Below are positions 1 to 64,000 of a stretch of DNA of 64,000 nt, piece by piece. The stretch spans positions 10,685,024 through 10,749,023 of the forward strand of contig NC_049991.1 in NCBI RefSeq assembly GCF_000003815.2. Reading direction: 5' to 3'. The first letter of the stretch is position 1. Each line of letters begins with the position of its first letter. Under the pieces are notes generated by a model. It had not been told where the DNA came from and searched no databases. It saw only the letters and a program-made list of their open reading frames with translations. This DNA is from Branchiostoma floridae (Eukaryota; Chordata; Leptocardii; Amphioxiformes; Branchiostomatidae). The position numbers and the translations under genes were made by a program.

Positions 1-3000
1 CACCTTATCGTTATGAAAATCATACCGGCATACAGCAGAAATCACTTGCCTCGAGGTATACTGCGTGCCGCATTGCCACGTACAGTGATACTAAAAATAA
101 CACAACACAACACATAACTCAACCATCATTCATCTAAATATGGTCCTAATCTAGTTGATATTTTACAAACTACATGGCCGATATGGTATGTTTCATTCTG
201 AGTTTAAGCACCAACGCACTGAGGACGTTTATGAAGATCCTTTTCTCATCACCGTTACGAGTTTTAGTCACAGCATTTCACGGAAGTCATCCACTGTGAA
301 TGAAAAACGTGCAGGTCACGTGAGATAGACCGGGCCATAATTGCTTCGTTTTGATCTGTGTCAAGCATCGATTTGTCTTAATTTGCTCGTTTTGTTTTCC
401 ACGATTGGATTCGATTTTTTAACACTCATTTGGTTCCGTGTAATCCACACAGCTTTGGACGCGGTAAAGTTGTGTTTCTTTCTAATCACACGACTTTGAA
501 AGAAAATGAGACGAATCAGTAGGCTGAACTTGAACGTAATTCGTCCTTGTGTGTTGTTGAGAATATATGTGGCACCAAAACTTTCTCCGTTGCTTGTCTA
601 ATGCCAGGTTTCCGACACTCTGTTTAGGGTAGCCGTAGTTTCAGCACTAAGGACAGGTACACCCTGCACCGGGAGATTTGATTTTATCCCGCTTCTGTCA
701 CTCTTGGAAATCCTACCTCATATTTTTACACCCAGTAAAATACAGAACTGCTCGTATCTAGATCATCCTCACATTTATATATTCTATATTTAAGGGCTGA
801 TCAGGGATTATTATGATGACAATGACGAATCCCGGGACTACATAGGTCGTTGCGTTAGTGAAGTCACCACCGTAAACATTTCGCCCCGAGTTGACACATA
901 AAGAAGTCCATAACAGCTCCAGACATGAGGCTGAACTATTGATATGCAGTCTCGCCATTAAGCGTTCTAATTCCAGTATTGAACCGGGAATCGACCGGTC
1001 ACTTTGAAGTGTGCTCCCCTGAGCTTGAGTGGTTTTATCCTTCTCTCTGGAATTATACCCCCAATCAATGGACAAGTTCGCCATTATGGATAGATAATGA
1101 GGAGTTCATTCATGTTTTAGAGATTTGCTCTTGGAAGTCTGATATTTCCTTGGACGAGGGGATTCCACGAGTTAGAAGGCCCCGTGGTGAATACGGAAGG
1201 AATGTAGTTTTATCGCTTCAAATTGTTTATTGCACAACCAGCTCCCACAATGTTTAAGCAAGAAATAATTTACACCACGTCTTATCCCAAAAGCTTCCCT
1301 TATTTGTCCCTTTGCTTTGCCCATGAATGTATCATCCACGCATGTCTCCTGTATTGTACTTCTCTTCGATTTAAAACTGGGCCTGGGCCTTCTAGATAAA
1401 CCGTTAACTGTCACCATTAGAAATTTCCAATCAAATAGCCGCCATAAGGTGGGACCTGAGAGTTCCATTAAGTGTGTTGATTGTGTGGAATAGATCACTG
1501 GAGTCTCGTCGCATGTCCCGGTTACGTGTCAGGGGAACAGGTTTATACCTTACCGCAAATCCTGTCGAACTACAGCTTAACTGCCGCTGCATCAGATCGT
1601 AAACTTACTTAGGTGGTATATCACTGCGCTTGGGACACCGGTGTGGCAGTACTGGGTTGGAAAAATTACAAATTTGAGGGATAAAGAACGAATTTTCTTA
1701 TGTTTTGTGTATATTGTTGTCTTCTAATTCATACTTGTACGTATTACGCAATATCTAAATTATAAAAAATCGGCGAAAATTACACAACAGTACCGCAGTT
1801 AACGAACCCCGCAGTTCGAACCCCCACCTTTAGGTATAGATCGTGTTACTTTGAAAATCTGCTGAAGTTCACTTTCACAGAGATTGAATGCACTTTGGGT
1901 GTTCACTGCTGGACCCTGCTGGAGTTTTTTTCTCAAAATCACATTTGTGTCATCAGTCCAACACAGTGACGTAGTAACGAACTTAACTTCACCTCAAAAT
2001 GACTGGTTTCCAAACTTACACGATAAGCTCGTGGACTGGTCGAAGCTAAACTTATTTGACCAACCGCCGTTATTTTTCTAACTGTATCTTCTGGCGTTTT
2101 AATCGGGTTTGCCCCAACTCTAGCCATGTTCTCACCGTGTTTTGGTCACTTTCCAAATGGTTTCCTTCCACTGATTATTTCATTGTCATATTATTCCCCA
2201 TACATTTGTTTTATTTGAGGCAACGTGTCCCTTTTCTCCAACATCACATATTGATCAAAAACATTTCTGACAAACTTTTCGACAAACAAAATGCTAAAAA
2301 CTGTAACTGGAAGGTCAATGCCGATAGAAGATTCTTTACATTATACGTATGGAGTAGTATAACAATACCTGACTTTTAAAAATATCTTAACTTAAGATTG
2401 AAGGAGAGAAGAAGAAGAATGTCTCAAATTGGCTGCCCGGTGCAATTATATGATAAATGTATCATACCGGCCTTTTAAGTACTTCTTAATGGTCTCCTAT
2501 CTGCTAATGTCTTATTAACCATTAGCTACGGTTTTACGTCTTAATGGCTTTGGGATCATTCTTAGCATACTAATGCAATGTTCTCCAAGGACCAGCAATA
2601 TTTCTTGACCCACATTACTACAGCTGACAATAAAAGCTTAGGTTTTTATCAAAGATAAACATAGGCTGTAGCCTGAGTGTGATCTTAAGGCTGGTGGAAT
2701 GAACAAGTAAAAAAAAACTTTAAGACTTTAATTATATGGCTATGTTATTGCAATCCACAATGGTCTATAGAAACGTGAAGATTTCAAGGTAGAGCGCATC
2801 TGGCTTCGCTTAGTGAAATTTGGATTCGATTCTGTCTACATACAAACGAGATTGGTTTCGTTTGATTAAGCCGAAGCTCGTGCAAACCAGCCGTTCCTCG
2901 GCATTTCGCCGATGCATTTTTATGATTCTCTAGCTTGTGTACCTTGTGTGTCAGCACTCAAATCGGTTGCGCTTATTTCGGTTTGCACACGACTTGCAAA

Positions 3001-3628
3001 TTGGGGTCGGCTAACATAATACATGTCAGACAAATTATGACCTGATCCCAAAGGCATATCTACCGGGTGTGTATCAGTATTGGTATTTCTACTCTGATTC
3101 GAGCATATTATCTAATCAATGCACGGAAAGCCGCCTACGGAATCTAGTAGGATTACAAAGGGAGTTGGCGGCTTTTATGGCAATGTGACCCTTGAGAAGA
3201 CGGCCTGATTGGGCCACTCATTTGCATAAGTTTCCTTGCAATTGCCAGTAATATGTCTGATTCCGTCAGCCCATTTAGACTGCGGTCATATTTCCAAACC
3301 GGGGCCCGGCCTGGCAGCTTTTTGGGAACGAAAAGTAAGATTGAAAAGACAACAAAAACAGAGAACGTAAAACAATTAGTCGTTAACATAATTCGCACAT
3401 ATTCCTTGACAAACATTTAAATTTTTCGTTTCCGCAAACATCCCGGCCAGGCCCCGGTTTGGCATATGACCACAGCCTAACCCCTGAGAACGCAGAGACG
3501 TTCTTCGGAAAATGGGCTACCATCTCTAGAGTCACGTGACACAGGTTTCTCCTACATCTCTAGCCCAGAAGAAGGTTTAGAATATTGCAAATACGGCCTC
3601 AAGGTAAGGAAGGTCAGTTTATTTTTTG
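1..3628. other. Gene-poor stretch, nothing assignable
   Basis: Only short ORFs of about 60-110 codons occur here on either strand. None has a recognisable domain, good flanking splice sites or protein-like composition. I see no RNA gene and no strong tandem repeat. Diverged transposon remnants may be present but cannot be named by eye. Confidence 0.5.
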
Positions 3629-3683
3629 TAGCCTGGTATCCAGCCGAGACTCTGGAGCTGTAATACGGTTGGATACCAGGCTA
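3629..3683. repeat. Short palindromic hairpin element
   Basis: Arms TAGCCTGGTATCCA and its complement TGGATACCAGGCTA lie at the two ends of a 55-bp segment with a loop of about 26 bp. The near-perfect arms suggest a tiny foldback or solo MITE end. The flanks show no gene. The inverted repeat is seen directly; its class is not known to me. Confidence 0.6.
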
Positions 3684-6600
3684 ATGGACTTACGGTTTAT
3701 GATATTGCTGCTGTGTTGTGAAAAGTTTTAATCTATGCCCCTTGTCACGTACTCCCGGAGGGTCATTTATATTACCCTGCAATCGATCTGTAAGGTTCCC
3801 CACAAATCTCTCCGGCCTACCAGCGGATGTTTTCAGAATTGGATGATAGTATCTTCTAGATACCATCAGAAATTAATTTCTGCAACATGACGATAACACC
3901 TGTGTAATCAGTAGGGCAACTATGTGTCAAACATGCAAAAAAAAGTGTGTTCAAACTTGAACATGGCGGTGTTACGGTCAAATAATAGAGGTCACGTGGA
4001 ATGTGACCACACGCCCAGCAGGGTGACTTTGAACCTGAGCTACCGCAGATTCCCATTGACTTTCTATTTCTATCTCTATGACAGACATATCAGGATAGCT
4101 GATGGTGTGATCTTCTATATCTGTCCGACAACACCGCGTCTCTTGTCAGGACCGTGCGGCTAAATGAGTATTCTGTCCGCCCCAGAGCAATTAATAACTT
4201 GTACAGCGCAGTTCAAGTGCAATTTACGTTACGTTATCGCCTTGTCGTGAATCTCCCGCCGACGTTTCTATAGCTGCACGGACATTACCCAGTTTCTAGG
4301 AGATTACGTTGGCAGCGGTGCACATCTTAATGTGGGCAGATAAGATGCCTGTGTACGGTATATCATTTCTTACAGAACTGGACGCAGTTCTGAGAGATGT
4401 TTAAACTGTTTGATTGACAGCTGTGTATGACGATAAGTCTCGTGAAGTGGTAGTGAGACGGGAAGCACCTGTGCATGTGATGCTCCATAAACGCTGCATC
4501 GCTTTCGGCACATTAGGGGGCGAGAGTTCAGAATGGCTCCCCCGCCAGCCAACTGGGTTCGTACTCACATCTTTCTATCAGCAAAATGGCTTGTAAGCAC
4601 CGAGCCTTTCTATCCAGGCCCATACAAAGGGATTTTGCTCCACATGGTCAATTTGCCATCAAAACCTAACGACGCTTTGAAGGAAATATATGAGCAATAC
4701 TTCAAGTAGCCTATAGCATACTGACAACTTTTTGATATTAACTTTTAAGTCCTCCAGACCAAGCTCATAACGGAAAAGTGTGCAATATTTATGGTTATAT
4801 GCAAGGGGCGTTCTTGCTGTTTCGACGTTATTCGATTTTTGTCGCAAAGGATTTTCTTAATGGTTGTACGTTTCTAAGGAAATTTAATTGGATTCTGTAC
4901 AAATTGCAAGGTGGCCATGTTATTTTCCTCAAGTATTGAATCTTAAGTCGATAGCGTCGTTTTCAAGGACATAACTACCCCATTTGATACGAAAGAAAAT
5001 TACATTCCATTATACTGGAAACATTAGAACAAACCAAGACGTCGGTACGTTAATCCTAACGTTGCTCTTATGTCTTAACTGCCTTCAGCATACTCTATGG
5101 TTTATGATATAGCAACTATCAAGTAGACATGCGTATAGACCTCACGTATATGGTTCCAAAACACTGTGGGTTAGAGCAAACTGGCCATACTACCTTTGAT
5201 TCTACAATAGTGCCCCCTGCAGTCCGTACTATAGTGTATTAAAACATTATGAGATGGTGTGGTGATGAAGAGCTTGGAATTTTCAAGGTTTATCAACGTT
5301 TTGTAGCCTCAAGTTTTAGATGCATATAAACCAGCTTTGAGGAATAATTTTGGTGACTGTGTTGTGTGAATTCGATACTGCGGGGTAGTACTCTATGAAT
5401 ACCATTGCTCTGTGTGCATGAGTTGTTTTCAAGGTGACTGTCAAAAGCTTTGACACGTCAGAGGTGCCACGTCGCCACCCTGCCGGTAATTTCGCAATGT
5501 CAGCCAACACGGCACCAGCCTGCTTGGCACGGGCTCAGGGGGCAGGGTATTCACGCAATGTCGAGCAAAGGAGGGGATATGTCACTCTTCAAGTAGACAT
5601 TGGGGGTAATGTTCTTTACCTGCTCTCCATGTTTATATTGGCCGACTTAGAATAATTCAACAGTAGCAAGATAGCTTCCGCCCTATGGCTATTCTACGAA
5701 GACGCTTGCAATTCCTACGTTATTGCCGATGTTGTATTCAGTTATAACGCGTTTGCAAAAGCAGCGAATATAGGTAGACAAGGATTAAAGGTCAAATATC
5801 TTTACTGTATTTTTAGAACGCAATTATAAGATCACGGAGCTCGAGTACTATTCCTGTGCCTTCATAACTGTTGTCAATCCAATAATCTGAGGATGAATGG
5901 TGCACAAAGGAAAGGGCCGATATCGACAGTTTAAAACATTCCACCTCAACATTGATGAATCACCCATCAAAGGTAGCACTTAGAATTCATAAAGTCGTAA
6001 ATGATTTATGAGCCCTGCTATGTGATTCTTTGTAACCGAACGTTCAGCGCCATATTCTGCACACTCATGTATTTGTGAGGAGCGTGACACCGGCCTGAAA
6101 CCGCTGACCCCGAGGGCTGACCTCTTTTAGTTCAAGCACATTGCCGCACGAGGAAGTAATCGTTCTTGACTGCTTGACTTGTGCCTCGTGAGTGTTCTTC
6201 AAGGCTCTGTCATCAATACCGCCGCCAGGCTTCAAGTATTGCTGGAGATCCTCTATCATCGTTGTGGTTCGTCAGATGCATATTATAGTACAGTTCTCTT
6301 CTATCAGTACATAAAACAGTTCTATGAATTCGCGAATCGTCATGCAACACGGGTCGACTAAAACGTCTCATCAATAAAACAAAGCTTGAGAACGGAACAC
6401 AGTTTTGGGAATCAGCTTTGGGTAGAGTTCAAATTCCCTTCTGATCGATCATAAAGACTTTATTCTGATATGCCACCAAATTATCGATCTACAGATCAGA
6501 GGTGCCCTTTTGAAAGGCTTATCTTGCGTACTTTTTACCAATAGGAGAGTAAGCCTTCTCAAAATGCTTATTTCAATTTTTCAAAGTTGACAAGGTTCAC

Positions 6601-8524
6601 AGCGTGTTATCGTTTTGTCAATAGAATGAATGAGTCAATAGACTTTCGCGAAATTGTGTCAAAGGTACCAATATGATTGAATAATGAAATAAAAATGCAA
6701 TACAAGTCCTGTTGTGTTGCATTAGTTTTCTATACAGGGGTCACTTTAAGAATGGCAAGCCTACTGCTCTGTACCAGTCAGGGGATCAATTAGGTATGCG
6801 GTGGTATTCATGATGGATAGCTATTTTAACCGGGTCAAAAGAAAAATACTGAGTCCAACGTTCCCATTTGCCGTGTCTGCACTCCAATACAGGCATTTTG
6901 CCAATGTCTTGCATACTGCCAATTAGATACCATTCAAGAGTGACGCTTTAATGTTATTTTCTGGCTTCAGAAAATGCAGCAATTTGATTTTCTTGGCATT
7001 GGGACGTCGTCCTGACTAGTAGGCTGTGTAGAAGGGCACGTCGTAATTACCTCCATACCAAGAGTTGAGGAATCACCGCTGAGTTGTGTTTGGCGTGGAA
7101 CGTGTCGTACTCTTTGCGGCAATGCGGATTAATTTCTTGGGCGGATATGGCGGTGAATAACAAATGGTCGGTAATTTTTCATTGGGGTTATGCAGACTTC
7201 AGTGAAATAGTGTTGTACCTGCAGGCTACGTAAGCAAGCAGATAGCGATAACAGGTACTCATGCAGCTGCGCTGCCTTATTACCATGCCTTACGGTGCTG
7301 TGATCATGAATAACATCAGATTATTTCCACTGTAAGGAAAGATATCAAATGTACGGACAATAAAACTGTTCAGTACGCATATAATGTATTTTCTTCTTGA
7401 CCTTCAAACCAGCGTTTACTATTGTGAAAATCGTGCTGTCCGTTGCTAAAATTTCAGTTCCAACGAAGCGAATATACATAATTTTGATAAATAGCAGCTC
7501 GTCTTCAATGCCAAATATATCGCGCCGCATAATATGTATATCTAACGATTTCGTGAATTTTTGAAATACCAGCACATCATGACCAGACTCCGTGTACGGA
7601 ATGTAACGGCGTTTCATCCAGATACCATCTCCAGGAATCTAGGTCACCGAGCAGCTTTCCACCATCAAGGCCATAAAATATCCCGTTCTATATTGCATGA
7701 GTACAAAACCCTACAAGTACTACCCAGCCAGTTGCCCCGAATTCCCAACAATAGACCGTTATTGGAGCCGGAACTAGGGAGAAAAGGAAATGATTTCGCT
7801 CTAATTCATTCCATCACATATCCAAAGCCTCCGTCCCTAAGGGAACAGCATAATTGAAACAGCCCGCCATTTTGCCAATGGCGAACGTCTGTCGTCTGCA
7901 ATGTCGGCTACAGGGACAACTGAGGGGAATTTGTCAGGCGTATGCGCGGGACAAAACACAGGAAGCTCGTTTTCTTCTTGTCCTTATAAAAATGTGAAAT
8001 TAGATACTAGTATTACGTTTCATGAATTTCTTTGCTGCTCTTTCAAAATAAACAGAACAGATTGTACTCCCTGATATGTGCGTCCTCCACCTTACCATAA
8101 TTCAGAGTCAACAAAAAAAAACTTCTATTCGACAAAACGAAAGCCCGGAAGATAATAAAAATAATAATTACTCATCTATCTGGTTCATCACCAGCTAATT
8201 TACAATCTCCGTCAAAATTCACCGTAATGGGCTTTAGTTATGAGATATGAGAGCAGTATGGGGCACCCCTGGGAAATCTAGATTATTATCGCCTGGAGGA
8301 TGGGCCGACGTTGTTTTTCTTGTGTGGAAAACAGAATCCTCATTGACAGAAATATGGGCCTGTCCTTGGTGCTGATGAGCCCCTTGTGGTTAACGGTAGG
8401 ATGGCTGTATGTGTGTCTCAGCTAGTTGCGTTTGCCTGCAACCGCAGAAGATAGTGTAAACAGATGTGATGGGTTTTACGGCAATTTATTTGGTATGTTA
8501 TGAAAGCGTGCGGCCGGCATCCGT
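3684..8524. other. Gene-poor stretch, nothing assignable
   Basis: No ORF here carries a domain I recognise. Near 7866-7885 the minus strand has a CCAAT-like box next to an AAAATGGCGGG (YY1-like) motif, which could mark a promoter or first exon, but I could not attach it to a coding exon. Otherwise I see nothing supportable. Confidence 0.4.
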
Positions 8525-8790
8525 AATTGTGGCATCGTGTGGCCTAATGGTCAGAGTGTTTAGATGTGAATCAAGGTGTTCCGGTTCAATACCCTGACAT
8601 GCCCTGATGTTAACGTTGTGCCGCTGCTTGGGAAAGTCATTTAAAACGAACTTAACTTTTTTAGTCAGGTGCAAAATGAGGAAGCTTCGGTTAGGGGCGT
8701 CCATCGGACAGGATGTTAAATGGATATTTGAAAAGAGCCCACCACACTTTACGGAAAGAGTGGGGACCATTCCTGGTGTGATTTGATCAA
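8525..8790 (+). mobile_element. tRNA-derived SINE
   Basis: The head has a perfect Pol III A box (TGGCCTAATGG) and, about 45 bp later, a B-box match (GGTTCAATACC), so it derives from a tRNA gene. The body that follows (TTGTGCCGCTGCTTGGGAAA, then TCAGGTGCAAAATGAGG) resembles the tRNA-unrelated body of SINEs widespread in lancelets and other invertebrate deuterostomes, where a TTGGGCAAGGCACTTT-like block and an AGGTGTAAAATGGG-like block recur. The exact 3' end is uncertain because the tail is diverged. Confidence 0.65.
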
Positions 8791-9387
8791 ACCTTATAGT
8801 CTGTATACCTTATACACTGTAATTTGAACCCTCAGCCTTTTAACTGTTAGTCTAGAACATAATAATGAAGAAAAGAATATGGATAGATAGCTCCGACACA
8901 CAAGCACCAAAAACCAACCCTTCCTCTTCCTGAGTAACGTCACGTTTTACTAGTATAAGTGTACTCAAATTTGTATTCAGTCGTTACAGTGTACCAACTC
9001 TTCATGAATAGACGGTTAAGCTGTCACCCACGACTCAATTCTGCACAAGTGACACGTTTATTGGATCTAGCGCGTGTCAGCGCGTGTTTGTGCCGTGATG
9101 TTTCCCGTGACTCGTGCCAGACAGGTTGGAGCCGTGTGTTACAGGAGAGCGAACAGTGCGTCCGAACCTGCGTCAAGTTCACACTGAGCAGGAGAGATTT
9201 TCCATCCCCTGGTTATATACCAGTGTGCAGGATCGTTCCAGCGAGCTAACCCCGAGAGCACGTCTAGCATTAGAAACGTTATACCTGTCGATAAACTTAT
9301 ACAAGCAAGCCGCACCAGAATAAACATGAAGCCCCAAAATCGTTTTCCTTTTCCCATATTTTCAGTGCAATGTTTGCAGCTAGCTCT

Positions 9388-9840
9388 GAACACCATCACC
9401 GCAATGTCTGCAGCTCCGAACATCATCAGCGCAATGTCTGCAGCTCCGAACATCATCAGCGCAATGTCTGCAGCTCTGAACATCATCAGCGCAATGTCTG
9501 CAGCTCTGAACATCATCAGCGCAATGTCTGCAGCTCCGAACATCATCAGCGCAATGTCTGCAGCTCCGAACATCATCAGTGCAATGTCTGCAGCTCTGAA
9601 CATCATCGGCGCAATGTCTGCAGCTTCAACCATCATCAGTGCAATGTCTGCAGCTCTAAACATCATCAGTGTAATGTCTGCAGCTCTGAACATCATCAGC
9701 GCAATGTCTGCAGCTTTGAACATCATCAGTGCAATGTCTGCAGCTCCAACCATCATCAGCGCAATGTCTGCAGCTCCGAACATCATCAGCGCAATGTCTG
9801 CAGCTCCAACCATCATCAGCGCAATGTCTGCAGCTCCGAA
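9388..9840. repeat. 30-bp minisatellite, about 15 copies
   Basis: A 30-bp unit (AACATCATCAGCGCAATGTC followed by TGCAGCTCCG) repeats head to tail about 15 times with a few substitutions per copy. The first unit is the most diverged. Each copy contains a CTGCAG site. Because 30 is a multiple of three and the unit lacks stops, long repetitive ORFs appear on both strands. These are by-products of the repeat and I do not call them genes. Confidence 0.95.
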
Positions 9841-11341
9841 CGCTTTTTTTTACAATATACTGTTGGGTTATTCGAGAGAACCATATAAATATTCCTATTG
9901 AGAAAATATGGAGGATATCGATTATCTCACCCTACATTCTAATAGTGGGTGATTTAAAATTCCAGAAATCAAACGGTCCAAATCGTGACATTGATTCTTA
10001 CATCCCTAGCGACTTTTCTAGCTCCAAAAATAGATGATAGAGAACAGGGGCCAGATTAGCGGATTGGTGTCAGATTACTGAAATCTCCTGCTGGATATGT
10101 TAGTTACTTCTTATGAATAGAAATGATGTCATTATGATGTCATAATAGCTCAGCGTGTCAAAGGGCACGTCCAGGTGTCATCAGGGCCCAGCGGCGCCAG
10201 ATGATACTGTCGTCTGTCTATAGGTAAAAAAACGCCCAGTACAGTCTGTGCCGTAACACACTCTCAGCTGCCACAAGATTCATTATCTGATGAACATCAG
10301 AGCAAAATTAGGCCTTCAGTGCACTCGGAATCCTCTGTGAAACGTTAGTAATCAGAAATAATGCCGGCACAATTGGATAACTCTGCACACAGATGTCGGG
10401 TAGTCTGCCGTGAGTCTCGTGTCTATTACCGAGCTCTACCGCTGAGTCATCACACTGCGATTCGTTACGCCGAGATTCTACCTATCAAACTCAATCAGTC
10501 AGGCTCATGTGGATGACTTCACCCATTCCAAAATAACCTTCCATACAGTAGAAAGTATCCCTGAGAAATGAATATTCTCTAATAAGACCTGTAGGAGATA
10601 TCAGCCGTCATCGCTATGCCTCACCGACGCCTCCTTTCTATCGCATCGTTAGGTGATTCGATTTTATGAAAACATGACTAAGCCGACTCGCTCACATGCC
10701 TGCCCCGTACGGCTGCAGCGATAATGTAGAGGAACGTGTGTATCGCCGATGATTCAAGGGCCTGTAACAATTTATGGCGTCATTAAAGTTTGTGTTTGGA
10801 ACCAGGTCGTGATTTTGCACACCACAAAATAGCCTGACGTTTAGGGGTGTGCACGTAGTTACGGAACAAAACGGCTCTCTCTGCAACTATTGTAGACACC
10901 CTCAGGCAAATAACCAACATTTAATACTCTGCTTTACACCGCTCAGGGCAGCCGAACTTGAGACATCCGGGTTGATCGTTATTGCACCCAACAAAATTGC
11001 CCCGTTGTAATTCTAACCGCCAACAGCGGCGCGGAAACGTTTCGGTAAGCATCCCTGCCCCATCTCCATACCGATGTGCAACCTTCCATACATGCTGCAT
11101 ACAGATATAAGCTTAAGGAGGTACATCCTGCTGCAATTGAACCCATCCGCTTTCCTATGAGGCGGATCGACTGGTTTATTACCATATTCCGTACACATAA
11201 GCAGACTGATGGAGGAACGTAAACAGGACTGAATGCATTATTAATGAACATGGAATGGGTTTGACAATTTTGATTGCCGCGCTTAGAATAAATCACAACA
11301 GGATGAAAAGCATTTCTACTGTCAATACTCCGCACATTTTA
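9841..11341. other. Unassigned stretch
   Basis: No supportable gene, RNA or repeat. If the minus-strand coding exon just upstream (11342-11716) is spliced, its later exons would have to lie here or further left, but I could not identify them. Confidence 0.4.
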
Positions 11342-11716
11342 TCACTCACCCGTACAGTTTTCGTTTCCGTTCAGTCTCCTGCGAAGGATTTTGTTTTTGG
11401 CGGGGAAGTCCTTGCCCTCCCACACTTCAGCGGGCACGTCGTTGAGATGGACCGCCTCTATCCTGACCCGGGGACACTTGCCTTGTCTCTCCAGGTCCAG
11501 GCAGACGTACAGCGCCCTGTTGTCCAGCGCCCACCACTCCCCGTCTTTCCTCACGGCCCGCAGGACAGGCGGGTCGTTGTCCAGTCCTCTTCGGTGTAAC
11601 CTGCTCTTCAGCTGCGCCAAGCTCTCCTCCGCCACTCCGGTCATGTCCCGCCATATGGACTTCGCGTTGTCATTGATGAATTTTACCGTAGAGGGTGGCT
11701 GTAGGGCATCCTCCAT
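11342..11716 (-). CDS. Hypothetical protein with a VRKDGEWWALDNRALYV motif (probable first exon)
   Basis: This open frame of 124 codons runs from an ATG at 11716. The core reads VKFINDNAK, then a spacer, then VLRAVRKDGEWWALDNRALY, then an RIEAV strand. The pattern resembles a short family of about 100 residues found in several protists, fungi and invertebrates, which has a VRYTQDSI-like opening and a DGxxYTLDNRRLYVF core and is sometimes compared with ParB-like folds; that comparison is from memory. The composition is balanced and hydrophilic. The last codons contain ACGG|GTGAGT, an excellent splice donor, so the TGA just after it may be intronic and the protein longer. Function unknown. Confidence 0.55.
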   Translation of the reverse strand: MEDALQPPSTVKFINDNAKSIWRDMTGVAEESLAQLKSRLHRRGLDNDPPVLRAVRKDGEWWALDNRALYVCLDLERQGKCPRVRIEAVHLNDVPAEVWEGKDFPAKNKILRRRLNGNENCTGE

Positions 11717-14700
11717 GTTTATATACTACTAATATTTTGTCCACACGGAGTATTCAAATATCGCGAAGGCCGAATGCAGGTTCTGAACCGTCCCTCTCCT
11801 TTCTCACTCCTCTCCAACTTGCCCGACCAGTGAGGATGTGTCTAACGTTAGCCGTCCACTCCCATCCGTACGAGCAGCTCGTGCGAGGTGTGTTGTGTGC
11901 TCTGACGTAATTATAGTGGCGGAGACGGGAGGGATAGCCTCCAGCTTGTCGCGAGTGATGAGAACAATTGGCTGGCACGTGAGATGGGTGATTATGCCGG
12001 AACAGTCGCGTTCATATATGTAGGGTTGGGGGGAGGAGTAAACATACCTCACGTGGATAACATGCAGAGCAATGCTCTTCAACCATACATAGTTTATATG
12101 AAAGTAAACCATTGCAAAGCTAAAAGTACGTTAAAAATGGTCTACATATAACGTGTGAATTTTACAATTCTAAAACTTATCGATTAAGTCATTCCGATGC
12201 AAGAACGATCTACATTCAGTACACTATCAGGGTGTATAAACAGGTATCAATATTTATTGACAACTACACACGATGACTTATTTGCCTTTACGATTTCTTT
12301 GTTGTTCCGAGCGGTTGAGCAGCAGAGAAGCTGGTATAGTGACGATGTGGAGTCCAGATTCCCGGAACGTACACACACACATAACAATCGATTCCTGTCA
12401 AGTGAATGGACCAATAGGGGACTATCTCATCCCCTCAGGTGACTACGTACAAACCATCACCAGTGTGCTGACTGATCCCGTGGCTGGCGGTTATTGCACA
12501 TCCGGGTATATACGGACATCAGCGGTGTTCTCAGTGACCAAACTTCAAAGGAACATTCAACGCACGGCATAATGTAGCATGCTTTGAGTGCGAAGTGTTC
12601 CCGTATTACATGATTTTATGTTATATCAGGATGGAAAAAATATCATTTCCATAACCAACCTTACATCATATGCTTATTGATCGTCTGTGCATGAAAATTA
12701 GGCTCTCAATACTGGCCTCTATTCAAGGAGTACTATGAGTATTCAATACTGATCACCGGCTTGAGTTTTACGCGGTGTATACATGATTCCGAGGCTAGAG
12801 TGCATATGCGAAGCAGCGATACCATTTTACTGCTTTCCTTTGATCTATATTCATGGAAGCAGTTGAGCGTTTGAATCGCCGGTTGAGAGCTTTAAATCGT
12901 CTGCTCTTGTTAAAGGCGGCTTCTCCTAACATCATTCATCCCGCCACATGGGTAGGCTGGTATTCTCCAGTCACCGTCCAGCGAGCCCCGAAGTAAAACT
13001 GTCAGTCGGCGCCAATAATCAGTACTTCTTGTATGTCATCACTGATTTTGAAGAACGGGATGCAATTGGTTTGTCTGCCATTGGAGCCAATTACTTAGAT
13101 CGATCTGACGGGAGCGCAAACAAACCATCCTCGGAGATTAGAGATAAGGACCCTGAACTTGGTATTTACGGGAGGACGTGAGAGGAAATGAGATGAAAAA
13201 TCAGATAAACGCGCACGTTTTGTGACCTTTACAGCAGTGTCGGCAACTAAAAGAGTTGGATGACGTGGCTTTGCTTCAATGCAGATTCTCATGCCTTTGA
13301 GACGTGAAGCGTTAAACTTGAAAGACAATGATAGACTGCCTAAGCTTAGCCTCTGAGCCCCACTTTAATTGTTGAAGTTCTTGAGTTGTTTTGTGGAACT
13401 GCAGAAGGCGCTCTGATAAATGTAACGTTACCATGGAGGTTAGTTGGTAAGACGTAGTACCTCTACATATCATCGCGACCAGGACGCCAGGAAGCTCATA
13501 GATTCTTTCCACTAGTACCCTGGCAGTCGTCCAGAGGATGGATCCCATTCATCAGACGTCCCGCTGCTATGAGATGCAGTTTTGCTGCCCTTCCGTTGGC
13601 ATTGGTAATGAGCTTTTATGCTGCATTGGACAATTTCCTCATCCAATCGAATTCAAGTATGCAAACTACCGTAAAATGGCAAATGTTAGCGGGGATTTCG
13701 CGGTAGGTAGGAAGAAAATGGTTCTATGTTCGCCGCTAAAAAAGGGGTAGGAGGACAGAAGACAGAAGAAAGTTTTCGCGGCGTTTGCTCGAACATTTCC
13801 CCCTTTACGGTATTGTATTCGAAAACTTAATCCCACAACATTTTGACTGAAGCTAAGCCATAAAGGAAAATATTGGGTTTCCATATATATGCATACTGTG
13901 GCTCTCATAGTTCAGGAGACTAATAATATAACGTCACAAGAACAGAAAGTTTGTTGTGATAAAGTCTGTCCTGATTATAAGTAGACTTGGCAACAGCACA
14001 GCCTTATATAAATGGCACGAACATCAGGGTCTGACGGTAAAAATCAATGTTTCTGTGACAGCAAAAACAATGTCCTCTCCACAGTAGGACGAACCTTTGC
14101 CAGATGGGCCAAAATCGACACATCGACCTATGAAGATATACATCTCCGGTGTAGAGTCCGCGAGACGTTTCCAATAATGCCGACTAGAACACACCCTAAC
14201 CCTAACCTTGCGTTTAGGGTTGTGGTTACGCCAAGGAAAAATGTTGTGTTTTCTATTTCCCGACCTACCCAAGAAAAACCTGTCTCTTTAATTTAAAGGT
14301 GGGCACTACGCGCAGTTTCCAGTTATTTTTCATTCAGCCCGCTTCCTATTCAAGTAACGTTAAATTAAAAATAGTTGCTTGTCCTTTCTAATGAAGGATG
14401 AATGTATCCACGGATTAAACCATTATGCACATTAAAGTTTGACCAAGGACGTTACTTGGTTTGACATTGAATTGAAAATATAAGTGTCCTCATGTAACGT
14501 TATGTGTCTCTAAAAAAATATACTGAAACAGGAAACGCAACATTTTTCCTGACATCTATGATTCATGCAAAATTCCTTGAAATTTGAAAAAAAATTGATC
14601 ACACTTAAGTTTTTCAATTGGATTGTTTGTGTTTGAACTGGCATTGTTAACCTGGATGTCATTCAAGTTTGTCTCAGGTGACCGTTTAGCTTTTGCAACT

Positions 14701-14880
14701 GGTAACGTAACGTTGTGTAATTTTCCCATTTAAGACAGCTTTACTTATCTTTTTTTTTAAATTTTGCTGAACATATACAGTACATCATGCTATGTGTATT
14801 CCGGACCGGTACAAACACCAATGGATTTGTCGTCTGCTAATCGTTTTGCTGCTGTCATTGTTTGGGGTCACTCGAGGTCA
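11717..14880. other. Unassigned stretch before PTCD1
   Basis: No coding exon can be supported. Around 13,670-13,740 there is a short GCGG/CGCGGT-rich patch resembling the interior of the TACTGTAAATGCA MITE family seen at 16.5 and 28.0 kb, but no terminal repeats are visible. At 14,191-14,222 two CCCTAA units are followed by one TTTAGGG, too short to call an interstitial telomere tract. Confidence 0.4.
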
Positions 14881-14926
14881 GAATTTCCAAGATGGCGGCC
14901 ACCATGTGTGTTCCACGGCGTAAAAG
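14881..14926 (+). promoter_or_regulatory. Probable PTCD1 first (untranslated) exon with YY1-type motif
   Basis: AAGATGGCGGCCACC at 14890-14904 contains a canonical YY1 site, typical of housekeeping-gene transcription starts. It is followed by a good splice donor (AAA|GTAAGA, exon end near 14926). The plausible acceptor is the CAG at about 15178-15180, upstream of the PTCD1 ATG. The exon also contains an ATG in strong Kozak context that would read a short upstream ORF ending before the main start. Transcript data would be needed to fix the start site. Confidence 0.4.
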
Positions 14927-15237
14927 TAAGAAATGTCATTTGTGTTTCTCAGTTTGAGCCCAAAGTTACCTGAGATACCATCAGATACCTGAGTAAGTGA
15001 CATCTGTACACGACAGAGTTGATTTTGATGTTTATCTTAGCACGACTAACTTTTTTCCAGCAACAATGTGTTCTGTGGGGAGGGGGGCATCACATGCGTC
15101 CTGTTGTCTCTTTTCATCTAGTGTTTCGTATACGTCAATGTCATATGTTTAACAGCTCTTTTATCATTTACCACATCAGGGTAACAGCCGGAGATATTCG
15201 TAGTTTTCCTATCAGACAGAATAAACGAGCCATCAAG

Positions 15238-18200
15238 ATGTGGAGACTACACGTGACTACACCCATTCTCCGCAGAAGTGCCAGTTTGCTGAACCTGGCC
15301 CTGCAGGCCAACAAACCCGCATATCTACACACCCCTGGCTACTACCAACAGTCTTTGATACTTGGACAGAAATCCAGACAATGTGCAACATTCTTACAGT
15401 CTAAATACCAAGTGACCCAGCACACTACATGTAGAACCTATACTAGTAACACCAGTGGTGGTGATGGCATACACATGAAGGAAAGTCTTCATTCTAAAGA
15501 GCAAGAAGAACTGAAATCCTTTGAAGATGATTTCTTTGGGCCAGAAATAGAAGAGAGTGTACCGGATACAGTCAAACACCCTGAACCACTCTCAGCCATA
15601 TTCAACAGGAAAACCAAGGTCACCTTACAGCAGGATGTGGCACAAGGTATAGAGAGGAAACGTTATGGATACATACAGCACACTGACAGGGTGGAGGAAC
15701 CCAAACAGTGGACCAAGGGAAAGGGAAAAAAGCCAAAGAAATCCTTAGATGCAAGAGGAAACTTTAGAATTGATGAATTTCTGGAGGAATCAAGAACAGA
15801 CAGAAACAGTACTAGTAATAGCCTTCTAGATGGCTCAAGGTCATCTAAAAAGAGGGTGGGGAGGTTCAATCCTCCTCAGCAACTAGAGCGTACTTACAAG
15901 TATGGATACAACTATAGACCTGATGCTGAACGGAACAGACTTTCTGATATGCTGGAAACAAGTACAAACTTCCAACAGGCACCAACGAGACAGGATAGAC
16001 TCAGATCAGCAAGCCCAACTACTGTACCATCACATCTACATCTGTTCCCAGAAGGAAAGGAGAAGGGAAAACATGAGCATTCTCATACTCCTAAAGAAGA
16101 TGCTGGTACAGAAGAAACAAACAGCACTGCTGCACCATATAATGATGAAGATGACTTTGACCCCAAGTTTGCTGAACAGGATGAAGACTTTGGCACAGTG
16201 GCTAGAGACAGGTATAAGAGGAGATGGTACAGGAGGGATGCGGATGTTGAGGAGTACATAGACAGTGATGAGGAGGTTGAGAAGAGACATCAGCGCCCGC
16301 CAGGACAGTCTCGTCACACCTGTCAGTGGTACGGCAACAGGATGAAGGAACTGGCAAAAGCAGGAAAGGTACTGTGATTAAATCATCTCCTCTTTATTAA
16401 AAAAAACATTGATAGGCTATTGCTGTTACATCATTTAAGACATGTATCTGAATCATTTACTGTAAATGCAGAAATATTCGCGGTGGATTAATGTTCGCGG
16501 TTTTCGCGGTGACCACTTCACCGCGAACTTAAAACCACCACGAATATTTTTCTATTGAGGTATTAGACTGCAGTCTATGGTGTTACCGCGAAATTAAATC
16601 CACCGCGAAAAGTCCTTTTTCCCGCTACCGCGAAATTAAATCCCCGCAAACTTAAATGCATTTACAGTACTCATTTCTTTGAACTACTTATTCAAAGATT
16701 GAGTTTTTTGTCGTATATTGAAATCTATTTGTCTTTATCTCTTTCTTCTGTCGAGAACATGTGTAACACCTGCTTTCTAATACAATGTGAAGAATATGGC
16801 AATATGTGTATGTACATTGGTATTTATCTAGCTCCCAGAGGCCATTGACATGCTGGAGACCAGGATGTTGAAGGAGGACAGAGTACAGCCTAATGAATAT
16901 GTGTACAACGTTCTGATTGGTGCATGTGGCAGGACTGGATTCTCACAGAAGGCTTTTGAGCTCTTCTTTAAGGTAATGATAATGTAATAGTAGTACTGCA
17001 AACTGTAGATGTTTTCCTCTATTTTTTTATTTCGTCATCAATACATGAATAAATAGCAAGATGTGTTAAATGAGATCCAAAACGCACAGTATTTAGGCAA
17101 TGTTTACTTGATTATACAGATGGCATCCTCTGAGAACCCCAGAATTGGTGCATGCAAAAAAAAAAGTTGCTACATTATGAGATCTAAGTGGATAGGAAGA
17201 TTGAACTGAACACACAGAGTACGAGTCGACATAACGAATAATAGATTCTGTTCTTTCACATGTTGACCTTGGTATGCTACAACAGTAGCAGCCATTTTCC
17301 ATTATCTTTCTTGCAATCTATGGCATATGTCTTCTCATTTTGCAGCTCATTTTGTACAATCTACAGTGTGGTCAAAAACTTTTTAGAAATTAACAAAAAT
17401 TGATGTGTGCACGAATGTTATCCAAATCAACATGAAATTAATTCTGTTATGTCATGTATGCTAGATGAAGGAGCGGGGCCTTCATCCTGGGATGGTGACC
17501 TTCACGGCCCTGCTGAATGCCTGTGCAGAGTCACCCTTCAACAAGACTAATGAGTTAGGCAACATCATTCGGGTCAGGCAGGAGATGGCCAAGAGGGATA
17601 TCCAACCTAACATGATAACGTACAATGCAATGTTGAAGGTAAGATGACAGTTTACATACTACATGATGATGATGATGGATGTCTCTTTGCTTCCAAAGAT
17701 CAATGAGAAGGTTGTCCTCCTCTGTATCTGTATCTCTATTGATATTGCCAATATAACCACCCTTTGGTTCAACACACCACCTTTGCAGGCTCTCACAGGG
17801 CTCTCCCGTGCCTTTTCTGCCAGCTCACAGAATATAGACATTTCAGTACAAAAGTATGTTCTTGCACAGATACATGTATGTACAATCAGACATGACTGAT
17901 CCAAGATTTGGTTACTTGTGCATTGTGTAGTACTGCCAGCAGTTTTTCATAAAGTGTTCAGTGTGTTAAGCTTCATTTGGAAGCAATGTTTTTTCATAAC
18001 CTGGCCTGTCATGAAAGGCCCACGTGATGACGTGAGCTGGTAATTCACACATGACTGTACTGCCCCCCTCCCCAGGCCTATGCAAAGTGTGCGGACCTGC
18101 CTGCAGCCCTGGAGCTGTTCCAGGAGATCATACAGTCTGGACAGGAAGTCACAGCAAAGACCTTCAGTTTCCTCCTGTTTGCATCCACAGAGGACAGGGA

Positions 18201-21114
18201 AGCTGGCTTCACTCAAACAGTAGAGGTAAGACTTGTTGACTTATACAATGATCATGGTGATTATCATACTAAGAGTGCACCAGACAAAACACAAGCAGTC
18301 AGTTTGTTGTCCCTAAACCTAAACAAGAGGCCTTTGGAAGATTGATAGCCTACCATGGACCCGAAGTGTGGAACAACCTACCGCCAGACACACATTTTAA
18401 TCTGACCTACTTCAGAGACTCTTGAAGTAAAAGAAACGACCAAAATGAACGAGCAAGGACTATGAACCCTGAGCTTTCGCACTATGTTTCTGTACCATGT
18501 GTATGTTGATAGATTTATAAGGACCAAATGTAATCTGTATCTCTGTTATATCTGACCCGTACACCCCGCATGACCTCGATGAAAAGAGGCCTGCAGGCCG
18601 ATTTGAGCTTCTCATGAATAAATAAAGGTACAAATACTACTCATGATACTAGCCTTTTTATGCTATTTAAGATGATTTTGTGTTGCTGTCATAAACTTAT
18701 CCTGTCCCCTTCTCCAGGCTTGGAGGCTGATGAAGAAGAGCCACATCAAACCTGACATCTTTATTTACAACCTGCTGCTGCGTGCTGCAAGGGACTGTGG
18801 GATAGGTCAGCATGAGGTCGCAGAACGGATCCTGCTAGGGGAGTCCGACATGAAGGGGATTCCCACCCCACGTCGGAAGAAAATACATGTAGGACCAAAA
18901 CTGATCAAAGGATCAAAGGGTGCCAAACAGCTTAGTGCAGGTCAAGGGTCGGAGGTCGTCTCCAAGGAGATGTTGACCGTTGAACCTGTAAGAGAAGCTG
19001 ACATGCAGCAGGACAGTCAAGCGGATGAGTTGTGGAAGGAGAGGTCTCCTCATGGCAGAAATACTAAAACACATGGCAGAAGTCCTGAGACTGAAATAAA
19101 AGCAGTAGCACCAACACAGAGTGTCCCCAGCCTGTTGAATCAGCAGACAGGGATGGAGAATGTTGTGTCCCTGGGACGGGTGCAGACCCCTGCTGACAGA
19201 CTCGGCCTGTTGGGAGGGGTGGGGGGTTTCCTCAGCAGTATGGAGGCTGACGGAGTCAAACCAAACATCAAAACTTTCTGTCAAATGCTGGAGATCATCA
19301 GGCCTAACACCAGGTAAGGAAAGAGGTCACTGGATATGTAATACTAAGTATGTTAAATCACAATTTCACATCCAAGTTAGCTTCTAGCTCCTTTAAAAGC
19401 ACTGAGTTTAACACAGTGCCGTTGCCTTCTGTTGCTTAATACAGAAAAAGCTATGTGCCCAGTGGGGGCTTATTGTTTCCGAGGATTGAAATTATTTGAT
19501 ACTGTAGGGAAGAGACCGACCTGATGGTTGCCATGGATGAACATGGTGTGAAACCAGACAGGGACTTCTACAATGCACTCATCAGGAAGAGAGCCATGAG
19601 GAGGGACATGGAGGCAGCTAAGGTATTTGCTTCTGTAATTGTAAGATTTCACATCCAATTGTTCCTTGGTGGTGTCAGGCCATGGATCCAACACTTTTGT
19701 TGAACAATAACCCTGGTGCGTTTTGAGTGCCGGATTCCTGCGTGCCGGATTCCTGTTCGCCAGATTCGTACATTTAACCTATAGTTCCTTTTTATGACCA
19801 ATATTGTTTGCCTCACCAGGCTGTCCTGCCCATGATGAGTGAGAGGAGACATTCCCCAAACCTCAGGACGTATGTGAACATGGCCATGGCATGTACCAAC
19901 AGTCAGGAGGGCTTCAAACTGCTCAGAGAAGTCAAGGTGTGTACACATTATGATATATGTACAGTATAAAGAAGAAATGATCGACATATTGGATGGTACT
20001 TTGAATTTAGTTTGTATTTGCTGTTTTATGATTTACCCTAAGTAATCTGTTGTGTGCCTGTGACCTATGTGAATTTAAAGTGTGCATGAAACCATATTTC
20101 TGTCTTTTATTGAAATTGACGATAATAGCAATCATCGATTGTAGTAATAAATATCCTTCTACAGAACACTTTTCTTTACTTAACAAGGTACTTATTCAGA
20201 AAGTGTTTTTTTTTAAATTATTATTTCCCATTTCCTCTGCAAGCCGAGTTGTAAAATTCAGTTACCACAATAAAAGTTTAAAAGGAAATTAGTTTACTTT
20301 ATGAGCCAAAAGGCAACTTGTGAATCAAGAAAGGTTAGGCTTATAAATCATGAAGTTTAACATAACAACAACTACATGTATCATGTTTGCAGCAAGCGGG
20401 ATTTGCTCCCAATGTGCAGTTGTTCACGGCTCTGATGAAGGCAGCCCTGTCCAGTAAGGACTACATCTATGCCAAGGACCTGATCATGGAGATGGAACGC
20501 CAGAACGTCGCACCAGACCAGTTACTGATCAAGAAGCTAGAGAAGGCTGCTGAGGACTATAAGGGACCTCAGGTACACAGTATTTTCTTAAGGTTAAAAG
20601 TACAAGACTTGGATAAGCAATTATAGATGTAGTGATTATTCAAGTTTTATTGTAATCCTGTTTTTATAAAGTAACATCATGAATGTATTGATAGTTGATA
20701 AGGCGTCAGAAGGATGACGGCTGAGGCACAATATATAGGTTTTGATCTCTTATTCAAGAGTCTTCATCAGAATCAATGCATATATTGATGAGTCTTAATT
20801 TCTATCTGATAAGAGAGAAAACACATGGCTAACAGACCCTTTCAAGTCTTGAAGGTTCCAACTCTAGTTTCTTGTCTATATATACGTTTCTATCAGGCTT
20901 TATTGACTCTTAGACATGGATTAACTCATCTTTAATCTTTTTTTTACAGAAGGGTCCATTCCGCTCCCCCCTGAATATCTACTTGTCCAAAGTCCATGCC
21001 TTCCGCAGTGTGTATAAGCATTGGTTGGAGCGTATGCCTGTAGCACAGGAGGAGCATCCATGGGACAAGTACAGGAAAACACCTAGTCAGGAGGGGGATG
21101 CAGCTGCTAAATAG
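15238..21114 (+). CDS. PTCD1: Pentatricopeptide repeat domain protein 1, mitochondrial
   Basis: Nine coding exons: 15238-16368, 16832-16972, 17465-17638, 18076-18225, 18718-19313, 19508-19622, 19820-19936, 20393-20572, 20950-21114. All junctions are GT-AG and in phase, giving 922 aa. The start [20 protein letters not shown] is an Arg-rich, acid-free presequence expected of a mitochondrial matrix protein. A long charged region fills the large first exon. From [13 protein letters not shown] onward come PPR units such as [34 protein letters not shown] and [13 protein letters not shown], with more in later exons. In mammals PTCD1 binds mitochondrial leucine tRNAs and supports 16S rRNA and mitoribosome function. 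The protein is longer than human PTCD1 (about 700 aa), mostly in the N-terminal charged region and the exon at 18718. A poly(A) signal AATAAA lies at 21337. Confidence 0.9.
16458..16669. mobile_element. MITE, TACTGTAAATGCA family, copy 1
   Basis: The ends are inverted repeats TACTGTAAATGCA and TGCATTTACAGTA, and the interior is made of CGCGGT and ACCGCG-rich blocks. The element is 212 bp and lies in PTCD1 intron 2 (between the first and second coding exons). TA at each end suggests TA target duplication, as for Tc1/mariner-type elements. A second copy in the opposite orientation lies in RRN3 (28034-28235). Confidence 0.8.
18262..18640 (+). mobile_element. CR1/L2-like LINE 3' remnant
   Basis: One frame reads [20 protein letters not shown], which matches the C-terminal signature of many CR1-like reverse transcriptases (Y-S-G-P/A-x-x-W-N-x-L-P). 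It is followed by a 3' tail ending in AATAAATAAAGG. It is truncated, lies in a PTCD1 intron and cannot be active. Family assignment rests on this motif only. Confidence 0.6.
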
Positions 21115-21592
21115 ATACACAACTGTCCTAGGAAGGGCAGTGAAAGAATATGCTTTACCGGTAGTTTTAATGCAATGACACGCAAGCATAACAAAGCTAA
21201 TTACCCTGTATATGTACATGTAGATTCTATGATCTATGAACAGATACAATGAACAAATGTGAACAAATGATGAGAATATTAGAGTTGCAATTGGAATCTC
21301 AGAGAGGTCCTTTAACAGCAGCTGTGTTTGAGTATAAATAAACTTATGTTAAAACCTACTTCTTTCACTTATATCTAGTACATTATAAAATACTGATATA
21401 TAATAGTACACACAGGTTTGTCACCCTACCCATTATCAAAGTTCTCTAAGACATGAGATTTTGCAGTGGTATGCCAAGTGTCAATGTGTGCATCTTGTGG
21501 GATCCCTCTACCAACATATGTACCTCTTCAAATACTAGTACAAAAAGCTGACACAACAATATACAATACAAAAACTCCAAATCCAAAGAGGT

Positions 21593-23830
21593 CTAGACAG
21601 TGTAGAACTCAGTCTGCTCCTCTTGGAAGGACAGCTGCCTGCAGGTTAAGTCCACCAGTAGGGGGGAAACATTCTTCCTGCCTGCAGACACCTCCACCAG
21701 CTGCAGCAGCCGATTGGCCAGGGTTGTTCTCTCATCAGGATCACCCTCCTGGACACAGTAAAAATACACATTCCAGCCATGAAGTTGAGACATTGCAGTT
21801 TTATCTAGTAAAATCTTTAGAACACATGAGATACAGAAAAATTACCTCATTTTTAAATTGTGGAAAGAAATAGATAGGTACCTTTATGCCCCCACAGATG
21901 TACATGGTGTTGTACATGTCTGCCAGTCTGGACACTTCCTCCATCTCCACACAATGGTCAGAGGTACCTTTGACTGGAAGAAACATGACATCCTGTTTCT
22001 ATACAAGGTATTGGTAGTTTTGAAGAGTTAAATGGATGTGTAGAAAGTTCAGCCCAACTAAACTGCCTGAAAAAATGCAAACAATATCCCTAGTCTACCT
22101 ACACAAACAGGCAAAGTTGTAGCTCTTTTACATAATACCAACCATTTGTTACCACAAAACAGGCTCTGCCAAGGAAGTACTCAACATCCACACACTGTAC
22201 AGCTGACTGGACTGTTGAGAAACTGAAATTAAAGCAACGCATGAAGTGTGTGAAGAAAACACTTTAGGATTAGAGAATTCGGTACAAAGCATGAAAATCT
22301 CAATATCAGTATCTACACTTTATCTCATGAAGGGGAATTAGGGTCTGAGCATGCAAGCTTAAATCTGTTTGAAAACATAACCTAGTACATTTTGTACTGA
22401 CCACCTGTTTAACAGACAGAAGTACTATTAAAGTAATATCTATAGGATATAAGTTGTGCAGACACCAACAAATAAAATACTCTTAGTTAACTATGTAAGT
22501 ACCTGAGTCTGTTGGTGAGGTCTATGATGAAGGCTATGTAGTCTATCCTGGGTCTGGTGTCTGTGTTCTCCTCAGGTAGCGGCAGGCTAGTGGTGGTACG
22601 ACTGTAGAACAAGGTTTATAAGAGACATCATCTTTGCTGATGACTTCTATTTTTACAACCGAATTCTATAAGCATGTTCACAGATAAAACAGCGAAAGTG
22701 ATCTTGATCCAGTTTATCTCACTCAAGAGCTCAAGAGATGTTCTTCCACCAGCCTTGACAGAGAAGACAGATGCTATGTACAGTACATGTATTTACAATT
22801 TGTACTGGCGATGTTCTCCCAAGCACATTTCGACCATGACTTAACATCCTATGGCTTAGCATTCTCTTCTATGGACTGCGACCCTTTCCAGTACTACTAC
22901 TAGTGTGTATGTTAGGAGCAACAACTACCAGAATTCAAACACATGGCTTCTTGGTCCAGAGGCAGGGCCACTAACCACTGGAACGTGCATGTTACATGCT
23001 GCCTACATTTGTATGCACGGATCCAACTGGGCATACAAAGGTCAAAGTTAAAAGCATCTTTATTGTACATTTTCTTGTCTCAACCAGGTTTTCATATCTA
23101 TCTGGATGCATATGTCCTCCCGGCTGTCAGTTTGCATAACAATGTCCAGTCCTTAGTACAATGCAAAACTTTCTAACAACACGGAAAACCAAGGAGCTTT
23201 TAAAAGCTCCTTGGGATAACGTTACACGGATTGAAAATTTGATCTGTGTAACATTACAATACTTACATACCTTTGTGTTGGAAGAATGTTTAGAACTGCA
23301 GTATGATTACTACCAACATAGATGAGCTTCCATGATGATGTCCACACCTGTTTTGTATAACATGCCTCAGGGCCCTTCACCTCTGACCTGCGCATGTGAA
23401 GCTGGATCTGTGAACATGCTTATTTCAGCAAAACATGCATCTGCCCTCAATCTTGAAACACTCAATATTACTCACACTTGTAGCTTGAGCCCTGTGTCTG
23501 TGCAGACATCCACCATGGACTTGGCTAGCTGCTTTTTCCCCGTGCCGTAGCTGCCAACAAGCTGTATACGTTATAGATATGAAAGAAACAAAATGTTACT
23601 CTGACTAAAAAGTCCAACTTTCTAAGTTTTCAGAAACAACCCAATAGATCATCTAATTCGTAGTTATGTCCACACGACGTTGGAACATTTTAGACCTAAT
23701 ACTGGTAACCATGTTATCATATACTACTTACCAACACAGTGGCAGCGTTTCGAACCGGCATCTTATTGAACGGCTTCAAAATCTCGCGGGGTAAGACTTC
23801 GGACATTTCGCTTTCCTCTTCGGCCGCCAT
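21593..23830 (-). CDS. CENPM: Centromere protein M
   Basis: Six exons read on the minus strand: 23732-23830, 23476-23561, 22503-22601, 22143-22222, 21882-21973, 21593-21748. All are GT-AG and in phase, giving 203 aa (human about 180). Diagnostic stretches are LKPFNKMPVRNAATVLLVG near the N-terminus, LPLPEENTDTRPRIDYIAF, CVDVEYFLGRACFVVTN and TSDHCVEMEEVSRLADMYNT, matching CENP-M block by block. CENP-M is a small-GTPase-like pseudoenzyme in the constitutive centromere-associated network, bound to CENP-I/H/K at the kinetochore. Residues 36-43 read GSYGTGKK, close to a Walker A loop (see findings). The gene is tail-to-tail with PTCD1 (about 480 bp between stops) and head-to-head with RRN3. An upstream in-frame ATG eight codons before MSEV is taken as the start. 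Confidence 0.9.
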
Positions 23831-24065
23831 TTTCAAAATCACCGCCTTTGTCGCATCAAAACGCAACAGGCATTTACTGATGAATAGACAAAGCAAGTTA
23901 TTTTATTCGAAAGATCGGGTTCAATGATAATACATAATGAATTTTATCTCTTGGTAAAATTATTTGATGCCAATTAACGTCATATCTGCGTCATATCATG
24001 CTAGTGTATCTCCGGAATTGTTTTGTTTCTTAATTTGTTCTGTTGCGGTAGCTGTCCCAAAGGTA
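23821..24065. promoter_or_regulatory. Putative shared CENPM/RRN3 promoter region
   Basis: CENPM starts on the minus strand at 23830 inside AAAATGGCGGCCG, a YY1-type site. RRN3 is transcribed the other way from somewhere upstream of 26.2 kb. A candidate RRN3 5' UTR exon ends at the donor CAAAG|GTAGGT near 24061. The bidirectional arrangement is inferred from gene order; no TATA box is evident. Confidence 0.35.
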
Positions 24066-24694
24066 GGTTGAACAGTTCATTACAAAATAGGGGTAAAAAT
24101 TGATTATTTTGCACTATTGTATTTGAAAAAGAAAAAGACAAGAGCATAAATCATGTCATGAACAACGAATGATGTAAATTTTGAAAATCAAAATTATTAG
24201 GATATTGTAGTATTGTGTAATATTTGAATAAAAATGATTAAACACTTAACATGACCCCTTATCAATAATGGACTCGACCCGGAAAAAAATCTTGATGCAT
24301 TTCACAACTCGACGTAGGACAATTTCAGCCGGATTTGGACGGATTTCGGCGGTTTGGGCCGGTTTCTAGCACCCGAATGGTAATCTTTTGTAGAATTTGC
24401 TGAACCACTCCCAACAGGATATGTATTTGTCTAGTTGTTGTAGAGAGAAGTATGCTAAAAGGAGAAGTTGCTCTGGTGCACGTGTGGACATGTTGAGATT
24501 GCAATAATTTGGGGAGGGGGGTTTATATCTCTATCCGGCAACTTTAAAACTCCTTGATCCGGCTTGGACCCAGGTTTCCTTTTTTTCCATCGCTTGACAA
24601 GTGTGAAATAACAAGCCATCAATGATTTTAGTGTAACTATGATAAGCTAAACCAAATTGGTCTGGACATTAGAAAACAATGAATTCATCGACGC

Positions 24695-24752
24695 TGTGGC
24701 TATTGACACACTCAGTGTGCCAATAGCCAAACAGGCTATTGACACACCGAGA
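24695..24752. repeat. Palindromic repeat block, left
   Basis: Self-complementary units of the type GCTATTGACACACTCAGTGT and CAATAGCC occur here. The same units form a larger array at 25537-25668, so the two blocks bracket about 780 bp that includes a tRNA-like Pol III unit. Confidence 0.7.
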
Positions 24753-24914
24753 TGCCAGTCAGCCAATCAGAGCTTGTAACGCTCCTTTCCGGCAATATTA
24801 TACACAAGCAATAGTTGATTAGACATTGTTCGGAAGATTAGACATTGAAATCTTTGAATCTTGGAATGAACGGACGTATTCAAGTTATGCCCTACATTTG
24901 GCATCATCGTGTAT

Positions 24915-25015
24915 GTTTGGCGTAGCGTAGTGGATAGGGAGTTGACCCGGGAATCCATGATAACAGCTCCGACCCGGTTCGAGTCCGCGCCGGAATTTTT
25001 AGTTTTTTTTTTTTG
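24915..25015 (+). mobile_element. tRNA-like Pol III unit (SINE head or tRNA pseudogene)
   Basis: A perfect A-box consensus TAGCGTAGTGG at 24923 and a perfect B-box GGTTCGAGTCC at 24976 lie 53 bp apart, followed by runs of 5 and 12 T, which terminate Pol III. A complete cloverleaf cannot be folded: the acceptor arm is weak and the T-stem has a mismatch. I therefore call it tRNA-derived rather than a working tRNA gene. Confidence 0.5.
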
Positions 25016-25536
25016 CAATTTTTCTTGTACCTTTTTAAACATCCATTTGATATAAGAATATTTTATATATAAAACAACTTTTAAAGTTTCTGTTAACATC
25101 ATAAACAAAAAATAACACTGACCACAAAACGTCATAATTTTCGGCCGTGACGGTGTGGTTCCGGCGCTATCGGCAGCGACTCGGAAGAATATTTCTTTCA
25201 CATTAAAAATAATGGAGGTAAAACAACAACTATAACTTCGCTTCCTTATAAATTTTGAGGCCGCAAATTCTCCAATACGGCAGGAATTCGTCGGTAAACA
25301 GAGCTGAAAACGTGTTCCTAACCGATCCAACATGGCTGCCATGATCACATGCGGTGACAGTAAAACTAGCTCCCTATAATTATATGATAGCAGATTCCGA
25401 TGTTTAAAATTGTGCCGTAAACACGTGAAAAAGATTGTATTTTGGGTTGATTATGGACACAGGATGCCATTTGTATTTTTCAGAGTGTTGATTGTCAAAT
25501 ATAATCGTAAGATTTCCTCATTTTAGTGGTTTCTAG

Positions 25537-25668
25537 CACTGGGTGTGTCAATAGCCTAAACAGGCTATCGCCACACTGAGTGTGCCAATAGCCTAAACAG
25601 GCTATCGACACACTCAGTGTGTCAATAGCCTGTTTAGGCTATTGACACACTGGGTGTGTCAATAGCCT
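25537..25668. repeat. Palindromic repeat array, right
   Basis: Four or more alternating units of CACTGAGTGTGCCAATAGCC and CTAAACAGGCTATTGACACA type form nested perfect inverted repeats over about 130 bp. It shares its unit with 24695-24752. Either the pair are the ends of a foldback element or the unit is a local satellite. Confidence 0.75.
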
Positions 25669-26221
25669 CGCTCATTAATCAAAACAAAAGTTTCATGAAC
25701 TAAACTAACGTTATGTTATGTTATCCCCAAAAAGTTAAAGATCAGTGATGAAATTTTTCATTGTGACTGAAGAAGGAAGTTATATTACAAGTAGCTTAAT
25801 ATATGTATAAACCTCCCCCCATTACTTGAAGTAATTTCCAGAGGACCAAGAACCTGGACCTAATCGTCTCAGTGAAAACTTGTGAATTGGCAATACCCGA
25901 AACAATTGTCCATTTTGTTACAAAGGAATCTGTTTGACAGTCTCTGGTGTTTTTACAAGTCTAATGCCTATGTTAACTTTGACCATGTTTAACTGGAGGA
26001 ACTTGGTAAAAATGACTATCAACTCCTCTCTACTTCCTTCTTGTTATATTTGTTCTTGGGTCAGCAAGCCTAAAAACATGTGAACAGAGTCATGGAATGC
26101 GCCAATAACATTGTGTATCAGCTGCATGAACATTATTTTTTCCTCCAGGGAGTATCAATGAGGTTAACCTTGGGATTATTAAATTTTTCTCATGAATCTC
26201 TATTTGTACAGTTTGCAGGAG

Positions 26222-29200
26222 ATGTGTGACATCATGAGGGGGAAGGAAGCCATTGGTGTGAAGTCGGTCAGGTTTGGTGGGGAGATAGTGGAGGTGTTGA
26301 AGAATTTCAAAAGGGTAAGCTTCATATTATATTATTATAAATTTTCTGTTAGTACTGTGTTACCATAGTAATTCTTTTGTTTCTTGAACTTCTGAAGCTT
26401 TGCAGTACTGCTGCATGCTGTAATGTCCGACATACAGAAGTTGGTTACCATGGGCACCATATTTACTGCAGGCTCTGCATATCTCCGTTTACGTACTTTA
26501 GTAAGCTAATGAAAAGGGAGAACTAGCATTTTAAAAATACAGAGGATGGAACAAAGCGTAATCATACTACAAGAAGTTCAAGAAGGGAGAACGAGCCTAT
26601 GGTAGTAGTGGTTTGAAGCATGAGATACAATATACTCTGCCTGACTAGTACTCTCCAAGCAGAGGTTTCAACTGCAACTGTTTTTTTATGTGTCTTAGAT
26701 GTTTTTGTCAGGTTGTCTTTAAATATAATGTCAAGTTTTCTTCTTGTCCACCAGCAAAATTGGAGATATGAAGAAGATGGAAAAAATAGAGTGCCTGACA
26801 AAAACATCTAAAACATGTAAAAAAAACAGCCAGTGGAACTTCTGCTTGGAGAGTACTAGTCAGGCATTCTTGTCAGCGCTAGCTATTAGTAGTATTACAT
26901 TTTTTATCCTAATAGAAGAATACTGTTAAATTTCATTTTTCAGGGTCAGGAAACAGAATATCACCTCCTTGTGCACCAGCTGTCAGACCCAGATATTAAG
27001 GTACTGAGACAACACCGCTGCTATGTTTTGGACTTTTGATTGCTGTTTTAAACTGTTGATACGTATCTTTGCAGTTGCATTGTTTTCTTAATTCCTCTGT
27101 CTCTAATATGGCTGTCTTCCAGTCCCAGACACTGATATGCTGGCTGAAGGAACTGAAAGGCTGTGTCGCCTTCATGACTAAAGAGTTTGAAACTTTGGTG
27201 GGGGTTATACTGGTAAGAACAAGACTCTCTTTATTTTGTTTTATTGTTTTATATACTAGGAGACTTGTTCATCTGCCTTCTCTACTGAAGATGTTTGAAT
27301 ACTTAGTTAATAAGGAAAATCTTTTGTTTGAGAATCATTTTTCTATTTTCTCAGTGCACGGTAGAGTATGCGTTTAACTATTGACACTTATGCTATACCT
27401 GACACAATCAGTTTATTCAAAGCATTTTCTTGATACACAATCCAAATGTTAATCAGACAACTGAATAGCTCTGACACATCTGACAAAAGCTATCTAGTTG
27501 TATACTATAGTTGCTCATTTTATTACCTTGATATCTAGTCATCATTGACATATTTTCATGATTTGTTATGATTTTGCTGCAGAAAATGAGCTGGGCTAAC
27601 AGTGAAGATGAAGTAGTGAAGGAGTACCTGTCCTTCCTGGGGAACCTGGTGTCGGCACAGACCTTCTATCTACGAGCCTGTCTCAAGATGCTGGTCAAGA
27701 CACTCGTACCAAGTCAGTAACTCATCTCTTAGGAGTATTGAAAAAATGAACCACAATATATGATGGTAGGAGTCTAAAATAGAAAGTTGTAGCTTGATTG
27801 CTAGAAGAGAAAAGCAATTATGTAAGCTAAGACCTTGATACCTTTATCCAATTCTATTGCATAACTGTGTCCGGAGGTGAAGATAATCTGACTGTTATAT
27901 TGCTTGTGGTCACAGGAGTGTCAAGCGACATACCACTAGAAGAGGCTAAAATTGAAGGTAAGAAGCATTATAATAGTTATTTTCCCAGTATGTTTTATCT
28001 GTTATTTCCTACAAAACATATATTAGTAATGTATACTGTAAATGCATTTAAGTTCGCGGGGATTTAATTTCACAGTAGTGGAAAAAAGGACTTTTTGCGG
28101 TGGTTTTAATTTGCGGTAGTACGGTAGAGTGCAGTCTAATACCATAATAGAAAAATGTTCTCGGCTGTTTTAAGTTCATGGTGACGTGGTCACCGCGAAC
28201 ATTAATCCACCGCGAACATTTCTGCATTTACAGTAGTACCTAAGTTGATGGCCTACAATAGCAGGTTTATTCTGCTGCATATGTGTTTCTCTTTGCAGAG
28301 TATAACAGAATATTTGAGAATGCACACAGTGCATTGCAGAGAGTCCTACACATAGTTCCCCTGTAAGTATGAAAATATGTACACTTTGTAGAGTAAGTTT
28401 CTTTTAGCTCAACCTGAAGTTGAACTTACTATAAGTACTTATAGTGCTGAAATTTCATCAAGATTGTCTGAACCTTTATCTAGGTTGCCACAATTTTACA
28501 AAAAAATATGGTATTGATTTTTACTTCTGCAGAGCTCCCAAGTTTTTAGCACCAGTCCTGGTCGACTGTTTCCCCTATATGAAGAAAGATGCCTTTGTAC
28601 AGGTAAGGTTTTCCTCTTCTGGACTTGCTCATTTTAATTCTCATTGTTTCACTTAAACCTGACATACAAGTAATATACATTTGAGGATAAAATACCGTAT
28701 ATTCTCGATTTAAGTACGCACTTTTTAATTCAAAATTCAAAAAGTGTCCCAAGTCATTGCCAAAGTCGGGGTGCGTACTTTATTTGAGGTTGGCTTCCGG
28801 ACAAAATGGGAAAAGGAGCTGAAATTCGCGTAACACACAGCACACATGGCCCGTAAAGGCACCATTCTTGCCTGAAAACAACAACTGAAAACAACAGGAA
28901 CAACTGCAGGAACCAGCTCGATTTACAATGCCACATGGCACTGGATCCCTGCCGAAAATGACCATGTCATTTTTAAGCCATGGAGACATCGATTTTGGAT
29001 GATAATAGGCGTATAAAATGGATTGTTTACGTGCGCGCGTGACGCTGGATCTATTCCAAGATGGCGCTGGGGTTATTGGGGTCATTGGGACAGACTACTA
29101 TTGTATGGGTAGAACTTTTCTGAGGGGTGATTATTTCTTCCTTAAACCGTCGAATTTATTTTGTTATTGTCGTTTGAATAAAGGTGATAAACGTTGACAA

Positions 29201-32200
29201 TAAGTTGATTGTACGTTTATCAATTTGAAAACTATAAGGCATTTGTGTTTTTTGTCAACAAACAGCATGGTTACCCATGCTACTAATGGAACATCACATG
29301 CAGCAGTCGACGTCTCCAGAAGCATTTCGGCGGCAATTTCTTCACAAAAGACGGTCCGAAAGCACAAAACATCGTTTTCTTTGAAGTGGATCAAGATCAA
29401 GACCAGTTTCGGGAAAGATGGAAAACTGTTCAGGATGTTTTCATGTTCAAATGAACTGTAAATCAGGTGTTGCAGTGCCAAATTTGAGAACTTTGTTTGA
29501 CATGCCATAGCCGATTTACAAGTTTGCAGAGACGGATTTGCCGGCGGAGAAAACATAGCGTTTTCATAAATTCAGAAGTCCTTGATTTAGGCAAAATTAC
29601 CATCAGAAAAGAGATTAAACACTATTAATTTAGAATTTGTCTGGTGCAAAAGGTGTTCAAGATCGCTGGAGAAGGGGTGCGTACTTTATTCAGGTTTTTC
29701 CATTTTACGTTTCAGTGAGGCAAATTTGTCTGAGACTTGCCCTAAATCGGGGGTGCGTACTTTAATTGGGGTGCGTACTTAAATCGAGAATATACGGTAC
29801 ATCGTATGTGTCTGTGATGGTAATTGACATTCTGACAATTAAGATCATAGATTTTTTTCCTTTACCAACAGGCTTTCAACCAGTACTCTGATCCATCTCA
29901 TGTTGAAATGACCCAGAATTTTATTGTAGGTTTTACGTGAAAAGTACACTGTAATTCATTTTTGATGAGAATACGGCCAACATGAAATATTTCTTGCTCT
30001 TGTGCCCTGACAGGAGTGTTATGTGAGGAACCTGTTACAGATGACATCATACGTGCCCAGCCTCAGACTGCCCATCTTGGAGCTCATCATCGACAGGATG
30101 ATCAGAATAGATGTGAGTGTTCTGCGTATGAATATGTATCACCAAATAAAATGGCTGGAAGGAGGCACCATGCAAAATTAAAATTCATGAAGGAACACAT
30201 TTTTCAAAGGCTATTTCCTCAAAAGGGAGATAGACGGATGCATGTCTGAAACAGAATACACTGATATGTTGTAAAACCTGTCCTTTTGTATGCAGAAATG
30301 CTAAATGTTTCTGTGTGGATAAAAGGTGTGAAGTTATCAGTAGTAATCTAAAGGGTTGATCATGGCAAAAGATGATTTCAAAATTGTGCCCAGTCTTTGT
30401 TACCTTAGTCTGATAAGTAATGAAGGTCAAAGTTACATGTTAAACAAGAATACCACATCTTTCAATGTGGATCACTGGGTAACTTACATATTTATTGCTT
30501 ACCAATCCTAGGACTGCACAATAGGTTCATGAGATCAACACTGTGTAGATGTGCATGTAGAAAAACATGAACACCTCAAAAGTTTTCTTTGCTTTGTGGC
30601 CAGCAGAGAGCATTTCCCATTCCCCTGTAACAAAAGGCTTATAAACAACAGTGATGTTAATCCACCTTGTCCTTCCAGGTCCACGCTCCTAAACATGAAC
30701 TAGAGGAGGATGAAGAAGAGGATGCAGAAGATGAAACAATGGAACACCAGGATGATACCAGTATCCTGTTTGAAATGGTAAGTAATGGCACTCTCATATA
30801 CTACATTTCCCTACTTAAACGATTAGGATGATTATCTTTTTTAGTGAACACTTAAACACCTGCAGAAATGCACTAGAATTGAAAACAAAATGGAACTTAT
30901 TGTCCTTCTCTAAAATGAACCCATAGGATGGCATGGAGTGTAGCAGTGGTAAGACATCGGAACAGGTGAAATCAGCACCCGATCTGGCCGTTACCATGGA
31001 GACTGGGGAGTCCAAACCTATGACACATGAGATGGGAGACAGGCTGGATGTGATGATGACTGTCATGCTGCAGTATATCAAAGACTCATGTCTGAACAAG
31101 GACACAGGTGGGCAGGTCAATGTAGTTACTTGGTGTGTCTGTGGTTATTTGAGTGACAGCTAGTGAGCAGGAATCACAGCAAAAAGTCAGACTTTATGTA
31201 GCTGGACTGGTAGGAAGTACAGGAAGTGCCAGTCAGAAACGGTAGAACTAGTCATTAATCAGCCACAACAGTCTGGGGCATGGAAGAGGGAATTGATTTA
31301 TGGCAATGCGTTGATTTTGCTGTTTGTCCATGTTTTCGCAATAATAATTCTCTCTATATATTTTCCATATGCTGTATGAATATGATAAGCCTAAGTTATT
31401 GCCTTGAGATTGTATGCACTAAGTCATGTTCCCCTATCTTGTTCCAGGTGAACTGCAGACCCAGCCTACCATAGAGATGTTTCGCCACCTGCTGACAGCG
31501 TTTGAGAAGTTGTTACTGCCGACCCACGCCTCCTGTCATGTACAGTTTCTGGTCTTCTACATCACCTCCTTAAGACAGGCAAGTGGTGGAAAACTTCAGT
31601 GGTTTTCTACATACATCTTAGTACATGCAAACACAAGGCATCACATTTTATCAACAAGGAAAATCTTCAAAAGTGTAAAGCACAAAGTGGAACTGTATTT
31701 TGCAACAATGTAGCTATAATTTAGACATACATTTAGTATGAGTATATACTTCTGCAGTGGTTTTATTTTTGCACTTTCTCCACTGTAAATCCGTGACATC
31801 ACTAATATATCTCCCTTGTATGACTTATGTACTACAGAATTGTTTCAACTGCAAACACCTTAAAATCTCCTTCTCCTTCTCAAAATAGAGCCACAGTGAA
31901 AGTAAAGAGATTTACTGTACTCCATCTGTTCCAGGACCTGGCCGATGCGTTCCTGAACTTCTGCTGGCGGAAGGTTCAGAGTCCCAACACACCGGTCATC
32001 CTCCGCCAGGCCGCAGCAGCATACATGGCCAGCTTCCTCGCCAGGGCCAACTTTGTACCTCTCAGGTGACCTGGGCTTTCATGTAGTCACAATTATAATG
32101 TCATGCAAGATGTACATGTAAACCGTACAAAATGTGTATGTTAGCAGTCCTACAGAATTTGGACATGAAAACCCTGTAGTTTTATACACACACCCTTGTG

Positions 32201-34931
32201 ATCATTTATAATTTTGGACCTAGACTTGTAGCCTGCATGTGATCGTGTCTTATTTGGTTCTTGACTGCGCTCCCACAGTCAGAATTATGTGTACGGCACG
32301 GAGACTAAACCAGCCACAAGCTCACGGCAGGTGGAACACACTGTCCACTTGTCAGAGTGGAAGGCTTACACCTTTCCAAGTCGTTAATGTTTGACTTGTG
32401 TCCGCTGTCCAGTGTGGTACATGTACCTATGCCATTTGAGGAGAAGCCAAAGATATCTACATTGTTCCAGGATTTCTATTCTGATGTGATGATGTTTTTT
32501 GTCCTCTCACAGCACAGTGATTGCTTGTCTAGATCTCCTACTGCCATGGATACACAGGTAAGGGAACATGTCATATCATCTGAAAATCAAGTTAAAACTC
32601 CCTAAAATCAGACAAGCACAATCAGTGTTTTCAGTACTTTTAATGAAATATCTTTATGAAAATATTTCATTGCCAGGATTCATCGTGTCTATCCTGTTTT
32701 ATTTGCAGATACATAGATGACCAAGATGGCAGCACGAGGTCTTACCCTGATGTCAATCTACATGGAACCTTCTACTCTGTGTGTCAGGTAAGATTCGCTC
32801 ATGTGCTAAGAGAGTGTCCCTTCCATTTTCTGAATATCATAGGTTCATTCAAAATTGTCTAGTCATTGTGTAATCAATGTTGTATTATTTGCCCACAGGC
32901 TGTGTTCTACATGTTTGTGTTCAGACACAAGCAATTTGTGGAGTCTAAAAAGGGTGAGTCAATTCTTGCCTTTTATAGAAACATAAATAGTTCTTCTTCA
33001 TTGAATAAACTAGGTTTTGCTTAATGTATGGTGACAGGTTGAACAGAGATTAAAGTTAAGCATTGCTGTAACAGAACGTTTTTGTCCATTGTTGTAAAAG
33101 AAATTGTGATGCATGTAGTACAAACATCCATAAAATTTCTGCATTGCTACTGTTTGTCTACTTAGGCTTGAACTACATTCGGGGACTGAACTTTGACCGA
33201 GTGATAAACTGCAGACTGAACCCCCTGAAAGTGTGTTTACCAACGATAGTCAACATGTTTGCCTCCATTACAAGGTAAAGCCAACTTGTTTGATTCAGAA
33301 ATATTGTTACAGCTGCCATGTTTTTACATAGACATAGCCATGTGGAGTTACATGTGTTTAAATCTGATATCAACTCAATGACCCACAGTCCGCTCAGTCC
33401 TGCCTGTTGTTGTTGTTGATGCATGTTGTTGTTGTTGTTACAGGATGTACCAGATAGTCATGTGTTACACCATCATGGAGAGGAACAACCGCTCAGTCCT
33501 GCCTGTTGTTGTTGTTGATGCATGTTGTTGTTATTGTTACAGGATGTACCAGATAGTCATGTGTTACACCATCATGGAGAGGAACAACCGCTCAGTCCTG
33601 CCTGTTGTTGTTGTTGATGCATGTTGTTGTTGTTGTTGTTGTTGTTGTTACAGGATGTACCAGATAGTCATGTGTTACACCATCATGGAGAGGAACAACC
33701 GCTCAGTCCTGCCTGTTGTTGTTGTTGATGTATGTTGTTGTTGTTGTTACAGGATGTACCAGATAGTCATGTGTTACACCATCATGGAGAGGAATAACCG
33801 TTCAGTCCTGCCTGTTGTTGCCAGCAGCCAGGGAGGACCCACTGATGTCACCAACCTCAACCCTCTAGATGCATTCTTCCCCTTTGACCCCTACATGTTG
33901 AGTAGGTAAGTACAGCAGAAACCACCACCACATCCACGTCTTCTGTACTTAAGTTCTGACTGCCTAACTCCACTGTTATACTATCAAGTTTTAGTCAGAA
34001 TTTTGAGAGCTGTATCCTTTGTGTTGCTTTTGGAATTTGTTGGAAGAAAAAACTGCTATATCAGGCTGCAGTTAAATCACATTTGCTTAACTACAGATTG
34101 GAAAAAAAGTATTTGAACAAGTCAAAGTTGTTACTAGTATGATAGATTAGCTAGCCTGTGATCGTGTCTTATTTGGTTCTTGACTGCCCTCCCACAGTCA
34201 GAATTATGTGTACGGCACGGAGACTAAACCAGCCACAAGCTCACAACAGGTGGAACACACTGTCCACTTGTCAGAGTGGAAGGCTTACACCTTTCCAACC
34301 TTCCCCACTGGACAAGCCGTTCCTGTTGAGTTGTGTTCAGTGTCTAATGTCCTGTTGTTGTGTGCAGGTCCAAGAGGTTCATCCAGCCCCTGTACCAGGA
34401 GTGGGAGGGCAGCGACCCTGATCAAGATGAGGCCGCCAATTCTGAGGTGAGACATAACTTCTTGATTTTAAAAGTCCATCAAACAAAGTGTATTTTTGTA
34501 CATCATTATAAATTGGGTGCAGTGAACCTACTTCTTACTCCAAGACCAAAGGGGAGTATTGGAATTTTTCCATTGTTCTGACCAGATAAAGAATGTTTCA
34601 CTACCCCCGCTGTATGACATGTGATGCAGGAAATGTTTTCATGTAATGGCCACAAATTACACAATACAGTAGGAACAACAATTTGTCAGAGAATCTGTAG
34701 ACGTGTCAGTGTGGCTGTGATAGGCACCTGTATAGTCTTAAGGTGATGAGGGGAGAGAATAATGAAATGGAACGTTTGTTGATGTGTTTGTAGGAGGATG
34801 AAGATGACTTCCTCCAGGGTGCCATGTCACCAGGGACCCCCCACATGGGCACCACACCCGGATCTATCCCAGAACTCCCTGGCTTCAGGAAAAGGAGACG
34901 CACAGACAGCAGCTGTCTATCACCACCCTGA
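26222..34931 (+). CDS. RRN3: RNA polymerase I-specific transcription initiation factor RRN3 (TIF-IA)
   Basis: Exons: 26219-26314 (ATG 26222), 26944-27000, 27123-27212, 27583-27712, 27916-27957, 28299-28362, 28533-28602, 30014-30112, 30679-30777, 30927-31107, 31448-31578, 31935-32065, 32513-32557, 32709-32787, 32899-32953, 33166-33274, 33753-33905 (upstream acceptors possible), 34368-34446, 34794-34931. The sum is 614 aa (human 651). Family blocks are VRFGGEIVEVLKNFKR at the N-terminus, EEYLSFLGNLVSAQTF-like (here KEYLSFLGNLVSAQTF), KLLLPTHASCHVQFLVFY, IVMCYTIMERNNRSVLPV and DAFFPFDPYMLSRSKRFI, then an acidic tail EDEDDFLQG. RRN3 links Pol I to the promoter factor SL1 and passes growth signals to rRNA synthesis. 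The intron after 31578 uses a GC donor (CAG|GCAAGT). Poly(A) signal AATAAA at 35658. An earlier exon with an alternative start cannot be excluded. Confidence 0.93.
28034..28235. mobile_element. MITE, TACTGTAAATGCA family, copy 2
   Basis: Same terminal inverted repeats and CGCGGT-rich body as 16458-16669, but in the opposite orientation. It is 202 bp and lies in an RRN3 intron. Confidence 0.8.
28693..29799. mobile_element. 1.1-kb non-autonomous DNA transposon with about 29-bp TIRs
   Basis: The ends TACCGTATATTCTCGATTTA (continuing AGTACGCAC) and their exact complement at 29771-29799 form terminal inverted repeats of about 29 bp. TA at both outer edges suggests TA target duplication, as in Tc1/mariner or pogo types. 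Sub-terminal GGGGTGCGTACTTTA motifs recur inside both ends. No transposase frame survives. It occupies most of the RRN3 intron between 28602 and 30014. Confidence 0.75.
32239..32379 (+). repeat. RRN3 intronic duplicate, copy 1 (141 bp)
   Basis: About 98% identical to 34158-34298 by eye (three differences). It contains CTCCCACAG| before an open stretch reading QNYVYGTETKPATSSRQ. It lies in the intron after the exon ending at 32065. It looks like an exon with an acceptor but is not needed for the RRN3 frame. Confidence 0.85.
33391..33818 (+). repeat. Tandem duplication of an RRN3 exon start with its splice acceptor (4 copies)
   Basis: A unit comprising a TTG-rich tract, TTACAG acceptor and the coding start G|MYQIVMCYTIMERNNRSVLP occurs four times, with ATG at 33445, 33544, 33655 and 33754, after a partial leading copy. 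Spacings are 99, 111 and 99 bp, all multiples of three, and no stop intervenes from 33445 to 33909. Only the fourth copy runs on into the rest of the exon (VVASSQGGPTDVTNLNPLDA). Confidence 0.95.
34158..34298 (+). repeat. RRN3 intronic duplicate, copy 2 (141 bp)
   Basis: Partner of 32239-32379. It sits in the intron between exons 33753-33905 and 34368-34446. As with copy 1, the acceptor-like CAG follows an exon that ends in the same phase (codon split after AG). Confidence 0.85.
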
Positions 34932-36659
34932 ACTCTCACAGGATGACATGGCATATTTTTATGTGTTTGTACATGTACTCACAATACAGCATACATGTAA
35001 CATGGCATTGTACATGTACCATGTTTTTGTATGTTGACTCATATATCATAACATGCCATTGTACCATGAGTTTGTACATGAAGTCACACAGCATAACATG
35101 GGCCTTTGTATCATCCATTTACACAATGACTTATGACTAGTGCTGTCATGTTGCCAGAGATGTACATAGATCCAAGATGACTTTCAGCTACTCAATGTCT
35201 AACATTGATTCTAGGAAAGGAATTTCTTATTCTCTAGAGCGCTGAAACTAGAAGTACTAAGGGTAAAGAATAACTAAATGTATAACCCCTCGCTCACATT
35301 ATTGCTTCACTTGCATATTCATATCCAATACATCAATACATAATAATCACATAAAGATGTGTCTGCAGGTTATTGTGCATGAAGCATGGCTACCAGTTTA
35401 CATCATGTAACAATGTTTGATATTTACATAGACTCAGTAAAATTTATGTTGCTGACTAGAAAATGCATATGAGTACTGCAAACTCTTTGTTACAATGAGA
35501 CTTGGACTGGAGTACAGAAGCATTTGTATGGTTACCTTCATCTCACCAGCTATTGTATATACAAATTTACATGTAATATAAGTTAACATATTTGGTGGGG
35601 CAGAATAAGATGTAACCAGAAGAATGATATATCTAACGCTATATATATGTATTGTATAATAAAACCATCACTGCCACTTTCATTCCAGTGTTTCCAGTTT
35701 ATATGCACATACAGTATTTTCAAGAGTAGAAAACAGTTAATGTTACATGTTACATGCGGGTAGTAGTATGTGGTGCAATATGCAGATGACTTATCTAAGT
35801 TGTAGTTCATTGAAATTGATTAAAAAACAGTCTGTTGTAGCAGTGTTACAATATTTTCCAAAGTTATTCAACAATGACTGTAGGAATTTGTTTCTTTTAT
35901 CTACATTACTTGTACATTTTTAAGAGACTTAACGAGCGGTACCAGTGGGTACAGAGGTGACCTTTCACTATATCATTCCATCCAACCTAAAAATCAATGG
36001 CAAATTCTGCTGATCGGTTATCATCGGTCAATCCAGCCATACCGAGAAAAATTCTGGCGCACAGTCTCACAGCGCCACCAATCATCTTTCCCGAGTACTG
36101 CAGGTTCTGAAACGCCATCCACTAATGAGGTGAAATTGACGTTTGGAGCCATCATTCCTTTCTTACCTTCATGCTTAGGAGGATGGTCGCTTGAATGCGC
36201 TATTACTCTTACACACACAGCTCTGTCTTATCTTTCTTTATGAACCAAATAAATATATTGTCTATGATATACGTAATTGCTCAAATTAACAGACTGTAGT
36301 ACCATCATTCGTCACTGGGCGGCGCTCCACTACCGTCAATGTCACCGCATAAATCAGCCGTTGCCTGGGTGACGTACCATGACCCGTCACTCGGTGGCGT
36401 TTTAGTGTGCACACTGCTGTCTCATTGTGTACACTGTTTTATTGATTCATGTAATGCCATACAGGCCTCTACCGACATGAGAGAACTTGGAGAAACACAT
36501 GAGTGGTGAAAGATTGATTTGAATAAAATGCCATCATAATAGATTATTGTTGATAGAAATTTGGTTTATTCCCAGCTCAATGTAATGTTTCCATCTGAAT
36601 TCAAAGTGGCATAGACAATAAGACATAAGCTTTTCCATGATTGCACATGTGAAGATTTG
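34932..36659 (+). other. RRN3 3' UTR and intergenic DNA
   Basis: From the stop codon to the AATAAA at 35658 is probably RRN3 3' UTR. Positions 34965-35105 contain imperfect repeats of about 55 bp built on TTTGTACATG and ACATGGCATTGTA. Beyond that lies intergenic DNA. A 65-codon minus-strand ORF at 36021-36218 contains DGVSEPAVLGKDDW, faintly like the HGVSEP segment of the neighbouring sulfotransferase-like gene, and may be a pseudogene scrap. Confidence 0.5.
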
Positions 36660-37889
36660 TCAAATTTCAGTTATCGTGCCTTCAAGGACAAAATCTGGAC
36701 GATTGACGTCCATGTTGGCATGAGTAAGGATAGTTGCGATCACACCTTTCTCCCAGTCACCCACCCAACTCTCACTGGCTTTACCCCACGTACCGGACAT
36801 CATGGTACCTGTCTGGCTGTTCATCCCAAACACTGCTCTTATCTTCTCTTTAGCATCCTTGTCTTTACATTCTATGCCAATGTCTTTCAATAACTTCAGT
36901 ACCATCTCTTCTTTGTACTTACATAGTTCTTCGTACCTCAAAACGACATCGACAAAACTGGTAGTCTCACTTTGTGTTAAAGTATGGGCGCTTTGCATGC
37001 GCCTCAGCCAGAGGCAGGTCACAATCCAAACCAGACCGTGCGGTACCGGCGCAGTTGCCAGTCTACCGTCCTCTTCTACAACTGACATAACATATCTTGG
37101 AAATATCTTTGTAGGAAGGAACGTATCTAGTCTAAGACCAGTGAGCAACCAGTACTTCCAATAACTTGCTATCATCACTTTAAGTGCAGAGTTTAAAGTT
37201 GCAACAGCGTCCCGGTACGATATGATGACCTTTGCTCCTGGTACCCCCTTCTGCAGCAGCTCAGCAATGTGGATACCCTGTGGGTGACAATACACATGAT
37301 TGTACATGTATATGTAGTGAATGTCTCAGTTCAATCGAAATCCGCAGATCCAAACGAAACAAACATCATGGCGTCATATAAAGCATCATATAACGAAAGA
37401 ATATAACAAAGGATTCTACGCTGGGCGATTGAATACACGATGTGCTCTATGTGTTCCTGTATGCTTGCACCCTGACAACATGTTATACAATTGATAACTG
37501 ACAACTGTAGTTATACACCAGTAGAAGTTGTATTTTGTACCTTGTACAATTGTGTGATAAAATTACTATCTTAAAGTTATACGTATAAAAGGTTATAAAG
37601 CACTATATAATTTCCCCAACCCACTTCTGCTCGTGTTTTGTAGCACACAGCAGTCCTCGTGTGATCTTGTTGGAAGAGGGTGAAGTTGAAGAGAGTGTTG
37701 CTGTATCCAACGATGTCCGTGAGCATGGTCAGATCGTCTTCCTGCAGGTTTGGGTGAGACTGCAGGTACTGCAGGAAGCTGATGTGTATCCCAGGCTCTG
37801 ACACGCCGTGTACCACTCCGCTGGCGTCTAAAGCTTTGGTCAGTAAGGTAGAGCCACAGCGTGCTACGTGTGAAAAGTATTGCACATTG
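36660..37889 (-). CDS. Sulfotransferase-like P-loop protein (5' part missing)
   Basis: Two exons join in phase: 37625 up to the CTAG acceptor near 37889, then 36660-37277. The first reads YNVQYFSHVARCGSTLLTKA, where SHVARCGSTLL resembles the 5'-phosphosulfate-binding loop of PAPS-dependent sulfotransferases (xPRSGSTLL). The second contains GVPGAKVIISYRDA, like the 3'-phosphate-binding strand (KVIxxxRDP), and later LRYEELCKYKEEMVLKLLKD, as in the conserved helix after it. It ends with WEKGVIATILTHANMD and a stop at 36660. No signal peptide exon was found; upstream exons should lie above 37.9 kb. Substrate unknown. A related family of P-loop sulfotransferase-fold proteins is equally possible. 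Confidence 0.6.
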
Positions 37890-37912
37890 TAACTAGAGTT
37901 CGGGGACCTCAT

Positions 37913-39780
37913 ACCTCCATGAAATATTTATTGCTTTTTTGTGGATGGTATGTATGTTTATAGTCGGTTGTATTTGAGAGTAATGGTTATATAATATAAA
38001 TGTTATGGTAAAGTAGTGGTGTATTTATTTAATGAGACAGAGGATGTCCATCTGATTAGTAATTATCAAAATGTGACACTTAATTGTGTAATGTGCGTTT
38101 AAGGGGTCGACGGCATATGGTAGCGTGGTGTTCCTTAAGCTTGATGTTTGGCATTCAAAATGTCTAAGGTTGTCAGCATTATTGAGGTTCGACTATGTGC
38201 CTCAGAGCTGTGTGATGGGAGGAAGTTGGGAAACTCAGAAAGAAGAAGGGATGTGGCCAACTTTGGTCAGATGGTGATTTGATTTTCCACCAATATGTCA
38301 TAACATCAGCTGTTCACGCGGTACAAAAACGAGATGCACACTTTCCTCTGACAGCCCTACACTAACTGTAAGATGAATACTTGGCGCCAACCCCGTCTGC
38401 TAGAAAACAAGTACCATTGGCTACGAAAGAGACAACTAACAACTGTCCCTTATCGTATCAAAATCAGAACAGCTGTATTGCCCATAAAACTTCTGACACC
38501 CAACCCAGATGAGAGGACCTAATGACATTTTAATCACCATGTCACTCAAATCAGCAGTACAGTATGTGAGACATCCATACCTGTTAAGCATTATCGTTAA
38601 ATGTGCCTCAACTTCTTACAATTATACTTACGCTTCACATCTCCATGATATCCTAAGCAGACATAAATAAAACTAATTATCATATTTAAAAAAACTCGGG
38701 GTTCCCCAAACAGCTGTCACCTCACCATCTGCTTGGAGCTAAGCCCATTAACAAACACATAAAGCACGATGCCTGTACCAATATATCTCAAATATAGGGG
38801 TGATTTCTGATATTATTACATCGATTATAACGACAGATACGGCTCCCCAAATCTCATCGATTCGAGCTTTCATCACACCCCACCAACACAACAAGTATGA
38901 AACCAATCCATCCAGCCGTTCTTGAGTAATCATCTACACAGACAGAGACACATAACAGAAAATATAACCTCCATTCCATGACATTTCATGGAGGTAATTA
39001 GCCAGTTGAGTATGATACTAAACTTACAATAACGACGCTTTGCACTCTGGACCAAATATTAAAAGAGTAAAAAAATGGACCTTTCTGGACACACGTATGT
39101 GACGTTTATCCTTACTTGTTTCTTCAGGACTGTATTTATCAAAGAAGCTTCTTACTTATCGCAGCATTTCGGAACCTACATTTCAATCCAAATTACTGCC
39201 TCTTAGCGTGCCTTACCGGTATGGTGCAGGAAAACTGTAGTGATGTGGGATACGTCATCGGCAACCTCTGCTGTGACAGCAGCCAAGTTGGCAAAAGGTA
39301 CTACCAGCACTTCCTGGGCATATGTTCGTAAGGCCTGTGGAGGTAACACGGATTGGAACATTTTGTTAGTCACTAGCAAGTTGTAGGACTGGCGTTGTCA
39401 TGAAGTAACGTTAACGTTACATGTATGGCGTTTACATATACTAGTAACATGAAAACTGGACTTGAGATCGGTCTCATTGCCCCACTTGACCCTCGAGTAC
39501 CCAACGTACTGTTCAGCTGTTGTCAATTGTGTTAATATTTAAGCTTTACTAAGGACGTCATGTATATTGTCCTTGGCTGTATGGTCGACCCGCAGGACCG
39601 TTCACACAGAGCATTTATTTAATAAATGCGATAACAGACGTTTACTTGATCGAATGAATGTTGCAAGTAGGTATGTTTTAATACAAAGTAGTTCAAACAA
39701 TATTAAAATCGACTTTTTCAACTATCATATTTGTTTCAAATGCATACTACGAAGGTTTAGATGAAACGCTACACCAATGC
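37913..39780. other. Intergenic, nothing assignable
   Basis: AT-rich DNA with only short ORFs. Upstream exons of the sulfotransferase-like gene could lie here, but none stands out by splice sites or motif. Confidence 0.35.
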
Positions 39781-40317
39781 ATGGGAAATACCCTATATAC
39801 GTTTAAAACTGACAGTGATGGCGAACGCTCGGTGGATATTTCAGAGAATTCAGACACTTACTTGCCAGACGAACGTGACCTCCCTGATCTGAAACCCTTC
39901 CCTCGGTCTCACCAGCACAAGATTTTCCAGATCAAAGTCGGCGCAGTAGACGTAAAAGTCACGCCCATGATCTCGGAAAAATTTGGCCGGGTCCGCTACA
40001 GGTCTTTCCTTGCCCACTGTGTCAAAATCATCGATGCTGTTAGGTCTCAGTTGAGGGGAGCCGTCTTTGTTTCTAATATAGACACTCTTACATTGGACCA
40101 GCTGAACATATGCCATGCCGAAAACATGCAGTCAAGCTTTCACTGGTACGGAAACGAAGCACATGATGCTTACTATTTAAAGGTTCAGAGTCGGGGTGCA
40201 AATCTCACCCCGTCTTGTACTTTGAACCTTGGTCGTGAAGCACGGAATGGTTATCCAATTTGGTTCTGCGTCACAGTCCACGCACGTAACGTTAGAGAAA
40301 GTAGTCAGCTTCTCTAA
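39781..40317 (+). CDS. Hypothetical protein, unrecognised
   Basis: This open frame of 178 codons begins MGNTLYTF, a possible N-myristoylation start. The composition up to about residue 155 is protein-like, with the stretch FQIKVGAVDVKVTPM and, later, LNICHAENMQSSFHWYGNEA. A possible splice donor (AAG|GTTCAG) near 40184 suggests the last 40 residues could be intronic. I recognise no family. The overlapping minus-strand ORF is shorter and less convincing. A nearby ORF (39116-39331) has no support. Confidence 0.35.
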   Translation: MGNTLYTFKTDSDGERSVDISENSDTYLPDERDLPDLKPFPRSHQHKIFQIKVGAVDVKVTPMISEKFGRVRYRSFLAHCVKIIDAVRSQLRGAVFVSNIDTLTLDQLNICHAENMQSSFHWYGNEAHDAYYLKVQSRGANLTPSCTLNLGREARNGYPIWFCVTVHARNVRESSQLL

Positions 40318-40482
40318 CATATAACCTGGGGAAAATCATATTTTTATGCAGCTTCCATCGAAAAAGTGTATTACTACAAATATGTATTCTTATGGTCCAA
40401 AAGTAACAATTCGCTACATATTTACCCTGCCAAAAGAGACAACAGTGGTTCAAGGCCAGGTCAACGCATGGTATATAGTATA

Positions 40483-40705
40483 GTCTCTACCAGACTCCTA
40501 TAGGTCGCTGGGTAAACCATAGAAATAGAACGTAGGTCGCAAGCTGTTCCCTAGCCGGCTATAGTACTCCTCTGGCCAGCTTACTCCTCCTCTATTTGTT
40601 CTATTTTTTTTTTTAATCATCTTTATTACACACAAGATGAATACATATATGTATATATTACAAGCTAATGGTTTTCCCAGCGCCCTATAGGAGTCTGGTA
40701 GAGAC
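40483..40705. mobile_element. MITE with about 22-bp TIRs (GTCTCTACCAGACTCC)
   Basis: GTCTCTACCAGACTCCTATA at the left and its complement at the right end form terminal inverted repeats, extending imperfectly through GCTGGG. TA flanks both ends. The interior is non-coding with a T-run. It lies downstream of the 39781 ORF in intergenic DNA. Confidence 0.75.
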
Positions 40706-41368
40706 TAGGTATCTAGCGCATTGGTTTTCGAGGTTGCAAAGGATCATATCAAGGACACGTGGATTAAACCACTGCGGTGAAAATGTGGGGGTGAAAGTGG
40801 AAATGAGTTTGATTGTCAAAAATCTTTTTAATAGTACCACTTTTTTAAAGTTGTAAACATGACCTTCATTTGCAGTAGATATTGACTGTTTCCTAGTAGT
40901 CTCTGAAGCTTGTTACTTTTAAAAGTGTGGGCTTCTATTTGGTTTATCAGCCACATTCTGTTGTTTATTGTAGGCTTTTTAAAGATTAATAAAATCCTGA
41001 GAGAGAAAATGAAAACAATGTTGGAAATGTTGCCACTTTAATAGCTTTGTGTGTGAACAGCTTCTAGTTCTGTATGTGCAAATTAAGACAACAATCATTC
41101 AGCTAGTATATTGCACATGTACTTTGCCCAATATATAGCCTGTAGTGACCTTAAAAATCAAAGAGAAGTCTTGGCACACTGGTATCAATGCAACATCTCT
41201 CTCACATACAGGCTGTATATATTTTCTACCAAAGAAATGCTATGTTAAGCATCAAAGGTTCTCCACACACCATACAGTTTTAAAATACATTCTTCATAAG
41301 ATACATGTATCCCCAAATGCCAGCATTTTTTATCTCAACAAATATTAAGTTAAAGTACAGATCAGGTT

Positions 41369-44300
41369 TTATGAGTCTTGTGCCAGCTCCCACTGTCCTG
41401 CAGTGTTCCTCCTGTACACCTTGCCCCTCCCCCTGGGGAACACAGTCTCCCCGGGGTGGGGGTGTTCTAACAAGAACTTCAGGGCTGCTCTAGTGTTCTC
41501 CACAAAGTCTGGAGGTTCTACCAGTGGTGATGTGGACAGGTACTGGAGGGAAACAAAAGGAAACAAATTAGACACAACTTGTCAGCAAGTATTCAAAATC
41601 TGATGGCAGACTTAGCAAGATATATCCACATTGTGCATTTGTGAGTACTTGATATACACATTTATTTGAATCAACAAAACATTTGGACTAACTAGTGTAG
41701 GTCTAATGTGAAGAGGCCACTGTTTTTGACCATCATCTATGTAGATCCTGAATGAAACTTTCTGTTTGGATGAACTCACCTTGAGAATGATGCGGTCAGG
41801 CTGCTCCAGCCATCTGTCTGCATCATGGAACCGGTCGTAGTGGAACGGTCCAATGTTCAACTCTCGCTTTGTGGAGTCATAGATGTTCAGCATCTGTAAT
41901 GAGAATGCACTCTAGCACAAATATGGAGAGAATTGTGCCTCTTATGGGGCTATTCACAGTTTGGTGTCCGTCACATCTGATTCTAAAAGTGCGACCTTTG
42001 GTCTACCGCTCCATGTCAAAATCTGGCATATTTTTCATTTTAGTTAAAAGGGACAAACATAAAATACAACCCCCTGTTGTTTTCCTTGAGCAACCTAGAA
42101 CATCACAACATAATGATACCTTTCTGTCAGATGTCTATATGCTTGTGTGGTAAGACTTTGATGACCAAACTTAAGGCAGGCACAGATAAATATTGCACCA
42201 CTCAACAGCCTTCTTAGTATCTGGGCAATTTGCAGAAATAGTGTTCCAACATGTAACGTTACATGTTCTAAAGATTCTGCTTAGACAATGCATGAATGAG
42301 TATGTATGGCCGGTACACCACCTCATGCTTGCCTGTGTAGTTCCTGGCATGTCTCAGAGCCTGGTCTGGTCCTTTGTCTGTGAACTTGGCTGGGAACATC
42401 TCACCACTTCTGACATCCACAGCTGAAAACAAACACATTTTTGGTGTGACAAACAGTATCATCCACTAATGAAAGTGATTGGCCTTATCTGATCTATATA
42501 CAGCAGGCATGAATCCATAGTAATATGTTTCTGTGTATGACCATGATGTAAGGAATACTTGCCAGAGTGGCGTTGTAATCAATGACTGTAGACCAATTTG
42601 ACTTTGTACACATAAGGCACATGGCCCCTGTTTGTACAGTGTATGTTGGATTTCATTGTTAAGTTTGTATTACTGAAGTCATATATTCTATTCAGAGGGT
42701 GTATGTTGGGAACTTACCAACACCATAAATGACTGGCCAGTGGACTTGGTCTTTTACCACATCATTTAGCTCTATATTGAAAAAGAAAGAAATTGCCATC
42801 TGCACATTCATTTTTTGTGATTATGATGTTGACAGTCAATAAATTACTATCAATGGAGAAGCTTTTACCATCATTTCCATATTTGGAATTTTAAGTAAGA
42901 TCAAAAATATACCACTGGAGAAATAGCACATAATTCAAGCACAGGTGATTACACAAAACTGGAACATGTATCACATAACAACTTCAACCACTAGAATGTC
43001 TATATCACTAATACATAACTTTTGTGTGAAATTCAAAACCTACCTGAGACACAGGCTGTCTGGAGGTAAATGTTGTCTTTTACTCTGTTGAACTCCTCTG
43101 TGGATAAGAAGAGGACAAAGACATTACAATTTAACACTGTAAACTGTCCCTTGTACATTGTGCATTGTACAGTTAACAGACTCAAAACAAGTCATGATGG
43201 TAGGATTGCTAGTAGAGCAATCCTATGGAATTTTGCTGAAGGAAGGCAAGGGTCGGCAAGGCTCACCTTTTGCTTACCCACTGTCCTACCCTTGTCACAT
43301 TGAATTTCAAAGAATGTTAAACCGTACTACTACATGTATATGTACATTCACTGCATTGTTTGTTGTAATAGCCAAGATCCTGGTCTTAGATCCTACATTG
43401 TTTGTTGTAATTGGCAAGACCCAGGTCTTAGGCCGTCAATGCCTTTGCACAACCTATAAGCCTCTACTAGCAGGGTAGAATAAAGACATAAAAGTTAATG
43501 AGTGTTTCAGAGCAGGTGATGTAATGACTAAGTTGCACTTACCTATCAGCTCCATTGTAAGCTGTTCTGACATACATCTGTCATCACAGAACCCTCCCAC
43601 CAGATGCAGCTCCAGCCTGAGAGTGGAAAAGGCCATTACAAGATTGCAGGGACTCTACCACAAGTAACAATCATGACACACACATAACCAAGCTGTTAAA
43701 TGCACAAACTGGTGGTGGGAGAGACGGTACCGGAGAGAATGGGTGCCTCATCATGTTTAAATTCTTTTCATCACTGATGACCACTGAAATACACCATATA
43801 CATGTAGATGCACATAGTACAAAGAGAAGCTCTCCCGACTGACTCATAAATATTTCTAACTGCTACACTGTTTCAATACTGTAGTCTGTCCCTCCATTTA
43901 AGACAAATATCACACCCACCTTCCCTCTGTGCAGTTTTGAGTGAGCTGTCCCAGATTTCCCATCATGTCCCTGATCCCCTCTCTGGTGCCAGCTCCATCA
44001 AAGTGTGCCACACATGTCACACCACAACCTGCAGGGTACATACGTCTGATAACATGATCCGTAATTCAGTACAATACGTTATAATGTAAGCCCCATTGCT
44101 ACATGTACATGCACAAAATGTGAGTAATAAACCCTGACGGGTGAATTTTCCAATGAACATATCAAAATGTAAAAGTGCATGTAAGATATCACTGACACTG
44201 TTTTTCAGATAGCTATGATACAATATAGTACTATAAGGACACTAACATATTTTTGACAAGGATTCTGTAAATCAAAGACAAAAAGAAGAAACAAAGGCTT

Positions 44301-45674
44301 TAATAATATAATCTTTCTGAGGCTGTAACATTTACATCTGAATTTATATACAGAGATCTGCTGACCTGTGTGCCTGAGAACAGCTATGTGACAAGTCGTG
44401 GCATCTTCTGAACCTAAGAACTGTACAACATCTGAAATGAGAGGAAGACAATTGACAATAGCTGACAGTCCAACATTCATCTTACACATCTGTATCTCTT
44501 CTTGGAAAATGACAAGAAAATCAAACATCAACATAAGATGAACCTCCTGGAAAAGTTGTCTGTCTTTTTTGACAGCCTGACATTGACCTTGCCCGCCCGA
44601 CATTGACCCTGATAGCCCGACATCAACCTTGCAGGCCCGACATCGACCCTGCATGCTCGAAATCGTCCCTGACCTTCTGACATCGACACTGACTGCCTGA
44701 CATCAACCCTGCAGGCCCAACATTGACCCTGACCGCCCGACATCAACCCTGTATGCCAACATCAATCCCGACCGCCCGACATTGACCCTGCAGGCCCAAC
44801 ATCGACCCTGACCGCCCGACATTGACCCTGACAGCCCGACATTGACCCTGACTGCCCGACATCGACCCTGACCACCCGACATTGCCCGACTTTCCCCCTA
44901 AGTACAGAAGATGAACTGCCTAAAGTGCGCAAATGCTGAAAAATTGGAAAAAGCAGCGAAGGATGAGCATACGTGAAGGAATCAAAGACAGAGGGAAAGC
45001 ACGAGACCAGAAGCCGACAAACTGAAGCAGATTAAGAGACAACAACATTAAAGATGTGTCAGACAATCACACTGCAATATGCAGCTGCAATAAACATTGT
45101 AAAGGTTTTGCTTGGGCAATTTTTGAAGCTAACATTTGTGCAGACACATACCGTCAGATGGCCCTGTAGCTGCATATTCCCTCTGGTTGACATACAGGAC
45201 ACCGTCTGTACCCAGGGTCCTCACCGCCTGGCTGCACAGGTTTGCTGCTGACTCCTGAAACAGTGGGTACCAGCTTCCAGTTTGCATTGAGCCATCAAAG
45301 GGCAGACTGATAATATTGCATGATTTACTTTTTCAACAGACCCAATTATGTCTATTCTACTACATTGGGCCGTATGGTAGATTTTATGGATAAAATCAGC
45401 ACGCTCATGAATTTTTACCTGATTGAATTTTTTTTTTTTTTATAATACAATAGGGCTAGCCTAATGTTATAGTATTGTGTGTGAGTAGCGTTGAGAAATG
45501 GAACAACTCTCAGGATCAGGAAGTGAAACTGGAAGAAACATGATGAACATTCTCTCCAGCTTTGCGCAAGATAAAACAAGACATTTTGCACACCTTGAAG
45601 TGTGGGAACCTGGTCAGCAAGCTTTTCACGCTGTCAACTTGTCCTACAGGAGTGTCATCCACAACAAGCGGCAT
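41369..45674 (-). CDS. NTAN1: Protein N-terminal asparagine amidohydrolase
   Basis: Ten minus-strand exons: 45594-45674, 45152-45254, 44366-44431, 43920-44028, 43543-43616, 43044-43097, 42718-42771, 42322-42422, 41780-41893, 41369-41542. They are in phase and give 309 aa (human 310). The start MPLVVDDTP matches the conserved MPL opening. Residues 68-79 read GSEDATTCHIAV, with the nucleophile at Cys75, the same number as in human NTAN1. LHLVGGFCDDRCMSEQLT, VHWPVIYGV, the MLNIYDSTKRELNIGPF block and STSPLVEPPDFVENTRAAL follow in the expected order. The enzyme deamidates N-terminal Asn exposed after Met removal to Asp, feeding the Arg/N-degron pathway. An in-frame upstream ATG exists at 45746, but the MPL start is preferred by homology and because Pro2 is conserved. 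Confidence 0.93.
44573..44892. repeat. 20-bp minisatellite in an NTAN1 intron
   Basis: About 15 imperfect units of the form GCCCGACATTGACCCTGACC run head to tail in the intron between NTAN1 exons 2 and 3. The strand is strongly pyrimidine- and CCC-rich. Unit sequence varies at several positions, so it is older than the 30-bp array at 9.4 kb. Confidence 0.9.
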
Positions 45675-46221
45675 TTTCTGAAGATATAACGGAGAAAACA
45701 CCTCAAAAACACATCCAGTCACGACTTTCCTCAGTACTCCGGTCATGTAGGTCAGAGGTGAAAAGTCAACATATGGAAGGTCAGGGATGAAAGGTTAACA
45801 TCCGGGAAAGTTGTGCTTAGAACCACGTGACCCAGGTTCTTCCTTTTTCCCTGGGACAAATCTCCATTGGCGTTGTAGAAGTGAGTCTCTCTCGAAATTA
45901 CACAAAATTCCGCACATTTTACCCCATGTGTTGGTATTTTTGATACAATGGTCCGTGCATAACATATTGTGGAATACGTAAATGTATTTCTGTGCAGATC
46001 TGAACAGTTTAAGTGTCATAAAGTCGCATAGTTCTACGACCATGTGGTTGGAGCGCTAGCGCGCCATACCATTGGGTAGGGGAGGGGGGCATTTTTCAAC
46101 ACGTGTACCATTATTATTACGTTAGAAACTTGCGTTTCAAACGAAATATAGACGTAATGATAAATCTTTTAATCCATGTTGGTAGAAACTGTGCAACATC
46201 ATCATCTGCATGTGTATCAGA
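45675..46221. promoter_or_regulatory. Divergent NTAN1/RPSA intergenic region
   Basis: NTAN1 starts leftward at 45674. RPSA is transcribed rightward, and its untranslated first exon should lie here or up to about 46.68 kb. A palindromic CACGTG E-box lies at 45824. I cannot locate the RPSA transcription start or a TOP tract with confidence. Confidence 0.35.
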
Positions 46222-46614
46222 TAGGGCTGTGTATTATACCCGTACCTGTACCGTACCTGAAAAATTGTTTAGGTACAGGTCCGGACCTAAACATCTGTGT
46301 ACCTGTACCTGTACCTAAACACACTAAAGCACTTGAGGACACCACTTTTAAAGGCTACAGATACATAAATTCCAAATCAAAGATGACAATTGTGATAATC
46401 TTGCAGTTGAAAATCAATAAAACTTTGTTTTGAGGTTCAAATTTCTAAATCCTCATACAAAGGTGACAATTTTTCTCTAAAAAAGACAGTTGGCTACATT
46501 TATAACTTACAGATAATTGATCAAATTTGTTTAGGTACAGGTAAAGGTCCGGACCTGTACCTAAACCTGTGTACCTGTACCTGTACCTAAAATTTCTTTA
46601 GGTACACAGCCCTA
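46222..46614. mobile_element. hAT-type MITE with 8-bp target duplication
   Basis: Terminal inverted repeats TAGGGCTGTGTA and TACACAGCCCTA flank 393 bp. Immediately outside on both sides is the same 8-mer GTATCAGA (46214-46221 and 46615-46622), the target-site length typical of hAT transposons. The interior consists of repeated GTACCTGTACCT and TTTAGGTACAGGT palindromic units with no coding capacity. Confidence 0.9.
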
Positions 46615-46683
46615 GTATCAGACTAAGTCTGAGAAAACAAGTCTGAAGTTAGTCACCAAATAACTAATTTACAAAATACCTGT

Positions 46684-46762
46684 TGGTCAGTGATGAGTTC
46701 CAAGATTAGAGCCAATCCTCATAGAGCAAAGCTCTTGGATGATACTTTATCTGCTGAGACCA
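46684..46762 (+). ncRNA. Box C/D snoRNA-like gene, copy 1 (RPSA 5' intron)
   Basis: A terminal stem TGGTC/GACCA encloses a C box (GTGATGA) near the 5' end and a D box (CTGA) near the 3' end. An internal C'-like GGATGAT follows a small hairpin AGAGC-AAA-GCTCT. The length of 79 nt is normal for C/D snoRNAs, which guide 2'-O-methylation of rRNA. It lies upstream of the RPSA start-codon exon, whose acceptor is at about 46900. The candidate guide upstream of the presumed D' (CTCA) is AGATTAGAGCCAATC. Target unknown. Confidence 0.75.
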
Positions 46763-46931
46763 CTCAAACTTCGTAGACATAATGCAATCATACAGGTGAA
46801 AATTTGGGTTAAACTGTAAATGCTACACCTGTTTGAGAAGAAGAAAAATGAAATAAATTTTTTGCTTATTTTAGATATGAAATTCTTCCTGTCTGTCCAG
46901 GTTGTCAACCCTTGATTTCTGACAGCTCACC

Positions 46932-48863
46932 ATGTCCGGAGGTTTGGACGCTCTCGCTCTGAAAGAGGAGGATGTGACGAAGTTCCTGGCCTGTGCCACC
47001 CACCTGGGGGCCAGCAATGTGGACTTCCAGATGGAGCAGTACGTCTTCAAGCGCAAGGCTGATGGTACAGCTAAACATCTCTTATAAACATTGTGCAAAC
47101 ATCAGTCGGTTTTCTGAGGTAGAAGGTCCCCAGTGTAAGAACGGTGTTGTGTTTGGTCAATGATGAGTTCCAAGATTAGAGCCAATCCTCATAGAGCAAA
47201 GCTCTTGGATGATATTTTATCTGCTGAGACCACTACAACATCAAAATACATACATTTCCTAGGGAAAATGGATATAGTTCAGATTTCACAAGAATGCATT
47301 ATGCAAAAGGTGACATAAATGTGGCTTGTTGCCATCATGGCAAGTTACACAGAAGGATGACACTTTCCTTTCTACATTATACTGTATGGTTAATTTTAAC
47401 CCTCTGTCTCCTAAGGTGTTCACATCATCAACCTGAAGAAGACGTGGGAGAAGCTCCTGCTGGCAGCTCGGGCTGTGGCTGCCATTGAGAACCCCGCAGA
47501 TGTGGCCATCATCTCCTGCAAGCCTTATGGACAGGTGAGGTCCTAGCAGATGTAGATACGAACCCGATCCTTTCCTCAGTACAGCATGCTTCTGTGTTGA
47601 CTGATTGGAATGATGGCACATCTTTGATATCTTGACTGTAAATGAGAGGTGTATTGTATTTATACAGTCTGAACCAAATTTCAACTTAATTCTTCACACT
47701 AGGACATGTTTGTTGTTTCTGATGCATGTAGCAAAACTAGACATGGGTTTTCTATTCTTTTATTCCAGCGAGCCATTCTGAAGTTTGCTGCCCACACCGG
47801 TGCCACACCCATCGCTGGCCGCTTCACCCCTGGTACCTTCACCAATCAGATCCAGGCTGCTTTCCGCGAGCCTCGTCTCCTCATCGTTCTGGACCCTCGT
47901 ATGGACCACCAGCCTGTTACTGAGGCGTCGTACGTCAACATCCCCGTCATTGCCTTCTGTAACACTGACTCTCCCCTCCGCTATGTGGACATCGCGATCC
48001 CTTGCAACAACAAGGTAAGGATGGGCAAGATATGTCTTTTAGTTGTTTCAAAAGTATCTTCTAGAACATTTGCATGTATTGAAAAACTATCAATGAATTA
48101 TGGGCTATTCATTCCATCATGACCCTTATACCTGTGTGTACAGATCAGTAAGAAAAACTATTGAAATCTTAATATTCTTGCTTATGCCTCTGCAGGGTGT
48201 TCACTCAGTGGGCCTGATGGTGTGGATGTTGGCGCGTGAGATCCTGCGTCTGCGCGGCACCATCTCCCGTGAGGTTCCCTGGGAGACCATGGTGGATCTG
48301 TACTTCTACCGTGATCCTGAAGAGCTGGAGAAGGAGGAGCAGGCTGCTGCAGAGAAGGCTGCTGCCGAGGCCCAGGCACCCTACCAGCCTGACTGGACCC
48401 AGCAGAATGACCAGGTCCAGCCGGAAATCACTGACGTGAGTTAGCAACTGTTTGTTCTTTCCTTGTTGCGCACATTAAGCAAAATTTGGCGTTACTTCAA
48501 ATATGAAATAGGCAGGTATTGTACAATGGTCAGATTTTGACAAACACATTTGTAAGAGTTTTAAGGATAGAATGAAGAACACTCTTTGAAAGAATCTTCT
48601 TTTCTCACTCACTCACCCTCAACATGACCCTTCCACTACTAACTAGACTACTTATATTTTTTCCACAGTGGAGTGCAGAGATGGCAGCAGGACCACAGCC
48701 AGGGGCTGCCGTGCCGGCTGGAGACTTCACCATGCCAGCTGCACCTACCGACTGGGCTGCACCTACGGAGGAATGGGGCGCCACACCCGCACCACCCCCA
48801 GCCGCGCCAGCTGCCACACCTGGCGACTGGGGTGGAGCTCCCACCACACAGGACTGGAGCTAG
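46932..48863 (+). CDS. RPSA: 40S ribosomal protein SA (uS2)
   Basis: Five coding exons: 46932-47064, 47416-47534, 47769-48014, 48196-48435, 48669-48863. They are GT-AG and in phase, giving 310 aa (human 295). [59 protein letters not shown] and [20 protein letters not shown] are hallmark uS2 blocks. The protein is an assembly and structural component of the small subunit, and is also described in vertebrates as the laminin-receptor precursor. The C-terminus is Ala/Pro-rich with repeated acidic-Trp units (TDWSAE, TEEWGA, GDWGGA, QDWS), as in animal RPSA tails. As in vertebrates the ATG lies just after a 5' UTR intron, and introns carry snoRNAs. AATAAA at 48931. Confidence 0.97.
47154..47232 (+). 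ncRNA. Box C/D snoRNA-like gene, copy 2 (RPSA intron)
   Basis: It differs from copy 1 by two substitutions in 79 nt (C box ATGATGA here, and one base in the region after C'), while the terminal stem TGGTC/GACCA, the D box CTGA and the internal hairpin are unchanged. Similarity stops at the stem edges. It lies in the intron between RPSA exons 46932-47064 and 47416-47534. Confidence 0.75.
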
Positions 48864-51770
48864 ACCACATCAGACTCGCCCACATTGAGGGCTAAGATGT
48901 ATCATTGCTGCCCAGGCAAAAATACACAGAAATAAAAGAACCTGTCAAGAAAAATTACTGTCTGTGTTGTTTGCTTTCAGAAGTACGAACTGGTGCGTTG
49001 CAACTCCATTGTTACTGAATTCCTGCCCAACCTCTTAGTCTGATATTCCTGCATTTATGGAAGACATAAGAGTCTCTGAATAAGATTGACAAGCTCTGTG
49101 ACTAATGAATGAATGTATAGCACACATGTTGTAGCAATCATGTGTATTGGGCAGTCTTCAAAATTTAGGAACATACCATTCAACATACACAATATTCCCC
49201 TTCTAATAAAATGTAGTCGTAACCGTTAGTAGAATACCAATAACAATGCAATCTTGCGATTCATGATTAGGCTTTTATGCGTTACATTGACAAAGTAACA
49301 GCTGACATGGGCCTTGTCTTGCTGACCTGGGCATCATGCTAGAAGCTAACAACTATTTTGGGGCTTTAGTGAGTACAATTTCATGGCCATTGACCAATAG
49401 AGAAAAATTGTCTTCAACAAAAAAAGCACAATTGCCTAGTTCCTTAATGAAGGCTTGGGTAATGAAAAGGGCTAGAAAATGCAAGGCCTTAATACCTAAG
49501 TCATTACAGTTACATATCTTTCATTTTAACATTCAGTATACGCAAGAAAATTAGGAATGCAAATCTCAGTGTCAACATGTTTTAATGTCATTTAAAGTGA
49601 TGCATCACAAAATGTGAAGCTACTCACTAGTACTGTAGGAAATGAACATATTTTATTCCAAGGATGACTCCTGATTCCGTCAAGTTGCCACTTAGGCAAG
49701 CTGTATGTAAGGAATGATGAAATTTTCAACCACCATCAACTTAACACCAATTCCATTTTGGAATATCTATAATATCTTTTTATCTTAAAATTATCTGCAG
49801 CTACAAAACTGGTTCCTGTCCAGATTTTTTCATTATCTCAACTTCCATCATAAAGGAAGCTTTAGACTAACAAAATTGCTTGTACATTTTACCAACAGTC
49901 ACCAATGACTATAAAACAAGCACAAAAGTGGAACCACAACCAAATCCTTCCAAATGTGTGTAAACAAAACAAAAGAAAAGTCCACACATCGATCACATAC
50001 TATTTGTGACTATAACACCTTTACAAGAAAATGTAACAATATAGAAGTACATTTTTGTACTAACAAAATACTGGACTTTACCAGGCAAAAGAAATGACAA
50101 CCACATATACGGACCATAATTGCTAAACATAACATTTTAGAAGAGCAAAGCAAATTGGCAAGTTCCCTCCGTAGCAGCTAAGCAACAAATAATAAACTTA
50201 AATACTTGTTCAGGCTATGATGCCATGTTTACCTACACCTTTTAGATCAATTATGATGACAAATTAAATATCAGTTACAATAAATATCATAAGTCAGACT
50301 TATCGATACTGATAGCAAGGCAAGCATGCCAAATCTCTTACATGTACAATTCAAATTAACTGCATAAATATACTTATGCATATACATGAATGTAGAATTA
50401 TACTATAATGTCATAATGCATAGAAAATATACAACTTTGCTGTGGTACAACTTGTTCTCTTCCACTGATTCCCTCCTTGTCTTCCTCCATCCTACTGTAA
50501 TCCCCTAACTATTGCTTTCCTCAGTTTTCACCACATCTCTGACTCCATCTTTGTCTGAAACATGTCCCGGGTCCTGAGTCTCAGCTTCTGTGTTTGAGTC
50601 CTTGTCTTCACTATTTGGCAACACCTCGGGGACGGAGTCACCTTTTTGCATCTCTTCCCCCTCAGTTTGCTGTAAAGAATCTTCTGAGGCACGAGTCTGG
50701 TCATTCCTAGAAGTGTTGAATGCATCTTTTAGAGTTAACCAATACACAACTACCTGAACATGTTGTCTTTACAAGTAAGTAAGGAACAGTGGTATGTATT
50801 CATACTTCCTTCTTTGACTTTCCATATACTCATAGACCAATATTGAACAGCAATTAACTGCTAAATGAAGCTGTCAGACTGACAAATTGTAGTGCTAAAG
50901 AAACTTCAAAAAGCAAGCAAGCTGGTGACAAATTTACGAAAAACCTAAAGCAAGCAGTGTTATTTTTGTGCTCGAAATGTACAAGGAAGCAAAATCTTGC
51001 ATGTAGCTAGTATAAAGGAACATGATAATATATATCATTGAAAGAGAATACATCCATATATTTATAAGTTAGCACAAGTAGTTATGCACACATAATTTCT
51101 ACATATACTTTTTGGTCCATGCAAGCAGTGTGGACAATGGTTACATATTTATGTGCAACTAGTTAAGTGTACATGTGTTTTCTCCCTTCCAGTAGAAAGA
51201 AAAAGCAAGTCATAGATGGTTATATTATTGTAAGCAGCTGCAGTGTTAGCAGGGCAAGGCATCAAGTCACCAAATGCCTGTACCTGAACAAGTGCTCTAC
51301 CAGTCACTAGGATGACCTATTAGAGAGAAGACAATGCCTTTCAATGTTGAGATTTATAGCTTAAGACAAGAACAATCCCTGCACCTGCTCTTACAAATTA
51401 TAACTAAGAAACAAAGAAATCATATCTAAAATAAAATCAGCTTAGATAGGGAATAATGAGATTGAAAAGAGAAAGGGGACATAGAACTTGTACAAATGGG
51501 GAGAAGACAAAGCATACAGTATGTGCCAGAGATGCCCAAGCCCTGCTGTTATCAAACCAGACCTGCAAAAGAACAAGAAGTGTAGAAAAAAAGGACAGCA
51601 AAGAATGCCACAAAGACTGTAGCATAGAGATTAAAATGAAACGAGGGTAAAGAAGATATGTAAGTTTCATCTTTATTTGTGAAACATTAGGAACTATGTA
51701 CATGATTAGCCACACACACAAATGTAGTACATGTATAATTTCCTGTACGTGATTCAGCTTTAGGAATTCC
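48864..51770. other. RPSA/PDXDC1 3' regions
   Basis: RPSA ends with a poly(A) signal at 48931. The rest is AT-rich, probably PDXDC1 3' UTR on the minus strand plus intergenic DNA. A minus-strand ORF at 50505-50747 is acidic and Ser/Glu-rich (TEGEEMQKGDSVPEV), in keeping with the disordered PDXDC1 tail, and could be an alternative last exon. From the donor-like GG|GTAGGG at the end of exon 51771-52102 it does not join in its long frame, so I leave it open. Confidence 0.4.
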
Positions 51771-54700
51771 CTACCCATCATCCTCCTGGGCTTCTGTATC
51801 TCCATTTTCTCCTTCCTCCTTGTCATCTCCCTCCTCCTCAATTTCCTCCTCCTCGGTTTCTACCTCTCCCTCCTTGGTCTCCTCCTCCCCATCCTTCTCC
51901 TCAGCAGTCTCCTCTCCCTTCTGATCATCTGTCTTGTCCTCTGGTGACTCCTCATCCTTGGATGGTGAGGGCAGCACCAGTTTCATGGGGGGAGATGTTT
52001 TAGTTGGAGTGGATACCGGGGTGCTCAGGGGACTGGTGCTGGGACTGCCTCCCTGAATCTGCATCTTGTACTTGTAAGTTGTCTCAGTACTTTCCACAGA
52101 ACCTGGACAATTATAAACACTTCTTTTTATCTTAATACAATTCTATCAATCTTATAAATTATCTCTTAATGTTAACTCTTCTCTTTCCATGCAATGACTT
52201 GGACATTGTTCAATGTGACTCAACTAAACTTTAAGGTATTGACAATTCAATGCAAGAAATAGCAAACTCATCATATGCACAATAACAAAATAAAGTGGAG
52301 ACCCTTACATGGAACAAGTAATTGATTCACTAATTCAAACCGTACAAAATCAAAATCGACCCATGACAATGTGTTATAAATTTAGTAGTGAAAATTCTGA
52401 AGTGCTCAGACTTCCAGAGCATCAATACATCAATAGTTGCAACCAAGTTATCCATAGAAGAGTTTTCCTGTTATATACGGACCTGAGGAGAGGTTAAAGG
52501 TGGTGCCCTTGACATTGCCTCCAGGAGTCTTGGCCTGGAGAGGAGACAGCCAGTTCCACATAGACCCCACTATGGGGATCTGTCTGATCACACCCTGGTG
52601 TAGGACAGGGAAGAACAGGCTGTTAGCAAAACCCACAAATTTGGACAAGATTTAGACTCTTAACATTCCTTTATAGCAATCAAGATTACCCCTATGACCA
52701 TCAAAAATTGTAATTGTCAGTCATCATATTCTCAACATAGATTCAAACAAATTTTCATCATGGCATGCAGGTCTGATACTATACCAGAGACCTCATCCTC
52801 ACCATTGTTGACTTCACACACGAAGTGCATGTTATACGTTAGTGTTTGTCATACCTCTTCCATGATCTTCTCCTCATTTGCCTTCTGCAGTTCCTGTTCT
52901 GCCTGCTCGATGCCCTTCCTCACCATGTCTGCCATTCTCTCCAAGAACTACAACACATATAGGGCATACTTATAGGTATACCTGGCATAACTTATAAAAT
53001 CCTATCCTCTTGTATGATAAAATCCTGAGGTATGGCATCTTTCGCATACAATCAAACTGTGGCATATACAGTAAGATACTTGCAGCTATGATGATGAAGT
53101 TTGTGCCAGCTGGAGTTCTTTGCTTTTCACATTCTATCCTTATTCTTATTTAGAGCAAGATACTAGTAATCATTTCAACTCTAACTTTCTAGACAACAAA
53201 ATTTAATACTCCTTTGAACCATATATAACACTACACATGTATCTAGCAGAGTTATTACGGTAAATGTGACTCCAGAATTTACTTTAGAATCTTATTGAAT
53301 CTAATTTTTCAATTGTTCAAAGTAAAAACTTGATTTGGTCTATCTCACCCTGGAGGAGTCCTCTAGTTCCTTTCCTGTGGCATAAATCTCCTGCACTAGT
53401 TCCTCCACACTCACATCATCAGACACCAGTCCTACACACACACACGCCCTCCCGTTAGGGGCAGTGCTCTTCAGGAACCTCATGTCCTCTTTGACTGACA
53501 GCTTGTTGACTATGTCAGCATTGAGTTTGTCCATTTCAGTTTTGGTTTCCTCTGTCAGGTTCTCCAGTGAGTGATGACCCCAGTACTCAGGAATGTATCT
53601 GTGAAGTAACAAACGCATAACATGCTCTTAAAGTACATAACATAATCTTAATGCTTTTAAAGTAAAACAATTTTTTTCCTAAAAACCTAACACACTTATT
53701 TTTTCATTGTCCAGCTTCCTGGGATAGTTTTGTTACCATATCTGTGACAAGTGTTTAATAGTAATGAATTCTAGGGTTAATATTCATGAGCTAGACACTA
53801 ACACGCATGCGTAGCGTCAGGAGACGGTTAGAGGAACCTGAAGAGAGATACCTCCACAAGGCACAGAAGCTCTTGTGGAAGATTGAATAAACCGTAAGCA
53901 GTACCCCATCGGGCCTGAGTCATCATTCCAGAAGACCACAGCTGAGAGATCTGGATACTGAGATCAGTGACAGAAAGTTACATGGTGTCAGAAGTGGGAT
54001 TCGAACCCACGCCCCCATTCGGGATGCTGAGTGTAGTCTTCGGATTGGAGCGCTTCCATCAGTACACCTATGGGAGAGACGTTCTAGTCCAGACAGACCA
54101 CAAGCCACTCGAGATGATCGTACTGAAGCCACTCCATGCAGCACCAAAAAGGCTGCAACGCCTGATGATGCGGATGCAACAGTACCACGTGAAGATCACG
54201 TATAAACCAGGAAAAGAGATGTACCTAGCTGACACGCTAAGTCGCGCATACCTACCATATGACGGAAGAAGAAGCAAGACCGAGATGGATGCTGAGCAAG
54301 TGAACGCAATCAGTGAGTTCATCTCAACGCCAACGATAGAAGATATTCGCGAGCATACCAGCGGAGATGCAGATATGCAGAAGCTGATGCAGTACATAAG
54401 AGAAGGATTTCCAGAGAAGGGAAGAATCCCGGCAAGATTGATGCCTTACTTTCACATAAGGGATGAGCTAACCCTCCATGACGGGATCGTGCTGAAAGGC
54501 CAACGTGCAGCAGTGCCACTGACGCTGAGAAAGAAGATGTTGCAGAGGATACACGCATCACACATGGGCATTGAAGCATGCCTGAGAAATGCAAGAGAGT
54601 GTGTGTTTTGGCCCGGCATGAACGCCGAAGTGAGAGATTACGTCAGCAAATGTGACGTGTGCCAAACTGTGGGCAGAAAGCAGCAGAAGGAAACACTACA

Positions 54701-57700
54701 ACCACACCCGGTGCCGAAGAGACCGTGGGAGCGAGTGGGAGTAGATCTCTTCCAGTTCAAAGACAGAGACTACTTGATCACAGTGGACTATTACTCAAAT
54801 TTCTTTGAGATAGACACATGCGAAAACACACGAGCCACTACAATCATAAAGAAGCTGAAGACGCAGTTCTCCAGACATGGCATACCGGATGTAGTGGTCA
54901 GCGACAATGGCCCACAATTTGCAGCTGCTGAGTTCGAGAAGTTCACCCATGAATGGAACTTTACACATCAGACGTCTTCACCAGGCTATCCACAAAGCAA
55001 TGGGAAAGTGGAGAATTCAGTGAAGACAGCCAAGCAGCTGATGGAGAAAGCCTGGATCGGGAACACAGACCCGTACCTCGCACTGTTGGATTTCAGAAAC
55101 ACACCAACACAAGGAATTGGTAGCAGTCCAGTACAGCGACTGTTTGCCAGAAGAACCAAGACAACAATGCCAATGAACACAGCATTGTTGGAACCAGACG
55201 TGCCCAAGGAAATCCCACAGAAGATCCAGAAAGAGAAAGAAAAACAACGCCGCTACTACAATAGGCAGGCGCGAGATCTGCCAAGGTTGAGCATCGGAGA
55301 CACTGTGCGATGTCAGCCACATGGAACAAACACCAATCGCTGGAAGAAAGGCACGGTGGTAGCAGAAGTAGGGAACCGATCATTTGAAGTAGAAACCGAA
55401 GATGGAGGAGTGTACCGCAGAAACAGACGACATCTGCGGAAGACACCGGAAACCCCACCAGCAACAGTGGGAACTGACGACACTGACCAAGGAGATGCTC
55501 CAGAACCAACGGTCAACGACGAACCAACAACAACGACGACAACACCACCAGCAGAGACAGCAGTGAAAGACGACACAGCTGGACAACAGATGACAACACG
55601 GTCCGGACGAGCAGTTCGACCTCCAGTGCATCTGAAGGACTACGTTCGCGAGTAATGCATGAACAGTAATGCATGAACAATTAACTCAAGAATTGACCAA
55701 CTAACCGACTAACTAACCATGAGAGAGACTCCCGATCAGCAGAACACAAGAACTTTAGATCGTGAAAGATCTGAGAAAGGAACTGAACTATAGACACATT
55801 GATTGTATAAGAACTGAAACCTGAGTGTCAAATATGCGAAAGAGATCTAAAGAAAAGGGGATGTGACAAGTGTTTAATAGTAATGAATTCTAGGGTTAAT
55901 ATTCATGAGCTAGACACTAACACGCATGCGTAGCGTCAGGAGACGGTTAGAGGAACCTGAAGAGAGATACCTCCACAAGGCACAGAAGCTCTTGTGGAAG
56001 ATTGAATAAACCGTAAGCAGTACCCCATCGGGCCTGAGTCATCATTCCAGAAGACCACAGCTGAGAGATCTGGATACTGAGATCAGTGACAGAAAGTTAC
56101 AATATCAATGCAATGTTTCCCCAAATTTTGCCCATATGCCCCCAAACCTTGTCTCCTAGATAGCCTTTTTACTTACTGCAGTACCCCAACTCCTGGCCAG
56201 GTGGCATCATCAATGGACAGAAGGTTGGGATGGCCCTCTACAGCAGCTTGGAATACTTCTCTTTGGTCAACGGTGCAATCCAGAACGGCCTGCAACCACA
56301 AAGAACAACGTTCATGCAGGAGATCATGGCACATAATAAAATCAAAATGCTTTTTCAAAGACAATGCAGGAATTTCAGTTGTTTCAAAACAATTCAATAT
56401 TTACATTAACAAAGGTTAGACATCCAGGTAATAAGATACGCCAAATAACAATTACTCAAGCAACTGGATATGACGGTCAGACATTTCAAATAACATCCAT
56501 TATCTTTGTCATCGCCATTTGGCATAATGTAATTCTAATCTATATAAAACAAAGCAGTGTTGCCCACAGTGTGCTCGTCCAGACGCTCCACCAGCCTGTC
56601 CACATGTTCCCTCTGTGTTCCCCTGGTGGCAGCTGTGAGTAGAGGGTTAAACCTCAGACACACGCCCTCAGGCTCCACCTCAACTATGTCCAACTGCAGC
56701 TCAGGGACATCCTTAGATAACTGCTCTCCCAGCTGGAGGGATGAAACATTGTATGTACAGTAAGTCAGGAAATATTGCCTTAGAAGGTTCACAAAAAAAT
56801 GAAAGCATTGTTCAAACTTAGAGATAGCATTGACTAGCTTTGTAAACAGCAGATAGCAATCGTCTGTACTTAGGTATGACTCATTCTACCGCAATTCATT
56901 CTTTAGCAATATCAGGCGGCACCTCTGTACATAGCTATACATATTTCTAGATGTTAAAATGCTGTCTTGTACATATTCTATGTTTTTCATGTTTGTTTGT
57001 TTTTCATATGGGCCAGGGAGTGCCTGAAATAAAGAAATAAAGAAATCGTCTTAAGATGCATTTTGTTCTTGGTCTCATTCTGCTTGAGTTGATAACTTAA
57101 ATACTTGTAGTGCAATTTGACGTCTACACAAGTGCTTCCACCTTACCTAAGATTGCCACAAAGCTGATTTTAAGAAGTGAACAGACAATATTCCCACTGA
57201 AAACTCACCCATCTGTTGAGTGTGTTATACAGCAGCCTGTGTTTCTCCTTGTCCAACTCCTTAGAGTCATCATCCAGTTTGGCTGCTGCATATGGTGCCA
57301 CTTCTTCCCCTGGGCAGAGATACATTTCATACTGAATTCTGATTCTGACTAAAATTGAAAACACTGCATGCAATGTCTTCCTTTTGGATAGAATTATCTT
57401 TGTCTACTTTTGACTATAGAAGAGGAAAATGTGCACATGCAACACTTACCTGGTTTGTCTCTACTCTCTGCATATCTGAATATGACTACAGGTGATGGGA
57501 CATCAAACTGGGTCTAAGAAAAAAAAAAGGCTGACTTAAAGAAAAATACATGAGAACATCACATTGACCATAGATTAGAAATGTTCTACTATGGTGTGGA
57601 AAACTGTTGTATGTCAACAAGGTAAGAGGAGACATCTACATAATTTTTATGAGGAAATACAGCCTAACATTCATCTAGGACTGTAGAAGGAGCATCGCAA

Positions 57701-60700
57701 AGCGGGAGTAAAAAACATGGGAATACAATGTATGTCTGTGTGAGAAATTGCTAAGAAAACAGAAGGGAATACAGGGTCAGTTGTCTGCCTGTCTATATAG
57801 CTAGTAATAGGTCTGCTAGTCTACACAGGAAAGGAGGTTAGTAAGAAACACACTTTAACTGTTTAGTTTCCTCACTCCACACACTTACAAGGTAAAGTAA
57901 GGTCTTGACTAGAAGTTCCTTCACCGACCCCTTAACCTCAAAAGTATCAGACTGCTGTGTTTTCTTCTTTTCCTATGAGTGGGACACAGTATGGCTCAAG
58001 GGTCAGCCCATGGAGACATGCAGTGGGACTAACCAAAAATTCAAAGGAAAAAAGACAGTTGGCAATTACAAATGCATACGGACACTCACCGATTTCTTCA
58101 GTGTAGCAATTGTATCCAGCTTTTCGGAAAGTTGTAAACTCTAGAGGAAGAGACAATATAAACAGTTTGGGTTTCGATTTACTTTATGATTTGGTGTTAC
58201 ACCATGCTTTACATATCTGGGAGCCAAGTGACAATATATACACAAATATACATATATAAAATCTACCTTAATGGCTAATAGCAATACTTAAAGAAACAGG
58301 CAACAAGAGTTGCTGTAATTACCAAATCTGCAGCATGCTTGATCTTCTTGACAATGCCCTGGTGCCCGACACTCTGCAGACAGAGCCAGAGTGGGAGGGC
58401 ACGTACCCGCTCCAGGGACTGGGAGTTACTCAGGCCTGCTGCTAAAGCCTGGGGGAAGACAAAGGTGTGTTTACTTATTGTTTATTTGCAGATATTAAAG
58501 TATAGAAGGATAGCAAAAAATGATGCAATGGAGGCCAGAAACCTACTAGTATATGGTTTTTCGTGGTCCTCTCTCAAAACTTAAAAGTAAGAATGGTAGT
58601 GTTGTAGTTACATATACAAGGTATACAAGGTATACATATTAAGCAAACAAAATTAACAAATGAAAGAAACAAGTCAAATTTATAGGTAACACCCCAAGAT
58701 CTAAAGAAACCATTTTGGTGGTCGGAAGGATGACATTTAATACCAGACTACTTTTCCCCTGAACCAAATAAAAAGCCTTAAACATTCTCTAAAGCTTATG
58801 GCACTTACCATAGCTGGATCTGCAGTCCTGTACAGTGTCTAGTGGAACCATGTCAAGATACAAACCAATCTGACTTAAAAGCATATTAGAGAATATCATA
58901 TACATGCATTTGTACATCTACAAACATAAGAATGCTCCTGAATGCCGGGCATGGGCAACAAAACAAACTCAAAATTCTGCCTAAAACATTAGAGATCTGT
59001 AAAGTCATAACAAGACTGTTTTTAATACTCATGATACAACAGCAGGTCTATCTGTTTTGCTTGTAGTGTTCACTTGTAAAGGATACCACAGCAGGGGTGC
59101 ACGGCAGGCCTAGCCACACTCCTGGGGTCACTGTCATGCTGTCACATTTAACAGCAGGCTATATGGAAAAATGCAGATATGTCAGACACACATAATGTCA
59201 TGGAATAGACCAAAGATGTATCATCCAACAAGTACAGCAATTGGGATTGCTACCTTGCTTAAGGCAAAGCCAAAAAAATCATGAATGTTTTCACACTGTT
59301 TTGAATATAGGAATGTGTTAATGTTAATGTTTGTAACACGTCAATCAATTTACTGAGAATTGTAATGTCTGAGTAAGGTCTAAGTACAAGACTTATAAAC
59401 TGGGTTTAGACAAAGTACAGCAATGTTTACCATATGTATTGAAAGAGTACAGCTGAACTATACAAAATGAGAGCACTAACCAGCACAGAATCCGGAACAA
59501 GAGTTAATGACAAGGTGGCCAAGTTTACCCTAGAAACAAAGATAAGAAAAGATAAAGATAACTGTCACTACCCCATTATAGATAAGGTCATCAATGCTCT
59601 ATATAAGGTAGCCCTATTTCCTTGCCAGTACAAAATATTGTTACTTACAGAGGCGGCGGCAGGAAATTTCGTCTGGGGGGGCGAACTTTTACTGACAGAA
59701 TTTTGCGGCACACGCTTATGTAGCGCCGAAGGCGCGACCACCCTAGGGGGGTCCGGGGGCATGCTCCCCCGGGAAAATTTGAAATCTAGACCCTCTAAAA
59801 CGGCATTTCATGCATTTTGACGGGCAAATTTTGCTGCCAGACTAAGCTAAGTTTGATGGCAATTCTGTTAGAAAGACACATGGTTTTAGCAAGGGCGATG
59901 CCCACAAAATATTTTCACGATTTCGAGTGCCGAAGGTGCGAGCTGTTGCAAGGTTGGTCTTTGGAAATTTCGAAATCTGCACCCTCTGAAACGACATTTT
60001 CTGTATTTTGCAAGTTTTGCTTGCAGACTATGCTAAATCTTATGCCATTTTTGTCAAAGAAAAAGATGTTTGAGGGCGATGACCTTAGCTACCACGCACA
60101 AATTTTCACCATGTCGTTCTGAGCGCCGGAGACGTAAGTCATCGCTAGGGAGGTCCAGAGAAAATTTTAAAATTTTGACCGTCTGAAACGTCATTTCCTG
60201 AATTTCAGTGGCACATTCTGCTTGTAAACTAAGCTAAGTACGATAGTACAATTTCTATTGGTTTAAAAGATTTTTCAGAGCAACATATTGTCCTGCGTCG
60301 AAGACGCAGTCCTCACAAGGGAGGTCTGGCGAAATTTTGAAATCGAGACTCTCTGAAACGCCATTTCTTGCATTTTCAGGGGTAAACTATGCTGTTAGAC
60401 TAGCTTGATTTTATGAAATTTCCATCATCAAAAAAATACACAAGGTTTCAGCTTGATTTTTTGGGGGGGCGACGCCCCCCCCAACATATTTTCCGGGGGG
60501 GGGCAGCCGCCCCCCCCCTGCCCCCCGGTGCCGCCGCCACTGACTTAAACCATTGTCTCCATCTATTATCTACAAGACATGATAGAGAATTGTTTTGTTC
60601 TGCATAAATTATTCTGAGATGCATGCATCACATAGACCAGCTCTCAACAATGAAACAGACTTTTTGTTGCATTAACATCAAAACCAAACTTGCACCAAAG

Positions 60701-63700
60701 ATCTTTTAAAAGACAAACAAGATAACCTACCCCTCCACGTGTAACCAGATGGAATTGGCTTTGCAGATCTCCAGTAGTCTGGTCAGGTTGTCTGTGTGAC
60801 CAGCTACAGGGGTGCCTGATACACACATACAACATTATGTCAAACTCGCACTACCCAAAAAAACAACAGCTTTCAGTCAACAGAAAGGAACGTATTACTT
60901 CCCAATGATTTAATGGAAAATATGTTTCTCTGTCTTCCCTTGTAAAGAACAACAAACTTCAGAAGACATAACTGAGAGAAGGGAAGGACTTTGGAGCAAA
61001 TTCGATTAGGGTATTACATACAAAAGAAAGCCATGAAGTCCTTGTAATTGTCTATGTTACCAACACAAAGTTCATGTATGTGATCATTCTTAAGGTACCT
61101 GCATTGGCAACAAGTAACACTGGAAGTTTGGAAGAGTTGATGTCATCCTTCACAAGCCTCTCAAAGGATGCCACATCCTGGAATTACAAAGGAGTAAAAC
61201 ATTTTCCTCATTTAAGATTAAAGGAAATGCTCTACAAATCTTCAGAAACTGTAGTCAGGCTGTTGCTAGTGGCATGCCATCATCATCTTTGTAAAAATTA
61301 GAGCAAAATCATTTTTTGGTAAAACATCTACTTGCATCGCATTATTTTATGACACACTGTAACTTATGTACAACTCACCATTGTATGGACAGATCCAAAG
61401 ACAGTATTGCAGGGAACAGTACACAAGCTGGACATGGGCAGGCCAAGCTGGAAACACACAGGGAAAAGTTAGTCTTGTCAATTACATACAATCTATAAAG
61501 AAAATATCTGGTACCTATAGTTTGCCTTCTGGTACATATAGTTTGCTTTACTTATCAAGGTATTAGGACATGAGAAATAATAAAAACAGAACAGTGAGCA
61601 AAAGTGGAACTACAGATCCAATAGTCAAAGTTCTCGTCTTAAACTTTTTTTCTCACGACTACATTTGTACCTCAAATGCCTGTGAACAAGGTATAAACCA
61701 AATATCCGGTACTACAATTTGCCTTTACCTGACTGCAGATGTACTGTCCCAGGCCAGGTCTGGAAGCAGCACTGATGTACACTACAGGTGGTTTGGGGTA
61801 CAGAGCATTGAAGCCTTCCGCTGCAAACTTGGGATACTTGGAATGTAGGACAAGTCGGCACACTTTTATCAACCCTTCTCTGTCATCTTCATTGTAGTAC
61901 GCAGAGCCGTTCTCAAATCTGTGTCAAATAAGGGGAAATAAATATGGGGAGCATGGAATGGGGATACCATAAACTGAAATTAAGACATGCTAGGGATATA
62001 GGAATACAGTAAAAGAAAATATTCTGGACAGATGCAGAAAATCATCTACTCCATTACATCACACATCAACATGCCTCAAGCCTTTTCTTGGGACTCAAAC
62101 ATGCAACAAATTTGTTAGCAAAAACAAGGTTGTGTCATAAAAACATCAAAATCATCGTATAACATTGATGGATTTAAGCAAGGGGCAGAAAAACAGAAAT
62201 GTTCCAACCCGCCAGGATTTCTGCAAAGATAAGATTGATGGAAGGGTCACCAAACAAGACATCAAAAGATCACATTTCTGATTGACTTAAGAGCACAAAG
62301 CTAAGTGATAATGGCATAAATGATAACAAGGATATCTGCAAGACTAAATCTAGTTTCCTATGATAGTGTTAAAGTCTTGACTTCTGTTTCATGTTGAGGA
62401 CAAACTAAAAAAAATGTCTCTCTGTAGATTTCTGGCAGCGTCTTAACTAACATACTTCTGTAGTGTTCTTTTTGGTACATTTTATCTTATACTGAGCCAG
62501 CCAGTCTGACCTGTTGAGGCTAATCAGCAATTTAGAAAAAATATATATTCTAACATTCCTATGTACTGTGTACTCTACCAGCCTGACTACGCTGGCTATT
62601 ATAGAGAGAATAATTTGCCAGGGGAGTTTTGCTACCAGAGGAGTTGGCTGGCAAAGCAGCCGGAGGGGAAACATTTACCTAAGCGTGGACTGACTCCCCT
62701 GGCCAATTACCTGATTTTGTGCCAAATTCTATGATCCCCTACCCCCATAGGAAAGTCTGGTGGAGGCTATATACTGTGCCTGACCTGAAGAGCCTGGACA
62801 GCCACAGGGTGGTGTCTGAGATGATCCTGGTGGTGAAGCGCCTGAGCCTGGCGGGCGGCAGCAGGGTGGCGTAGGCGGCCAGGCTGTGTCCCAGCAACGC
62901 CAGCTTCGCAGTACTGTCAATACTGGGGGTAAACACTGGGCTGGGGGACAGAATTATAGAGTAATTATCATCAGTGTTAAATGGCAATTAAGAGTTCTAC
63001 TGACCCCCTTAGGGGAAAATTGGACCTTCCCATTTTTTGACAAGTTGCAAAATCCATGTTGGAATTTTGTCTGATTTGAATCATCATAAGAACTGTCCAC
63101 ATGATGAATCAGAAAAAAAGTTTATTTCGTTTGACTAACTGTGTTTGTTCGGCATGTCTTTGAAGGATCTAGAAATGCCAACTGTTTTGACTGTTAACAT
63201 AGAACTTAATGACAACTACACACTACCAGGTATAACTGTTTTTAACAACAAACCAATCCTGCAATAACTTGGCATCGTGAACAGTGTGACCTATGACCTA
63301 CCTCTGCTGAATCTCCTCCTCTGTTCCATGTATAACATCCTGCATGTGTTGCAGAATAACAGACATATCCTGTCCACTGCAAAATGATAACATAGTTGTC
63401 GATAAAGCACATAAAAAAAATAGGGGTTGTTTAAACTCTAGATGATGCTGCAGCTAATAATCTTTTCTCATGGTTGGCATTTGCAAAAAGGTAAGATACA
63501 TAAACACTATTCCTGAAATTCTTTTAAAAATCAATTATGCTGGAGAGAAAGCTAAGATATATGCACCAGGATATAAATGTGTACCTTTGAACTTTGCATG
63601 CTGATTAACTAGAGCAATGATATGTGTCATATATTCCTTACTTTGTAAAGCTAAAATGCTAACTTGGACACAATTTAAGGCCCCAATTCAACTAGATGAA

Positions 63701-63936
63701 AAGTGCTGAGCACCCTTAGAGCGACTGAAATTGGATGTGTGTGACCCTTGATTTTATGAATGAAATATGATGACCAATGAAAAAGGATGGTCTAAAGGAC
63801 ATTAAAACATGCGAGATCTTAAAAAAAAGTTCTTTGTCTATAAAATTTGTTGAGCAGATTGTCCTACCTTCCCTGTAGAGGGCCCGGGATGTCTCTCCTG
63901 GTAGCTAGCCGTTCTTCCCTCTCTTTCTTTAATGTA
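51771..63936 (-). CDS. PDXDC1: Pyridoxal-dependent decarboxylase domain protein 1 (5' end off window)
   Basis: Twenty minus-strand exons, 5' to 3': 63868-63936, 63302-63376, 62785-62940, 61729-61918, 61379-61447, 61099-61177, 60731-60815, 59481-59529, 59087-59158, 58809-58838, 58323-58448, 58090-58140, 57450-57513, 57209-57309, 56568-56732, 56177-56289, 53349-53598, 52855-52947, 52483-52594, 51771-52102. They are in phase for 759 residues; only the first 40 or so are missing. Landmarks: RRDIPGPLQGSGQDM, LALLGHSLAAY, FTTRIISDTTLWLSRLFR, YISAASRPGLGQYICSQ, WLHVEGVNLATLSL, CDSMTVTPGVWLGLP, RQIPIVGSMWNWLSP and a Glu-rich tail. The fold is that of group II PLP decarboxylases, but the canonical PLP-binding residues are absent (see findings). 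No firm enzymatic role is established for the family. It lies next to RPSA and NTAN1. Introns host a young LTR element and a GC-ended transposon. Confidence 0.93.
53743..53982 (+). repeat. 5' LTR
   Basis: 240 bp, starting TGTGACAAGTG and ending GTTACA. Carries a GAATAAACC poly(A)-type signal. No difference from the 3' LTR was seen. Confidence 0.95.
54022..55655 (+). pseudogene. Truncated Gypsy pol: RNase H end plus integrase
   Basis: One uninterrupted frame begins within the RNase H C-terminal half (VFGLERFHQYTYGRDV, then TDHKPLE and the ADTLSRAYL tail). Then comes the integrase zinc-binding HHCC module (HASHMG ... CDVCQ), the catalytic core with the D-D-E triad (VDLFQF, VVSDNGPQF, SNGKVEN) and a basic C-terminus ending in a TRSGRAVRPPVHL-like motif. 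Everything upstream (gag, protease, reverse transcriptase) has been deleted, so the element cannot copy itself. The open frame extends back through the PBS and LTR, but those codons are incidental. No chromodomain is seen. Confidence 0.9.
55862..56101 (+). repeat. 3' LTR
   Basis: 240-bp copy of the 5' LTR, immediately after the polypurine tract and followed by the ATATC target duplicate. Confidence 0.95.
56870..57045. mobile_element. Possible LINE 3' tail
   Basis: The segment ends ATGGGCCAGGGAGTGCCTGA then repeated AATAAAG units. This resembles the 3' tail of CR1/RTE-like LINEs (ATGGGCC...TGCCTG...AATAAA). It has no coding part and is truncated, in a PDXDC1 intron. Confidence 0.35.
59648..60542. 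mobile_element. Non-autonomous DNA transposon with GC-rich ends and internal tandem repeats
   Basis: Ends CAGAGGCGGCGGCA and TGCCGCCGCCACTG are inverted repeats with one mismatch. ACTTA flanks both sides (59643-59647 and 60543-60547), a 5-bp target duplication. Inside are about four diverged tandem modules of roughly 175-200 bp, each with GCCGAAGGCGC-like then AAATTTTGAAATC and CTCTGAAACG motifs. G- and C-homopolymer runs occur near the right end. No transposase. It lies in the PDXDC1 intron between exons 59481-59529 and 60731-60815. Confidence 0.85.
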
Positions 63937-64000
63937 CTACATCAATAATAAAAGTTTTTATTGCAAATTCTTGCTCAGGGGCTAATTGCACGTAAAAATG

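Follow-up and report, generated by a model that had tools for sequence, protein, structure and literature searches.

In amphioxus genes, tandemly duplicated intron-exon boundaries are a recurrent feature and have been given the name of mirages (PMC3087553, PMC3902484). In the globin gene BflGb6, such a cluster comprises six and three units in two haplotypes, with concerted evolution inside the cluster and the boundary units excluded from it, and the draft assembly was reported to be aberrant at this gene (PMC3087553). The repeated AG/GT signals of a mirage could act as cryptic sites; globin RT-PCR and data on Adh3 suggest that regular splicing is undisturbed (PMC3087553). TnC and Adh are cited in passages of PMC3902484 as mirages without aberrant mRNA, and the same source describes PGBD5, for which the repeat numbers differ between two assemblies, the repeats were confirmed by further sequence data, and splicing was inferred rather than assayed. 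A search confined to one paper collection found no printed example of a mirage in Branchiostoma RRN3, a literature search for tandem duplications or VNTRs with a splice acceptor and an exon-intron boundary returned no papers, and such repeats are described in none of 12 of the 16 places considered in PMC3096672.

Here we describe a tandem array at the 3' splice site of intron 16 of an RRN3 gene, located in a window of 64,000 nucleotides of genomic DNA. A preliminary description had presented it as a rare natural case in which acceptor choice sets the number of copies of a core block in the protein. Tandem boundary duplications recur in amphioxus (PMC3087553, PMC3902484), and if the window is from amphioxus, the array adds to the known mirages and is not a unique natural case. 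Judging from its splice signals and frame, a role of acceptor choice in setting the copy number in the RRN3 protein is possible. We consider it likely that the array is a mirage, namely a minisatellite across the boundary of intron 16 and exon 17, and that the extra copies are mostly intronic.

The RRN3 gene and its surroundings

RRN3 is a Pol I initiation factor encoded by an essential gene. We assembled the gene model by eye from RRN3 homology, with the uninterrupted 615-codon frame as its check (Table 1). The 5' limit of the model is the first exon found; a start codon or 5' exon was not found. Homology to RRN3 (PF05327) runs along the protein, as seen in the alignment of residues 15–596 of 615 to human RRN3 (7oba_O 48–628, E=1e-173) and in the Pfam scan, where three of the four RRN3 frames matched PF05327; frame 27060–27377 had no Pfam match, yet the model puts exon 3 there. 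The conserved protein resumes at 33753, in the last copy of the array, without a gap after the end of exon 16 at 33274. The assignment of gene and exon to RRN3, with the last acceptor giving the standard protein, is thereby borne out. Introns in the model are 111–1411 nt long, and the largest internal exon other than exon 17 has 181 nt.

Several other features of the gene were observed. Intron 11 has a GC donor at 31578/31579 (AGACAG/gcaagt), the one GC donor in the gene, and is a GC-AG intron. Intron 7 seemingly contains, by eye, an element with inverted ends at 28690–29800 (CCGTATATTCTCGATTTAAGTACGCAC... and its reverse complement). Introns 12 (32229–32379) and 17 (34148–34298) share a 151-bp element that is 96% identical and flanks the array; in both copies CTCCCACAG, or a sequence resembling it, precedes an open stretch (SQNYVYGTETKPATSS...).

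Pieces of NTAN1 (41615–41911; PF14736, E=3.8e-10) and PDXDC1 (53343–53627; PF22937, E=1.2e-19), both on the minus strand, follow downstream of RRN3; they were recognised in Pfam scans for neighbouring genes in which 6 of 20 frames had any match. RRN3, NTAN1 and PDXDC1 are neighbours in human 16p13.11 as well, and the arrangement fits an old conserved linkage compatible with a chordate, presumably an amphioxus. The G+C content is 41.4%. Upstream of RRN3, pieces of a pentatricopeptide-repeat gene were found at 18676–20623 (+), one frame above and one below the Pfam cut-off for PPR_3, and a 227-codon open frame at 24770–25450 (-) has a sub-threshold match to RIC3 (21.9 bits, cut-off 28.9). Identical 240-bp direct repeats at 53743–53982 and 55862–56101, 2119 bp apart, flank an open reading frame with RNase H and integrase domains; the whole resembles a short LTR retrotransposon of very recent origin.

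Table 1. Positions of the RRN3 gene, the exons and intron at the array, the decoy acceptor and the repeat units (window coordinates).
Feature	Position	Strand	Length	Remarks
RRN3 gene	26219..34931	+		19 exons; uninterrupted frame of 615 codons between the first exon found and the stop
RRN3 exon 16	33166..33274	+		end ATTACAAG/gtaaag
RRN3 intron 16, last acceptor used	33275..33752	+	478 nt	
Upstream decoy acceptor CCCACAG	33382..33388	+		score -3.5; A of CTGAT 21 nt before the cut
Unit 1	33390..33488	+	99 bp	exon-derived tail, TTG tract with TTGAT, TTACAG 33438-33443, exon block copy 1 from 33444
Unit 2	33489..33587	+	99 bp	acceptor 33537-33542; exon block copy 2 from 33543; one tract G>A
Unit 3	33588..33698	+	111 bp	four extra TTG; acceptor 33648-33653; exon block copy 3 from 33654
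Unit 4	33699..33797	+	99 bp	acceptor 33747-33752; runs into the authentic exon; tract C>T in GATGCATG
Last partial unit	33798..33820	+	23 bp	within authentic exon 17
RRN3 exon 17, ordinary reading	33753..33905	+	153 nt	donor AGTAG/gtaagt; matches 7oba_O 519-569

Layout of the tandem array

TRF reported positions 33390–33820 as an array with a period of 99, 4.2 copies, 91% matches and 6% indels, and self-BLAST aligned the array to itself at a shift of one unit (99) with E=2e-142, which excludes chance. In the register that we used, CCGCTC...AA(C/T)AA, it consists of four complete head-to-tail units of 99, 99, 111 and 99 bp and a 23-bp end piece. Together with the four TTACAG sites, these results confirm the fourfold tandem exon start, each copy with its own acceptor, as originally noticed. 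The array thus stands, but its extent had to be redrawn as the four units and the end piece, beginning at 33390 instead of 33391 with the exon-derived tail of a unit (CCGCTCAGTCCTGCC...).

Every period is built alike: a tract rich in TTG, including a TTGAT that resembles a branch point, is followed by the acceptor TTACAG and then by the first 68 nt of exon 17. Of these 68 nt, one unit contributes its last 45 and the following unit its first 23. Exon blocks 1–3 are identical over these 68 nt, and copy 4 differs at two sites, both synonymous C>T. The array accordingly has the sequence features of a mirage: it is a minisatellite-like tandem, its unit spans an intron-exon boundary, and the authentic copy is excluded from homogenisation.

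The unique part of intron 16 (33275–33389) matched nothing else in the window significantly (best E 0.63). When the plus strand of the window was searched by self-BLAST for similar duplications (E of at most 1e-4, under 3 kb between copies), only the splice-junction array and the single 151-bp intronic pair were found within RRN3 (26–35 kb). Other local repeats in the window include those at 9362–9841, 25537–25668, 44570–44887 and 59772–60402. The first contains a 30-bp minisatellite of 15.3 copies (9382–9841), open in several frames, and the third a 20-bp minisatellite of 15.7 copies (44570–44882); the last consists of degenerate local direct repeats with 68–82% identity at shifts of about 170–560 bp. 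Relatives of exon 17 were sought in viral and genome contig collections, and tblastn confirmed none of the 73 and 523 pattern matches, respectively.

Splice signals in the array

The G that starts the exon lies at 33444, 33543, 33654 and 33753, each time after TTACAG, with spacings of 99, 111 and 99. We scored the acceptors with a matrix of the 18 other RRN3 acceptors, a small number of sites with leave-one-out scores of -5.3 to 12.7. Acceptors 1–4 reached 17.2, 14.4, 17.2 and 17.2, all above the 18 others of the gene. TTGAT occurs in every unit, and its A precedes the splice point by 24 nt, except in the 111-bp unit, where the distance is 36 nt. With similar scores and a TTGAT for each, nothing in the acceptor itself singles out the last copy. 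The set of four TTACAG acceptors described before was correct, but the upstream AG in CCCACAG with its CTGAT had been missed. The leading exon-derived fragment of the array is possibly a relic of an earlier exon start that followed CCCACAG.

The donor matrix was built from 18 RRN3 donors (leave-one-out -0.5 to 12.5). The only GT or GC sites of the array that score above -1 are GAT/GTACCA at each block start (0.3) and GAT/GTATGT at 33729 (2.2), and splicing from 33729 to acceptor 4 would remove an intron of 23 nt. These scores agree with the earlier observation that copies 1–3 have no obvious donor. On this evidence copies 1–3 seem to be without a convincing donor, which is fair wording because 2 of the 18 real RRN3 donors score below 2.2 and 1 of 18 below 0.3; the score alone does not exclude donors. 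Copies 1–3 as separate exons (exonisation) were considered and rejected for want of a convincing donor.

Reading frame across the array

The frame across the array is open from 33382 to 33906, with a stop at 33907–33909, confirming the absence of stops that had been pointed out. Starting from acceptors 1, 2, 3 and 4, exon 17 would have 462, 363, 252 and 153 nt, in every case in frame and open, with 103, 70, 33 and 0 added residues; translation returned the same insertions as the preliminary description. Intron 16 would measure 169, 268 or 379 nt with acceptor 1, 2 or 3. The spacings are indeed all multiples of three as had been claimed, but they are not three independent coincidences. The 12-bp excess of the 111-bp unit consists of four extra TTG triplets; a triplet expansion cannot break the frame, so that one 1-in-3 event suffices.

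How often chance would produce such a frame was modelled on the other 18 RRN3 exons by duplicating 40–90 nt of the exon (less if the exon is shorter) together with 20–60 nt of the preceding intron. Among these hypothetical junction duplications, 9292 of 27880 were in frame and 4005 of 27880 (14%) were also free of stops, the in-frame open share ranging from 0 to 33% per exon. For exon 17 with its TTG tract, 697 of 2091 were in frame, and all of those (697/697) were open. An open frame across such an array is therefore nothing unusual, with odds of at most one in three to one in seven; at a chance rate of 14% the in-frame property is weak evidence for a functional choice among acceptors.

Consequences for the protein if upstream acceptors were used

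The MYQIVMCYTIMERNNRSVLP block aligns without gaps, at a low score, to about residues 534–553 of yeast Rrn3 (5g5l_O), a region that lies just before the flexible loop 552–580, which contacts AC40/AC19 (PMC4947163). The C-terminal third of Rrn3 has been placed on AC19 and AC40 (PMC5362265). In the translations, the linkers between block copies are rich in Val, Asp and Cys, with 4, 9 and 5 Cys. Use of the upstream acceptors would, from the translated sequence, put extra blocks and such linkers ahead of the Pol I contact loop, and we infer that longer RRN3 isoforms are more likely minor or harmful than adaptive. The repetitive frame gave a weak hit to PF18807 (18.7 bits against a cut-off of 29), which was dismissed as noise.

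Discussion

The array might have originated from an ancestral duplication extending from the TTG run of the intron to TGTTGTTG in the exon, as the repeat common to the unit joints suggests. The left edge of the array is exon-derived sequence, and therefore a one-step duplication must have been followed by truncation. Later unequal exchange or slippage could have homogenised the inner units, and the pattern of differences points to an edge copy, the authentic exon start, that was left out of the homogenisation. By analogy with the published cases, splicing would in most RRN3 mRNA join the exon 16 donor at 33274 and the fourth acceptor at 33752/33753, giving the ordinary protein with copies 1–3 removed. 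Any leak to acceptors 1–3 would keep the frame and insert the additional residues before the segment preceding the Pol I interaction loop. The RRN3 protein is, on our analysis, most likely unchanged by the array, and its function probably ordinary.

The interpretation as a mirage is favoured by the authentic copy being the last one, contiguous with conserved RRN3 on both sides, by the differences of copy 4, which resemble those reported for boundary copies of BflGb6 (PMC3087553), by exon length, because acceptors 1–3 would give exons above the largest other internal exon, and by the chordate-like neighbours NTAN1 and PDXDC1. The scores of acceptors 1–3, close to that of acceptor 4, argue against it, as does proximity to the donor, which favours acceptor 1 with an intron of a length within the range of the gene. 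The exon-derived left edge also counts against it, given the truncation that a simple one-step origin then requires. The proximity rule and exon definition are general principles of splice-site choice. Here they would act as opposed forces, donor distance favouring acceptor 1 and exon definition favouring acceptor 4 with its 153-nt exon. We prefer the last acceptor because the published amphioxus cases tip the judgement. The likelihoods that we attach to the different readings, including those below, are not mutually exclusive.

Some or all of acceptors 1–3 might be used functionally, yielding isoforms with two to four MYQIVMCYTIMERNNRSVLP blocks joined by Val/Asp/Cys linkers, in a number that varies between individuals. 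Four intact and strong acceptors, a branch-like motif for each of them, a frame open throughout, copies 1–3 without a convincing donor and the shortest intron with acceptor 1 would all suit such a choice, and yet we regard it as unlikely. The mirages in the literature reportedly leave splicing undisturbed (PMC3087553, PMC3902484), open in-frame duplications are common by chance (4005/27880), and Cys-bearing linkers beside the segment that precedes the Pol I contact loop would probably not be neutral in a conserved protein. A test for coding selection is underpowered, as the blocks show two differences, each of them a synonymous change in the authentic copy. It is rather improbable that all four acceptors are used somewhat, with a polymorphic minisatellite setting one to four copies of block and Cys linker before the AC40/AC19 loop and the length of RRN3 varying by individual or tissue.

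An assembly artefact or a collapse of two haplotypes, with a true array shorter or longer than four units, concerns the count and overlaps with the other readings. The identity of exon blocks 1–3 would agree with it, as would the aberrant draft of BflGb6 and the disagreement of the PGBD5 assemblies on repeat number (PMC3087553, PMC3902484). However, the units carry private differences (a tract substitution, the 12-bp expansion, a C>T and the two changes in copy 4) and are therefore not one read copied, and the PGBD5 repeats were reported to be confirmed by further sequence data (PMC3902484); we find this explanation quite doubtful. The copy number of the RRN3 array is probably polymorphic, and an allelic expansion, the fallback of the preliminary description, would fit the published haplotype variation. 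Finally, a partly broken allele, in which the intron's own CTGAT, with its A 21 nt before the splice point, drives splicing to CCCACAG (AG ending at 33388) and the product stops after 10 codons with partial decay of the mRNA, is very improbable, since this acceptor scores -3.5 against 14–17 for the copies and 1 of 18 real RRN3 acceptors is lower (-5.3).

If the mirage in RRN3 is confirmed, an essential gene joins the amphioxus genes with duplicated splice boundaries. The array would also provide a clean natural test of how the spliceosome chooses among near-identical 3' splice sites, with donor distance set against exon definition, because all acceptors are in frame and about equally strong, and the alternatives are not hidden by nonsense-mediated decay.

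Among known systems, intron creation by internal gene duplication (the Rogers model, cited in PMC3087553) resembles the RRN3 array in that segments bearing splice sites are duplicated within a gene. The array differs in having no new intron: copies 1–3 are without a convincing donor, and a duplicate supplying both a functional donor and acceptor, as intron gain demands, is not apparent at the sequence level (best donors 0.3 and 2.2 vs -0.5 to 12.5). The Adh3 mirages (Canestro et al. 2002, as cited in PMC3087553 and PMC3902484) likewise consist of a minisatellite across an exon-intron boundary, but with units of 10–72 bp and reported somatic instability. Lancelet PGBD5 has 60- and 108-bp tandem repeats over splice sites, of lengths divisible by three, and uncertain extra coding copies with a predicted 57-residue insertion; its repeats are imperfect, whereas the inner exon blocks of RRN3 are identical (PMC3902484). 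BflGb6 (PMC3087553) shares with RRN3 tandem units that join an intron's 3' end to the 5' part of the next exon, the homogenised inner units beside divergent boundary copies, and the AG/GT signals kept in many units. The globin cluster has units of 150–160 bp with 81–100% identity and is documented by two haplotypes and RT-PCR, while the RRN3 array has units of 99 or 111 bp in one haplotype, and it differs from BflGb6 in that every choice of acceptor is in frame.
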